This document shows positions 1-53,805 of a DNA stretch of 53,805 nt, in pieces. Made by a program: the position numbers and the translations under genes. This stretch comes from an uncultured Acholeplasmatales bacterium (lineage in GTDB: Bacteria > Bacillota_I > Bacilli_A > Acholeplasmatales > UBA5453). Location: contig CAKMJY010000010.1 in assembly GCA_927433595.1 (NCBI GenBank), positions 1-53,805 of the forward strand, given 5' to 3'. Position 1 is the stretch's first letter. Each line of letters begins with the position of its first letter. The notes under the pieces are model-generated. The model was not told the DNA's origin. It made no database searches and worked only from the letters and a program-made list of their open reading frames with translations.

Positions 1-239
1 ACCCAGATAGCGCAACCCCAAGACCACCGGCTTGGAATGTACCAACAACGGCCATAACAGCACCGAATAGCATTTGTGGACGCATCTGAGGAATTGTAAT
101 ATAAAAGATTTCTTGTGTTCTATTTTTAATACCATCGATATAGGCTGCTTCATAAAGCGTTTGGTCGATATTCAAGTCCCCTGCTAACATCGCAAGGAAC
201 CCAACACCCATACTACTCCATAAAGAGACCACAATCATG
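1..239 (-). repeat. Partial second copy of malF-like sugar permease segment (matches 744-982)
   Basis: Direct comparison by eye: 227/239 identical to 744-982; 10 of 12 differences fall at third codon positions; open in malF frame from an ATG at 238 to the window edge. Confidence 0.85.
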
Positions 240-573
240 CCTTTAAACCATATGCGGATAAAGCCGTAATCGTAATCGCGAAGAATACCCCAACACCTGT
301 GATTAATAAGCTATTAATTAAGTATCTTGAAAATGGTACGCCGGATGCCGATGAAATACGTGCTAGTTCCGTAAAGTTATTTAGAGTCGCATTTCTAACA
401 AAGAATCTTGGTGGATATGCGAACAGTTCACTAATTGGTTTAAAGGCATGATTGATGATGAATAATATAGGCAGTAACATCATAATGGCCATTGGGATTA
501 AGATTAGATAAAATCCGATTTGGCTTCTATGAAAGCTCGTTGGATTGATTCTTGTGCCTTGGAAACTTGCCAT
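235..573 (-). pseudogene. Truncated carbohydrate ABC transporter permease (MalG-type N-terminus, 112 aa) broken at the junction near 239/240
   Basis: N-terminal MalG-like TM segment and loop (FAYPPRFFVRNATLNNFTELAR...[29 protein letters not shown]); expected about 270-290 aa; sequence turns into malF-copy DNA right after GLK. Confidence 0.75.
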
Positions 574-576
574 AAA

Positions 577-1461
577 TTAATCCCTCTCTCCTAGAATTTT
601 TTGTGTCACTTTCGATAACGAATAGACAATTAACAATAGTGCAACGCTCACTGCCGAAGCATAGCCCATGGCATATCTGATGAACCCGAAGTCTTCAATA
701 TGGTTGACAATTAATTGCCCAGCATATTGAGGTGTTGGGTTAGACCCAGATAGCGCAACCCCAATACCACCGGCTTGGAATGTACCAACAACGGCCATAA
801 CCGCACCGAATAGCATTTGCGGACGCATTTGCGGGATCGTAATATAAAAGATTTCTTGTGTTCTATTCTTAATACCATCGATATAGGCTGCTTCATAAAG
901 GGTTTGGTCAATATTCAAGACCCCCGCTAACATCGCAAGGAACCCAACACCCATACTACTCCATAAAGAGACCACAATCATGATCGTCATTAAATAGTCA
1001 GGTGATTGTAAGAACTGAATTGGTTCTAATATAACGCCCCAGTTCATCAACCAGCTATTTAAATACCCATTGGCATCACCAGAGAATATAATACGCCACA
1101 TTGAAGCAAGCGCTACCCCCATGGTTAGAGATGGTGAATAAAGAATAATGGCTAAAACCGTTCTAGGTTTAGATGGAATTTGTGCTAACATCCAAGCCAG
1201 TAAAAATGATAATAAGTAACCAACTGGACCAACGATCAATGCAAATCGAATGGTATTAGGTAATACATTTTGCATGAATACGGTGTCCATGGTGATTAAT
1301 TCAATATAGTTTGTGACTGCAATATAGTTTGGTGTTTGAATGGCGTTAAAGTACGTTAAGGATAACCCCATTGCAATGATCACCGGTACAATGATGAATA
1401 CTGCAAATAATGTCCAATACGGTACGATAAACCATGCTGGATGATTCATTCTTTTAAGCAT
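577..1461 (-). CDS. Carbohydrate ABC transporter permease, MalF/LacF type
   Basis: 294 aa, six TM-like segments, EAA-type loop ([27 protein letters not shown]). Confidence 0.9.
744..982 (-). repeat. Intact malF segment duplicated at 1-239
   Basis: See feature 1-239. Confidence 0.85.
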
Positions 1462-4400
1462 TATCTACCTCCGTTAACCATAGGTCAATGTTATAAATCG
1501 ATGGGACTGTATAATTCTTGATGACGACGCCGTTTTCGACGTAGCCAAATTCAGCCATCTTATACAAGATTTCGCGATTTGAAATACGAACCGCATCATC
1601 TAGCGCTAATCTTGCGTTTAAACCGTTATAAACAATCTTACTCCAAGCATTGGAGATTTCACGTTCAACCATATAAGTACCAGGTATACGAGATGCTTCA
1701 ATACCGTAAGTCCATTGTTCTAAGACCACTTGTTTGAATTGTTCAGGCATACTAGATTCCATAAAGGCATTGACGTTAGCAGAGTTCCAGAAGTATTGTT
1801 TACCATACGTGGTTTGCAAATTAAAGGCAAATTCTGATTGAACCTCTGTTGACATCCACCAAGATAAGAAATCCCATGACTCTTCTTTATATTTGGTTGA
1901 CGATAAGATCATCGATGCTTGTGCACCAACCGGTGAATATCTAACGATTTCATCTGTGAATTCATCATAAACACCTGGGTGTAAATCCATACCCCATAAC
2001 CCATCTAACTCAGATGCAGCTGTGGTTAATAAAATGTATGTGGATAAATCCGATACCCCTATCGGCAATGTGCCATATCTAAATTGATTATAGAAGCTAG
2101 CAACACGTTGTGGTAAGTTATAAAGGGTAAATAAATCACTCATCAATTCGATACCTTCAAGCGTTTCATCGCTATTAATAGCGGTTGACATACCATTTGG
2201 CGCATATAAATCGCCACCGAATTGGTAAATGAATGGTAGGGTTGCCACAAATGGTTTTAACCCTTCATATTGTGCAAGTGGTACGAAATAGTTCATACCA
2301 TAACTTTGTAATAACGGTAAAATCTCAATAATCTCATCCCATGTTTGTGGGATATCTGTGACACCAATTGAGTTAAGAATATCTTCTCTGTAATAAGTCA
2401 CCCAGAAGTTTTGTGTTTCTGGTAAGCCATAAACCCCTTGTTCAAAGACATAAGGAATCATCGCGCCTTTAGAGAAGTTTGTGACTAAGTCTTCATAACC
2501 TTCAAACTGTCTTAAGTCTAGTGATGCTTGTCTGATAGCGAAATCATAAGGAATCCAGTGATCGACACCAATTGCTAAATCTGGTGCATCACCTGCAATA
2601 TTCGCAAGGATCAGTTTATTTTGGTCAGGCATTTGTGATAATGTGATTTTCATATCGCCTTGATAAGATCTATCAATCATCATTTGCATGATTTCGATAT
2701 ATTGTCTTGGATGGTTTACCCAAACAACCAGTTCATTAGAACCTCTATTTGATGCAGAATATGGGTTATTCACAAATGATAATACCAAGCGTTTTAACCC
2801 TTCCCAGCTACTAACAAACACGTTAGCGTATGGTTTGGACAATGTTGTGTCACCATGAACGATGGTTCTTTCTAATTCTAAGTTTTGACGCATCAAGCGT
2901 TGCATCAAGTCACCAAGCATTTGGTTAACGGACGAATCACCATCAGAGAATTGAACCATTCTACCCGGTAATTTGTTAACGTTATTTGCGATGCTAGTTA
3001 GTCTATCTGCTGCCACTTTCAGGTTTAGTATTTCAGATGGAGCATCATTATTGGATAATGACAATAATGTTTGATACAGTTGTCTAAGTTCAAATGACCA
3101 ACGGTCAATGTCGCCTTGTGCCTCTGGGAAATAAGTTTCAATGTCCCAGTCACGGTAACGGTCTGTACCACCTGATGTATATTTTTTAATTCTAAGTGAT
3201 AAGTCTTGAATATTACTCATAATGAGTTTAATGGTTTCAATCGTATTTCGGTATGGATATAAGACTGCTTCCATTGTGATGGTGTTTGTACCCGCTTCTA
3301 AATAAATCTTAACATTATCACCAGATTCATTCACTAATGTACGATTAACGAATGATGTGGTATACGGGAATGCATAAGCTTCTAATAAATCGAATGGCAC
3401 TTCGCCATTAATATATATTTTTCTGAATACAGGCATGTCTTTGATCAAATATTGTCTGTATCTAAATGACACGTTGTAATAGCCACTTTCTTCAACTTCA
3501 ATCTCATAAGTGATAGATTGACCACCATTTTGCCAAGAATCACCGAAAATGGTATTCATTTCCAAAAATTGTGTATTGTAGTAAAGACTTGATGGGTCTC
3601 TTTCCGCTCTTAAGCGAATCGACGCATCACTTCTTTCGTATAAGTGTTTAGCAGATATTTCGATGTTAGATTTAACCACATCACTATTACCGTGTTGAGC
3701 CAAATAAGCGTCATACGTTAAGATTGGTTCATCTTTCACGAAATACACTTGTCCAACTAAGTATGAACCACTTACGTGATTCAAGGTGATTTCGTCATTG
3801 CTTTCTAAGTAAAATGCGAAATTACCAGGATGCATGCCCTTTAAATCTTTAATCACTTGATTTTTCCAAGTCATGACTTTGCTTGAAGATGGTTGAATTT
3901 CATTTTCATAACGGTCTTTCGCAAATTCAGTTGAGTCGAACACCCAAGTGCTATCTAAAATCAGTGTTCTAGTTTCATAAAATGGATAATCACCATTTAC
4001 TTTGATGCCAATTTGTGTGGTTTGGACAGATGTAGTAACATCCATATAATCGATGGCTAAATAATATAAGCCACTTTCAATCGTGCCCACATTAAACGTT
4101 AATGTGTCACCGTGTGAATCAAACAAACCCACGGTATCAGATGCTTCAGGTTTTGAATCACGATACGCTTGAATTTGTGTTTGATATGTGTCTAAACTTG
4201 AATCAATTAGACTACCTACCATATCTAATGGAAAAAATGTCTTTTCAACATCTGTTTTTTGATAGTTCTTCTCCTCATAGGATTGCAAGACATTTGAGTA
4301 TGTGTCTTCCGTTACACTAGATGGTGCAGATACCTCGTACGCATGTGAGAGCACACGCGCGTCAAAAAAAACATTTTTAGAACTGACTCGGAAGAATGAT

Positions 4401-4543
4401 GCGACCACATAAATAACCAGTACGAGTGACAGTACCGATAGTATGGTTTTCTTTGCCCCAAACGCGACAAAAAATGCTTTTATATCCTTCCAAAGCTTTG
4501 ATAAAAAACGAATCACTTTCGTGTTCTTCAGGCGTTTTCTCAT
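1454..4543 (-). CDS. Membrane-anchored large protein: N-terminal TM, two beta-sandwich/CBM-like regions, helical linker, C-terminal extracellular solute-binding protein (family 1-like) domain
   Basis: 1029 aa; N-terminal TM ([18 protein letters not shown]); C-terminal SBP features ([24 protein letters not shown]...[19 protein letters not shown]...[17 protein letters not shown]). Overlaps the permease gene start by 8 bp. Confidence 0.85.
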
Positions 4544-4567
4544 AAATTACCTCCAATAGATATGATA

Positions 4568-4592
4568 TCAAGAGGGCGTTATGCCCTCTTGA
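4568..4592 (-). other. Perfect 10-bp intercistronic hairpin TCAAGAGGGC-ataac-GCCCTCTTGA
   Basis: Perfect inverted repeat between SBP stop and next gene; no clean U-tract follows it on the minus strand. Confidence 0.85.
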
Positions 4593-4607
4593 CAGTCATT
4601 TAATATC

Positions 4608-6044
4608 TTATTCTGCGCCTAATGCGGCGATTTCTTGTTGTACTAATTCATTTGCTTTAAGGTTCCATTGTTCAGCAAATGTAGGTACTGCAGTTGGACC
4701 TGCAGTTTGTAACTCAGTCCATCTGTATGGATTTTCAGGATCTGAAACCCATGCCCAGAAAGTCTTATAGCCTGCTAACCATTTGTCAAGGTCAGGTCTA
4801 GCATTTGAAATACGGTCTAATGTATAATCAATACCTTCGATACCGTCTACTAGTGCATCTACTCTGTCCCAAACGCCTGGATAATCAGCCATTGGGAATC
4901 TGTCAAGATAGACAGGTGTTTCGCCAGCTAATTCAGCTGCTGCTTTGTCTTCTTCATATAAATCCAATCTTGCATTCCAACCATCTTGACCAAATGTCAT
5001 CCATTTAGCTAGTAGGAATGCTTCTTCAGGATATTTAGTTTGAGCAGAAACAGCTTGATAGTCTAAGATGGTAGGTGGGAATAAGCCTTCTGATCCAGAT
5101 GGATATGGCCAGAATCCCATGTTTATACCATTGTCTTTTGCTTCTTGTAATACCCAGAATTGCCATGAACCTTCGATATCCATCGCTGCATAACCAGTTT
5201 GGATAACGTAAGTTTGTAATGCTGGTGTATCTGCCCAGTCTTCTTCAGGATATCTAGAAGTAACACCTAGGTTATTTTCATAGTTATCGATTTCAACTTT
5301 AGCTTGCATTGCGGCAATCCACTCAGCATCTGTGTAGTTGAATTTTGTACCATCCCAGGTGTCATAACCATAAGATGTGTTGTTCATCATTGGCCATACT
5401 TGTTGGAAGTCTGGTGAACCATACCATGTGTCAAAACCGATGACTAAGTTTTCAGTATTAACAATGTCATAGTTTGTAATTGCTTTTGCAATTTCAACAA
5501 ATTCTGAATGTGTCCAGTCTTTAACAGGATAACCATTTTCATCTAAACGGAATTTACCCGCTTGTGATGTTAACCCAGAGTTTTCGAAAATATCTAAGTT
5601 AATGAAAATCCCTTTTAAGAATTGGAACGAAGGTACCGCATAACGGTGACCATTATAAACGGCTGTTGTTGCGATATCGTCATAAATCATTTGTGCGTCT
5701 GCATCTTCATCCCACATATCTGCTAAGTCAAGTGTTAAACCGTTTAGTACGATTGTTGGCACGTTGTCTGTTGCGAATACGTCAGGTAGTAGACCAGCTT
5801 GCGCTGCATTGACCAAGTTGCCAGTAAACTCAGCACCTGATCCTGTGATATCTTGACGCAATGTTACACGGATATTTGGATATTTTTCCATGAACTTGTC
5901 AAGCATGCGTTGATTGAATTCAGGGTTGCCCCAGTCCGCATATGTTAATTCGATGTATTTAGTTGTTGTACCACCGTTGCCACCGCATGCTGCAAGTGTT
6001 AGTGCTACAAAACCAACCATCATTAATGTTAATAATTTTTTCAT
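4608..6044 (-). CDS. Sugar ABC transporter substrate-binding lipoprotein
   Basis: 478 aa, signal peptide and lipobox (MKKLLTLMMVGFVALTLAAC), family-1 SBP fold features. Confidence 0.93.
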   Translation of the reverse strand: MKKLLTLMMVGFVALTLAACGGNGGTTTKYIELTYADWGNPEFNQRMLDKFMEKYPNIRVTLRQDITGSGAEFTGNLVNAAQAGLLPDVFATDNVPTIVLNGLTLDLADMWDEDADAQMIYDDIATTAVYNGHRYAVPSFQFLKGIFINLDIFENSGLTSQAGKFRLDENGYPVKDWTHSEFVEIAKAITNYDIVNTENLVIGFDTWYGSPDFQQVWPMMNNTSYGYDTWDGTKFNYTDAEWIAAMQAKVEIDNYENNLGVTSRYPEEDWADTPALQTYVIQTGYAAMDIEGSWQFWVLQEAKDNGINMGFWPYPSGSEGLFPPTILDYQAVSAQTKYPEEAFLLAKWMTFGQDGWNARLDLYEEDKAAAELAGETPVYLDRFPMADYPGVWDRVDALVDGIEGIDYTLDRISNARPDLDKWLAGYKTFWAWVSDPENPYRWTELQTAGPTAVPTFAEQWNLKANELVQQEIAALGAE

Positions 6045-6054
6045 TGATTATCTC

Positions 6055-8571
6055 CTAAGCAAATACTTGATAAAGTAAGATTTCAGAAATTGTAAATACG
6101 CCAGCTTCGCTTACAAAACCTTCGCCAAGACCACCAAAGTCAAATTCAAATTTAACTTGATCAGTAATGTCATTTGCGACAACAAAGTCAACATATACTA
6201 CTTTTTCTTCATTTGCAGTTACTGCTACATCTTCTTTAGTGCCTTCTAGAATAGATTGGTAACCCCATGCAGGGACAACCATGTTAATTCTTAGGTCTCT
6301 AGTTACAGATGAAGTAACCACTACTTTAAGTCTGTATGAACCGGCTACTAAACCATTTAACATTTGGTAAACGTGTGGTTGATAAGCAGCTGCTAATGCA
6401 GTTACTGTAACGACTGCTTCGCCTTCAACTCTAGTCATAGAACCTTCGCCACCGCCTGCATTGTCATAAACCCAACCAACAACTTGGTTACCTTGGCCAT
6501 TTTTAATGATTTCAGGTGCTTCAGCAACTTTTTCTTTTAATGAAAGGTTATCTAATGTAACAACACCTGCTGCATAAGCTGGTGTAGTACCAAGCTCAAA
6601 GCTTAATACTAAGCCTGCATGGTCAGCTTCTGTGACTGTGAATTCAAATGTTTGTGACACAACTGCTGTTGTGATTGGTGATGCTAATTGTTCAAAGTAT
6701 GATAAGTAAGAACCTGGCACGAAAATCTTCACGTTCATGTCTCTTGCAACAGTTGCACTGACATCAAACTTAAGTTCGTATGTTTTGCCATTTTCTAAAG
6801 CGATACCGTCTTGGTTAAATTGAATTGTCCAAGCTGCACCTTCACTACCTGGTGAAACGATGTCTAGGATATGCGCATTGTTTTCTGTGTAAGTCACTTC
6901 TGCTGCAGTACCCCAGTCTTGGCTCCATAAGTAGAAACCTTGATTATCAAAATTAGTATTTACTAATAATTCATCTAATAATGCTTCTTGAAGTTTAATA
7001 TTGTCAAATGATACCACGGATGCTGCAAATGCAGGTGTAGCACCTAAGTCAAATTCAAACTTAGTGTTTTCTGCAGTTTTTTGAGCTGTAAATACCACTT
7101 CAATTGTTTGCCATTCAGTTGTGACATCGATAGCAGCTAATTTAGTGAATTCATAATAACCTAGACCTTCATTTGTAATAACAAAGTCAATGTCTCTTGC
7201 AACAGTAGATTTAACATCAAATGATGCTTTATATGTTACGCCTTCTTCTAATAATGGTAGTAATTGTACAAATTGAATTGTCCACGCTGCACCACCAGAA
7301 CCTGAAGCTGTAATATCCATTTCATAAGTGCCTTCTGTTGTGTTGATTGCACCTGTAAATGCTGCAGGTGTATCCCAATCTTGACCCCAAGTTGTCCATT
7401 CTGCTGGATCACCTAAAGCCGCTTCGAAGTCACCATTGACAATTAAGTTAGTTTCAGAGAATTGCATACCAACGACAGCAAGTGTTACCACGAATTCTTC
7501 GCTATTGCCAGCTGCATCTTCAACTGTATACGTTAATGTGTAAACTGCTTCAGCAGACGTGTCCACTGCAGTAACGACTGCTTGAGAACCATCTTTGATT
7601 TCAACTGTAATTTGGTCAGTAACATCACCATCAACAATGTCAAATGCTGTTACGCCAGCCATTGGATCGAATGTGCTATTTAATAATACGGTCTTATCAG
7701 CAGTTAAACCTGTGAATGTAGGTGCTGTTGTATCTGGGTCAGCAGTTGCTTCTTCGATTGTGATGTCATCAAACCAAAGTGTTGCATCTACTTTTTGTCC
7801 ACCGAATGTACCTAATTCGAATAAGATACCACCACGTGTATTTTCTTCAGGTTGGTTCATTGTAAATTTGTACGAATAAGTTGCCCATTCAGTCGTGATG
7901 ACTTTAGAAATTGCTAAACCAGGTTTGAAATCTGTAAACCAAGGTGCTGATGTTAATAATTCACCAACTTGTAGGTTTATTTCTTTTTCAACTGAAGACT
8001 TAGCTTTGAATGTGATTTCATAAGTCTTACCATTTTCGAATGGTACGTTCATTTGGCCAAATCTTGGTGTATAAACGTTTGAACCAGCGACAACGTCTAC
8101 TTTTAATGCGCCATCTTCAGCAGTAATTTCCATTGCTGCGCCATCGGCTACATAGTTAACAGCTGGATCTGTCCAACCGCCTGTACCTGCTGAGAAGTCA
8201 GGGTTAATTAACATTTGTCCTTCAACTTGTTCAGGATTTAATACGGTTAAATAACGCCATTTTTCAGCGACAAATTCGCCTACAGTTACCACATATTTAA
8301 TGGCTACTGCACCGACTGCTTGTGTATCTAACATGTGAGTGCTTGATACTGTAGCTGTTGTAACATAAGTGATTTGATCTGTGTAATCTACACCGTCATC
8401 CCCTGTAGCTGTTACGCCAGCTAATACATTAAACTCTGAGTTATAAGCGATGTCCATCTTGTCGCTTGTACCGGCGAATGTAATACGTGATAATTTGGCT
8501 TCTTCTTGACAACCAGCAAGTATTAATACGCCTAAAACAGATAATGCTAAAATCATAAATACTTTTTTCAT
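6055..8571 (-). CDS. Multi-domain surface lipoprotein: Ig-like/DUF5011-like domains plus four CBM4_9-like carbohydrate-binding repeats, no recognisable catalytic domain
   Basis: 838 aa; lipobox LGVLILAGC; repeated pattern NGDF...W...GAAWTIQF...GKTYELKFDVSATVARDMN...FELG...DNLSL starting near aa 121, 376, 535 and 697; Ig-like domain near aa 283-368. Confidence 0.85.
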   Translation of the reverse strand: MKKVFMILALSVLGVLILAGCQEEAKLSRITFAGTSDKMDIAYNSEFNVLAGVTATGDDGVDYTDQITYVTTATVSSTHMLDTQAVGAVAIKYVVTVGEFVAEKWRYLTVLNPEQVEGQMLINPDFSAGTGGWTDPAVNYVADGAAMEITAEDGALKVDVVAGSNVYTPRFGQMNVPFENGKTYEITFKAKSSVEKEINLQVGELLTSAPWFTDFKPGLAISKVITTEWATYSYKFTMNQPEENTRGGILFELGTFGGQKVDATLWFDDITIEEATADPDTTAPTFTGLTADKTVLLNSTFDPMAGVTAFDIVDGDVTDQITVEIKDGSQAVVTAVDTSAEAVYTLTYTVEDAAGNSEEFVVTLAVVGMQFSETNLIVNGDFEAALGDPAEWTTWGQDWDTPAAFTGAINTTEGTYEMDITASGSGGAAWTIQFVQLLPLLEEGVTYKASFDVKSTVARDIDFVITNEGLGYYEFTKLAAIDVTTEWQTIEVVFTAQKTAENTKFEFDLGATPAFAASVVSFDNIKLQEALLDELLVNTNFDNQGFYLWSQDWGTAAEVTYTENNAHILDIVSPGSEGAAWTIQFNQDGIALENGKTYELKFDVSATVARDMNVKIFVPGSYLSYFEQLASPITTAVVSQTFEFTVTEADHAGLVLSFELGTTPAYAAGVVTLDNLSLKEKVAEAPEIIKNGQGNQVVGWVYDNAGGGEGSMTRVEGEAVVTVTALAAAYQPHVYQMLNGLVAGSYRLKVVVTSSVTRDLRINMVVPAWGYQSILEGTKEDVAVTANEEKVVYVDFVVANDITDQVKFEFDFGGLGEGFVSEAGVFTISEILLYQVFA

Positions 8572-11500
8572 TTGGCTTCCTCCCTATTTATAAATACATT
8601 TATTTCTAAAACGTTGCCTAAGCGAACGTCCGATGCCCATAATCCAATGTTACTGCCTTTAATCCAGTGAGACCCTTCATGGTTAATCACTTCAATGTCT
8701 GTGATCACTGCTTTATCATCATATGTATTTAAGCCAAGTGGATTCACATAAGTGATTTTTTGGCCATACAGTTTAAATGACGCTTTACCATCTTTGAAAT
8801 ACTTCTTGTGCAGTTTAGGTCTAAATGTTAAGCTTAAACCATTGTCAGTCATTTCAAATGGTTTTTTACCAATGAACATTTCTTTATACATCGATAACAT
8901 TTCTGCAGTCGATCCAGATAATCTAGATACGAACCCTTGACCATGTTTACTTGGGTCTGGGTTGGTCGATGTTGCTAAGAAACTGGAGTTTTCAAGTGGC
9001 GATCTGCCATACACTTCAGGATCCATAAAGCATACCAAGTTTGTATCTAGTTCTTCATAGAATTCATCATATAAACCAGCTTTAATCAAACCTAATAAAT
9101 ATTTATATGTCATATGTAAGAAGTTTGATTCACGTTCTAACCAACCTTTGGTAAATGCTCTAATACGGCCAATCTCATTCGAGAAAGCATCTAGCGATAC
9201 AGAAGTTTGATAGAACTTTTGTTTTTTATCGTAGAGTTCACTTGCTTTAATCGCCTGATAAAGTTTCTTTGCATACACTTTGTCATTGGTTTGTTTTAAA
9301 AATCTTGCTGGTGCTTCTAGGAATGCTGGGATTTTTACCATCTTGAATGCATTGATATGCACAAGTGGTAACCCGTAATGACCGATCACAGGTTCATTGT
9401 TTGATAAGATTTGTTCAAATTCAGTCGCTTCAAAGGTTAGATAAGTTGGCACAATATCGTCTAAGTTAATCGCCTTTTCACTAGCTTTCTCTAAATCATG
9501 TTCAATCTTTTCTAGTAGTTTTAAAACGGATTTTGAAGAAACTTTCGATAGAGTAACAGGGCTTAGTAATGCTTTTCTATAAGCTTCAAGTGCAGTTACT
9601 CTTTGGTCCCAAAGCTTATGCCCATCCCCAGTTAGTTTTTCATAGGCTGCCATTAAATCTAATAATGGTGTTAAGACTTCTATGTTGTGATCTTCTGCTT
9701 TAGCAAAAGCATCAACTAAGAAATGGTTTAGTTTCTTTAGCTCAAACATTTCTGATACACCAGAACCAAATAGACCTGGTAAACCGTTCATGGCATCATT
9801 CCAACCTGGTTTATTCGCTTCATAAGACAAGCCAATACCAGCAGGGTCTAATAGACCATATTTATTTAATACAAGTGTGACTAATTTAGACGCGAGTTCT
9901 ACTTCAATTGGTTTGTTATCTAACAAGAGGAAACTGTGGTCACCTTTAAAGTGATCAAGTGCACCATATTGTCTGACTTTACCATCTTTGGTTAAGACAT
10001 ATTTTTCATGTCTTGGTCTAACGTATGTATGACTGTCGAAGAATTGATAACGTTTATCTTCAAACAACAGCTTTTCTTGATGTTCAGGGTAAATATCTAA
10101 GTAACCTTCTAATAAATCATACAAGTAGGTAAAGTGGTCATTCCAATACCCTTCACCGAATGAGGCTTTGATGATTGGTTTTGAATCCTTTAAGATGACA
10201 AACATCATCGATTCAGCTTGTTGTTTATCATACCCATGGTCAATCAGTGCTTTATAGACTTGACCAGGTGTGAATGTTTGTTTTAGTAATGCTTGAGTGC
10301 CTTCATACGCCATTTGACCGACATACTTAAATTGTAATCCTTCAATCGATAGAGGATTATATCCATCTGCACCAATTAAGGATGCAAAGTGCCATAGGTT
10401 ATGGTCTTTGACGAATGGATGGAACCAAGTATCATTTCTTCTATTTTGAAGGACATCTCTAAAGTTACCATTACCTTGTGAGTAAAATTCTGGTGCAATC
10501 GAGAAGAAGTTATAATCTCGTTCTAGGTCACCATGTTTTCTAGAGAATAGATGGTAACTCACTTGTTGTCCTTTGGTTTCGAAGTTAAATGGTTCACCAC
10601 CTCTTAATAGATTATCTAGGTAACATTGTTTTAAGTAAGCATCAAATAGTGGTAATGCAGTTTCTGTTTCAATGTTGCTCGTTAAATCGTCGTGTAATTG
10701 TTTGTTTTCAATTTCTTTATGGTTTATATAATTTTGGTTTGTCTTACCAACAAACGCTTTTAAGATTTCTAAGTCAGATGTATAACCAATCAGTGCTGAA
10801 AATGTGAATGTCTTCTCTAGTTTTGTTTCATATAGTGAGAAGGCACATGGCACTTGGTTAACAGTCACTTGTGGTTTATGTGATAATTGCTTACTGCTTT
10901 GATACATAAAACCATATGGTTTGGCAAAAGATGTATCTTGTTCAAACACCATTTTTGTATCGGCGATGATGACTGGTTTCGCATCATCTGAGATTGGCAG
11001 GTAATAATTACCATCTGTCACTTCACTGACTTCTGCTGAGTCGCCAGTGGATGCTCTTAGTTTATAAAAAGCATACCCTTTTCCGAAATCAACGTCCATC
11101 CAACTTTGTAATAAGTTTGAGATGGCTTTGAATCCGCCGTAATCAATACCAGAAGGTAAGATTTGGGTTAATCCATCTAGGACTTCAATGTCTTTTTGAT
11201 CAAAACCAACGTTTTCAACGATGACTTTTCTAACCAATGCACCAAGTGGTTCATTTGGTAATGTAAAATACTTCACGGTTACTTTGATGCCAACCGTTTC
11301 GTTTGTCTCACAAATTGACACTGCTTCACGGTCAACCATGAGTTTTTGATTTAGGTTTTCTTCTTTGAAAAACTCATACGTTACGCCATTGACTTTAATG
11401 AATGTTCTAAATCCAATGGTCTTGGTGTACATGTAAGCGGCATTCGCTGGGAAGAATTCTAAGATTGCACCATTTTTGTCTTGTCTGCCAAATGAGGAGA

Positions 11501-11636
11501 TCAATTGACCTCTGTTCACATAGAAACTCCACATTGGTATCCCGTCTTTACCAGCAATACCTGGTAAGAAACTAGAAAATGGCTTATGTTTTTGATAATT
11601 TGTCTGTATAAATGTTTGTTGCTGGTTTTGTTTCAT
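8568..11636 (-). CDS. Large glycoside phosphorylase-like protein (GH94/GH149/GH161-type (alpha/alpha)6 enzyme), candidate beta-1,3-oligoglucan phosphorylase
   Basis: About 1022 aa from ATG at 11636 (GGAGG at 11643-11647); motifs SFLPGIAGKDGIPMWSFYVNRGQ, EFFPANAAYMY, catalytic-like GWNDAMNGLPGLFGS. ORF-track start at 11684 lies upstream of an operator-like site and is probably not the start. Confidence 0.75.
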   Translation of the reverse strand: MKQNQQQTFIQTNYQKHKPFSSFLPGIAGKDGIPMWSFYVNRGQLISSFGRQDKNGAILEFFPANAAYMYTKTIGFRTFIKVNGVTYEFFKEENLNQKLMVDREAVSICETNETVGIKVTVKYFTLPNEPLGALVRKVIVENVGFDQKDIEVLDGLTQILPSGIDYGGFKAISNLLQSWMDVDFGKGYAFYKLRASTGDSAEVSEVTDGNYYLPISDDAKPVIIADTKMVFEQDTSFAKPYGFMYQSSKQLSHKPQVTVNQVPCAFSLYETKLEKTFTFSALIGYTSDLEILKAFVGKTNQNYINHKEIENKQLHDDLTSNIETETALPLFDAYLKQCYLDNLLRGGEPFNFETKGQQVSYHLFSRKHGDLERDYNFFSIAPEFYSQGNGNFRDVLQNRRNDTWFHPFVKDHNLWHFASLIGADGYNPLSIEGLQFKYVGQMAYEGTQALLKQTFTPGQVYKALIDHGYDKQQAESMMFVILKDSKPIIKASFGEGYWNDHFTYLYDLLEGYLDIYPEHQEKLLFEDKRYQFFDSHTYVRPRHEKYVLTKDGKVRQYGALDHFKGDHSFLLLDNKPIEVELASKLVTLVLNKYGLLDPAGIGLSYEANKPGWNDAMNGLPGLFGSGVSEMFELKKLNHFLVDAFAKAEDHNIEVLTPLLDLMAAYEKLTGDGHKLWDQRVTALEAYRKALLSPVTLSKVSSKSVLKLLEKIEHDLEKASEKAINLDDIVPTYLTFEATEFEQILSNNEPVIGHYGLPLVHINAFKMVKIPAFLEAPARFLKQTNDKVYAKKLYQAIKASELYDKKQKFYQTSVSLDAFSNEIGRIRAFTKGWLERESNFLHMTYKYLLGLIKAGLYDEFYEELDTNLVCFMDPEVYGRSPLENSSFLATSTNPDPSKHGQGFVSRLSGSTAEMLSMYKEMFIGKKPFEMTDNGLSLTFRPKLHKKYFKDGKASFKLYGQKITYVNPLGLNTYDDKAVITDIEVINHEGSHWIKGSNIGLWASDVRLGNVLEINVFINREEAK

Positions 11637-11647
11637 TCTAATCCTCC

Positions 11648-11660
11648 GGAAATCGGTTTC
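11648..11660. promoter_or_regulatory. LacI-type operator GGAAATCGGTTTC (site 1)
   Basis: Near-palindrome GAAA-TCGG-TTTC with central CG; abuts the Shine-Dalgarno of the 8568-11636 gene; same core at 11724 and 16472. Confidence 0.75.
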
Positions 11661-11702
11661 TTCATTATTCAAAATTAGGAGCACTATGTGCTACCTATTT
11701 TG

Positions 11703-11716
11703 TTAAAACGCTTACA
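11703..11716. promoter_or_regulatory. cre-like / LacI-family site TTAAAACGCTTACA
   Basis: 13 of 14 positions fit TGWAANCGNTNWCA. Confidence 0.45.
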
Positions 11717-11723
11717 TATCTAA

Positions 11724-11736
11724 GGAAATCGGTTTC
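11724..11736. promoter_or_regulatory. LacI-type operator GGAAATCGGTTTC (site 2)
   Basis: Identical 13-mer to site 1, just downstream of the predicted promoter. Confidence 0.8.
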
Positions 11737-11753
11737 TTTAATTCCCTATTACT

Positions 11754-11782
11754 ATCATAGCATATTATGTAATCGTTTACAA
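11754..11782 (-). promoter_or_regulatory. Sigma-A-type promoter TTGTAA-N17-TATGAT for the phosphorylase/CBM/ABC operon
   Basis: -35 at 11777-11782, -10 at 11754-11759, 17-nt spacer, upstream of the operon. Confidence 0.6.
11768..11781. promoter_or_regulatory. cre-like site TGTAATCGTTTACA overlapping the -35
   Basis: Full 14/14 match to TGWAANCGNTNWCA. Confidence 0.65.
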
Positions 11783-11793
11783 GTATTTTTATT

Positions 11794-12807
11794 TCATTTT
11801 GTGGTGTCTCTTTTTACTAAAGTAACTGGCATCAAAGTTAATGCCTCTACTTTTTCGCTTTTATGGTTTATTAAGGTTAACAAGGACCTTGCTGCCTTAT
11901 GCGCAATAGCTTCTCTATCTTGTCTAATTGTGGTTAGACTTGGTGTAAAGTGTCTTGCAAATGCGATGTCATCAAAACCAATGATTTGAATGTCTTCAGG
12001 AATCCTGATTTTTTGTTCTTGAAGTGCTTTTAATACCCCTAAGGCAATGTCATCTGATCCGACTAGTAATGCTTCAGGCAGGGTTTTAGTTTGTTCAAGT
12101 AACTTATATACGGCATTATAACCAGATGTAAAACCAAATGACTCCGCTTCAACAATGAATGCGTCATTTATATCTTTATGGTGTGTTCTAAAGTATGATT
12201 TATAGGCTTGAAAACGTTCAACGAAGGCTTTAGAGGACTGTGGTCCTGTAATCATGCCCACGCTTTTGACTTGTTGTTCATTAAACAAATAATCCAGGCT
12301 AATGTTAATCCCTAACACGTTATCTGAAATGATAGAGTGGATACCCGGAATGATGATATCGGTTGAAACGACTGGAATGTTCATGCTCGCAAGCTCATAA
12401 ATACCTTGGTCGTCATAATCGCCAACCACAATATAAACACCATCGACTTTTTTATTCATGCACCATTCATAGTAGCTCATTTTATTCTTGCCTAATCTTG
12501 AGACAATAAACGATAACTCGTACCCTTCTTTTTCAACATAATTTTTAAAATGTTGTAAGATGCTGGAAAAAAATGAGTGTTCTAGTCCGATATGTAATTC
12601 TTCAGAGAATACGACACCAATCGTATAACTTCTTTTAGACTTTAACATTCTGGCGGATGTGACTGGCACATAGCCTACTTCTTTAATGTATTTTAAGACA
12701 CGTTCTCTCGTGTCTGAAGATACATTCCCGGTTTGATTTAATACTTTAGAGATGGTACCAGGTGATAACCCTAAATCTGCAGCAATTGTGTAAATCGTGC
12801 GTTTCAT
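11794..12807 (-). CDS. LacI/GalR-family transcriptional regulator
   Basis: 337 aa; N-terminal HTH (TIYTIAADLGLSPGTISKVLNQTGNVSSDTRERVLKYIKEVGYVP) and periplasmic-binding-like effector domain. Confidence 0.96.
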   Translation of the reverse strand: MKRTIYTIAADLGLSPGTISKVLNQTGNVSSDTRERVLKYIKEVGYVPVTSARMLKSKRSYTIGVVFSEELHIGLEHSFFSSILQHFKNYVEKEGYELSFIVSRLGKNKMSYYEWCMNKKVDGVYIVVGDYDDQGIYELASMNIPVVSTDIIIPGIHSIISDNVLGINISLDYLFNEQQVKSVGMITGPQSSKAFVERFQAYKSYFRTHHKDINDAFIVEAESFGFTSGYNAVYKLLEQTKTLPEALLVGSDDIALGVLKALQEQKIRIPEDIQIIGFDDIAFARHFTPSLTTIRQDREAIAHKAARSLLTLINHKSEKVEALTLMPVTLVKRDTTK

Positions 12808-12809
12808 GT

Positions 12810-13547
12810 TTATTCACTTCTTTCGTATACTCTCACATATTTAAATAACATCGATACTGGAAATATTGAATCGTCAATCGTACTGCCCCACCAACCACCT
12901 AATGCAATATTTAAGATGAGGTAAAATGGTTGGTCAAATGGCCAGCCACCTTCATCGGTCATGCGGTGTTCATCCCCTTTATGGAATGTCACGTAATGCC
13001 TTTTATCGGTGAAGAATGAAAACTGTTCTTCGTCCCATTCAAAGGCATATTCATGAAAACCGGTTGCTAAGCTTTGGTCTTCAATGACTTTGGTGGGTTG
13101 TTGATGATTGTGGTGATTATAAGACTTTGAATGTAGTGAGAAATGGACTACACCTGGGTTATGACCAACGTGTTCCATTAAATCTATTTCACCACATAGC
13201 GGCCATGAGACACCTTTTTGAAATGAGTTAGGCAATAACCAGATTGCTGGCCATGTGCCTTTACCAAGTGGTAACTGCGCCATCACTTCAACGCGGCCAT
13301 ATTGAATGCTTTTTTTACCATAGGTCGTTAGTTTCGCACTTGTATACTGTCTATTTTCATACGCTTCTTTTTTTGCGACAATATGCAACAAGCCATCTTT
13401 GACAAAGGCATTATCGAGTTTATCTGTATAATACTGATCTTCACCATTACCAAATCCATGTCCACCTGTTTCAAACTGCCAGATTGACTCATTTGGTTTG
13501 CCGTCTTTGTCAAACTCATCCGACCAAAGTAATTTATATGATGCCAT
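12810..13547 (-). CDS. GH16-family beta-glucanase (laminarinase/licheninase type), no signal peptide
   Basis: 245 aa; GH16 active-site motif GEIDLMEHVG; WSDEFDKDGKPNESIW start; N-terminus MASYKLLWSDEF leaves no room for a signal peptide. Confidence 0.92.
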   Translation of the reverse strand: MASYKLLWSDEFDKDGKPNESIWQFETGGHGFGNGEDQYYTDKLDNAFVKDGLLHIVAKKEAYENRQYTSAKLTTYGKKSIQYGRVEVMAQLPLGKGTWPAIWLLPNSFQKGVSWPLCGEIDLMEHVGHNPGVVHFSLHSKSYNHHNHQQPTKVIEDQSLATGFHEYAFEWDEEQFSFFTDKRHYVTFHKGDEHRMTDEGGWPFDQPFYLILNIALGGWWGSTIDDSIFPVSMLFKYVRVYERSE

Positions 13548-13941
13548 GATTTTCTCCTGTTAAACGAATCACTGCAGCTTTTTGTTTATCTGTTAAAACA
13601 TGAAAAGGCGAGTTATCGTCTGATGTATTTTCTTCTTCAATGATCAAGAGTTTACACGTTTTAGATAGAACATGTGAGTGATAAACCCCTTTTTTCATGT
13701 TGTAGACTTTGTTTTTTTCTAAATGTATTGGTTTGACTTCATCTTGATCTAAGTAAAATAGCGTTGCCGCACCTTCAAGTAAGACGAATGCTTCATCTGT
13801 CTCTAAATGGGCTTGGAATTTTGTGATTTTCTCTTTATCCAATTCATCAATATAATTTAGAATCGCAATACGCCAAGATTGAAATGAAAACAACTTTTGA
13901 TAGCCAATCTCGTTATATTGGTAAACCTCATAATGTGTCAT
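13534..13941 (-). CDS. Small cupin-domain protein
   Basis: 135 aa; cupin-like HLETDEAFVLLEGAATLFY...KNKVYNMKKGVYHSHVL. Confidence 0.65.
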   Translation of the reverse strand: MTHYEVYQYNEIGYQKLFSFQSWRIAILNYIDELDKEKITKFQAHLETDEAFVLLEGAATLFYLDQDEVKPIHLEKNKVYNMKKGVYHSHVLSKTCKLLIIEEENTSDDNSPFHVLTDKQKAAVIRLTGENHGII

Positions 13942-16453
13942 CTAGCATCACCTCAACATTACCACTAAGCGTATCAAAGGTACGTTTCTCTGTTAAAACA
14001 CCGTTTTCTTTGATCCACTTAATGGCGTATTTGCCATAAGCTAATTTCTTTGGATTAAGATATGTAATGACACGTTTCTTACCGAATAAATAGGTCTCGA
14101 TTGAAGCTACGCCATTCATAAAATCTGCTTGATCCAATTTAGGCTCAAACGTGACTTTACCAATGTGCATTTGAATGCCAAACACTTCTTGTCTGAGTGC
14201 CTTTAATAACCATGATGCAGAACCCGTTAGATAAGCATATTTACCAACACCACGTGGTGTGAAGTATTCAGGAATGCCTGCTAGTACATGGGAGTCTTCT
14301 TTCATGGCACGGTTGATAATCGCAAATAGCGTATCTCTACCTTTTTGAACTAACCCATATTGATATAAACCATACCCGTACATGATGGCCATATGTGAGA
14401 ATACGGCACCATTTTCTTTATGGCCATAGGCAAAACCAAAGGCTCTACCCATATTGAGTTTGACTTCGTTATAATCCGTATTGAGTTTATACCCGCCGAT
14501 TGACTTGTCGAATAATGCTTTTTTCGTTTCGATTGCAATGCGATTCGCTTGTTTTTTAGAAACGGTTTGACTTAGTAATGCCATGGCTTGGCCAGTTAAT
14601 GCTAATGAATCTTGGTCTAAGAATGCACCATCATTGTCAATATAACTTTGGACCGCACCAGATGCATGCATGCCATGTTTTTTTAAATGGTCAATCATGT
14701 GTTGATATTTCTTGTTCAATGCTTGAATGATTGCTTTAGATTGATAGGTTCTAACTGGTTCATTAAACGTACTCACGCGATCAAAATAAGCATCCAATGA
14801 CACCGTCTTTTGGTTAAGGTTTAATGTCAAATCGCCAAGCGCTTCAAACAGTTCAATGTTATCTTGTTTGCTTTCAGCTAAAATATCGGCCATCAATTTT
14901 AAGTTATTGGCATAAAAATGCGTAAAGGCTAATGTTTCACCTAAGTCATGTGCCATATCTAAGCCATCATTCCAATCGGCATCTTCTAACTTGATAAACC
15001 CGTTTTTACCTGTGTTTAATACGGCAACGACGTTTTCTAATAATAAGTGTTCGTAAATGGTACCTAAATACTGTTTGCCATCGATACTTACACGGTTATC
15101 TTTCGCAATCACTTTCTTGACGCGTTTGGTATAGTGGGTGAACTGATCGTCAAAGTATGGCATTTTCTCAAATAGAAAATCAATGTCACCAGTCTCATGG
15201 ATATACATTAAAGTGGTTAATAGTGGCCATGCACCATGGTCACTCCAAACACGTACGATGTTATTTCTATCTGCTTTAAATTCACCAAGTTGTTTGCCGA
15301 TGATGGTCGCATTTGTCCCATCCACTCTAATACCAGCAAAGTTATTAATGAGTGTTTCTTTTACGGTATCATCTTGATACATGATGAGTGCAAGTAAGTC
15401 TTGCCATAAATCACGCCAGCCTTTACCACCTTTACCGTAGTCATGGTGAGGCATATATGAGTTCCCAAAGAAACGTCTTAATATGGGTTGAAGTTGGACA
15501 AAGCCAAGATAATTTGAAATGGCCTCATTTTCAATCTTGAAGCCAATCTTATGAACTTCATTTGCCCAGTATGCTTTAGAAACGCTTAGCGCTTCATTGA
15601 ATGCTTTTGGGTTTAATAACGATTGAAAAGACAGTAAAGTTGCTTCATCATTTGCTGCACCAAGTCCAATATATAAAGTCACACTGTCATTAGGTTGGAT
15701 GGTTAAGGTATCAAATTCAATCCCACCCATGGTTTCATAACCATCGATTTGATCACCCACTCTATATGTTTTCGTCGGTTTCGGATATAACAGTGTCCCC
15801 TCACCGACAAAATCATCTAAGATTGGTCTATAAGCTTTAACATTTAAATCATTGGATGCGGCGAAAAAGCCATAATAGGTGTCATTTGGTTTGTGGCCAC
15901 GTTCGTCAAACGATAAGGTTGGATTTAATATAATCGCACCAGTTTTGACAAAAACGCGATTAAGCAGGGATGTCACATGACGGTGATCTCTTAAATTATC
16001 CGCACTTCTACCATAGAGTGGTGTCGCGGTTAATACCTTTAGTTTTTGTGCCTTATCAGATACGTTTGTATATTTGATTTCATGTAATTCTATGGTCGTT
16101 TGATTTGGATTGAATGAAGTGGTTTGGATGTGGCATTTGTTATTTTTACGAGTAACCACTTGATAGAGTAAACCTACTTCTAAGTCTAGTTTATCCTGAT
16201 GTTGATTGTAGCCGTGACCATTTAAATGATATAGCTTGCCATCAACGTAAAAAATCACATTTCGACTGAATGTGCTATTAGATAAGTCCTTTTCTGTTAA
16301 AGGTTCTGTTATGTAATGATGGTAATCGAGTTTCACGTCACCTGATAATCTAGGTGTCACATAAGACATCAAACCCATGTCGTTATAAAGCGGAAAATAA
16401 TACCCTTTATCCGACTTCAAATCTTTTTTATTTATTATACTCATGCGTTTCAC
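13928..16453 (-). CDS. GH94 glycoside phosphorylase, probable laminaribiose phosphorylase
   Basis: 841 aa; GH94 hallmarks KGGKGWRDLWQDLLALI and catalytic ADWNDGLDMAHD. Substrate inferred from context (GH16 glucanase) and from the known Acholeplasma laidlawii laminaribiose phosphorylase. Confidence 0.85.
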   Translation of the reverse strand: MKRMSIINKKDLKSDKGYYFPLYNDMGLMSYVTPRLSGDVKLDYHHYITEPLTEKDLSNSTFSRNVIFYVDGKLYHLNGHGYNQHQDKLDLEVGLLYQVVTRKNNKCHIQTTSFNPNQTTIELHEIKYTNVSDKAQKLKVLTATPLYGRSADNLRDHRHVTSLLNRVFVKTGAIILNPTLSFDERGHKPNDTYYGFFAASNDLNVKAYRPILDDFVGEGTLLYPKPTKTYRVGDQIDGYETMGGIEFDTLTIQPNDSVTLYIGLGAANDEATLLSFQSLLNPKAFNEALSVSKAYWANEVHKIGFKIENEAISNYLGFVQLQPILRRFFGNSYMPHHDYGKGGKGWRDLWQDLLALIMYQDDTVKETLINNFAGIRVDGTNATIIGKQLGEFKADRNNIVRVWSDHGAWPLLTTLMYIHETGDIDFLFEKMPYFDDQFTHYTKRVKKVIAKDNRVSIDGKQYLGTIYEHLLLENVVAVLNTGKNGFIKLEDADWNDGLDMAHDLGETLAFTHFYANNLKLMADILAESKQDNIELFEALGDLTLNLNQKTVSLDAYFDRVSTFNEPVRTYQSKAIIQALNKKYQHMIDHLKKHGMHASGAVQSYIDNDGAFLDQDSLALTGQAMALLSQTVSKKQANRIAIETKKALFDKSIGGYKLNTDYNEVKLNMGRAFGFAYGHKENGAVFSHMAIMYGYGLYQYGLVQKGRDTLFAIINRAMKEDSHVLAGIPEYFTPRGVGKYAYLTGSASWLLKALRQEVFGIQMHIGKVTFEPKLDQADFMNGVASIETYLFGKKRVITYLNPKKLAYGKYAIKWIKENGVLTEKRTFDTLSGNVEVMLDDTL

Positions 16454-16471
16454 CTCAAAAAATATCTATGT

Positions 16472-16485
16472 GGAAATCGGTTTCC
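16472..16485. promoter_or_regulatory. LacI-type operator GGAAATCGGTTTCC (site 3)
   Basis: Same core as sites 1 and 2, between the -10 and the GH94 start codon. Confidence 0.8.
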
Positions 16486-16493
16486 TTACTTCC

Positions 16494-16521
16494 ATTATAT
16501 CGAATAAAAATGAAATGTAAA
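16494..16521 (-). promoter_or_regulatory. Promoter TTTACA-N16-TATAAT for GH94-cupin-GH16-lacI operon
   Basis: -35 at 16516-16521, -10 at 16494-16499. Confidence 0.65.
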
Positions 16522-16540
16522 GGGTTTTATAGATTTTTTT

Positions 16541-16552
16541 AAAAGCGCTTTT
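16541..16552. promoter_or_regulatory. Perfect palindrome AAAAGCGCTTTT upstream of the GH94 promoter
   Basis: 12-bp perfect inverted repeat, LacI-operator-like. Confidence 0.45.
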
Positions 16553-16561
16553 ATGAATGCA

Positions 16562-16610
16562 AAAAAAAAATATCATCCGCTAATCTAAGCAGATGATATT
16601 AATTTTTTTT
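16562..16610. terminator. Bidirectional terminator-like hairpin AATATCATC...GATGATATT flanked by A-run and T-run
   Basis: 9-bp perfect stem (16569-16577 / 16592-16600). Confidence 0.7.
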
Positions 16611-16617
16611 TGTTTGT

Positions 16618-17382
16618 TTATTGTTTTTTCTTAAATAGGAAGAAATAACCTACCGTTAAATCAATCACTAAGAAGATTGCACTATACATATAGGCTTTCC
16701 AAACGTGTTGATCAAATTCATATAACGCATTAATCTCATCAATCGTATAGCTCCTTAAGAAGCCATTTTGAGATAACAAAACAAATAGGTCTGCTTTGGC
16801 TTGAGCATCATTCGGATTAATATCTAGTGTCGTCTCGACAAAAAGTGTATTCGCACTCAGGATAACATCACCTTCATAATTCTTGATGGTAACCTCGAAA
16901 TTACCAAATGTATCTGGTACAAAATTATAGTAATAAAATGCCCGTTCTTCGATGCCATAACTGATGGAAAATTCATCATAGATTGAATCGTCTTTCGAAT
17001 CATAGACTATCGTTGTATCCTTATTTATAACAATATCTGATAAGTCTAAATCATCTAATTGTTCCATGCTATGAGGTACATCAAGAACTGGCTTAACGAA
17101 AATAATGAACCCTGCATACATCTCAGTTTTGGAAGACTCAATTGTCTGAAATGCTTGAAACTCATATCTGTTATCTTCTGTTGTCACATTTAAAAACAAC
17201 GGTTTATACATTTCAGATGAATACTTAACGTAATTCGTATAATCGCCTGATTCTGTCGCTTCACTCAAAATACGTTCTAGTGTGACAGATTGTCTTTCAA
17301 CGATGATACCAGTTAATGACGTAATATAAACAACTGCAAGCAATACCAGTGAAATGACAATGAATAATACGCGTCTAGCCAT
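16618..17382 (-). CDS. Uncharacterised membrane protein, N- and C-terminal TM helices with extracytoplasmic domain
   Basis: 254 aa; TMs at VLFIVISLVLLAVVYITSL and YMYSAIFLVIDLTVGYFFLF; 2 bp from the RNase J gene. Confidence 0.75.
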   Translation of the reverse strand: MARRVLFIVISLVLLAVVYITSLTGIIVERQSVTLERILSEATESGDYTNYVKYSSEMYKPLFLNVTTEDNRYEFQAFQTIESSKTEMYAGFIIFVKPVLDVPHSMEQLDDLDLSDIVINKDTTIVYDSKDDSIYDEFSISYGIEERAFYYYNFVPDTFGNFEVTIKNYEGDVILSANTLFVETTLDINPNDAQAKADLFVLLSQNGFLRSYTIDEINALYEFDQHVWKAYMYSAIFLVIDLTVGYFFLFKKKQ

Positions 17383-17384
17383 CT

Positions 17385-19058
17385 TTAAATCTCCGTCGCG
17401 ATGATGACCGGTATGGTAATCGGGCTACGCTTCGTTTCTTTATATAAGAATTTATTGATGTCTTCACGAACACTACCTTTAAGTTCGTTCCAATTGATGT
17501 ATTTACCTTTTAAGTGTTTATCCGCTGCGTTGATGAATACTTCTTTTACTTTTTGTAAGAGTTCTTCTGATTCTTTTACATAGACAAACCCTTTGGTTAC
17601 GATTTCAATGTCACCTAAAATGCGTTTTGATCTTGGGTTAATGTTTGCGATGATTAATAATACACCATCTTCACTCAACAATTCTCTATCATGAATGACG
17701 ATATCATTGACATCCCCAACGGCAGAGCCATCGATTAAAATGTCGCCACTGCGGTATTTAGATTTATGTAATACGGGTTGTCCATCCTTAAAGAATAGAC
17801 CATCACCGTTATCCATTAAGAATACATCTTCTTCTTGATAGCCCATGTCTTTGGCTAATTTCATTACCGCATATTGCATACGATATTCACCAATCACTGG
17901 CATGATGTATTTTGGCTTTAACATATTCATCATCATCTTGATTTCATCAGCTGATGCGTGAGATGCGGTTAATAAACGTTTATCTACGACATGGATTTTG
18001 GCATCCGTACGGTATAAAATATCCAATGTCTTCGCAGCCATTTTTTCAGTACCTGGGATTGGGGAAGCCACGACAATAACGGTATCGTTATCAGAGATAT
18101 GAATTAGTCTATCTGCTTTTTTACACATGCGCTGGAGCATGTAGAATGGTTCGTGACGGTTACCTGTAACTAAGGCAACAATATCATCGCCATCATTCTT
18201 GTTTTTATCATCGATGTATCTAAGTGCGGTTAAAGATTCTTTTGGAATATTTAAATAACTCATTTCGATTGCGATATCGACAATGCGTTGTGCTCTTCGA
18301 CCGATAATGGCAATCTTTTTATTATGCTTAATAGCAATATCGATGACGCGTTGAATCTTTAATAAATCTGATGAGAATAAAGAGACGACGATTCGACCTT
18401 TGGCATTTGAAATGGCCTCATTTAAGGTAAAATCTAATTCCTTAGAGATGGATCCATTCAGGACTAACCCTGACCCTAATGATTCGGTCATTAAACACAA
18501 TACTTTTTTCTCACTGATTTCATTGATTTTTCTAAAATCGGTTTGATATCTTGGATCAGCACTTTGGTCAAATGTGTAATCTGATGTATAGATGATTGAC
18601 CCATCTTGCGTATTGATGGCAACCCCAACCGACTCAGGAATTGAGTGGGTGGTGGTGAAAAAGTTCACTTTGACGTGATCAAATTTAATGATCGAATTTT
18701 GATTGATGACGTGCAGTTTCAATGTAGATAAATCATAGCCTTCTTCTTTTAAGTTGTCTTTGATCAATTCCATCGTAAAGTTGGTCGCGTATACAGGTAC
18801 ATTAATTTCTTTCAATATATGTGATAACGCACCGATATGGTCTTCATGCGCATGTGTCATGAAAAAACCTTTGATTTTTGGTAGGTGTTCTAATAACATT
18901 TTATAATCCGGAACGATTTCATCGACCCCGAATAGTTCAGATGTCGGGTACTTGATCCCTGCATCCAAGATAAATATTTGATTGTCGACATCGACACAAT
19001 ACATGTTTTTGCCGTTTTCCCCTAGACCACCTAGGGCGAATATTTTAATAAGACTCAT
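17385..19058 (-). CDS. rnj: Ribonuclease J
   Basis: 557 aa; metallo-beta-lactamase/beta-CASP motifs MTHAHEDHIGAL, LGGLGENGKNMY start. Confidence 0.95.
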   Translation of the reverse strand: MSLIKIFALGGLGENGKNMYCVDVDNQIFILDAGIKYPTSELFGVDEIVPDYKMLLEHLPKIKGFFMTHAHEDHIGALSHILKEINVPVYATNFTMELIKDNLKEEGYDLSTLKLHVINQNSIIKFDHVKVNFFTTTHSIPESVGVAINTQDGSIIYTSDYTFDQSADPRYQTDFRKINEISEKKVLCLMTESLGSGLVLNGSISKELDFTLNEAISNAKGRIVVSLFSSDLLKIQRVIDIAIKHNKKIAIIGRRAQRIVDIAIEMSYLNIPKESLTALRYIDDKNKNDGDDIVALVTGNRHEPFYMLQRMCKKADRLIHISDNDTVIVVASPIPGTEKMAAKTLDILYRTDAKIHVVDKRLLTASHASADEIKMMMNMLKPKYIMPVIGEYRMQYAVMKLAKDMGYQEEDVFLMDNGDGLFFKDGQPVLHKSKYRSGDILIDGSAVGDVNDIVIHDRELLSEDGVLLIIANINPRSKRILGDIEIVTKGFVYVKESEELLQKVKEVFINAADKHLKGKYINWNELKGSVREDINKFLYKETKRSPITIPVIIATEI

Positions 19059-19231
19059 TTTATGACACTCCTTTATTACTTGAATCGTAGTTAAACTTTA
19101 ACTCATTATACCATGCTTTTTCACGCATAAACAAGTTAATTACACCTTATCTTCATTCTCGTTTTCTTTTTTCTGTCTGCTTTTTAAAGTAATTCACGTT
19201 TACCTATGATATCATTATTTTAGGTGATCTT

Positions 19232-19834
19232 ATGAACTATAACTATCCAAACGGCAAAAAACCACAACAAAAATCCATTAACCGAGCAAACCTCGGGATG
19301 ACGTTAGAATCCGATATCGAAGTAACCAATCAATACTACTTAGAAAAAGGAATCGCAGTCATATATAAAAAACCGACACCCGTTCAAGTGGTGTCGGTCA
19401 GTTATCCTGCAAGAAATAAAGCCAAAATCACAGAGGCGTATTATAAAACACCTTCAACCACCGATTTTAACGGTATTTACCGCGGATTTTATATTGATTT
19501 TGATGCGAAAGAAACCAAATCCAAAACATCCATTCCGCTTAAAAACATTCATGAACACCAAATCGAACACCTTAAACGCATCACAGATGCGGGTGGCATA
19601 GGGTTTTTGATTGTCTATTTTCAAGCGTATGGTGAGTACTACTACCTACCATTTGACGTCCTTTATGATCATTATCAGGATAGTTTAAAAGATGGTCGAA
19701 AATCAATTGCATACGATACCTTTAAACAAGAAGCCTTTTTGGTTAAATTTGGTTTTAACCCAAGATTAGACTATTTAAAAGTCATCGATGAATACGTTAT
19801 ACCTGGTTTACTAAAAGCACGCGCTTGTAGATAG
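19232..19834 (+). CDS. recU: Holliday junction resolvase RecU
   Basis: 200 aa; MNYPNGKK-type start, GIYRGFYIDFDAKETKSKTSIPLKNIHEHQIEHL motif. Confidence 0.95.
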   Translation: MNYNYPNGKKPQQKSINRANLGMTLESDIEVTNQYYLEKGIAVIYKKPTPVQVVSVSYPARNKAKITEAYYKTPSTTDFNGIYRGFYIDFDAKETKSKTSIPLKNIHEHQIEHLKRITDAGGIGFLIVYFQAYGEYYYLPFDVLYDHYQDSLKDGRKSIAYDTFKQEAFLVKFGFNPRLDYLKVIDEYVIPGLLKARACR

Positions 19835-20339
19835 TTAAGCCCGCCATTAAACATAGTGCGGCTGAACCTAACATATATGGTCCATTATAAAGAATGAATG
19901 AATAGATTAAGACATTATGATCGCCTGCATACTCTGCAAAGAACAACACGCCAGATAAACTATGCATGATGTATCTGGCAAATGAAGCCAATAACACTGC
20001 ATAAACAAAACTCATGACATCGCCCGAAAGGGCTTTTTTACTAAATAAGCCCCCTAAACCAAGTGCCACAAAGGCTAAACTGTAATCAAATACAAATGAG
20101 CCCCAGAAAAATGCATACCCGTCAATTAGGTAGTTCACAATCCCAAATACAAACCCTGCCATCATCCCATAGCCCATCCCGTGACGAATGGCGACAATAA
20201 TCACTGGTAGCATCGCAAGCGATACTGACCCACCAAATGGCATTTGTAAAAATGGGACCATTTTGGACAGTAGTTCAAAAACCACTGCAATCGAAACCAA
20301 GATAGCTGATTCCGTTAAACGAATTAAATCTTTTTGCAT
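19797..20339 (-). CDS. thiT: Energy-coupled thiamine transporter S-component ThiT
   Basis: 180 aa, ThiT-like TM pattern and FGGSVSLAMLPVIIVAIRHG; preceded by TPP riboswitch. Confidence 0.92.
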   Translation of the reverse strand: MQKDLIRLTESAILVSIAVVFELLSKMVPFLQMPFGGSVSLAMLPVIIVAIRHGMGYGMMAGFVFGIVNYLIDGYAFFWGSFVFDYSLAFVALGLGGLFSKKALSGDVMSFVYAVLLASFARYIMHSLSGVLFFAEYAGDHNVLIYSFILYNGPYMLGSAALCLMAGLTIYKRVLLVNQV

Positions 20340-20357
20340 GATAGCCTCCTAGAAAAA

Positions 20358-20388
20358 TAAAAAAATTTCTTCTGGAGCCAAAAGAAAT
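20358..20388 (-). terminator. Riboswitch expression-platform terminator
   Basis: Minus strand ATTTCTTTTGG / CCAGAAGAAAT then T7, directly upstream of AGGAGG. Confidence 0.8.
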
Positions 20389-20398
20389 CATAGTATGG

Positions 20399-20480
20399 TG
20401 ACTATTCCTCCGCTGGCATAATCCAGATCAGGTAATTCGGGTCGATATAAATCCTCTCAGCCAAATGGCTCCCCGTAGTA
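20399..20480 (-). ncRNA. TPP riboswitch (THI element)
   Basis: Minus strand contains GGGGAGCC...GGCTGAGAG...GACCC...CCTGATCTGGATTATGCCAGCGGAGGAA, the conserved TPP aptamer core. Confidence 0.96.
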
Positions 20481-20532
20481 CAATCCTAGTTTATCATAAA
20501 ACCCAATAAATACAAGCAAAAAGAAAACAGGT

Positions 20533-21240
20533 CTAGAGCCTGCTTTCGTAATCTGCTGAATAAATTTGTAGTAACTTATATTTCTGGCTACTGACTTTAC
20601 GTTGATCAAATGCAAATCCTTCCACAGACTTCCATATAAATACCCATGAGAAGATTGTAAAAATTTCTTGGACCATGAAGATATTCAAATAACGATCGGA
20701 TAGTAAAATAGCAATCGCCATCGCAGCTAGCCCAAAAATAACCATAAAAGTACTGATGACTTGAACCTGTTTTAACTGAATGGTTAAGTCGTTGATACGC
20801 TTGATTAGACTTCTTTCAACCATGAGTTCAATGGTTTTAAGCAAATCGGCTTCTACTTTTTGGTTTGGGAAAGTGACGTTGATTAAGAGTGGCTTATATA
20901 GAGGCACATATTTCGCATTTTCCTCTAAGTGGTTCATGATTTCTTGGCTAATGCGTTTTCTCGATAACATCGTAAATTTTTGATAGATATCTTGTTCACT
21001 GGCTAGTTCTAAGTCAATTATCGCATATTCTTCATCTTCATCGTACTCTTCATATTTGATTTGAAGGACTTCTTTGTCCGCTTCTTTAAATTTTGATAAT
21101 TGCTGTTCTAATTGTTTTTCTTTTGCCTTTTCAGCTTCTTTAGGCGGGATGACTTTTTTTTCTTCCATGTGTTTTGCAGGGTTGATGTTACCCGACCTCC
21201 TATACACTATCATTCTACTAGAAAATGCCTTTAAATACAA
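20533..21240 (-). CDS. Uncharacterised protein, coiled-coil N-terminus and two C-terminal TM helices
   Basis: 235 aa; true start uncertain (a start at the internal MEEKKVIPPKEAEK is possible). Confidence 0.7.
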   Translation of the reverse strand: MYLKAFSSRMIVYRRSGNINPAKHMEEKKVIPPKEAEKAKEKQLEQQLSKFKEADKEVLQIKYEEYDEDEEYAIIDLELASEQDIYQKFTMLSRKRISQEIMNHLEENAKYVPLYKPLLINVTFPNQKVEADLLKTIELMVERSLIKRINDLTIQLKQVQVISTFMVIFGLAAMAIAILLSDRYLNIFMVQEIFTIFSWVFIWKSVEGFAFDQRKVSSQKYKLLQIYSADYESRL

Positions 21241-21299
21241 GTAACGCGGTTATCTTTATGTTTACGTATTTTTTATTTTTAAGAAAACGATACCCTTCA

Positions 21300-21330
21300 A
21301 AAATAAAATCACATCCGCTATAGATGTGAT
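21300..21330 (-). terminator. Intrinsic terminator ATCACATC...GATGTGAT + T-rich tail
   Basis: 8-bp stem downstream of the SDR gene. Confidence 0.7.
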
Positions 21331-21346
21331 CTTTGTTGTTCATGAT

Positions 21347-22108
21347 TTATTTTGCACGTTTTCTTTTTTGACCCATACCAGCAAATCTAAGTGATAATGC
21401 GGTTGGGAAAACTTTGAGTAATAGATGTGCCAATTTTTCTTTAAATCCAGGAATGATAATGACTTTTTTCGAGTCAAGTGCCAGTCTTGCTGCTGCATCT
21501 GGATGCTTTTTATAATGCATTGGATTTGTGCCAGCATTTTTGAAGAAATCTGTCTTTAAAGGACCTGGACATAATGCCTGTATGATGACATTTGAATCTT
21601 CTTTTTTGGCTTCATATGCCACTGCTCTCGTTAAACTATTCACATATGCTTTGGTTGCATAATAGGTAGAGGCATAAGGACCAGGTACGAATCCTGCTAG
21701 TGAACTAACATTGATGATGCGACCTTTGCCATTGATTTTGAACACCTGATAAAAATGTTTTAATAATTCATGGAGTGCTTTGATATTTAAATCAATCATG
21801 TTTAATTCTTTATCGAGTGGTGATAACGAAAATGCATCGTTATGACCAAAACCTGCATTATTGATCAGAATTTCAACGTCATAAGGCGTGACAAACTCAA
21901 TGAATTTATGCAAGAACACACGATTCGATAAATCACCCACATAGATTTGTACTTTAACTTTATATTTAGCCTGAATCTCTTTTTGGGCTGCTGCTAGATG
22001 TTCTAGACTTCTTGAGACTAACACCAAGTCATACCCTTGATCTGCTAATAAATTTGAAAACGATCTGCCAAGACCGGTTGCGCCACCTGTGATGATGGCA
22101 TAACTCAT
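21347..22108 (-). CDS. Short-chain dehydrogenase/reductase
   Basis: 253 aa; TGGATGLG, NNAG, YYATKAY motifs. Confidence 0.95.
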   Translation of the reverse strand: MSYAIITGGATGLGRSFSNLLADQGYDLVLVSRSLEHLAAAQKEIQAKYKVKVQIYVGDLSNRVFLHKFIEFVTPYDVEILINNAGFGHNDAFSLSPLDKELNMIDLNIKALHELLKHFYQVFKINGKGRIINVSSLAGFVPGPYASTYYATKAYVNSLTRAVAYEAKKEDSNVIIQALCPGPLKTDFFKNAGTNPMHYKKHPDAAARLALDSKKVIIIPGFKEKLAHLLLKVFPTALSLRFAGMGQKRKRAK

Positions 22109-23400
22109 AGAATCACGCCTTCAATTAATGTGACATGGTTTTGTTTTTCTCCGATTTTGATGGCAGCTTTTAATGTGTTTGTGGCATCTTCTAATCCTTT
22201 GTCATTTGCGTGAATATATAAAATGGTATCACCAACTTGGACGTAATCACCAATCTTCTTATTAAATACTAAACCAACGGCTGGATCGATTAAGCCATCT
22301 ACTGTTTCTCTACCTGCGCCTAAATAAGCCGCAGCTAAGCCAACATCAATGGTGGTCATGGATTCGATATAACCAGCTTTTTCTGCTTTTAGTGGGATAA
22401 TATGTTTCGCTTTTTCAAATTTTTCTGGATGATGGATATAAGATGTATCGCCACCTTGGGCTTCTGCCAATTCAACCAGTTTATTGAAAGCCTCGCCATT
22501 TGCAATCTTTTCTTTTAACATTACCAATGCCTCAGATTTTGAAGCAATGCCTGCATCTTCCAGTAGATAAGACCCAATTTCTAGCACGACTGTTTCTAAG
22601 TCTTTTGGTCCATTGCCTTTTAACGTTTCAATGGCTTCGATGACTTCTAAACTGTTACCCACACCAAGTCCAAGTGGTTCATCCATATTGGTTAGGATGG
22701 CTTTTACACTTCTACCGGATAATTTACCGATTTGAACCATCAAAGTAGCTAGTTTTTTCGCTTCTTCTAAATCGGACATGAATGCCCCATTACCAACCTT
22801 AACGTCTAAACAGATGGCATCTGCGCCAGATGCCAATTTCTTTGACATGATGGAGGATGCAATCAGTGGGATGGATGGCACGGTTGCTGTCACATCTCTT
22901 AACGCATACATTTTTTTATCAGCTGGGGTAATATTCTTAGATTGCCCAATTACGGATAAACCAATGCGATTGACTTGATCTTTAAATGCTTGTTCATCTA
23001 AGACAATATTATAGCCAGGAATGGCTTCTAATTTATCTAAGGTACCACCTGTATGGCCTAAACCTCTACCGCTCATTTTCGCAAACTTTGCGCCACATGC
23101 AGCGACCAATGGCCCTAACACCAATGTGACTTTATCGCCAACACCACCAGTGGAGTGTTTATCCACTTTAATGCCTTTGATGTCACTTAAATCAAATGTG
23201 TCACCGGATGTCATCATCGCTAATGCTAAGTCAGTAGACTCTTGGTCTGTCATCCCATTAAAATAGACTGCCATTAAGAAAGCACTCATTTGATAATCCG
23301 GAATATTGCCACTGGTATAGTCTTTAATGATAAAATCTATCTCAGCTTTTGACAACGCTTGGTTGTCACGTTTTTTTGTAATTAAATCTAACATTCTCAT
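22105..23400 (-). CDS. pdp: Pyrimidine-nucleoside phosphorylase
   Basis: 431 aa; KHSTGGVGDKVTLVLGPLVAACGAKFAKMSGRGLGHTGGTLDKLEAIPG motif. Confidence 0.97.
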   Translation of the reverse strand: MRMLDLITKKRDNQALSKAEIDFIIKDYTSGNIPDYQMSAFLMAVYFNGMTDQESTDLALAMMTSGDTFDLSDIKGIKVDKHSTGGVGDKVTLVLGPLVAACGAKFAKMSGRGLGHTGGTLDKLEAIPGYNIVLDEQAFKDQVNRIGLSVIGQSKNITPADKKMYALRDVTATVPSIPLIASSIMSKKLASGADAICLDVKVGNGAFMSDLEEAKKLATLMVQIGKLSGRSVKAILTNMDEPLGLGVGNSLEVIEAIETLKGNGPKDLETVVLEIGSYLLEDAGIASKSEALVMLKEKIANGEAFNKLVELAEAQGGDTSYIHHPEKFEKAKHIIPLKAEKAGYIESMTTIDVGLAAAYLGAGRETVDGLIDPAVGLVFNKKIGDYVQVGDTILYIHANDKGLEDATNTLKAAIKIGEKQNHVTLIEGVIL

Positions 23401-23487
23401 CGTATTTACACCTCGTAAAATTATTATAACATACTTTTATAAGGTTACGATTTAGATTATGTTATAATACTCAAGGGAGTGATTTAA

Positions 23488-24063
23488 TTGAAAATATATG
23501 CAGTGAGACATGGTCAAACCGACTACAATCAAAAACGCCTGGTTCAAGGCTTTATGGACAATCCACTAAATGATGAAGGCATCAATCAAGCCATTCGTAT
23601 GGGGCACTATCTTAAAAAGCGTGCTTATCCAATCAACCACATCATCACATCACCACTGATTCGAGCACTTAAAACTGCATCGATCATCAAAGATTTGGCA
23701 TATCCGCAGTTACAAATAGAGTTAGCACCAAGCTTTATAGAACGTGATTTTGGCTTCTTTGAAGGAAAATCCGTTGATGAGACCATTAAAGTGATATCAC
23801 AGTTTGGATTTACACATGACAACTACGAAGATAATGACGTCTTTTTAAAACGAATTGCTGAAGGCTTGACTGATTTATATCAAAAACAGCCTAACAATCA
23901 CGTTTTATTAACCGCACATTCACATACCATTAAAGCATTACTCATCCTAGCAGATCCAAATACTTATCATTTTATGACGTTTTTGAACAATGCTAGCCTT
24001 TGTGTATTTGATTACGATGGCAAAACATTATCTGTAGATGAATTTAATGTCGAAGCCGAATAA
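23488..24063 (+). CDS. Histidine phosphatase (phosphoglycerate mutase-like) family protein
   Basis: 191 aa; VRHGQTDYNQKRLVQG, LLTAHSHTIKAL. Confidence 0.92.
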   Translation: MKIYAVRHGQTDYNQKRLVQGFMDNPLNDEGINQAIRMGHYLKKRAYPINHIITSPLIRALKTASIIKDLAYPQLQIELAPSFIERDFGFFEGKSVDETIKVISQFGFTHDNYEDNDVFLKRIAEGLTDLYQKQPNNHVLLTAHSHTIKALLILADPNTYHFMTFLNNASLCVFDYDGKTLSVDEFNVEAE

Positions 24064-24074
24064 ACCAGTAAAAT

Positions 24075-24100
24075 ATAAACCATTTGGTTTATTTTTTTTT
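24075..24100 (+). terminator. Intrinsic terminator ATAAACCA-tt-TGGTTTAT + T-run
   Basis: 8-bp stem followed by T9. Confidence 0.8.
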
Positions 24101-24140
24101 AACTTTTTGAAAAAAGACCATGTCTTTATATGCAAACGGC

Positions 24141-24170
24141 TTGGCATATGAAAAAATCATGTGATACAAT
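24141..24170 (+). promoter_or_regulatory. Promoter TTGGCA-N18-TACAAT for the Rnf/Nqr-like cluster
   Basis: -35 at 24141, -10 at 24165, about 58 nt before the first ATG. Confidence 0.6.
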
Positions 24171-24227
24171 ACACCTAAACAATATACTTTGAGATACTAA
24201 TTAACTCAAAAGAAAGCGGTGAACTAG

Positions 24228-25145
24228 ATGAATCAAACACAAACGTCTAAACATTTAGATGTTTTATCTAAGCGCAATTTACTGATTTTTGCTTCTGCAT
24301 TGGTCATTTTATTGTGTGCATCGATCGTAATCTTTGGCATACATAGCCTATGGATTGCTTTGGTTGCGACGCTATCAAGCGGTTTAGTCGAGTTCCTTTT
24401 TGCTAAAACCAGAAAAAAGAACTTAGACTTTAGCTTGATCATTACACCACTCATTTTTACCCTAACCATGCCACCAACGGTGCCATTATGGGTAGTCATG
24501 ATTGGGGCTTCATTTGGGACATTCTTCGCAAAATCACTGTTTGGTGGTTTAGGGAAGAATATTTTTAACCCAGCCATGGTTGGTTATATTTTCGTAACCA
24601 TATCATTCCCAAAATATTTAAATACACAGTGGCTAAACCCAGTGACCGATACCATTGGCAGCGCCACACCACTCATCCAGTTAAATGGTGGGTCATTAAC
24701 CTTAACGAATATGCAATTGCTGATGGGGAATGTCCCTGGTTCACTAGGGGAAACATTTAGATTAGGCATCATCATCTTAGGATTAGTATTGATTCTACTG
24801 AAGATCGTTGACTGGCGCATTCCACTTGCACTGCTATCAACCGTATTCCTAGGCAATCTCATTGGTGGTTTCTTTAACGACACCTACTTTAGAGACCCAG
24901 TAACCTCAATGCTAGTTGGTAGCTTATTATTCGGTGCCTTCTTCGTTGCTTCTGACCCAGTCACAGCACCTGAAAAAGGATTATCCAAAGTGCTATATGG
25001 CATTGGTATAGGTGCTATTATCATGATCATTCGTGGTAACCCTGGTGCTTACCCAGCTGGTATGGCATTTGCGGTTGTCATCATGAATGCAGTTGGACCA
25101 CTAATTGACAGTTTGTTTGAAAAGAAAGTCGAGGTAACGTCATGA
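24228..25145 (+). CDS. rnfD: RnfD/NqrB-like membrane subunit
   Basis: 305 aa; covalent-FMN-type motif GSATPL, NPVTD..., RDPVTSMLVGSLLFGAFFVASDPVTAP. Confidence 0.92.
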   Translation: MNQTQTSKHLDVLSKRNLLIFASALVILLCASIVIFGIHSLWIALVATLSSGLVEFLFAKTRKKNLDFSLIITPLIFTLTMPPTVPLWVVMIGASFGTFFAKSLFGGLGKNIFNPAMVGYIFVTISFPKYLNTQWLNPVTDTIGSATPLIQLNGGSLTLTNMQLLMGNVPGSLGETFRLGIIILGLVLILLKIVDWRIPLALLSTVFLGNLIGGFFNDTYFRDPVTSMLVGSLLFGAFFVASDPVTAPEKGLSKVLYGIGIGAIIMIIRGNPGAYPAGMAFAVVIMNAVGPLIDSLFEKKVEVTS

Positions 25146-25735
25146 AACAATACATTAAAATGATGTTGTTTGTGATTCTATTAGGTACCATTGTGTCTGG
25201 CTTATTAGTCGGTATGGATATGTTTACCAAAGATCGTATCGCTAGAAACCAAGAAGCATTGGTTAAATCATCTATTTTGGATGCTTACAATATCGGCTAT
25301 AACTTTAATACTATCTTCGATGTATTTGAAGACAATGTCACTGAAGTCATCGTAGATAATCAAACATTTTACATTGACAATGAAACCAATCAAGTATCTT
25401 ATATCTTTGAAGGTTCTGGTGTATGGGGGCCAATTAAGGCCATCATGACATTAGAATCCGATTTTAAAACCATCGTTGGGATCACCATTTTAGAACAGGA
25501 AGAAACACCTGGTCTTGGTGGGGTATTAGCTGAAAAGCCATACTTAGATACATATGTTGGTACTATCTTGGCAGAAAGCTCACCTTATATCATCATCAGA
25601 CATGGTAGTGGTGAAAACCTCGATAATGAAGTAGATGCCATTACAGGTGGTACAAGAACCAGTGAAGCATTTATGAAAATGGTAAATGAAACCTATCCAG
25701 TTTTCAAAGCTTTATGGGAAAGTAGGGGTGCTTAA
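25142..25735 (+). CDS. rnfG: RnfG/NqrC-like FMN-binding subunit
   Basis: 197 aa; N-terminal TM, EQEETPGLGGVL, FMN-attachment motif ITGGTRTSEA. Confidence 0.93.
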   Translation: MKQYIKMMLFVILLGTIVSGLLVGMDMFTKDRIARNQEALVKSSILDAYNIGYNFNTIFDVFEDNVTEVIVDNQTFYIDNETNQVSYIFEGSGVWGPIKAIMTLESDFKTIVGITILEQEETPGLGGVLAEKPYLDTYVGTILAESSPYIIIRHGSGENLDNEVDAITGGTRTSEAFMKMVNETYPVFKALWESRGA

Positions 25736-25737
25736 CG

Positions 25738-26364
25738 ATGAGATGGATTCGAATCAAATATACAAAAACGTATAACATCTTAAAAGACGGGATTGCTAAG
25801 AGTAATCCAATTGTTATCGCCGTATTAGGGATTTGTTCCTCATTGGCTGTTTCTAACAAAGTAGAAAATGCCATTGCCATGGGGCTTGGTGTGACATTTG
25901 TTGTCATGGCAAGTAGTGCCGTGATATCCAGTATGCGTTCTATCATTCCGCCAAAAGTGAGAATGGTGACTTATATGGTGGTTATTTCAACGTTTGTCAT
26001 CATGGTTCAAATGTTCTTAGATGCCTTCTTCCCTGAAATTGCCAAATCATTAGCGGCTTATGTTGGTTTAATCATCACAAACTGTATTGTCATGGGTAGA
26101 GCTGAGGCGTTTGCAGTTAAAAACCCAGTTAAGTATTCACTAGTGGACGGATTTGCGTCCGGCATGGGCTACATGTTTGTATTAATTGTCGTCTCAGTCG
26201 TAAGAGAATTCTTGGCATTTGGCACAATTTTAAACTTCCAAGTCGCACCAGACACATTCACAAAATGGTCTGTGATGGCTTTAGCACCAGGCGGATTCTT
26301 CGTAATGGCCTTATTCATTTGGGGCATCAGAGAATGGCTTAAATATTATGAGTTAGAGGCATAA
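25738..26364 (+). CDS. rnfE: RnfE/NqrD-like membrane subunit
   Basis: 208 aa; NPIVIAVLGICSSLAVSNKVENAIAMG and GLIITNCIVMGRAEAF with both family cysteines. Confidence 0.95.
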   Translation: MRWIRIKYTKTYNILKDGIAKSNPIVIAVLGICSSLAVSNKVENAIAMGLGVTFVVMASSAVISSMRSIIPPKVRMVTYMVVISTFVIMVQMFLDAFFPEIAKSLAAYVGLIITNCIVMGRAEAFAVKNPVKYSLVDGFASGMGYMFVLIVVSVVREFLAFGTILNFQVAPDTFTKWSVMALAPGGFFVMALFIWGIREWLKYYELEA

Positions 26365-26377
26365 GAGAGGAGATTCC

Positions 26378-26959
26378 ATGGAAAGATTAATTGAAATTTT
26401 TATCGCAACGATTTTAAATCATAACATCGCATTGGTCTATATTTTAGGGATGTGTCCTTTAATAGCCATCTCAACCAATATCAAAAATGCAAAAGGGATG
26501 GGGATTGCGGTTGTCATCGTAGTGACACTAACCGCTATCATCAACTATCCAATTTACCAAATCTTAAAAGCAACCGAAACCACCAGCTTATCGTTATTGG
26601 TCTTCATCATCACGATTGCTGCTACTGTCCAAGTTTTAGAATTACTCATGGACAAGTTTTTACCTAAACTATATAATGCATTTGGTATTTATTTACCACT
26701 AATTACCGTCAACTGTGTGGTACTAGCTGTGTCATTGTTCTTTGTTAATAGAACCTATAGTTTCTCAGAAACAGCCGTATTCTCATTTGGTTCATCATTA
26801 GGGTGGATGCTTGCCATTGTGTTAGTTGCTGGTATTCGTGAAAAAATGTCTAAATACAGTGATGTCCCAAGAGGATTAAAAGGCAAAGGGATTGTATTTG
26901 TCATTTTAGGCATTCTAGCGTTAGCATTCATTGGTTTCACTGGCTTGGCCAGCATATAG
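26378..26959 (+). CDS. rnfA: RnfA/NqrE-like membrane subunit
   Basis: 193 aa; NIALVYILGMCPLIAISTNIKNAKGMG and YLPLITVNCVVLAVSL. Confidence 0.95.
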   Translation: MERLIEIFIATILNHNIALVYILGMCPLIAISTNIKNAKGMGIAVVIVVTLTAIINYPIYQILKATETTSLSLLVFIITIAATVQVLELLMDKFLPKLYNAFGIYLPLITVNCVVLAVSLFFVNRTYSFSETAVFSFGSSLGWMLAIVLVAGIREKMSKYSDVPRGLKGKGIVFVILGILALAFIGFTGLASI

Positions 26960-26968
26960 GAGGTCAAT

Positions 26969-28048
26969 ATGAATATATTTGTACCAATCGTCTTAGTCGG
27001 GGTACTGGTGTTAATTACGTTATTGCTCATCATCATCGATAAATTACTTGGTGGTGGTAAAGAAAAAATACTGTTAATTAACGATGATACAGTCATTCCA
27101 GTAAAGAATGAAGATACTGTATTAAATACGCTATCTGCTCAAAAGATTTATGTGCCTTCTGCTTGTGGTGGTAAGGCAACCTGTGGTTTTTGTAAGTTCA
27201 GACTCATAGAAGGTGGCGGTGAGGTAAAGCCTACAGAATTACCCTTCTTGTCAGCTGAAGAAAGAGATTTAGGAATAAGATTATCCTGCCAAGTCAAGGT
27301 AAAGGATAATATGAAGATTGAAATTCCTAAAGAACTATTAAATGCCCAATCCTATCAAACGAAGGTTGTGTCAATTGAAGATCAAACCTATGACATCAAG
27401 TTGGTGAAGTTTAAACTAATTAATCCAACTGAAATGCACTTTAAACCTGGTCAATATGCCCAAATCAAGGTGCCTGGTATTGATGTGATAAGAGCATATT
27501 CAATCGCTTCAAACCCAAAAGATACCAGTGAAATTGAGTTAATTATCAGACAAGTACCGAATGGACAAGCAACCACATTTGTTCATAAGGCACTAGAAGT
27601 TGGCGATAAGATTACCTTAACTGGTCCGTTCGGTGATTTCTACCTAAGAGAAACTGAACGTGAAATGATTTGTATTGCAGGTGGTTCTGGTAAAGCACCA
27701 ATTAGAAGTATCTTATATTATTTAAGAGACCGCGGTATGAACCGTAAAGTCAAATACTTCTTTGGCGCAAAGTCAAAACGCGATTTATATATGACTGAGG
27801 AGTTCTTAGAACTATCCAAAGCATTCCCTAATTTTGAGTATATTCCTGCGTTATCTGAACCGCTGCCTGAAGATGAATGGCAAGGTGAAGTTGGCTTAAT
27901 TACGGATGTTGTCGATAGATTAACCGATGATTTGTCTGAGGCTGAGGCCTACTTATGTGGCTCACCAGGGATGATCAATGCTTGTAATAAAATATTGACC
28001 AAGCATGATATTAAGCAACACAACGTCTTTTACGATAAATTTAGTTAA
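26969..28048 (+). CDS. nqrF: NqrF-like NADH-oxidising subunit (2Fe-2S + FAD/NAD domains)
   Basis: 359 aa; N-terminal TM, CGGKATCGFC...C 2Fe-2S ligands, RAYSIASNP flavin motif, GGSGKAPIRSILYY nucleotide motif. Confidence 0.93.
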   Translation: MNIFVPIVLVGVLVLITLLLIIIDKLLGGGKEKILLINDDTVIPVKNEDTVLNTLSAQKIYVPSACGGKATCGFCKFRLIEGGGEVKPTELPFLSAEERDLGIRLSCQVKVKDNMKIEIPKELLNAQSYQTKVVSIEDQTYDIKLVKFKLINPTEMHFKPGQYAQIKVPGIDVIRAYSIASNPKDTSEIELIIRQVPNGQATTFVHKALEVGDKITLTGPFGDFYLRETEREMICIAGGSGKAPIRSILYYLRDRGMNRKVKYFFGAKSKRDLYMTEEFLELSKAFPNFEYIPALSEPLPEDEWQGEVGLITDVVDRLTDDLSEAEAYLCGSPGMINACNKILTKHDIKQHNVFYDKFS

Positions 28049-28053
28049 AAATG

Positions 28054-28082
28054 AAGCCAGTCGATTGCTCGACTGGCTTTTC
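28054..28082. terminator. Bidirectional terminator AAGCCAGTCGA-ttgc-TCGACTGGCTT
   Basis: 11-bp perfect stem between convergent genes. Confidence 0.85.
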
Positions 28083-28084
28083 TG

Positions 28085-30541
28085 TTATATAAATAAGTTA
28101 TGGTTTGCAGATTGTGTATCGCCTAAGTAAGTTGCTACGCCGGCAATTTCAATGCCGTCGATTAACTCTTCTTCTTTAATACCCATAATGTCCATTGACA
28201 TGGCACATGCGGTGACTTTAACACCCATATCCATGGCTTGTTTCATTAAGGTTTGTAATGAATCTACATTCTTTTTCTTCATGATTGAGCGGATCATCTT
28301 AGGACCCATGCCCATCATATTCATCTTCGAAATCGGTAACTTATCTGTCCCTCTTGGCATCATGAAGCCAAACATTTTTTCGATGAACGATTTTTTCACT
28401 TTAACACGTTTTGGTTTTCTTAGGATGTTTAAACCCCAGAATGTAAAGAATAATGAGACATCTTTACCCATTGATTTAGCACCATTTGCGATGATAAATG
28501 CAGCAATTGCTTTATCTAAGTCTTCTGAGAACACGACAATGGTTGAGCCATTTTGAGTCGTTGTTTTCGTTTCTACTTGTTTTTTACCTTTTTGAATGTG
28601 TGCGGTAATGACTTTATTTTCTTTGTTTAGATCCAATAAAGCATTGCCTGTTTTTTCTGCCCATGTTTTGATGTCTTTCATGAACCCTGGATCAGACGCC
28701 TTCACTTCTAAGATGTCACCTTCATGCATGGTTTCCATGTTTTTATAGACTTGAACAATTGGACCTGGACATTGTAAACCACATGCATCTACAACCACTT
28801 TTGCAGGTTTGTAGTTAGATGGTTTTTCTTCTGTTTTGGTTTTAATTGGGTCTCCCAAATCATTGACTGGGAAGAAACATACTTCACTACCATTAGAATC
28901 AAATACGCATGAGAATGATTTAAAACCACCCTCTAGGTTTTTAACTTTAAAGCCATGTTGTTTTAAGATACGTTCAGCTGTGTAACCTCTCGTACCGACT
29001 TGGCAATATACGTAGATGGTTTCTTCTTTAGGTAATTCGGATAATCGACTTCTAAGTTCAGTCAGTGGAATGTGGACAGAACCTTGAAGGTAATTAACGG
29101 TTACTTCTGGGTTTTCTCTAATATCTAAGATATATGCACCTTTAGATGCTAATTCTTGAATTTCTAGCCATGTGACCCCATCAGTCATACCTTTTATCTT
29201 ATTTTCTGCCACATAGCCAACCATGTTGACTGGGTCTTTGGCAGAAGAGAATGGTGGTGCATACGCAAAATCAATGTTCTTTAAATCGGTAATCTTCATT
29301 TTTGCATACATTGCGGTTGCCAGTACGTCAACGCGTTTGTCGACGCCATCGCCGCCAATCGCTTGAACCCCATAAATCATTTCTGTTTGTGGGTTATAAA
29401 GGACCTTCATTGAAATGGATTCACTACCTGGGTAGTAACTTGCATGTGAACTTGGGTGAATATAAAGTTTGTCATAAGTCATATTAAGACTCTTAAGCAT
29501 TTTTTCTGATAGACCGGATGATCCAACTGTCTTATCAAATATTTTCGCAACACTGGTTGCTAAAGTGCCTGTATAAGCTTCTTGGATACCACAAATGTGG
29601 TTTGCAACAATTCTACCTTGTCTATTAGCAGGACCTGCAAGTGCTGCTAACATATGTTGTTCTGAGATCACGTGTTTAACTTCAACCACATCGCCAATGG
29701 CATAGATGTCAGGATTAGACGTTAACATGTATTCATTAACGGCTACTGCACCTCTTTGTGTTAATGTTAAACCGGCATTTTTCGCTAATACATTATCTGG
29801 TTTAACCCCAATAGCGAAAATGATTAAATCTGTATCCACAACAGTACCACTGGATAATTGAATACGGTTACCCGCTTGTTCAAATGATTTAACGCCATCA
29901 TTTAAGATGAGGTTAACTCCATTGTCTGCAATGGTTTGATGAATGATTTGAGCCATCTCGTAATCAAACATACCCATGACTTGTGGTGCCATTTCGATTA
30001 AAGTGACTTGAATGCCTAGGTGTGCTAGGTTTTCCATCATTTCAATCCCGATGAACCCACCACCGATGACGGCTGCTTTCTTCGGTTGATTTTTCTCAAT
30101 GTAAGCTTTGATTTCATCCATATCTGGGATATTTCTAAGGGTAAATAAATTCTTTGCCTCAGCGATACCTGGAATTGGCGGCTTAATTGGTTGTGATCCG
30201 GTTGAAATTACGACCTTATCGTAAGTCTCTGTATACGTTTTGCCAGTCCTTAAATCTGTTACTTGGACTTTCTTACTAGCTGTATCAATGGCTGTCACTT
30301 CTGTTAAGTTACGGACATCGATGTTGAATTTTGCGTGCATGTCCTCTACGGTTTGCACGACTAATGCGTCTCTGGATTCAATCACACCACCAATATGGTA
30401 TGGTAATCCACAGTTTGCAAATGAAATGTATTCGCCTCGTTCGAAAAGGATGATGTCAGCGAATTCATCTAATCTGCGTAATCTAGCTGCTGTAGTGGCC
30501 CCACCTGCGACGCCACCAATAATGAGAATTTTGTTCGACAT
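28085..30541 (-). CDS. CoA-disulfide reductase-type FAD oxidoreductase fused to rhodanese, TusA/SirA and DsrE-like domains
   Basis: About 818 aa from internal ATG with GGAGGAG SD; IIGGVAGGATTAARLRRL, ISFANCGLPYHIGG active-site Cys, rhodanese CQVGTRGYTAERIL, TusA VVDACGLQCPGPIVQVYKNM, C-terminal DsrE-like domain. Confidence 0.93.
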   Translation of the reverse strand: MSNKILIIGGVAGGATTAARLRRLDEFADIILFERGEYISFANCGLPYHIGGVIESRDALVVQTVEDMHAKFNIDVRNLTEVTAIDTASKKVQVTDLRTGKTYTETYDKVVISTGSQPIKPPIPGIAEAKNLFTLRNIPDMDEIKAYIEKNQPKKAAVIGGGFIGIEMMENLAHLGIQVTLIEMAPQVMGMFDYEMAQIIHQTIADNGVNLILNDGVKSFEQAGNRIQLSSGTVVDTDLIIFAIGVKPDNVLAKNAGLTLTQRGAVAVNEYMLTSNPDIYAIGDVVEVKHVISEQHMLAALAGPANRQGRIVANHICGIQEAYTGTLATSVAKIFDKTVGSSGLSEKMLKSLNMTYDKLYIHPSSHASYYPGSESISMKVLYNPQTEMIYGVQAIGGDGVDKRVDVLATAMYAKMKITDLKNIDFAYAPPFSSAKDPVNMVGYVAENKIKGMTDGVTWLEIQELASKGAYILDIRENPEVTVNYLQGSVHIPLTELRSRLSELPKEETIYVYCQVGTRGYTAERILKQHGFKVKNLEGGFKSFSCVFDSNGSEVCFFPVNDLGDPIKTKTEEKPSNYKPAKVVVDACGLQCPGPIVQVYKNMETMHEGDILEVKASDPGFMKDIKTWAEKTGNALLDLNKENKVITAHIQKGKKQVETKTTTQNGSTIVVFSEDLDKAIAAFIIANGAKSMGKDVSLFFTFWGLNILRKPKRVKVKKSFIEKMFGFMMPRGTDKLPISKMNMMGMGPKMIRSIMKKKNVDSLQTLMKQAMDMGVKVTACAMSMDIMGIKEEELIDGIEIAGVATYLGDTQSANHNLFI

Positions 30542-30560
30542 AATAGACTCCTCCGAAAAC

Positions 30561-30589
30561 AATATACGCCTATATGAAAAAGATGTCAA
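30561..30589 (-). promoter_or_regulatory. Promoter TTGACA-N17-TATATT for the oxidoreductase fusion
   Basis: -35 (minus TTGACA) 30584-30589, -10 30561-30566, 17-nt spacer. Confidence 0.7.
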
Positions 30590-30599
30590 TAAATTGACA
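30584..30599. promoter_or_regulatory. Inverted repeat TGTCAAT-AA-ATTGACA overlapping the -35
   Basis: 7-bp perfect arms. Confidence 0.5.
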
Positions 30600-30622
30600 C
30601 CATTTTTTGTAAATGAAAACAG

Positions 30623-32608
30623 TTACTTTATTTGTGAACGGTAAATGTTTGCGTAAACGCCATTTTTTTCGAGTAAAGTTCCGTGATTGCCTTCTTCTAC
30701 TTTGAAGCCATTTTCTAATACCACAATCTTGTCTGCATGCTTGATGGTGGATAGCCTATGGGCGATGACAATCATGGTTCTACCCACCTTGACTTTATCA
30801 AGGGCTTGTTGAATCATGGTTTCTGTTTCTGTATCAATATTGGCAGTTGCTTCATCCATGATTAAGATGGCAGGGTCATGTAACACAGCTCTGGCAAAAG
30901 AGATGATTTGTTTTTCACCAACTGAGAAGTTTCCGCCGCCTCTAGAAACATCGTGTAAGACACCTTTATCGAGTTTATCCAGTAATTTAGACCCACCAAT
31001 ATCTCTAATGGTTTGTTCAACTAAGGCATCTGAGACATCTAGACCAAACTTCACATTATCGGCGATGGTGCCTTTGAATAAGACTGGGTCTTGAAGGATG
31101 ATGCCAACGTGTTTTCGATAACTTCTTTTTGAATGGGTTTTGATATCCACACCATCTACTAAAATCCTACCCATGTCAGTATCTTTGATATCATAAAAGC
31201 GTAATAACAAGCTCATCAATGACGTTTTACCTGAACCAGTGTGACCAACCAGGCCAACCATTTGGCCAGGTTCTATATTTAAGTTAATGCCCTTTAAAAC
31301 GGGGTTATTCAGGTTATATGAGAACCAAACATTTTCAAATTCTATTTCTCCATTGAAACGTTCAACATCCGTAAAACTACCATCTTCTTGTTCACCATCG
31401 ATGATTTTGAATATGCGATCGGTTCTCACAATGGCGTGTTGCAGGTTACCAATTTCTCTAAATAATGTCCCAACTGGTTCGATGAGTCTTGTTAAGTAGT
31501 CGTTATAGGCATAAATAATCCCTACTGACACCACAAAGCCTGAAACGGATAAATAACTTTGGCCAAAATAAAGGATAATCGATGCGGTGACGAGTTGTCC
31601 TATCAATCGAATCATGTTCCAACCAATCGTTAAGTGCAATCTGGTTTCTTTTAGTTTTTCTTTGACATACTCATCGGATAAATCATTGAACTTATCTTCA
31701 GTTTGTTTTTGGAAGTTAAAAATTTGTAAAACAGATATCCCATTAATAATCTCATTCAATTGGGCTGTAATGAGTGAACTTTGTTCATTCACTTTAACCG
31801 CAATCTTGGTTAATTTCTTAATGAAATAACGCAACCAAATGTAGACGAATGGGAATACGACAAATGTCATCAATGCCAAAGTAGGATCTAAGTAAAACAT
31901 CCCGATATAGGCAAAGACCACGGCCATACTGGCATTAATCAATAAGTTCATGATGGTAGAAAACAAATTCATCATCCCTCCGACATCATTGATAACGCGG
32001 TTGGCGATTTTACCTGCTGGTTCTGATTCAAAATAGGTCATCGGCATACGTTGTAAGGATGCGATGGCATCTAATCTAGCATCTCTAACCATATTGACGT
32101 TGATCATCATGGTTGTGATACGTTGAATGTAGGTGAAAACGATTTGTAAAATGAACCTTAAGAATAACAGTAATATGAGTATCACTAATGGTTTTACAAA
32201 TGGCTGATAAAATGAGATAACCTCACTTTTCGTCATTCTTGTCACATCGTATTGGTATATATCGCCATCTAATGTTTCGATGGTTAGTGTATTACCAGAA
32301 AGTGATTTATTACCCATTTCTACCACATCTAATGTGAAATAATATTTACCCTCATAAATGACGATAGATGCTTTCCCTAAGCCAGTATCTTCTGTTGTAT
32401 ACGATACGCCATCAAATACTTGATTGGTTTCGGTTGGACTTTCATACCAAGTATCTTCGATGCCCACTAAATAGTCATCCAATATGGTTTTGACAATCAG
32501 TGGTGCAAGCAACCCTAATATTTGAACAATGATCATCGCGAAGATGGTAATCGTTAATAATTTCTTGTATCTGGCGATATAACGCCATACTTTTTTCATC
32601 GCTTTCAT
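30623..32608 (-). CDS. ABC exporter half-transporter with extracellular insertion (BmrD/LmrD-like)
   Basis: 661 aa; Walker A GHTGSGKTS, Walker B AILIMDEATANID; about 100 aa non-TM insertion between TM1 and TM2. Confidence 0.92.
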   Translation of the reverse strand: MKAMKKVWRYIARYKKLLTITIFAMIIVQILGLLAPLIVKTILDDYLVGIEDTWYESPTETNQVFDGVSYTTEDTGLGKASIVIYEGKYYFTLDVVEMGNKSLSGNTLTIETLDGDIYQYDVTRMTKSEVISFYQPFVKPLVILILLLFLRFILQIVFTYIQRITTMMINVNMVRDARLDAIASLQRMPMTYFESEPAGKIANRVINDVGGMMNLFSTIMNLLINASMAVVFAYIGMFYLDPTLALMTFVVFPFVYIWLRYFIKKLTKIAVKVNEQSSLITAQLNEIINGISVLQIFNFQKQTEDKFNDLSDEYVKEKLKETRLHLTIGWNMIRLIGQLVTASIILYFGQSYLSVSGFVVSVGIIYAYNDYLTRLIEPVGTLFREIGNLQHAIVRTDRIFKIIDGEQEDGSFTDVERFNGEIEFENVWFSYNLNNPVLKGINLNIEPGQMVGLVGHTGSGKTSLMSLLLRFYDIKDTDMGRILVDGVDIKTHSKRSYRKHVGIILQDPVLFKGTIADNVKFGLDVSDALVEQTIRDIGGSKLLDKLDKGVLHDVSRGGGNFSVGEKQIISFARAVLHDPAILIMDEATANIDTETETMIQQALDKVKVGRTMIVIAHRLSTIKHADKIVVLENGFKVEEGNHGTLLEKNGVYANIYRSQIK

Positions 32609-32613
32609 AATGA

Positions 32614-34347
32614 TTACCTCATCGTCATTTGTTCTACAAATTGGATTTTATACCAACCATCTTCGTTGATCAGTTGGTCATGTTTACCTTGTTGCGTGAT
32701 TTTGCCACCTTGTAGTACCAATATAATATCTGCATCTTTGATGGCACTAAAGCGGTGCGCAACAATGATGTTTGTTTTGTTTTCTCTAAATGCTTTTAAA
32801 TGTTTGATGATGTTGTCTTCTGTTTTCGCATCCACAGCCGATAATGAATCATCTAATATTAAGATTTCAGGGTCCTTAATCAATGCTCTTGCAATGGATA
32901 AACGTTGTTTTTGTCCACCTGATAAGGATACCCCTGACTCACCAACCATTGTGTGCATCCCATTTTGTAAGAATAATAAATCCTTCTCAAAGTCAGCAAT
33001 TTTAACGGCTTTATCAAGTTGTTCGATTGAAGCTTTTGGATTACCTATCAAGATGTTTTCATCCACTTGACGCCTAAATAGGATATGTGCCTGAGGTACA
33101 TAACCAACGATTTGACGGATGTGTTCAATCTTATAGTTTTGAATCGATTTACCATCGATTAAAATCTCGCCTTCTGTGACGTTAAATTCTCTTAATAGTT
33201 GTCGAATAAGCGTGGATTTGCCTGACCCTGTTGGCCCAACAATACCGATGGTTTGGCCTTTTTTAATGGTCAAATTGATGTCTTTGATGACTGGTGCAGA
33301 ATCAAATGGATATTGGAATGTGACATTTTTAAACGTCAATTCATTAAATGATACGATTGGCAAGGAATTCACTTCATCAAAGACTGTTGGGGTTTGTTTC
33401 ATGATTTCATCAAATCTGTCCACTGAGATAGTCGCATTATTGATTTGTGTAAATATCCCGCCAATGGATGTGATTGGGCCATATAACAAACCAATATAAG
33501 AAACAAACGTGATTAAGCCACCTAAAGTCATTTCTTGCATGATGATATAGTAAACACCAAAGCCAAACGCGAGGATATAACTGATCCCGTAGATGATTTC
33601 AAATAATGGGTTAAACCAGTTTTCATATTTTACGATATAACGCCAAGATTCAATGTCTCTAATGACGGCTTTCTTTTGGCGTTCTAAATCGTTTTCTTCT
33701 TGTACATAAGCCCTTATCGTTTTTTGACCTTCAACTGACTCTAGGATCTTTTCAGTCATTTCAGCGTATATTTCACGGTGTATTTTGACGTATTTACGTT
33801 TCTTGTTACGAATCATGTTTAAAATTGTGATCCCTACAGGCATGATTGCAACACTGATTAGCGTGAGTTTCCAACTGATGGTAACACTCATGATGCCAAT
33901 CGCAAACAATATCAAACCAATATTAAAGATAATGCCTTCAAGTAAGGAGGTGGCAGCCATCGTAATGGCATCTAAGTCGTTCGTGACACGGGCGATTAAG
34001 TCACCTTTTTCATATTGTTCATAAAACTTAGAATCGAGTTCAAACAAGTGATTCAAATACTTCTTTCTAAGCTTGAATGCCAATTTTTGACCTTCTACGT
34101 TGACTAAATAGTTATAAACCATGGAGAAAAAATACCTTGAAATGGGTAGTAGTATTAGCGCACCAACCAAATAGAATAGTGTCTGAGCGTTTAACCCACC
34201 AGATACAATTGTATCAATGGCTAACCCCAACACTTTCGCAGGTAGTAACGATATTAAAGCAATCATCAACAGTAAGAACAGTAAGAGTGTGTACATCTTC
34301 TTTTCTTCTTTAATGAACCAACCGATTTTTTTGATAATATTCCCCAT
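32614..34347 (-). CDS. ABC exporter half-transporter (BmrC/LmrC-like)
   Basis: 577 aa; Walker A GPTGSGKST, signature LSGGQKQR, Walker B EILILDDSLSAVD (Asp instead of Glu). Confidence 0.93.
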   Translation of the reverse strand: MGNIIKKIGWFIKEEKKMYTLLLFLLLMIALISLLPAKVLGLAIDTIVSGGLNAQTLFYLVGALILLPISRYFFSMVYNYLVNVEGQKLAFKLRKKYLNHLFELDSKFYEQYEKGDLIARVTNDLDAITMAATSLLEGIIFNIGLILFAIGIMSVTISWKLTLISVAIMPVGITILNMIRNKKRKYVKIHREIYAEMTEKILESVEGQKTIRAYVQEENDLERQKKAVIRDIESWRYIVKYENWFNPLFEIIYGISYILAFGFGVYYIIMQEMTLGGLITFVSYIGLLYGPITSIGGIFTQINNATISVDRFDEIMKQTPTVFDEVNSLPIVSFNELTFKNVTFQYPFDSAPVIKDINLTIKKGQTIGIVGPTGSGKSTLIRQLLREFNVTEGEILIDGKSIQNYKIEHIRQIVGYVPQAHILFRRQVDENILIGNPKASIEQLDKAVKIADFEKDLLFLQNGMHTMVGESGVSLSGGQKQRLSIARALIKDPEILILDDSLSAVDAKTEDNIIKHLKAFRENKTNIIVAHRFSAIKDADIILVLQGGKITQQGKHDQLINEDGWYKIQFVEQMTMR

Positions 34348-34494
34348 AAAATAGCTCCTATAAAAACAATGTCATGCCTATTATACGCCGAAACCATTAA
34401 GGATTCTATAGGATATGCTGAATAATTTTGTCTTTTGTTGTAAACAAGTTCTAATTTCTAAGACGGTTATGACACAATTGAGGTTGCCTAAAAA

Positions 34495-34508
34495 TGAAAA
34501 CGGTTACA
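34495..34508. promoter_or_regulatory. cre-like site TGAAAACGGTTACA
   Basis: 14/14 match to TGWAANCGNTNWCA, about 90 nt upstream of the GGDEF gene. Confidence 0.5.
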
Positions 34509-34596
34509 AGTACTAATTACAGATAAATTCTACTAAAATGGACGTTTCTTCTTTATAATGAACATGATGTATGATACTATATGTTTGCAATGATTC

Positions 34597-35532
34597 GTGG
34601 GAGAATTTATGATTGACGTAAAGAAAAAAGTCTTTTTAGAAGAGACTTATAACTTAAATTTACTAGATGACGTTATTTTTAAGGATGACAAACAAGTATC
34701 CTTTTTTATTGATGTGAATAAAAGACCATTTCACGCTCATATCATCAGTGGTAACCTAAATCTGATTTCGTTACCAAACCAGGATGTTTTTACAACAGAT
34801 GAACTACTAAGTTTTGTCGATGAAGACAACTTATTAGCTGAAGTGGAAGGTAAATACAACTTCATTGAAGGCATCCGAAAAAAATTCAATACATTTAAAA
34901 CTGAATTATACTTATTTATTCCAATCAAACGTGACACAACACCACTATGGCTTTATGTTAGCCTTAAGCGAGTCACCATCAATCACAATCACTTGGTATA
35001 TGGCCATGTCGTTAGAGTGTATGAAAATACGCCGGTTGAGATCATTCATTATCAAAAAACATACCAAGACCCATTAACCAAACTTTTTACCAGAGAAACT
35101 TTAAAAATGCATATGGAAAACTTGTCTTCCGCTAGTCGTGCGTACGTGATGTATCTAGATATCGATCGTTTTAAACGCATTAACGATAAATTCGGTCATC
35201 AAGCAGGCGATCAATTCTTAATTGATATTGCCAATCATTTTATTAGTAAGTGGGAATATAACGTCCTTTATTACCGACTAGGTGGGGATGAATTCTTCGT
35301 TTATTGTTACGATCATGACCGACATCAAGTAGAATCACGTGCCCAACAACTCATTTCTGAAATTGAACAGCTGAATGACATTTCAAAAGCTGTCAATGTG
35401 AGTGTATCTGTTGGCATTGTTGAAATCACACATGAAAACAAAGGCTATCACAACTTACTTAATCTAGGTGACCAAACGATGTATATTTCTAAGTCTCGTG
35501 GTCCAGGTAACTACACGTTCTATCAAAAATAA
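34597..35532 (+). CDS. GGDEF-domain protein, probable diguanylate cyclase
   Basis: 311 aa; YLDIDRFKRINDKFGHQAGD and intact RLGGDEFFVY; no TM evident. Confidence 0.95.
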   Translation: MGEFMIDVKKKVFLEETYNLNLLDDVIFKDDKQVSFFIDVNKRPFHAHIISGNLNLISLPNQDVFTTDELLSFVDEDNLLAEVEGKYNFIEGIRKKFNTFKTELYLFIPIKRDTTPLWLYVSLKRVTINHNHLVYGHVVRVYENTPVEIIHYQKTYQDPLTKLFTRETLKMHMENLSSASRAYVMYLDIDRFKRINDKFGHQAGDQFLIDIANHFISKWEYNVLYYRLGGDEFFVYCYDHDRHQVESRAQQLISEIEQLNDISKAVNVSVSVGIVEITHENKGYHNLLNLGDQTMYISKSRGPGNYTFYQK

Positions 35533-35570
35533 AACGGCAACCATCAGTTTTAGACTGATTATGCCGTTTT
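35530..35570. terminator. Bidirectional terminator AAACGGCA..ATCAGT..ACTGAT..TGCCGTTT
   Basis: Two-part stem between convergent genes. Confidence 0.8.
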
Positions 35571-35572
35571 TC

Positions 35573-36376
35573 TTATTTTTTAGAACCGTTTTTGATAGTC
35601 TCATTGACCATTTTCATAACCATTTCACCTAGTTCAGCGGTTGAAATTTGTTCGTATTGTTCTTTATAAATCGGATCATGAATGATGACTTTAATCTTTG
35701 TTCTTCGCCATGGTGCGCGGTATTTGACGTCAGTGGTTCCAATCATTGTAATTGCAACGATTGGTGCTTCTGCTTTTGTCGCAAGTTTATATGCGCCCGC
35801 TTTGATGGCAACCATTTGCTCATCTTCACGATCTTTAATGCCACCTTCAGGGAAAATGGCCATGATCATTCCTTGTTTGATTTGTTCAATGCCTTTTAGG
35901 ATTGATTTTGCTGCTTCACGGTTATTTTCTCTATCGATTTGTATACAACCAAACATTGGCATCCAATTTCTGATGATTGGTAGCTTATAAATGCCTTTTT
36001 TCGCAGCCATGCCAGCAGGTCTATTGATGACTTGATACAAAATGAATGGGTCAGCATACGATTTATGATTGGCATAAATGACATAACCACCTGTTTTTGG
36101 CAGTTTTTCTTTACCTACCACTTTTAAATCGAGTCTCAAAAAGAATATAGATATGAATTTAGCAATACTTCTGATGAAGTAATGTTTGAATTTATTGTCG
36201 ACTTTCGTGTATTTGCCATATGGTAGCATACCAGTCAGTACCAATACCATGGATAGCCACGCGGCAATATACCCAATAATAATCCAAAGTGGTAAATACC
36301 ACAAGGATAAATTGGTATAGCCAGATAACAATCCGGTTACGAGTGCCCATACAACGACGAATATGATTGAAATCAA
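35573..36376 (-). CDS. plsC: 1-acyl-sn-glycerol-3-phosphate acyltransferase family
   Basis: 267 aa; NHKSYADPF (HX4D) and FPEGG motifs. Confidence 0.92.
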   Translation of the reverse strand: MISIIFVVVWALVTGLLSGYTNLSLWYLPLWIIIGYIAAWLSMVLVLTGMLPYGKYTKVDNKFKHYFIRSIAKFISIFFLRLDLKVVGKEKLPKTGGYVIYANHKSYADPFILYQVINRPAGMAAKKGIYKLPIIRNWMPMFGCIQIDRENNREAAKSILKGIEQIKQGMIMAIFPEGGIKDREDEQMVAIKAGAYKLATKAEAPIVAITMIGTTDVKYRAPWRRTKIKVIIHDPIYKEQYEQISTAELGEMVMKMVNETIKNGSKK

Positions 36377-36846
36377 GGTTTCACCTTCTCATATATACTA
36401 AAATTTAGAACATCATCTTTATCTTCACTGATTAACTTAAATCGAGTTAGATCAAACTTTGGAAAGAATACATCACCATCATGGTCTTTATCAATCCACG
36501 TGATGTAGAGTTTATCTGCATATGGTAATGATAACTTATAAATGGTTCTGCCACCAATTACAAATATATCTTTTTCGGTTTCTTTTAAGAACGTATCGAT
36601 ATCTGTTATCTTGGTTGCGCCTTCAAATGTTCTATCTGTGATTGAAGCCACATAAATCTCTTTAAATGGTAATGGTTTTGTTTTATAGTATGATTTTAGA
36701 GAATCATACGTCATATCACCCATTAAAACCGCTTGATTAGCGGTTTTTTCTTTAAAATACATCAAGTCTTTTTTATAATGCCAAGGTAAAATATTGCCTT
36801 TACCGATTAACCAATTTCGGTCCATTGCCCATATTAAATTAATCAT
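36373..36846 (-). CDS. folA: Dihydrofolate reductase
   Basis: 157 aa; [31 protein letters not shown]. Confidence 0.95.
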
Positions 36847-37709
36847 ACGGCAACAGCCCCTTTTATTGGTGGGTACGGGTCATAGTTATCTAACACAAAG
36901 TCTTCGTATTTAAATGACTCAATGTCTTTAACATCAGGATTGATACGCATGGATGGCAATGGACGAGGTGTTCTCGTCAACTGTAACTCGATTTGTTCGA
37001 AATGATTCGAATAAATATGCGCGTCGCCAATGGTATGTACAAAGGTACCTGGTTTTAGATTTGTCACTTGTGCTACCATCATTAAAAACAAACTATAAGA
37101 TGCAATATTAAATGGAATGCCTAAGAAAATATCCCCACTGCGTTGATATAGTTGTAAAGATAATTCGCCATTCGCAACATAAAACTGCATGAATGTATGA
37201 CATGGCGGCAATGCCATTTCAGATAGTTCTTTAGGATTCCAAGCAGATAAAATGATGCGTCTGGAGTTTGGTTGGTTCTTAATTTGTTGGATCACTTCTT
37301 TGAGTTGATCAACCCCAGCAAAATTACGCCACTGTGCACCATATACTGGACCTAAATTGCCATGTACGCTCGCAAAAGACGCATCTGCCTTGATTTTCGC
37401 AACAAACTCATCCATGGTTTCGCCTTGGTAATCTTGATGCTTTTTAAACGCTTCATATGGCCATTCATTCCAAATTTTAACATCGTGGTCTACCAAATAC
37501 TTGATATTGGTATCACCAGAAATGAACCATAAAAGCTCATGGATAATGGCTTTTAAATATACTTTTTTGGTCGTTAAAAGGGGGAAACCCTCTTTTAGGT
37601 CAAACCGCATTTGATACCCAAATACACTCTTTGTCCCGGTTTTTGTTCGATCCATTTTCTCTGTGCCATATGCCATGACATGGCGACATAAATCGTGGTA
37701 TTGTTTCAT
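36843..37709 (-). CDS. thyA: Thymidylate synthase
   Basis: 288 aa; [46 protein letters not shown]. Confidence 0.98.
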
Positions 37710-39085
37710 TACTTCGCTAATTCGAGTAGGGCATCTGCATAGATGGCAATACTCATAAAGAAGTCATCTAGGATAATATACTCATCTTTTTGATGAATAT
37801 AAGTTGGTTTACCAGGGAAATGAGGACCAAATGCAACTGAATTTTTCATGGCTCTTGCGAATGTTCCACCGCCAGTTGTCTGAGGTTGAGCATCGATGTC
37901 GCCTGAATATTTAATATATGCTTTCATGAGTTTTTGAACCATTTCTGATTTTGGATCAACATACAGTAATTTTTGATGTTTACCAAGTTCAACTTGTAAC
38001 CCCAATGATTCAAATGCCATGGCAATTTTCTTAATAAATAAATCCGCATCTACACCATTTGGATAACGAGGGTTTAATACAATCTCAAATTGGTTTTGTT
38101 CTAATTTAAAGACACCCGCATTGATTGTGACGCCGCCCATTTCTTCATCATAGTGGTCAACACCGATTTTTTCACCTTTTGGATCGTCTAATAAATACGC
38201 ATTGACTGCATCAATAAACGCATTCGTTAAACCGGATTCATTGAAGAATTGTATTAATAAATAGGCCGCGTTAACGCCTTCTTCAGGCGTAGAGCCGTGC
38301 GCACTCTTACCATCGATTTCAAGGGTTAATAAATCCCCATTGACCGTAGCGGAACCAACATAATGATGGCTTGATAAATACGCTTCAAACTTAGGTTTTA
38401 AGGATAAATCATTTAATACCGCTTGGGCATGATCTGGTACCATATTATCTCTTAAGCCTGAATCAAAACTTAAAAGTGCATTCGGTAAAGTCTTACCTTT
38501 AACGGTTACTTTTAGAATACCTTTTTCGCCGTATGTGAGTGGGAATTCTGAGTCAGGAATAAAACCTGCCACTGGTTGTTCAGGGTAATGTTTGAAATAA
38601 TATTGTACACAACGCCATTGTGTTTCTTCATCTGTACCGATGACTAATTTAATGCGTTTTGATAATGGTACATTTAAATCCTTTAATATCTTCATTGCAT
38701 AATAGGCAGCTAATGTTGGACCTTTGTCGTCTTCAGTGCCTCTACCATACATATTACCATTAGCAATAACGGCGCCATAAGGCGGATAAGTCCAACCTGA
38801 ACCAGCAGGTACGACGTCTAAGTGACCGACCATACCAACATATTCATCTTGGTTACCGTATTCGATATGTCCTGCATAATGATCCGCATTAAGCGTTTGG
38901 AAGCCATCTCTTTTACCTAAATTTAACATGTAGGTTAAGGCATCATCGATACCTTGGCCAAATGGTGCATTCGTACGCTTTGGGTCAAATGTTGTTAATT
39001 CTGAATTAATTTGAATTAGACCAGTTAAGTCCTTCAAAATTGCTTCTTTTCTTTGTTCAACTTCTTTTACAAAATCAATTTTCAT
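37709..39085 (-). CDS. pepV: M20-family dipeptidase, PepV-like
   Basis: 458 aa; [32 protein letters not shown]. Confidence 0.93.
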
Positions 39086-39182
39086 ATTATCAACTCCTTT
39101 TTTTATTATATCAATTTATCCTAGATATAACAATGATAAAGACAATTCAAAAAAGATAAATATAACCAAAAGAAAAAGACGC

Positions 39183-39539
39183 TTACGCATCTTCTTCCGG
39201 ACATGATGGAGCATTTTTAAAGGTACTTGAAAGATGTATAACTCTTTCCCCAACAAGTTCTATAACAGAAATTGTTTTATTGCTTGCGAGTTCGACTCGT
39301 TTGGTTTGTAATCTGCCGCGGATTGCAACCATTGAGCCTTTTTTGCAATAGTTCTCGATAATCTCAGCCGAACCTTGCCATAAACTACATGACACGAAAT
39401 CTGTCTCGTATAATCCGTCCATGTTTTTAAAAGCACGTTGTACAGCTATTTGAATATCTGAAACCTTTTTGCCATCCTCAGTTGTTTTCACAAAGGGATC
39501 GTGTGTTAATCTGCCAATCAGGGTAACTTGGTTTAGCAT
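39183..39539 (-). CDS. ssb: Single-stranded DNA-binding protein (short)
   Basis: 118 aa OB fold: MLNQVTLIGRLTHDP...GSMVAIRGRLQT; lacks the usual DD(I/L)PF tail. Confidence 0.92.
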   Translation of the reverse strand: MLNQVTLIGRLTHDPFVKTTEDGKKVSDIQIAVQRAFKNMDGLYETDFVSCSLWQGSAEIIENYCKKGSMVAIRGRLQTKRVELASNKTISVIELVGERVIHLSSTFKNAPSCPEEDA

Positions 39540-39631
39540 GGCTTACCTCCTTAATGACATTATATAGGAAGTTTCAACATAATAAAAATCGCCAAAACAG
39601 CATAGTCAGGCGTCCAAATTCATGGTTTATA

Positions 39632-39668
39632 TAAAAAAAACAGATGATATGGCTACATCACCTGTTTT
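39632..39668 (-). terminator. Intrinsic terminator after the M16 operon
   Basis: AAACAGGTGAT...ATCATCTGTTT + T-run on minus strand. Confidence 0.75.
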
Positions 39669-39693
39669 ACCAATTAAATGGTTGAATTTTTTA

Positions 39694-41007
39694 TCAAACT
39701 TGTTGATTTTGGACTTTCGACGGTAAAATGAATAAAGTTGAAATTCGCTTTTGATTAAAGTCTTTTGTCAATTTTTTAATATCATCTAATGTGATTGAAT
39801 CAATTAAATCTGGAATATCGAACATTGAGATGCCAAATGATTGATACTTCGTAAAACTCATCGAAATCGATTCTAAGCTATTTAAGCTCATGACGAATTG
39901 TCCAAACATACCACGTTTGATACGTTCGAAGCCTGTTTCATCTAACTTCTTACGTTTGAGTGATAATAACATTTGTTTTAGCTTTGCGCTTAACACATCT
40001 GGTGTATTGGTATCAGATGTCATGACGATGGATAACATGCCATTTTCTTGGATTGTTGAATATTCAAATGAGTCATTGATTAACCCATTCTTTAATAGGT
40101 CATTATAATATGTCCCTGAATTTGAGAAATACATATCCAGTAAAATCGATAGTGCAAAATCTTGTTTCAGTGCTTTTTGACCATCTTCTGGTGTCAGTTT
40201 CATCGCAATACCTAATTTAGGCATTACAACTGACATCTCGATTTCTTTATGAATGACGTTGATTTTCTTAGGTTCTTTTGGCATAATACGCTTAATTTCT
40301 GATTGCTTTTCGTATCCTTTTTTACCTTGATTTTCTTTGATGACATGGATCATTTCTTCTACATCAAAATTGCCAACCAATACCAATTCCATATTGGATG
40401 GATGATAGAATGCGTCGTATGCTTGATATAATTTTTTAGCAGTTATTTTCTTAATGGAGGCTACCGTCCCACCAATTTCAGTTTGTACTGGGTGTTTGAT
40501 ATAAAGATTTTGAAGTAACCCATAAAATAAACGTTGCGATGGATAATCTTGATACATTCTTAATTCTTCATCGATGATGCCTTGTTCCTTTTTAACACTG
40601 GAAGTTGTAAAGTATGGTGTTTGTACAAAATCCAACAAGTAACTTAACGCTTCTTTGGTATTATTGGTACCTGAGAATAAATAACTTGTGCGATCAAATG
40701 ATGTATAAGCATTTGCATTTACACCAAACTTAGACAAGTTTTCAAATGCATCTGTTTTATCTGGCATTGAAAACATCTTATGTTCTAAGAAGTGTGCAAT
40801 ACCAGCAGGTTGATTGACTTTTTTACCCGTTTTTGGATCATAAAAGCTTTGATCAAATGAGCCATAGCGTGTGGTAAAGGTTGCGAATACCTTATGATAA
40901 TCTTGTTTCGGAATCAAATAGACATTTAAGCCATTATCTAGCGTTTCATGATAAATGGTTTCATTTAATTTTTCGTAGACTAATTTTTCCATATTATCGC
41001 TCCACAT
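39694..41007 (-). CDS. ymfH: M16-family peptidase (YmfH-like)
   Basis: 437 aa; HFLEHKMF zinc motif (HXXEH). Confidence 0.9.
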   Translation of the reverse strand: MWSDNMEKLVYEKLNETIYHETLDNGLNVYLIPKQDYHKVFATFTTRYGSFDQSFYDPKTGKKVNQPAGIAHFLEHKMFSMPDKTDAFENLSKFGVNANAYTSFDRTSYLFSGTNNTKEALSYLLDFVQTPYFTTSSVKKEQGIIDEELRMYQDYPSQRLFYGLLQNLYIKHPVQTEIGGTVASIKKITAKKLYQAYDAFYHPSNMELVLVGNFDVEEMIHVIKENQGKKGYEKQSEIKRIMPKEPKKINVIHKEIEMSVVMPKLGIAMKLTPEDGQKALKQDFALSILLDMYFSNSGTYYNDLLKNGLINDSFEYSTIQENGMLSIVMTSDTNTPDVLSAKLKQMLLSLKRKKLDETGFERIKRGMFGQFVMSLNSLESISMSFTKYQSFGISMFDIPDLIDSITLDDIKKLTKDFNQKRISTLFILPSKVQNQQV

Positions 41008-42202
41008 CCAATAAATACACAGTATCTTTTACCAGAAGTTTGCCAACTTCAAGGAGTTGTTCTGGCGTGACTGCGTTGATTTTCGCAATACGTTCTTCTA
41101 ACGTTGCTTTCTTATTTAACAAGGCTTGAATGTATAATACATTTTGTCTCGCGCCTTGAGAGTCTTCCGATTCTTTTAAATCATTGATTAAAGCCTGTTT
41201 TGACAGATTTAGCTCTTTCTCACTGATTTTTATGGTCATCATTTTGTTTACCTCATCATCAATGACTTTTATTGCTAAATCAAGCCTTTTGGCATCAACA
41301 CCTGAATATAAGAACATTAAGCCCTTATAAGCATCGTAAACACTTGAAATGTAGTAACATAGACTATGTTTTTCTCTCACGTTCAAGAATAATCTAGAAT
41401 GGACATACCCACCTAGCGCAGCGTTAAATAAAACAGCCGCTGTGTGCAAGCTATCGCCTTGTCTAACTGGTAGTCTATAGCCGATGTTTAATTTCGTTTG
41501 ACTGATTTTATCTTGTTCAATGATTTCTGTGACAGATTCAACCGATTTGGTTTCGTAATCTAGGAAATCTGTTTGATTGAATGAAGCATTTGGAAAATAG
41601 GTTTCAGCTAGTTTGACGTGTGCCTCATTGACATCACCAGATAAAATGATTTGGAGTTCATCGTTTTTCAAAAATGATTGATAGGATTTTTTAAATTGTG
41701 CCAATGTCAAAGCTTCAATTTGTTCTTTTGTTCCAGCGACTCTGGCACCATATAGTTCATCTTTAGACATTTCATCGAATAAACGTGTTAAAGCATAACG
41801 TGTTTTATCATTTTCTTTGGAAATGACTTCTTCTAATAATAGTCTTTTTTCAACTTCAAAATCCTTTTGTGAGAACTGGTTGTGTCCATAGACATATTCA
41901 CGCATGAACTTTAACCCTTCTTCAAATAAGGCTTCATCGACTAACACTGGATTAACCAATTTTAGTTGTAGATGAATGACAGACAAACGCCCAATCTTGT
42001 TGGTATTCGAGGTTAGACTGGCACTATACATTTCTTCTAATTTTTCATTAAATACTTTTCTATTTTTGTATAAATTGGTTTTCGCACGTAATACACTTGG
42101 CAATAATGTTCGAAAGGCAAAGGTTTCTCTCGAAGCCTCTGCCTTAAACTTTAATGTGATTAAAACGGTTTTAAACTTTTTAGTTTGGTCAACTAAAATC
42201 AT
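40994..42202 (-). CDS. ymfF: M16-family peptidase-like protein (YmfF-like), apparently without HXXEH
   Basis: 402 aa; paired with YmfH; GYVHSRLFLNVREKHSLCYYISS. Confidence 0.88.
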   Translation of the reverse strand: MILVDQTKKFKTVLITLKFKAEASRETFAFRTLLPSVLRAKTNLYKNRKVFNEKLEEMYSASLTSNTNKIGRLSVIHLQLKLVNPVLVDEALFEEGLKFMREYVYGHNQFSQKDFEVEKRLLLEEVISKENDKTRYALTRLFDEMSKDELYGARVAGTKEQIEALTLAQFKKSYQSFLKNDELQIILSGDVNEAHVKLAETYFPNASFNQTDFLDYETKSVESVTEIIEQDKISQTKLNIGYRLPVRQGDSLHTAAVLFNAALGGYVHSRLFLNVREKHSLCYYISSVYDAYKGLMFLYSGVDAKRLDLAIKVIDDEVNKMMTIKISEKELNLSKQALINDLKESEDSQGARQNVLYIQALLNKKATLEERIAKINAVTPEQLLEVGKLLVKDTVYLLDVER

Positions 42203-42924
42203 TATTTAGATTTTCTCGCTACTTCTAGCGCAACTTCCATCATGCGTGTGAAAGATTGTTGTCTTTCTTCAGCAGTGGTTGCTTCGTGTGTAACCAATGA
42301 ATCTGAAACCGTTAATAGGCATGTTGCCTTTTTACCAAGTGCTTTGGCGTTTGCGAATAACGCGAAAGACTCCATTTCTACTGCCATACAACCTTGTTTG
42401 TTAAAACGTTCTTCATGGACAGAACCTTTTAGGTTATAAAAAACGTCTGAAGAGTGAATTCTACCAACATGTAATGGAATATTTAACTTTTCAGCAGCTT
42501 TTTTTGCTTTTGTATTTAATCTTCTGTCCGCTTTTAAGATTTTTGAACTGGTTAAACCCATGGTTTTTGCATAACTGGATTCACTATAAGCGTCATCGAC
42601 TAAGATGACATCATATAGATTTAAATCTTTGGTATATGCACCACATGAACCGACTCTAATGATGTTTTCAACACCATAGAATTGGAATAATTCGTATGAG
42701 TAAATACCAATTGAAGGCATCCCCATACCTGAACCCATGACTGTGACTGGTACACCTTTATATTTACCAGTGTAGCCAAACATATTTCTAACTTCGTTGA
42801 TCACAACGATATCTGTCAAAAATGTTTCTGCAATCATTTTCGCTCTGAGTGGATCCCCAGGCATTAAGACTGTTTTTGCGATTAAACTCTTATCTTTTAG
42901 ACTAATATGAGGTGTTGGAATCAT
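42202..42924 (-). CDS. deoD: Purine-nucleoside phosphorylase
   Basis: 240 aa; [42 protein letters not shown]. Confidence 0.97.
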
Positions 42925-43579
42925 TGCTTGAATCTCCTTTATTTTCCATTATTTTAATACCAGATGATGCGCCAATGCGTGTTGCACCTGCGTTAATCAT
43001 GGTCATTGCATCTTCGTAACTTCTGACGCCACCTGAGGCTTTAACGCCAAAGTTTGGCCCGACAGTTTGACGCATTAATTGAATGTGTTCTTTTGTTGCA
43101 CCGCCTGTAGAAAACCCAGTTGAGGTTTTCACAAAATGTGCACCAGCTTTTACCGTTAATTCGCATGCCTTGACAATTTCTTTATCCGTTAATAGACATG
43201 TTTCTAAAATGACTTTTACAGTTTTGCCTGCTGCAGCTTGGACAACTGACTTAATATCGTTTAATACGTGATCATATTGTTGGTCTTTCAAGTTACCAAC
43301 TGAAATGACCATGTCGATTTCATCTGCACCATCTAAAATGGCTTGTTTGGTTTCAAATGCTTTTACGCTTGTTTCATGTGCGCCACTTGGAAAGCCAACG
43401 ACTGTACAGACAAGCACATTTGATGACGCGAGTGATGCTTTCGCAAGCTTCACATAATTTGGATTGACACAAACACTCATGAAATCATATGTTTTCGCTT
43501 CTTCGCAAAGTTTTACAATTTCAGATGCTCTAACACTTGGTCCTAACTTCGTGTGGTCAATGTATTTATTTAATAACAT
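42902..43579 (-). CDS. deoC: Deoxyribose-phosphate aldolase
   Basis: 225 aa; [33 protein letters not shown]. Confidence 0.97.
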
Positions 43580-43590
43580 ATATTATCCCC

Positions 43591-43806
43591 CTATGCTTTT
43601 TTTCTTAAAAAATAAATGTGTACTAAGACTAAACCTGTATTAAGCAGGGTTACTGATATTGAGTTAATTAAAATACCATAACCAATAAATAACGTTGCCC
43701 CAACGATATTAATTAAGCGAATTTTACGTTCGCCTTTCATCAAAAATGAAACTAAAACCAAAGCACCTGCTAATATGCCGATTGTTTCTGTAATTGCTGG
43801 ATCCAT
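43591..43806 (-). CDS. Small three-TM protein, SemiSWEET/YgjV-like
   Basis: 71 aa, three hydrophobic segments, IGILAGALVLVSFLMKGERKIRLINIVGATLF; good SD. Confidence 0.6.
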   Translation of the reverse strand: MDPAITETIGILAGALVLVSFLMKGERKIRLINIVGATLFIGYGILINSISVTLLNTGLVLVHIYFLRKKA

Positions 43807-43830
43807 TCGATACCTCCTTTTCGTTATAAA

Positions 43831-43848
43831 AAGGGTCAGTTGACCCTT
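43831..43848 (-). terminator. Hairpin AAGGGTCA-ac-TGACCCTT overlapping the stop codon of the upstream gene
   Basis: 8-bp perfect stem then T-rich on minus strand. Confidence 0.65.
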
Positions 43849-44437
43849 AAATGTCCATCACTTGATCTATTTCAATGTGAACCAAAGATTGATTAATTGG
43901 CGTGAATTTTGATTTTTTCAATATTTTCATCACTTTTTTCAATGCTTTATGTTCAATGACTTTTGTGTTCTGTAAAAAACCAGGTACACTTACCGTCATT
44001 TTTTCGATTTTCGCCATCACTTCATCATATGGCAAAATCTTATTTTCTAAACCGACTCTGTAATAAATATAGTCGATATGAGGTGGGAATAATGTGAGTG
44101 TATTTTCTCGCCATTCCACCGTAAAATGTACTTTATCTTGGTCATCTACGACGACAAAGTAGTTAGGTACATAAACATCTAACTCTTTATAGTACCTGTG
44201 TAAATCATATTGTTCATCTACATACTTCAAACAATCGTTCAATTTATGGTCTGGGTAATAATAATAGTTGGTTAACTGATACCCATACTTTTCACGGTAT
44301 TTTTTACGGTCGATATCAAATACTTTCTCAACCACTTCCATTTTGAACTTTAATACGTCCTCAAATAGGTTATGATAAACAGCGAAATTGAATTCCTTAC
44401 AAAGTTTATCGACGATATCAAACACTTTTTTTCGCAC
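43847..44437 (-). CDS. Uncharacterised protein (196 aa), possible C-terminal part of a frameshifted gene
   Basis: Starts with GTG inside the upstream ORF, no clear SD. Confidence 0.55.
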   Translation of the reverse strand: MRKKVFDIVDKLCKEFNFAVYHNLFEDVLKFKMEVVEKVFDIDRKKYREKYGYQLTNYYYYPDHKLNDCLKYVDEQYDLHRYYKELDVYVPNYFVVVDDQDKVHFTVEWRENTLTLFPPHIDYIYYRVGLENKILPYDEVMAKIEKMTVSVPGFLQNTKVIEHKALKKVMKILKKSKFTPINQSLVHIEIDQVMDI

Positions 44438-44714
44438 TATAAAAAGGCGTCATCAAAGGCATTTCTAACCTAAAATTAACATCCAAATATTGTGGATCAA
44501 GTTTATATATATCGTGTACCGTGGATTTACGTGAAATAATAAAATCCGCTTTTGTTCTTAAAACTGGATGACGGTACTCAATTCTAACTTCACTAGAAGT
44601 TTCGGATACATCAGCCATCTTTGCTTCTGATACCTCATCGAAAAAAGACAAAAGACGTTCATAATCGAACGAGCGACTTTTTTCCTTGAAAAAATGAAGC
44701 AGAAATACGCTCAT
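44418..44714 (-). CDS. Uncharacterised protein (98 aa), possible N-terminal part of the same gene
   Basis: Overlaps next ORF by 20 nt at an A7 run. Confidence 0.55.
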   Translation of the reverse strand: MSVFLLHFFKEKSRSFDYERLLSFFDEVSEAKMADVSETSSEVRIEYRHPVLRTKADFIISRKSTVHDIYKLDPQYLDVNFRLEMPLMTPFYSAKKSV

Positions 44715-44726
44715 ATAGCCACCACC

Positions 44727-45503
44727 TTACTTAATTATATTATCATAAATCGCTTGTGTATTCAATTGCTTTTGATTTGCTAAATTTTGAAGTAAATTAG
44801 AATGTGTTCTATTTTCGAATAATGGCGTGATAGATAAATAGCCAGTTCTAAAGGCCATGACATCTGATTGCATATCTTCTTCACGCTCTAAAAGTTCATA
44901 CACCGTTTCATAACTACCATCTGCATTTTGATTAAACTTAGCAGCATGATGGTGTAAGCCTTGAGTGGTCCATTTGACGCCAATAAACATATCAAATTTC
45001 GAGCTTGGGTAGTTTATATTTAAGATATATGAATCCCCTAATGCTTGGTGTTCAAGCAAGTACTTTACCAAAGGATAAATGCTTTTTTCAGCCATGTGAA
45101 GGCTTTTTTTAGGTCCAGAAACTGCAATCGCTTTAATGCCTAAAATCAGGGCTTCTGTTGCTGCAGCTACGGTCCCAGAATAAAGAACATCCGATCCAAC
45201 ATTTAACCCACTATTCACACCTGACACACATAAATCAAATTTAACACCCAGTGTCCCAACTGCAATTCTCGTACAATCGGCTGGTTTACCTAAAACAGAT
45301 AATGCTTTTTTTGCACCATATAAACGACCATAATCTTTTACATATAGTGGTTGATTGATGGTAATGCCATGCCCTTGACCACTTTGATGGGTCTCAGGTG
45401 CGACGATGTAAATATCACCAAGGGGTGCTAGCTGTTCTGCTAGCACCTTTAGTCCTGGTTCTAATATGCCATCGTCATTAACGATTAAAATGTTCATAGT
45501 CAT
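44727..45503 (-). CDS. surE: 5'-nucleotidase SurE
   Basis: 258 aa; NILIVNDDGILEPGL, SGVNSGLNVGSDVLYSGTVAAATEA. Confidence 0.97.
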   Translation of the reverse strand: MTMNILIVNDDGILEPGLKVLAEQLAPLGDIYIVAPETHQSGQGHGITINQPLYVKDYGRLYGAKKALSVLGKPADCTRIAVGTLGVKFDLCVSGVNSGLNVGSDVLYSGTVAAATEALILGIKAIAVSGPKKSLHMAEKSIYPLVKYLLEHQALGDSYILNINYPSSKFDMFIGVKWTTQGLHHHAAKFNQNADGSYETVYELLEREEDMQSDVMAFRTGYLSITPLFENRTHSNLLQNLANQKQLNTQAIYDNIIK

Positions 45504-48192
45504 CTTCCTTTAAAACAGCTTCACAACGCGCACAAACATGGTGTTCATTGAGTGATTCTACAATATTCCAGCATCTTTCACACTTGTAGCCTTCTGCAAC
45601 AGTTGCAACCACTTCAAGTGTGTCTTTTTCAACAAATTGAACACTTGAAACCATCCATACTTGTTGATAAGAGATATGTAAGCTTTCTAAATCTTTTAGC
45701 ATTGCTTTAGGTGCGTAAATGGTTACGCTAGCTTCTAGCGATTTACCAATGGTCTTATCTTTACGCATACCTTCTAATACTTGTAGTAATTGATCACGTA
45801 CTTGGGTGAATGTTTCAAACGCATCATCGAGTGATAAATCATCAAACGATCTAGCCATCGGCATATTTTCTAAGTAAACATCATCTTTGCGTTCAAAGTT
45901 TAAAGCCCAATATGCTTCACTGGTTGTATGTGGTAAGATTGGATTTAGTAGTTTCAATAATGCCATTAATTGTTCATATAAAACCGTTTGAACACTACGT
46001 CTTAATAACCCATTTTTCGCTTCTACGTATAAGATATCTTTTGTGTAATCTAAGTAGAATGCGGATAAATCATTGATCATGTAATTGGTCACCATACGGT
46101 ATACAGAATCAAAACGGTATTGGTCATAAGATTCAATGACGTTCTTTCTCAAATTTTCTAGTTTATGCAACATGACTTTATCGAGGTTGCCAAGTTGATC
46201 ATATGCGACATAGTTATGCTTAGGATCAAAATCATCTAAATTGGATAATAAGAACTTAATGGTATTTCTGATCTTTCGGTAAGACTCAGATACTTGTTTC
46301 ATTAAGTTGTCACCAATTCTCACATCGGATGCATATTCAACGGATGATACCCATAAACGTAAGATATCCGCACCCATTTCATTGGTGATTTTTAGCGGAT
46401 CCGTGGTGTTACCCAATGATTTACTCATAGCTCTACCATCTTTATCTAATACGAAGCCATGTGATACAACCGCTTTATATGGCGCCATGCCATATAATGC
46501 AACACCAGTGATTAAGGATGAATTAAACCAACCTCTATATTGGTCAGACCCCTCTAGGTATAAATCAGCTGGATAAGGTAGACCTCTTCTTTGTAATAAC
46601 TTATGACTTGAACCTGAATCGAACCAAACATCCATGATGTCTGTTTCTTTTCTAAAGATACCATTTGGGCTACCTGGGTGCTGATAACCTACAGGTAATA
46701 AATCCTTAACATCCATATCTAACCAGGCGTTTGTCCCTGATTTTTCAACGATATTTGCTACATGAAGGATGACGTCTTTGTCTAAAATAGCATCGCCATT
46801 TTCTGCATAAAATACTGGAATTGGTACACCCCAAGCACGTTGTCTGGAGATACACCAGTCGTTTCTATCTTTGATCATGTTGTGAATTCTTAATTCGCCC
46901 CATTTTTGGACCCAATCGGTTTCTTTGATTTGATCTAATAGGGTTGCTTTAAGCATATCGATGGATGCAAACCATTGTGGGGTTGCTCTAAAGATGATTG
47001 GCTTTTTTGTACGCCAGTCATGTGGATAGCTATGTTTAAAGTAGTCGACATGTAATATGTGACCTGTTTCTTTTAATTTTTCAATGATGAGTGGATTGGC
47101 TTTTTCATAATAGATGCCTTCAAATTCAAGCGCTTCTTTTGTGAAAATACCTTTGTCATCGACTGGTACTAAAATATCTAAGTTATATTTTTTACCAACG
47201 TTATAGTCATCTTCCCCGTGTCCTGGCGCGGTATGGACTAAACCAGTACCATCAGAATCGGTAACGTGATCGCCAACGATGACTGGGCAGACTTTGCCGT
47301 TTAATGGATGGACGTATTCAACAAACTCTAAATCTGACCCTTTGAACGTTGATAATACGTCATACTGTTCAAACTTTAAGACGGTTGCTACTTTCTCTAA
47401 TAACGATTTTGCAACCACATAGACGTTTTCGCCAACCTTAACCGATACATAATCCATGGTTGGATTTGCAGAGATGGCTAAGTTTGCTGGCAATGTCCAA
47501 GGTGTGGTTGTCCAAATGATTAGCTTTTGACCTTTATAACGTTCAGATACGACATCAAACGCCACGTAAATAGATGGGCTTGTCACGTCTTGGTATTCAA
47601 TTTCAGCTTCGGCTAACGCTGATTCTGAACTTGGTGACCAATAGACTGGTTTTAAGCCTTTATAGATTAAGCCTTTATCCGCCATGGTTGCGAACACCCT
47701 CAATTGATCCGCTTCAAATGCTGGATTCAATGTGATATAAGGATTATCCCATTCGCCTAAAATACCTAGTCGTTTAAACTGGGTTTTTTGCATATTGATT
47801 TGTTCAAGTGCGTAATCATGACACAATCTTCTGAAGTCACTAACTGACATTTCTTTGCGGTTAACGCCTTTTTTGGTCAATGCTTGTTCGATTGGTAAGC
47901 CATGGGTATCCCAACCTGGGATATATGGGGTATAAAAGCCTTGCATGGTTTTATATCTTAATACAAAGTCCTTCAAGATTTTATTGAGTGAATGCCCAAT
48001 ATGGATAGCCCCGTTTGCATATGGTGGCCCATCATGCAAAATAAACGGTTTGCCGTCTTTGTTTTTTTCTAGTACCCTGTCGTATAAATGCATCTCATCC
48101 CATTTTTTCTGGAATTCGAGTTCTCTAACGCCAAGATTACCTCTCATCTCAAAACTGGTTTTCGGTAATAATAGTGTGTCTTTTAGTTCCAT
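45478..48192 (-). CDS. ileS: Isoleucyl-tRNA synthetase
   Basis: 904 aa; HIGHSLNKILKDF, KDGRAMSKSLGN, C-terminal zinc motif CERCWN...CARC. Confidence 0.99.
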   Translation of the reverse strand: MELKDTLLLPKTSFEMRGNLGVRELEFQKKWDEMHLYDRVLEKNKDGKPFILHDGPPYANGAIHIGHSLNKILKDFVLRYKTMQGFYTPYIPGWDTHGLPIEQALTKKGVNRKEMSVSDFRRLCHDYALEQINMQKTQFKRLGILGEWDNPYITLNPAFEADQLRVFATMADKGLIYKGLKPVYWSPSSESALAEAEIEYQDVTSPSIYVAFDVVSERYKGQKLIIWTTTPWTLPANLAISANPTMDYVSVKVGENVYVVAKSLLEKVATVLKFEQYDVLSTFKGSDLEFVEYVHPLNGKVCPVIVGDHVTDSDGTGLVHTAPGHGEDDYNVGKKYNLDILVPVDDKGIFTKEALEFEGIYYEKANPLIIEKLKETGHILHVDYFKHSYPHDWRTKKPIIFRATPQWFASIDMLKATLLDQIKETDWVQKWGELRIHNMIKDRNDWCISRQRAWGVPIPVFYAENGDAILDKDVILHVANIVEKSGTNAWLDMDVKDLLPVGYQHPGSPNGIFRKETDIMDVWFDSGSSHKLLQRRGLPYPADLYLEGSDQYRGWFNSSLITGVALYGMAPYKAVVSHGFVLDKDGRAMSKSLGNTTDPLKITNEMGADILRLWVSSVEYASDVRIGDNLMKQVSESYRKIRNTIKFLLSNLDDFDPKHNYVAYDQLGNLDKVMLHKLENLRKNVIESYDQYRFDSVYRMVTNYMINDLSAFYLDYTKDILYVEAKNGLLRRSVQTVLYEQLMALLKLLNPILPHTTSEAYWALNFERKDDVYLENMPMARSFDDLSLDDAFETFTQVRDQLLQVLEGMRKDKTIGKSLEASVTIYAPKAMLKDLESLHISYQQVWMVSSVQFVEKDTLEVVATVAEGYKCERCWNIVESLNEHHVCARCEAVLKEDDYEHFNR

Positions 48193-48212
48193 GTTGAACC
48201 TCCTATAAAAAT

Positions 48213-48410
48213 AAAAAAATCGCCCTTAACTCTAAGGACGACATAATCGCGGTACCACCTTAGTTCTATGTTGCCATAGCCCTCAACGCTTTAAAGCAGC
48301 GGATACTTTTTTACTCCATGGTGATATCCTTTGGTTTTTTTGCTTAAGCTTTCACTGTCCTTAAGTCGCTTGATGTCCATTTGGCCAAGGCGTTGTCCAT
48401 TTCATCGTAA
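48213..48410 (-). ncRNA. T-box leader of ileS with terminator
   Basis: Minus strand AAGGTGGTACCGCG (48248-48261) T-box sequence, followed by GTCGTCCTTA...TAAGGGCGA + T7 terminator. 5' end approximate. Confidence 0.92.
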
Positions 48411-49109
48411 TAATTCACATTTGATTCGGGTTTTTTGTTTTTTCGATTCTCCCAGTAATTCAACCAAGCGAATTCGACCAAATCCTCTAACTGATATTAT
48501 ATCATAAGGTTTACAAATATTGGTATATTTTTGAACCGGTATGAAGTTGATTTTAATCTTTTCTTGATCGATGAGTGCTTTAACGCTCTCACGGTTTAGC
48601 TTAAATGCTTTTGCGACCAAGGCATCTACCCTTAGACTATCTAGTGACAAAAGAATGGTTTCTACCTTTTCCTCACTTTTATCAGGCAAGTTAGTCACCA
48701 CTTCGAAGTACACAAAATCTCGTTTGATTTGGTGTAGTTCAAGGACATAATCTGTCATGATGGCGTCCACTTGAATGTATATATGGGATTTGGTGATGAG
48801 AATATCACCGAATACATTACGTTCTATCCCTAGTGAGGTCAGTGCCCCCAATATGTCTCGATGTGTGATGGTGTCATCATCGTATTTGGCACATAAGTAG
48901 GTGATATTAAAGTCAGGGTTAGTCTCGATATCAGAGACGTATACACGTCTATATTCGCTTGAGTCATCACTTTCATAAATAAAGAAGTCCTTAAATACAC
49001 TTTTGACCCAAGTTCTTTCCACTGGGTTTAAAAAGCGATAAAGGATGTCTTTTGAAAATCGTTCTTTTTGACTTTTTAAACGAACTAAAAAATCACTCTT
49101 TGTATTCAT
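48402..49109 (-). CDS. ylmH: S4-domain RNA-binding protein YlmH
   Basis: 235 aa; S4 region LRVDALVAKAFKLNRESVKALIDQEKIKIN. Confidence 0.9.
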   Translation of the reverse strand: MNTKSDFLVRLKSQKERFSKDILYRFLNPVERTWVKSVFKDFFIYESDDSSEYRRVYVSDIETNPDFNITYLCAKYDDDTITHRDILGALTSLGIERNVFGDILITKSHIYIQVDAIMTDYVLELHQIKRDFVYFEVVTNLPDKSEEKVETILLSLDSLRVDALVAKAFKLNRESVKALIDQEKIKINFIPVQKYTNICKPYDIISVRGFGRIRLVELLGESKKQKTRIKCELLR

Positions 49110-49440
49110 CGATAAACTGTTTTAAAGAACCATCTTTAAATTCTTGTTCTCTTGCAAACAAGAACACTTTTTTATTGATTTGTGTGATTTGTCCTTCAAG
49201 CGTAAAAATAACACCTGACAAGAATGCCATGATTTTATTGGCTGGGTCTGGTGCTAACTCTTCAAAGTTTAACACCAAAGGGTTGCCGTCGATCAAATCT
49301 CTGGCTAACATCGTGATGTATTGATCATCATCGGTTTGTAAGCTTTCGAATATGATACGTTCGAATGCAGTTGTGGTCGATTCACCTTGATAATTCGGTA
49401 AATCATATTCTGTTTTCTTGCTTTTACTAAATATTGCCAT
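49093..49440 (-). CDS. sepF: Cell division protein SepF
   Basis: 115 aa; DLIDGNPLVLNFEELAPDPANKIMAFLSGVIFTLEGQI. Confidence 0.93.
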   Translation of the reverse strand: MAIFSKSKKTEYDLPNYQGESTTTAFERIIFESLQTDDDQYITMLARDLIDGNPLVLNFEELAPDPANKIMAFLSGVIFTLEGQITQINKKVFLFAREQEFKDGSLKQFIDEYKE

Positions 49441-49448
49441 AAGTCACC

Positions 49449-50072
49449 TCACAAGATGAATTTTCTACCGACACGTACAAAATCGCTACCTAATGATAAT
49501 GCCATTAAATAGTCATCGGTCATGCCCATAGAAACATATTTTAATTGATGGGTCTCTTTTAAAGATACGAGTGTTTTAAATATGGTCTGTGTTTTGGATT
49601 TATCATCCAAGATCCCCATAGCCATCAATCCAACTACATTTATTTTATCATATTTTTTTAACGCTTGAATAAAATTAGTTAAATCCGACGGATGGATACC
49701 TGTTTTGGTATCTTCTTCGCCAAGGTTAACCTCAATGAAGCAGTTAAGTGGTAGAATACGATACGTTTGAATCGCTTCGGCAAGCTTGATACGGTCTAGA
49801 GAATGTAGGTACTCAATTTGGTTGATGATTTGCTTGACCTTATTGGTTTGTAAGTGACCAATAAAATGCCAGCAAATATCTGGTAAGGTCAGTTTGTTTT
49901 GTTTATCTAAGAGTGCTTGAGCATGATTTTCACCGAAGTGTCTAATGCCAGCATGATAGATTTCATCCATCATCGGTGCGGTTAAGTATTTGGATGCACA
50001 AATAACGGTTGCCGTTGGATAGTCTTTTACACTATCCAAGATCGCCTTTGTATTTTCCCTTAAGTTAGACAT
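49449..50072 (-). CDS. yggS: PLP homeostasis protein YggS/YlmE family
   Basis: HFGENHAQALLDK, WHFIGHLQTNKVK, SMGMTDDYLMAL; likely start at internal MSNLREN. Confidence 0.95.
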   Translation of the reverse strand: MSNLRENTKAILDSVKDYPTATVICASKYLTAPMMDEIYHAGIRHFGENHAQALLDKQNKLTLPDICWHFIGHLQTNKVKQIINQIEYLHSLDRIKLAEAIQTYRILPLNCFIEVNLGEEDTKTGIHPSDLTNFIQALKKYDKINVVGLMAMGILDDKSKTQTIFKTLVSLKETHQLKYVSMGMTDDYLMALSLGSDFVRVGRKFIL

Positions 50073-51165
50073 TGAATTTAAACAGCATAACATCGCCATC
50101 TTTTACAAGATAGTCTTTGCCTTCTTGTCTGACTCTGCCGGCTTCTTTCGCACCTTGATAAGTTCCGTATTTTACTAAGTCATCAAATGCAACGGTTTCT
50201 GCTCTAATGAATCCACGTTCAAAATCGGTATGAATGATACCTGCACATTGTGGTGCAGACATGCCTTTTTTGAATGTCCATGCACGGGCTTCCATTGGTC
50301 CAGCTGTGAAATAGGTTTGTAAGCCTAAGCGGTGGTAAGTGGTTCTAATTAATTGATCTAATCCGGACTCTTCAAGGCCAAGTTCAGCCATGAACATCAA
50401 ACGTTCTTCATCGGATAACTGTGCCAACTCTGATTCGATTTGTGCAGAGATAGCGACCACATCGGCATCCTCAGCTAAGCCTTTTTGAATTAAACGTTGA
50501 TAGACCTCATTTTGATCTAAGTTTTTTATTTCCTCTTCAGATACATTGGCAATATAAACCATTGCCTTTGCTGATAAGAAATTATAGCTCTTGATGATGT
50601 TTTTTTCATCATTCGTTAAATCCATTAAACGGATTGGCGTATTATCTTCTAATCCTTGTTTAATCTTTATCAATAATTCGTATTCTTCTTTTTCATCTGA
50701 ACTGCCGCCAACTTTGGCTTTTTTCTCGATTTTAGGAATACGTTTTGAAATACTATCATAATCTGAAATATTGAGTTCAAGTTGAATGATATCAATGTCT
50801 CTTAATGGATCGACTGACCCTTCAACGTGAATGATATTATCGTCTTTAAATAGTCTAACCACTTGGCAAATGGTATCGACATCTCTGATATGGCTTAAAA
50901 ATTGGTTACCCAACCCTTCACCTTTGGATGCCCCTTTGACTAATCCTGCGATATCGGTAAACTCAACCGTTGTTGGAACGATTCTACCTGATTTATACAT
51001 ATTGGCAAGCACATCCAAGCGATTATCCTTTAATGTCACCACACCGACGTTTGGGTCAATGGTTGCAAATGGATAATTGGCAGCGAGTGCTGCACTTTTT
51101 GTGATTGCGTTAAATAGGGTTGATTTACCAACATTTGGTAACCCTACGATTCCTGCTCTTAACAT
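50065..51165 (-). CDS. ychF: Redox-regulated ATPase/GTPase YchF
   Basis: 366 aa; GLPNVGKSTLFNAIT, FTDIAGLVKGASKGEGLGNQFL. Confidence 0.98.
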   Translation of the reverse strand: MLRAGIVGLPNVGKSTLFNAITKSAALAANYPFATIDPNVGVVTLKDNRLDVLANMYKSGRIVPTTVEFTDIAGLVKGASKGEGLGNQFLSHIRDVDTICQVVRLFKDDNIIHVEGSVDPLRDIDIIQLELNISDYDSISKRIPKIEKKAKVGGSSDEKEEYELLIKIKQGLEDNTPIRLMDLTNDEKNIIKSYNFLSAKAMVYIANVSEEEIKNLDQNEVYQRLIQKGLAEDADVVAISAQIESELAQLSDEERLMFMAELGLEESGLDQLIRTTYHRLGLQTYFTAGPMEARAWTFKKGMSAPQCAGIIHTDFERGFIRAETVAFDDLVKYGTYQGAKEAGRVRQEGKDYLVKDGDVMLFKFNV

Positions 51166-51207
51166 AATTTTATAATCCCTTCATCAAAAAAGGCGCGATG
51201 GCCTCTT

Positions 51208-52329
51208 TTATTTTTTACTTTGTAGCCACGATGGTAGCTTACTTGCTTTTGGTTCTTCTTTTTCAACACGTTCAGTTTGTTTTTCAAAACCGGTTGGTGT
51301 CATTTTAACTTGTTCATTGGTTGTTTTCTTGAAGATTTGTGTTGCAAAATCATCAATGGTTGACTCTTTTGCTTTGAGTTCATACCCAGTTGCAATGACC
51401 GTAACAATCATTTCATCACGGAGATCTTCATTAAGTGCCGTACCGTAAATGATGTTTAATTCAAAATCGGTCGCATTTCTGATTTCATCTAGTGCTTGAG
51501 AAACTTCGAACAATGTGATGTTGGTCCCTGATGTAATATTGACAATGGCATCTGTTGCCCCATCAATCGATACTTCAAGTAATTTCGAATGAATGGCTTT
51601 TCTTGCGGCTTCGATAGCCCTGTTTTCACCAGCAGCAATCCCAATCCCCATTAAAGCAGTCCCTTTGTTTTCCATAACGGTTCTAACATCGGCAAAGTCA
51701 ACGTTGATTAAACCAGGTACAGCAATGATTTCTGCAATCCCTTGAACCCCTTGACGCAATACGTTATCTGCTTCTCTAAATGCATCTAACATTTGTGTAT
51801 TTGGTTCAATGATGGATAATAAACGTTCATTTGGAATGACGATTAGTGTATCCACAAATTGTTTAAGCTCTTCTAAGCCAGCAACTGCGGCGTGTGTTCT
51901 TGCAGGACCTTCGAAAGCAAATGGCTTTGTCACGATACCAATCGTTAGACAACCCATTTCTTTTGCCAATCTAGCAATGATTGGTGCAGCACCTGTGCCT
52001 GTGCCACCGCCCATACCTGCCGTAATAAAAACCATGTCTGCATCGCTTAATACAGCACGTATTTCATCTTCAGATTCTAATGCTGCACGTTTACCTACTT
52101 CAGGTTTTGCGCCAGCACCTAATCCTCTTGTTAAATGTTTACCTATTTGCAGTCTCGTCTCTGCACGCGATACTCTTAATACTTGGGCATCGGTATTTAC
52201 AGCGACAAATTCGACACCTTTTACATCATTTTCAATCATTCTGTTGACCGCGTTCCCGCCGCCACCACCGACACCAATAACTTTGATGACTGGTTTTTGA
52301 TTGAAATTGTCGTTTACTCCAAATACCAT
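51208..52329 (-). CDS. ftsZ: Cell division protein FtsZ
   Basis: 373 aa; [29 protein letters not shown]-terminal [15 protein letters not shown]. Confidence 0.99.
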
Positions 52330-52424
52330 AATAACCCTCCTAATAAATTTGATATGATAACCTACCTTTTATTTTACACTAAATGGCTTATAAAAAAAAG
52401 GTATATAAATAGATTTTCCAATAT

Positions 52425-53534
52425 CTATTTTGTGTAGCCGTATTGTTTAAAAAATTCTTTTTTATAGTCTAACAGACGGTCTTCTAAAATAGCTTGTCTT
52501 ATTTCTTTCATTAAGTGTTTCAAGAAGGCGAGATTTTGGTAAGTCATGATGCGCATGCCCAAAATTTCTTCTGCTTTAAATAAATGCCTAACATATGATT
52601 TGGTATATTTTGAAATTGGGGTAATTAAACCTGGGTCAAGTGGTGAAAAATCCATTTCAAATTGCTTGTTTTTGATCTGAATTTTACCTTGTGTCGTCAA
52701 TGCTGTACCATGTCTTGCGTTTCTAGTCGGTAAGACACAGTCGAACATATCAACACCTCTAATGACACCTTCAACGATATCATCTGGTGAACCAACACCC
52801 ATTAAATACCTTGGTTTATCTTTTGGTAAAACTGGGTTTAAATGATCTAGAATGCGGTACATGTCTTTTTTAGACTCACCGACGGATAGCCCCCCGATTG
52901 AATAGCCAGGAAAATCCATTTCAATCAACTTTTCAGCACTATAGGTTCTTAAATCTTCAAATAAGCCGCCTTGGACAATCCCAAATAGCGCTTGATCAGA
53001 TTTCAAAGCATCTTTACCACGTTTAGCCCATCTTAGTGTGCGTTCAAGTGAATCCTTAGTATAAGCATAGGTTGCATCAGATGGTGGACATTCATCAAAA
53101 CTCATGATGATATCTGCCCCTAATTTCTCTTGAATTTCAATTGCCTTTTCAGGCGATAAGAATAAGCTTTCCCCACTCTTATGGTGCTTAAAATAAACGC
53201 CTTCTTCTTTGATTTTTCTCATGTCGGTTAACGAGAACACTTGGAATCCGCCACTATCGGTTAAAAGTGCGCCGTCCCAATGCATAAAACCTCTAATCCC
53301 GCCATGAGCAGCGACGATATCTTCACCAGGTTGTAGCCATAAATGATAGGTATTCCCTAAAATTAGGCCATCAGATACTTCTTTTATTTCTTCAGGTGTT
53401 AATGTCTTAACGGTCGCAAGCGTGCCGACTGGCATGAATATTGGGGTTTCAAAAGTCCCATGTGGTGTATGTAGTAATCCGTATCTTGCGCCGGATTGTT
53501 TGCATGTATGAATGAGTTCATAACGTATTGCCAT
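52425..53534 (-). CDS. tgt: Queuine/preQ1 tRNA-ribosyltransferase
   Basis: [37 protein letters not shown]; likely start MAIRYELIH at 53534. Confidence 0.97.
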
Positions 53535-53601
53535 AAAAATAAAACCTCTTTTCATTGAAATTATATCATAATAGTGATATATTTGTATTGGCTTAATTGC
53601 C

Positions 53602-53635
53602 CGCAGTACTAGTTACCTGCGAAAACAAAACAAGG
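53602..53635 (+). ncRNA. preQ1-I riboswitch
   Basis: CGCAG-TACTAGTTAC-CTGCG-AAAACAAAACAAGG: P1 stem, loop and A-rich tail ending in the SD, matching the class I preQ1 layout. Confidence 0.88.
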
Positions 53636-53647
53636 AGAATATAATAT

Positions 53648-53805
53648 ATGTTTCATTTTACGTTAAAAGATTGGATTAAACAATCTTTGATTGCTTCACT
53701 GTATGTGGTATTGGTTTTAGCTTTTATCCCAATTAGTTTTAGGGAAATCCAATTCCGTGGTGCAGAAACCAGTTTTGCGAAAATTGTTGTGAATACTTTA
53801 ACAAG
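53648..53805 (+). CDS. queT: QueT-family queuosine-precursor transporter (partial, runs off window)
   Basis: MFHFTLKDWIKQSLIASLYVVLVLAFIPISFREIQFRGAE; typical QueT N-terminus, preQ1 riboswitch upstream. Confidence 0.85.
   Translation, partial: MFHFTLKDWIKQSLIASLYVVLVLAFIPISFREIQFRGAETSFAKIVVNTLT

Follow-up and report, generated by a model that had tools for sequence, protein, structure and literature searches.

In complexes of the NQR and RNF type, the electron is returned via NqrB or RnfD, with FMN-B and riboflavin, to a quinone or to RnfC and NAD+. Current structures locate the quinone on the N-terminal helices of NqrB (PMC12174285). Sets encoding NqrBCDEF without NqrA have been noted in Thermotoga thermarum and T. 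(Pseudothermotoga) lettingae (PMC4148951) and in Clostridium ultunense (PMC5924567), with the acceptor stated to be unknown, as well as in Candidatus Izimaplasma ZiA1 (PMC6256511). For the NQR/RNF-like two-gene systems described by Meheust et al. in 2021 and in a 2024 follow-up, it was proposed that electrons run in one direction only, from NAD(P)H to an FMN domain on the extracytosolic side (PMC8238504, PMC10979944). In the present study, an NqrA-less set from the Acholeplasmatales was analyzed. From its gene content, ligands, absences, and phylogeny, we infer a direction of flow, an acceptor, and a coupling mode which make a five-subunit, NADH-driven transmembrane electron exporter on the NQR/RNF core a slightly better than even proposition.

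The nqrBCDEF Locus

The window, which is the whole analyzed stretch of 53,805 nucleotides, originates from a wall-less bacterium of the Paracholeplasma group of the Acholeplasmatales. At 24228-28048 of the + strand, five intact ORFs follow each other in the order B-C-D-E-F; this order, already given in a preliminary description, is confirmed by ORF coordinates, Pfam domains, and matches to V. cholerae structures. nqrB (24228..25145) encodes an NqrB/RnfD-like membrane subunit of 305 aa (Pfam PF03116, NQR2_RnfD_RnfE; 2.4e-79), and its stop codon overlaps the start of nqrC (25142..25735) by 4 nt. The latter encodes an NqrC/RnfG-like extracytosolic subunit of 197 aa with a single FMN_bind domain (PF04205; 1.2e-16). 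It is followed by nqrD (25738..26364) for an NqrD/RnfE-like subunit of 208 aa (PF02508, Rnf-Nqr; 7.2e-56), nqrE (26378..26959) for an NqrE/RnfA-like subunit of 193 aa (PF02508; 2.3e-52), and nqrF (26969..28048) for an NqrF-like NADH dehydrogenase of 359 aa with the Pfam domains Fer2, FAD_binding_6, and NAD_binding_1. An intrinsic terminator with a 12-bp stem and a T tail (28053..28080, +; terminator scan) ends the unit. Solved V. cholerae NQR chains are matched by all five proteins, RNF chains by four. Since the five-gene unit was found again in dozens of genomes, it is not a chance arrangement. Its distribution within the order is patchy; Acholeplasma genomes, including A. oculi and L093, carry the operon. 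Neither a constant neighbour nor a gene for an acceptor protein adjoins it in the window and in the relatives' loci compared, and a linked acceptor gene beside nqrF was rejected because the neighbours vary among relatives.

Input and Outward Limb

NqrF consists of an N-terminal transmembrane helix, a 2Fe-2S domain (CX5CX2C...C), an FAD domain (RAYSIA), and an NAD domain. The CX5CX2C and RAYS motifs of the preliminary description were found here and recur throughout, with CGGKATCGFC plus the further cysteine and RAYSIA being present in all 22 relatives checked. Against the NCBIfam model nqrF the protein scores 288.2 bits (cut-off 295; E 1e-85), and V. cholerae NqrF (8a1t_F) is matched at 1.5e-59. 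The paired cysteines reported for the D- and E-like subunits align with those of V. cholerae, namely, NqrD Cys33/Cys116 with Cys29/112 (7xk3_D), which form half of the intramembrane 2Fe-2S site, and NqrE Cys26/Cys113 with Cys26/120 (7xk3_E); the four residues are kept in 22/22 aligned relatives. The Na+-linked acidic residues are retained as well (NqrD Asp137, V. cholerae D133; NqrE Glu88, V. cholerae E95).

The motif DAITGGTRTS of NqrC is by sequence a proper FMN site, which bears out what had been suggested for ITGGTRTS, and structure matches were obtained with 3lwx and 7xk3_C. The predicted FMN-C attachment site in DAITGGT is Thr171 (codon 25652..25654, +). With this predicted site and with ApbE in the genome, the flavin would be covalently bound as in Na+-NQR. 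Eight members of the clade possess an enlarged NqrC of 354-847 aa, and FMN-B is lost in all eight; the five that were scanned contain 2-4 Pfam FMN_bind stretches, which may represent additional carriers on the outer face. With the NqrF ligands, the four NqrD/NqrE cysteines, and the FMN-C site (54 of 55 clade members) in place, the input and the outward limb are intact.

The NqrB Subunit

NqrB, correctly described as short, aligns to residues 133-400 of V. cholerae NqrB. As V. cholerae residue 133 pairs with window residue 44, about 89 N-terminal residues are missing, and the alignment indicates that NqrB of the window is devoid of the extension on which the V. cholerae protein has its quinone site. 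The preliminary description had assigned the quinone site to the NqrA side; with the quinone located on the N-terminal helices of NqrB, the missing output is evident as much from the short NqrB as from the absence of NqrA. In NCBIfam, the protein exceeds the cut-off of rnfD (216.8 bits) and stays below that of nqrB (164 bits). The gate residues F235 and F239 (V. cholerae F338 and F342) are kept, as is D294 (D397).

The covalent FMN-B position, Thr147 (codon 24666..24668, +; aligned to V. cholerae T236), lies in the non-canonical sequence DTIGSATPL. Compared with the usual form Dxx[S/T]xAT, the motif D-T-I-G-S-A-T contains Thr147, D, and A, while Gly replaces Ser/Thr at position 4. GSATPL, formerly listed as an FMN-type motif, is thus not of the textbook kind. 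It was also dropped as proof of FMN-B loss in the window, since genuine NqrB sequences vary at position 5 (DGYTRATPL, DGFTAATPL). Because Thr147, D, and A persist, the return limb in the window may still be partly functional. The site is eroded in most of the clade. Scored as kept with D/E at position 1, A/S at 6, and T/S at 7, it is retained in 16 of 52 members and lost in 36; by a similar criterion, it is kept in 22/25 NQR sequences, 5/5 RnfC hybrids, and 12/17 members of the other A-less clade, and the acceptor Thr in 13/13 RnfD sequences. In seven clade members the FMN-B loop is wholly deleted, for which the tree requires three separate changes.

Missing Modules and Origin of the Set

As the host genome is 86% complete, the absences lean on relatives. 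NqrA was found in none of 61 relatives, the host genome among them, the best matches (about 30 bits) falling on RnfC while the positive control exceeded the cut-off, and in none of 28 further genomes carrying the complex; the preliminary claim that NqrA is missing is thereby upheld. Together with the NqrF domains and ligands, these searches support NADH entry via NqrF without an NqrA or RnfC module, as had been stated. Among the 61 relatives, neither UbiA for quinone synthesis (over cut-off; controls detected 14/14) nor cytochrome bd (controls detected 10/14) was found. It also holds that RnfB and RnfC do not accompany the five genes, either in the window or in any of the fetched acholeplasma-type relatives. 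It had been reasoned that rnfB or rnfC elsewhere in the genome would make this an ordinary split complex. Both are indeed present in the host, as is apbE, but in a second, complete RNF operon (G000:C33), which has D, G, E, and A subunits of its own. The five-gene set is, therefore, not a split RNF, and this explanation was rejected.

The acholeplasma-type set shares an NqrF-bearing superclade with NQR (support 100/100). Its placement in a clade with NqrA-bearing NQR is rejected by the AU test (p = 2e-5), by which NqrA loss from a true NQR is discarded. It is likewise separate from a second A-less clade, which comprises clostridial, spirochaetal, and other A-less sets (AU p = 5e-5), so that a single ancestral A-less clade is rejected. 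According to the trees, the lineage was never part of the NqrA-bearing NQR and is derived from RnfC+NqrBCDEF hybrids via loss of RnfC. Sister lineages contain an RnfC-like gene directly upstream of nqrB, and in the surviving hybrids 4Fe-4S is kept and the NAD/FMN motif is lost. In the second clade, nine upstream ORFs were tested as NqrA replacements and rejected. Seven are unrelated genes (ribonucleotide reductase, DUF2207, LemA, Na/H exchanger, G6PD, FTHFS, and amidase); one has TPR/HTH matches only, and one, of 752 aa, has no match. The lineage history and the flavin-site erosion appear to be new.

Proposed Electron Route

NADH would pass its electrons to FAD and the 2Fe-2S cluster of NqrF, and from there to the 2Fe-2S cluster held by NqrD and NqrE inside the membrane, which would switch outward to deliver them to the FMN of NqrC at the outer face. 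The return limb would be decayed, considering the lack of NqrA and RnfC, of the NqrB quinone segment, and, in most of the clade, of FMN-B. Since the parts handing electrons to quinone are lost, electrons would probably be carried from NADH to the outside of the cell, leaving from the NqrC flavin; candidates for the extracytosolic acceptor include oxidised metal, free flavin, humic or exogenous quinone, O2, a partner cell, and an electrode. NqrB is probably retained as an ion-conducting or structural subunit, and export may, therefore, still be coupled to Na+ efflux. From the preliminary proposal of a minimal or hybrid NADH-driven ion pump with a different acceptor, NADH entry stands and a departure from the usual acceptor is probable; without a return limb, Na+ coupling would be uncertain. 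Circumstantial links, at order or family level only, come from anode biofilms, with Acholeplasmatales among the top 10 organisms of those in one study (PMC7399161) and accounting for 8.5% of a further one (PMC6415583), and from Izimaplasma with NqrBCDEF, which came from an iron-reducing enrichment (PMC6256511).

O2 as the acceptor would be a special case of the exporter. From Acholeplasma laidlawii, a membrane-bound NADH oxidase with FMN and Fe-S has long been known in purified form, which also possesses a larger subunit and copper. The complex could correspond to this enzyme, whose cofactor types fit NqrF plus NqrC, and the operon is present in Acholeplasma; the larger subunit and the copper would, however, be left unexplained, and the relatives from Izemoplasma-like lineages and from sediment lineages probably live as strict anaerobes, which makes this identity unlikely. 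It is unlikely, too, that RnfC of the second operon serves NqrBCDEF in an NADH- or NADPH-driven reduction of NAD+ or another cytosolic acceptor. Nearly all five-gene genomes do have RnfC (24/28 of the further carriers), and the upstream RnfC-like gene of the sister lineages points in the same direction. Yet G141 (96% complete) has BCDEF and ApbE without RnfC, and RnfC is lacking in its congeners G312 and G351 as well, although not in G264 from the same genus; moreover, RnfC could be reached only via the RnfD/NqrB flavins, and it is FMN-B that most of the clade has lost. Ordinary NQR function, with NqrB reducing scavenged or exogenous quinone, is quite improbable. NqrA could be dispensable, being without redox cofactor or assigned direct function (PMC12174285), and the FMN-B site is found in 15 members besides the window with its Thr147; against this stand the missing quinone-site segment, the lack of UbiA or cytochrome bd for making or reoxidising a quinone pool, and the loss of FMN-B elsewhere in the clade. 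A relic heading for loss, as FMN-B erosion and patchy distribution might suggest, is very unlikely, given that the five genes are intact, point the same way, and end at a terminator, that NqrD plus NqrE are 90% identical to those of congener L061 over 394 columns, and that the FMN-C and Fe-S ligands are essentially invariant.

What NqrA-less NqrBCDEF complexes reduce is a puzzle already on record, and the exporter would offer a specific answer that can be tested. The exporter would also be a natural dissection of NQR; if Na+ were still moved without the NqrB flavin/quinone step, the coupling site would lie in the NqrF-to-NqrC half. For acholeplasmas, usually regarded as simple fermenters, respiration with external acceptors would become conceivable, in keeping with their presence on anodes. 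The relatives with RnfC resemble intermediates that have survived from the proposed conversion of RNF to NQR. A more far-reaching scenario, put forward tentatively as it falls short of an even chance, is a Na+-coupled one-way exporter for extracellular electron transfer that uses only the outward limb (NqrF to NqrDE to NqrC), the A-less form having arisen twice independently via RnfC/NqrA-type loss and the RnfC+NqrBCDEF hybrids being relics of the RNF-to-NQR transition.

Comparison with Known Systems

With its B-F genes and without NqrA in the genome, the set of the window belongs to the informal group of NqrA-less NqrBCDEF complexes. The sets of Thermotoga, C. ultunense, and Izimaplasma share gene content and order with it, have no NqrA reported, and also occur beside RNF in the genome; those reports mention the sets in the course of annotation and give neither a phylogeny nor an analysis of sites, whereas here a separate A-less lineage with eroding FMN-B and, in some members, multi-FMN NqrC is described. 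Na+-NQR of V. cholerae has in common with the present set NqrB-F, NADH entry at NqrF, the NqrD/E 2Fe-2S, the FMN-C site, and the Na+-linked acidic residues; it differs in NqrA, the NqrB quinone-site N-terminus, and tree placement, and from most of the clade also in the FMN-B site. RNF (RnfABCDGE) has a homologous D/G/E/A core, and NqrB of the window scores best as RnfD, but the five-gene unit comes without RnfB and RnfC, uses NqrF as input, and coexists with a separate RNF of the host. The proposed one-way outward flow is shared with the two-gene systems of Meheust et al., in which the FMN site of the NqrB/RnfD part is not conserved either. Those systems have NqrB and an NAD-binding domain in one fusion protein with only an NqrC-like partner, so that electrons would cross through NqrB, while the window encodes NqrB and NqrF separately and contains the 2Fe-2S route of NqrD and NqrE.

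Gene Content and Distribution

The preliminary description was right about a set of five subunits in B-C-D-E-F order. The genes, which encode NqrB/RnfD-, NqrC/RnfG-, NqrD/RnfE-, NqrE/RnfA-, and NqrF-like proteins, lie at 24228-28048 in one orientation, followed by a strong terminator (28053-28080); upstream, the sequence reads as a separate histidine-phosphatase-like gene (23488-24063). Convergent with nqrF, an 834-amino acid protein is encoded (28085-30589, reverse strand), which reads like a flavoprotein of the CoA-disulfide-reductase/NADH-oxidase type with fused rhodanese, TusA-like, and DsrE-like parts; loci L057-L059 have an ORF of 823-833 amino acids at the equivalent position. Elsewhere in the window, 577-13547 (reverse strand) reads like a cluster for beta-glucan use: besides parts of a sugar ABC transporter, it encodes a large GH94-like phosphorylase and a GH16-like glucanase (12810-13547), together with a regulator of the LacI type.

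The gene order is kept without exception in 22 relatives and in 28 further loci of the class, a few of these cut by contig ends, and no constant sixth gene is found across them. The congener G003 also carries the operon. In a class-wide scan, 48 of 395 genomes (counted by hand) have an NqrD of the type found in this NqrA-less lineage (the acholeplasma set) at >330 bits, cleanly separated from the remaining matches, which are of the RNF RnfE type at ≤189 bits. The carriers are spread over four families, two within Acholeplasmatales and two elsewhere in the class (one being f16), plus one stray.

The absence of NqrA extends beyond the neighbourhood initially described: in profile searches it is found over the cut-off in none of 61 relatives, including the window's own genome, G000 (1.59 Mb, incomplete at 86%), on which the absences rest together with the relatives, and in none of 28 additional carrier genomes. 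Weak matches to the NqrA profile (≤ ~30 bits) fall on RnfC. Since RnfC is missing from the 96% complete carrier G141, the five genes seem to be independent of a genomic RnfC.

The Second Locus

A second PF03116 locus of G000 is located on contig C33, where the sequence reads as glyA-rnfC-rnfD-rnfG-(extra multi-FMN protein)-rnfE-rnfA-rnfB-apbE-(NusG-domain-like)-(Gx-transporter-like). Thus rnfB, rnfC, and apbE do exist elsewhere in the genome, as a split NQR/RNF would have it, but the split itself is ruled out, because C33 holds a complete RNF operon with its own core subunits. Its RnfB has only 103 amino acids (L039:12916-13227) and reads as a membrane anchor with a single Cys-rich cluster (CGACGTPGC...C), devoid of the ferredoxin (Fer4) part; short RnfB proteins (94-127 amino acids) also occur in relatives. 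At L039:9092-11469, an RnfG with two FMN_bind stretches precedes the extra FMN-binding protein of 470 amino acids. In genus g9 of family f3, many FMN_bind domains are found in single open frames of ~1,360-1,440 amino acids. In the RNF operons L079 and L080 (genomes G042 and G046), RnfA and RnfE are so strongly diverged that their branches are extremely long; rnfB is not recognised nearby, and nqrF is absent from both genomes. A further operon, encoding a 499-amino acid NqrB/RnfD-like and very diverged RnfE/RnfA-like proteins, lies directly upstream of a BCDEF set (L092:3065-5786).

Descent

In the NqrD+NqrE tree (83 rows), with which the NqrF tree is concordant, NqrF-bearing complexes form a single clade (100/100) separate from RNF, within which the acholeplasma set is monophyletic (100/99). 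Closest to it from outside are L094 (Tissierellales) and L095 (Omnitrophica), followed by L110 and L106; in these, an RnfC-type gene rather than NqrA lies upstream of nqrB. A second NqrA-less clade (99/98) comprises spirochaetal, clostridial, fusobacterial, cloacimonad, and other sets, and NqrA-bearing NQR constitutes a third (100/100), with further RnfC hybrids alongside. AU tests reject both monophyly of the NqrA-less sets (p = 5e-5) and placement of the acholeplasma set in one clade with true NQR (p = 2e-5), the p-values being somewhat optimistic because the groups were in part named after the first tree. Many phyla of the second NqrA-less clade have, in a similar place 3' of nqrF, a gene of ~150-167 amino acids (L097:7357-7824; equivalents in L102, L107, L109, L116, L119, and L133); the one tested has no Pfam or NCBIfam match.

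The RnfC-type subunits heading nqrBCDEF operons (L094:4807-6297, L095:4853-6352, L106:4428-5960, L125:4756-6255, L134:4874-6250) retain both 4Fe-4S motifs, have lost the GGxGFPT nucleotide/FMN motif, and share an insert with NqrA; in L094 one Cys-Pro is altered. They look like intermediates between RnfC and NqrA, a midway form much as in the RNF-to-NQR conversion proposed by Reyes-Prieto et al. (PMC4014512). The most likely history of the window's complex is thus the loss of an RnfC-type subunit, with NqrA absent from its ancestry throughout.

Cofactor Sites and Proposed Electron Route

The NqrF motifs and paired NqrD/NqrE cysteines pointed out initially hold up; the Fe-S and FAD motifs are invariant, and the cysteines align with those of V. 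cholerae. The FMN-type motifs fared unequally: the predicted covalent site on NqrC (FMN-C, Thr171 in the window) is retained in 54/55 cases, but that on NqrB (FMN-B, Thr147) is borderline in the window and kept in only 16/52. The FMN-B loop is wholly deleted in seven members, requiring three changes on the tree. Judged by one alignment and the pattern Dxx[S/T]xAT, FMN-B is present in 22/25 NQR rows, 5/5 RnfC hybrids, 12/17 other NqrA-less rows, and 3/30 rows of the acholeplasma set; the acceptor Thr occurs in 13/13 RnfD rows. NqrC has grown to 354-847 amino acids in eight members, with two to four FMN_bind stretches in each of the five scanned, and all eight have lost FMN-B (a raw count, kinship ignored). 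The window's NqrC is single-domain.

By alignment, counterparts are present for the Na+-linked residues NqrD D133, NqrE E95, and NqrB D397, as well as for the gate F338/F342 (V. cholerae numbering). Roles of D397 and the gate have been described (PMC4014512, PMC12174285), and Na+-type ATPases are predicted for acholeplasmas (PMC4221730). Compared with its V. cholerae counterpart, NqrB, already noted as short, is missing ~89 residues at the N-terminus, the very region whose amphipathic helices make the quinone site there (PMC12174285). Among the 61 relatives, neither UbiA over the cut-off (controls positive 14/14) nor cytochrome bd (controls 10/14) is found. A quinone circuit is therefore not in evidence. 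Electrons would stop at FMN-C and then exit outward.

Comparison with Known Systems

NqrBCDEF without NqrA has been remarked on in Thermotoga thermarum (PMC4148951) and in Clostridium ultunense and relatives, where FMN was suggested as the last carrier (PMC5924567). NqrBCDEF has also been noted in Izimaplasma ZiA1, from an iron-reducing enrichment (PMC6256511), and Acholeplasmatales are found on anodes (PMC7399161, PMC6415583), these iron and anode associations being at order or family level only. One-way NQR/RNF-like systems from NAD(P)H to the outside have been proposed (PMC8238504, PMC10979944), albeit with an architecture different from that of the present complex.
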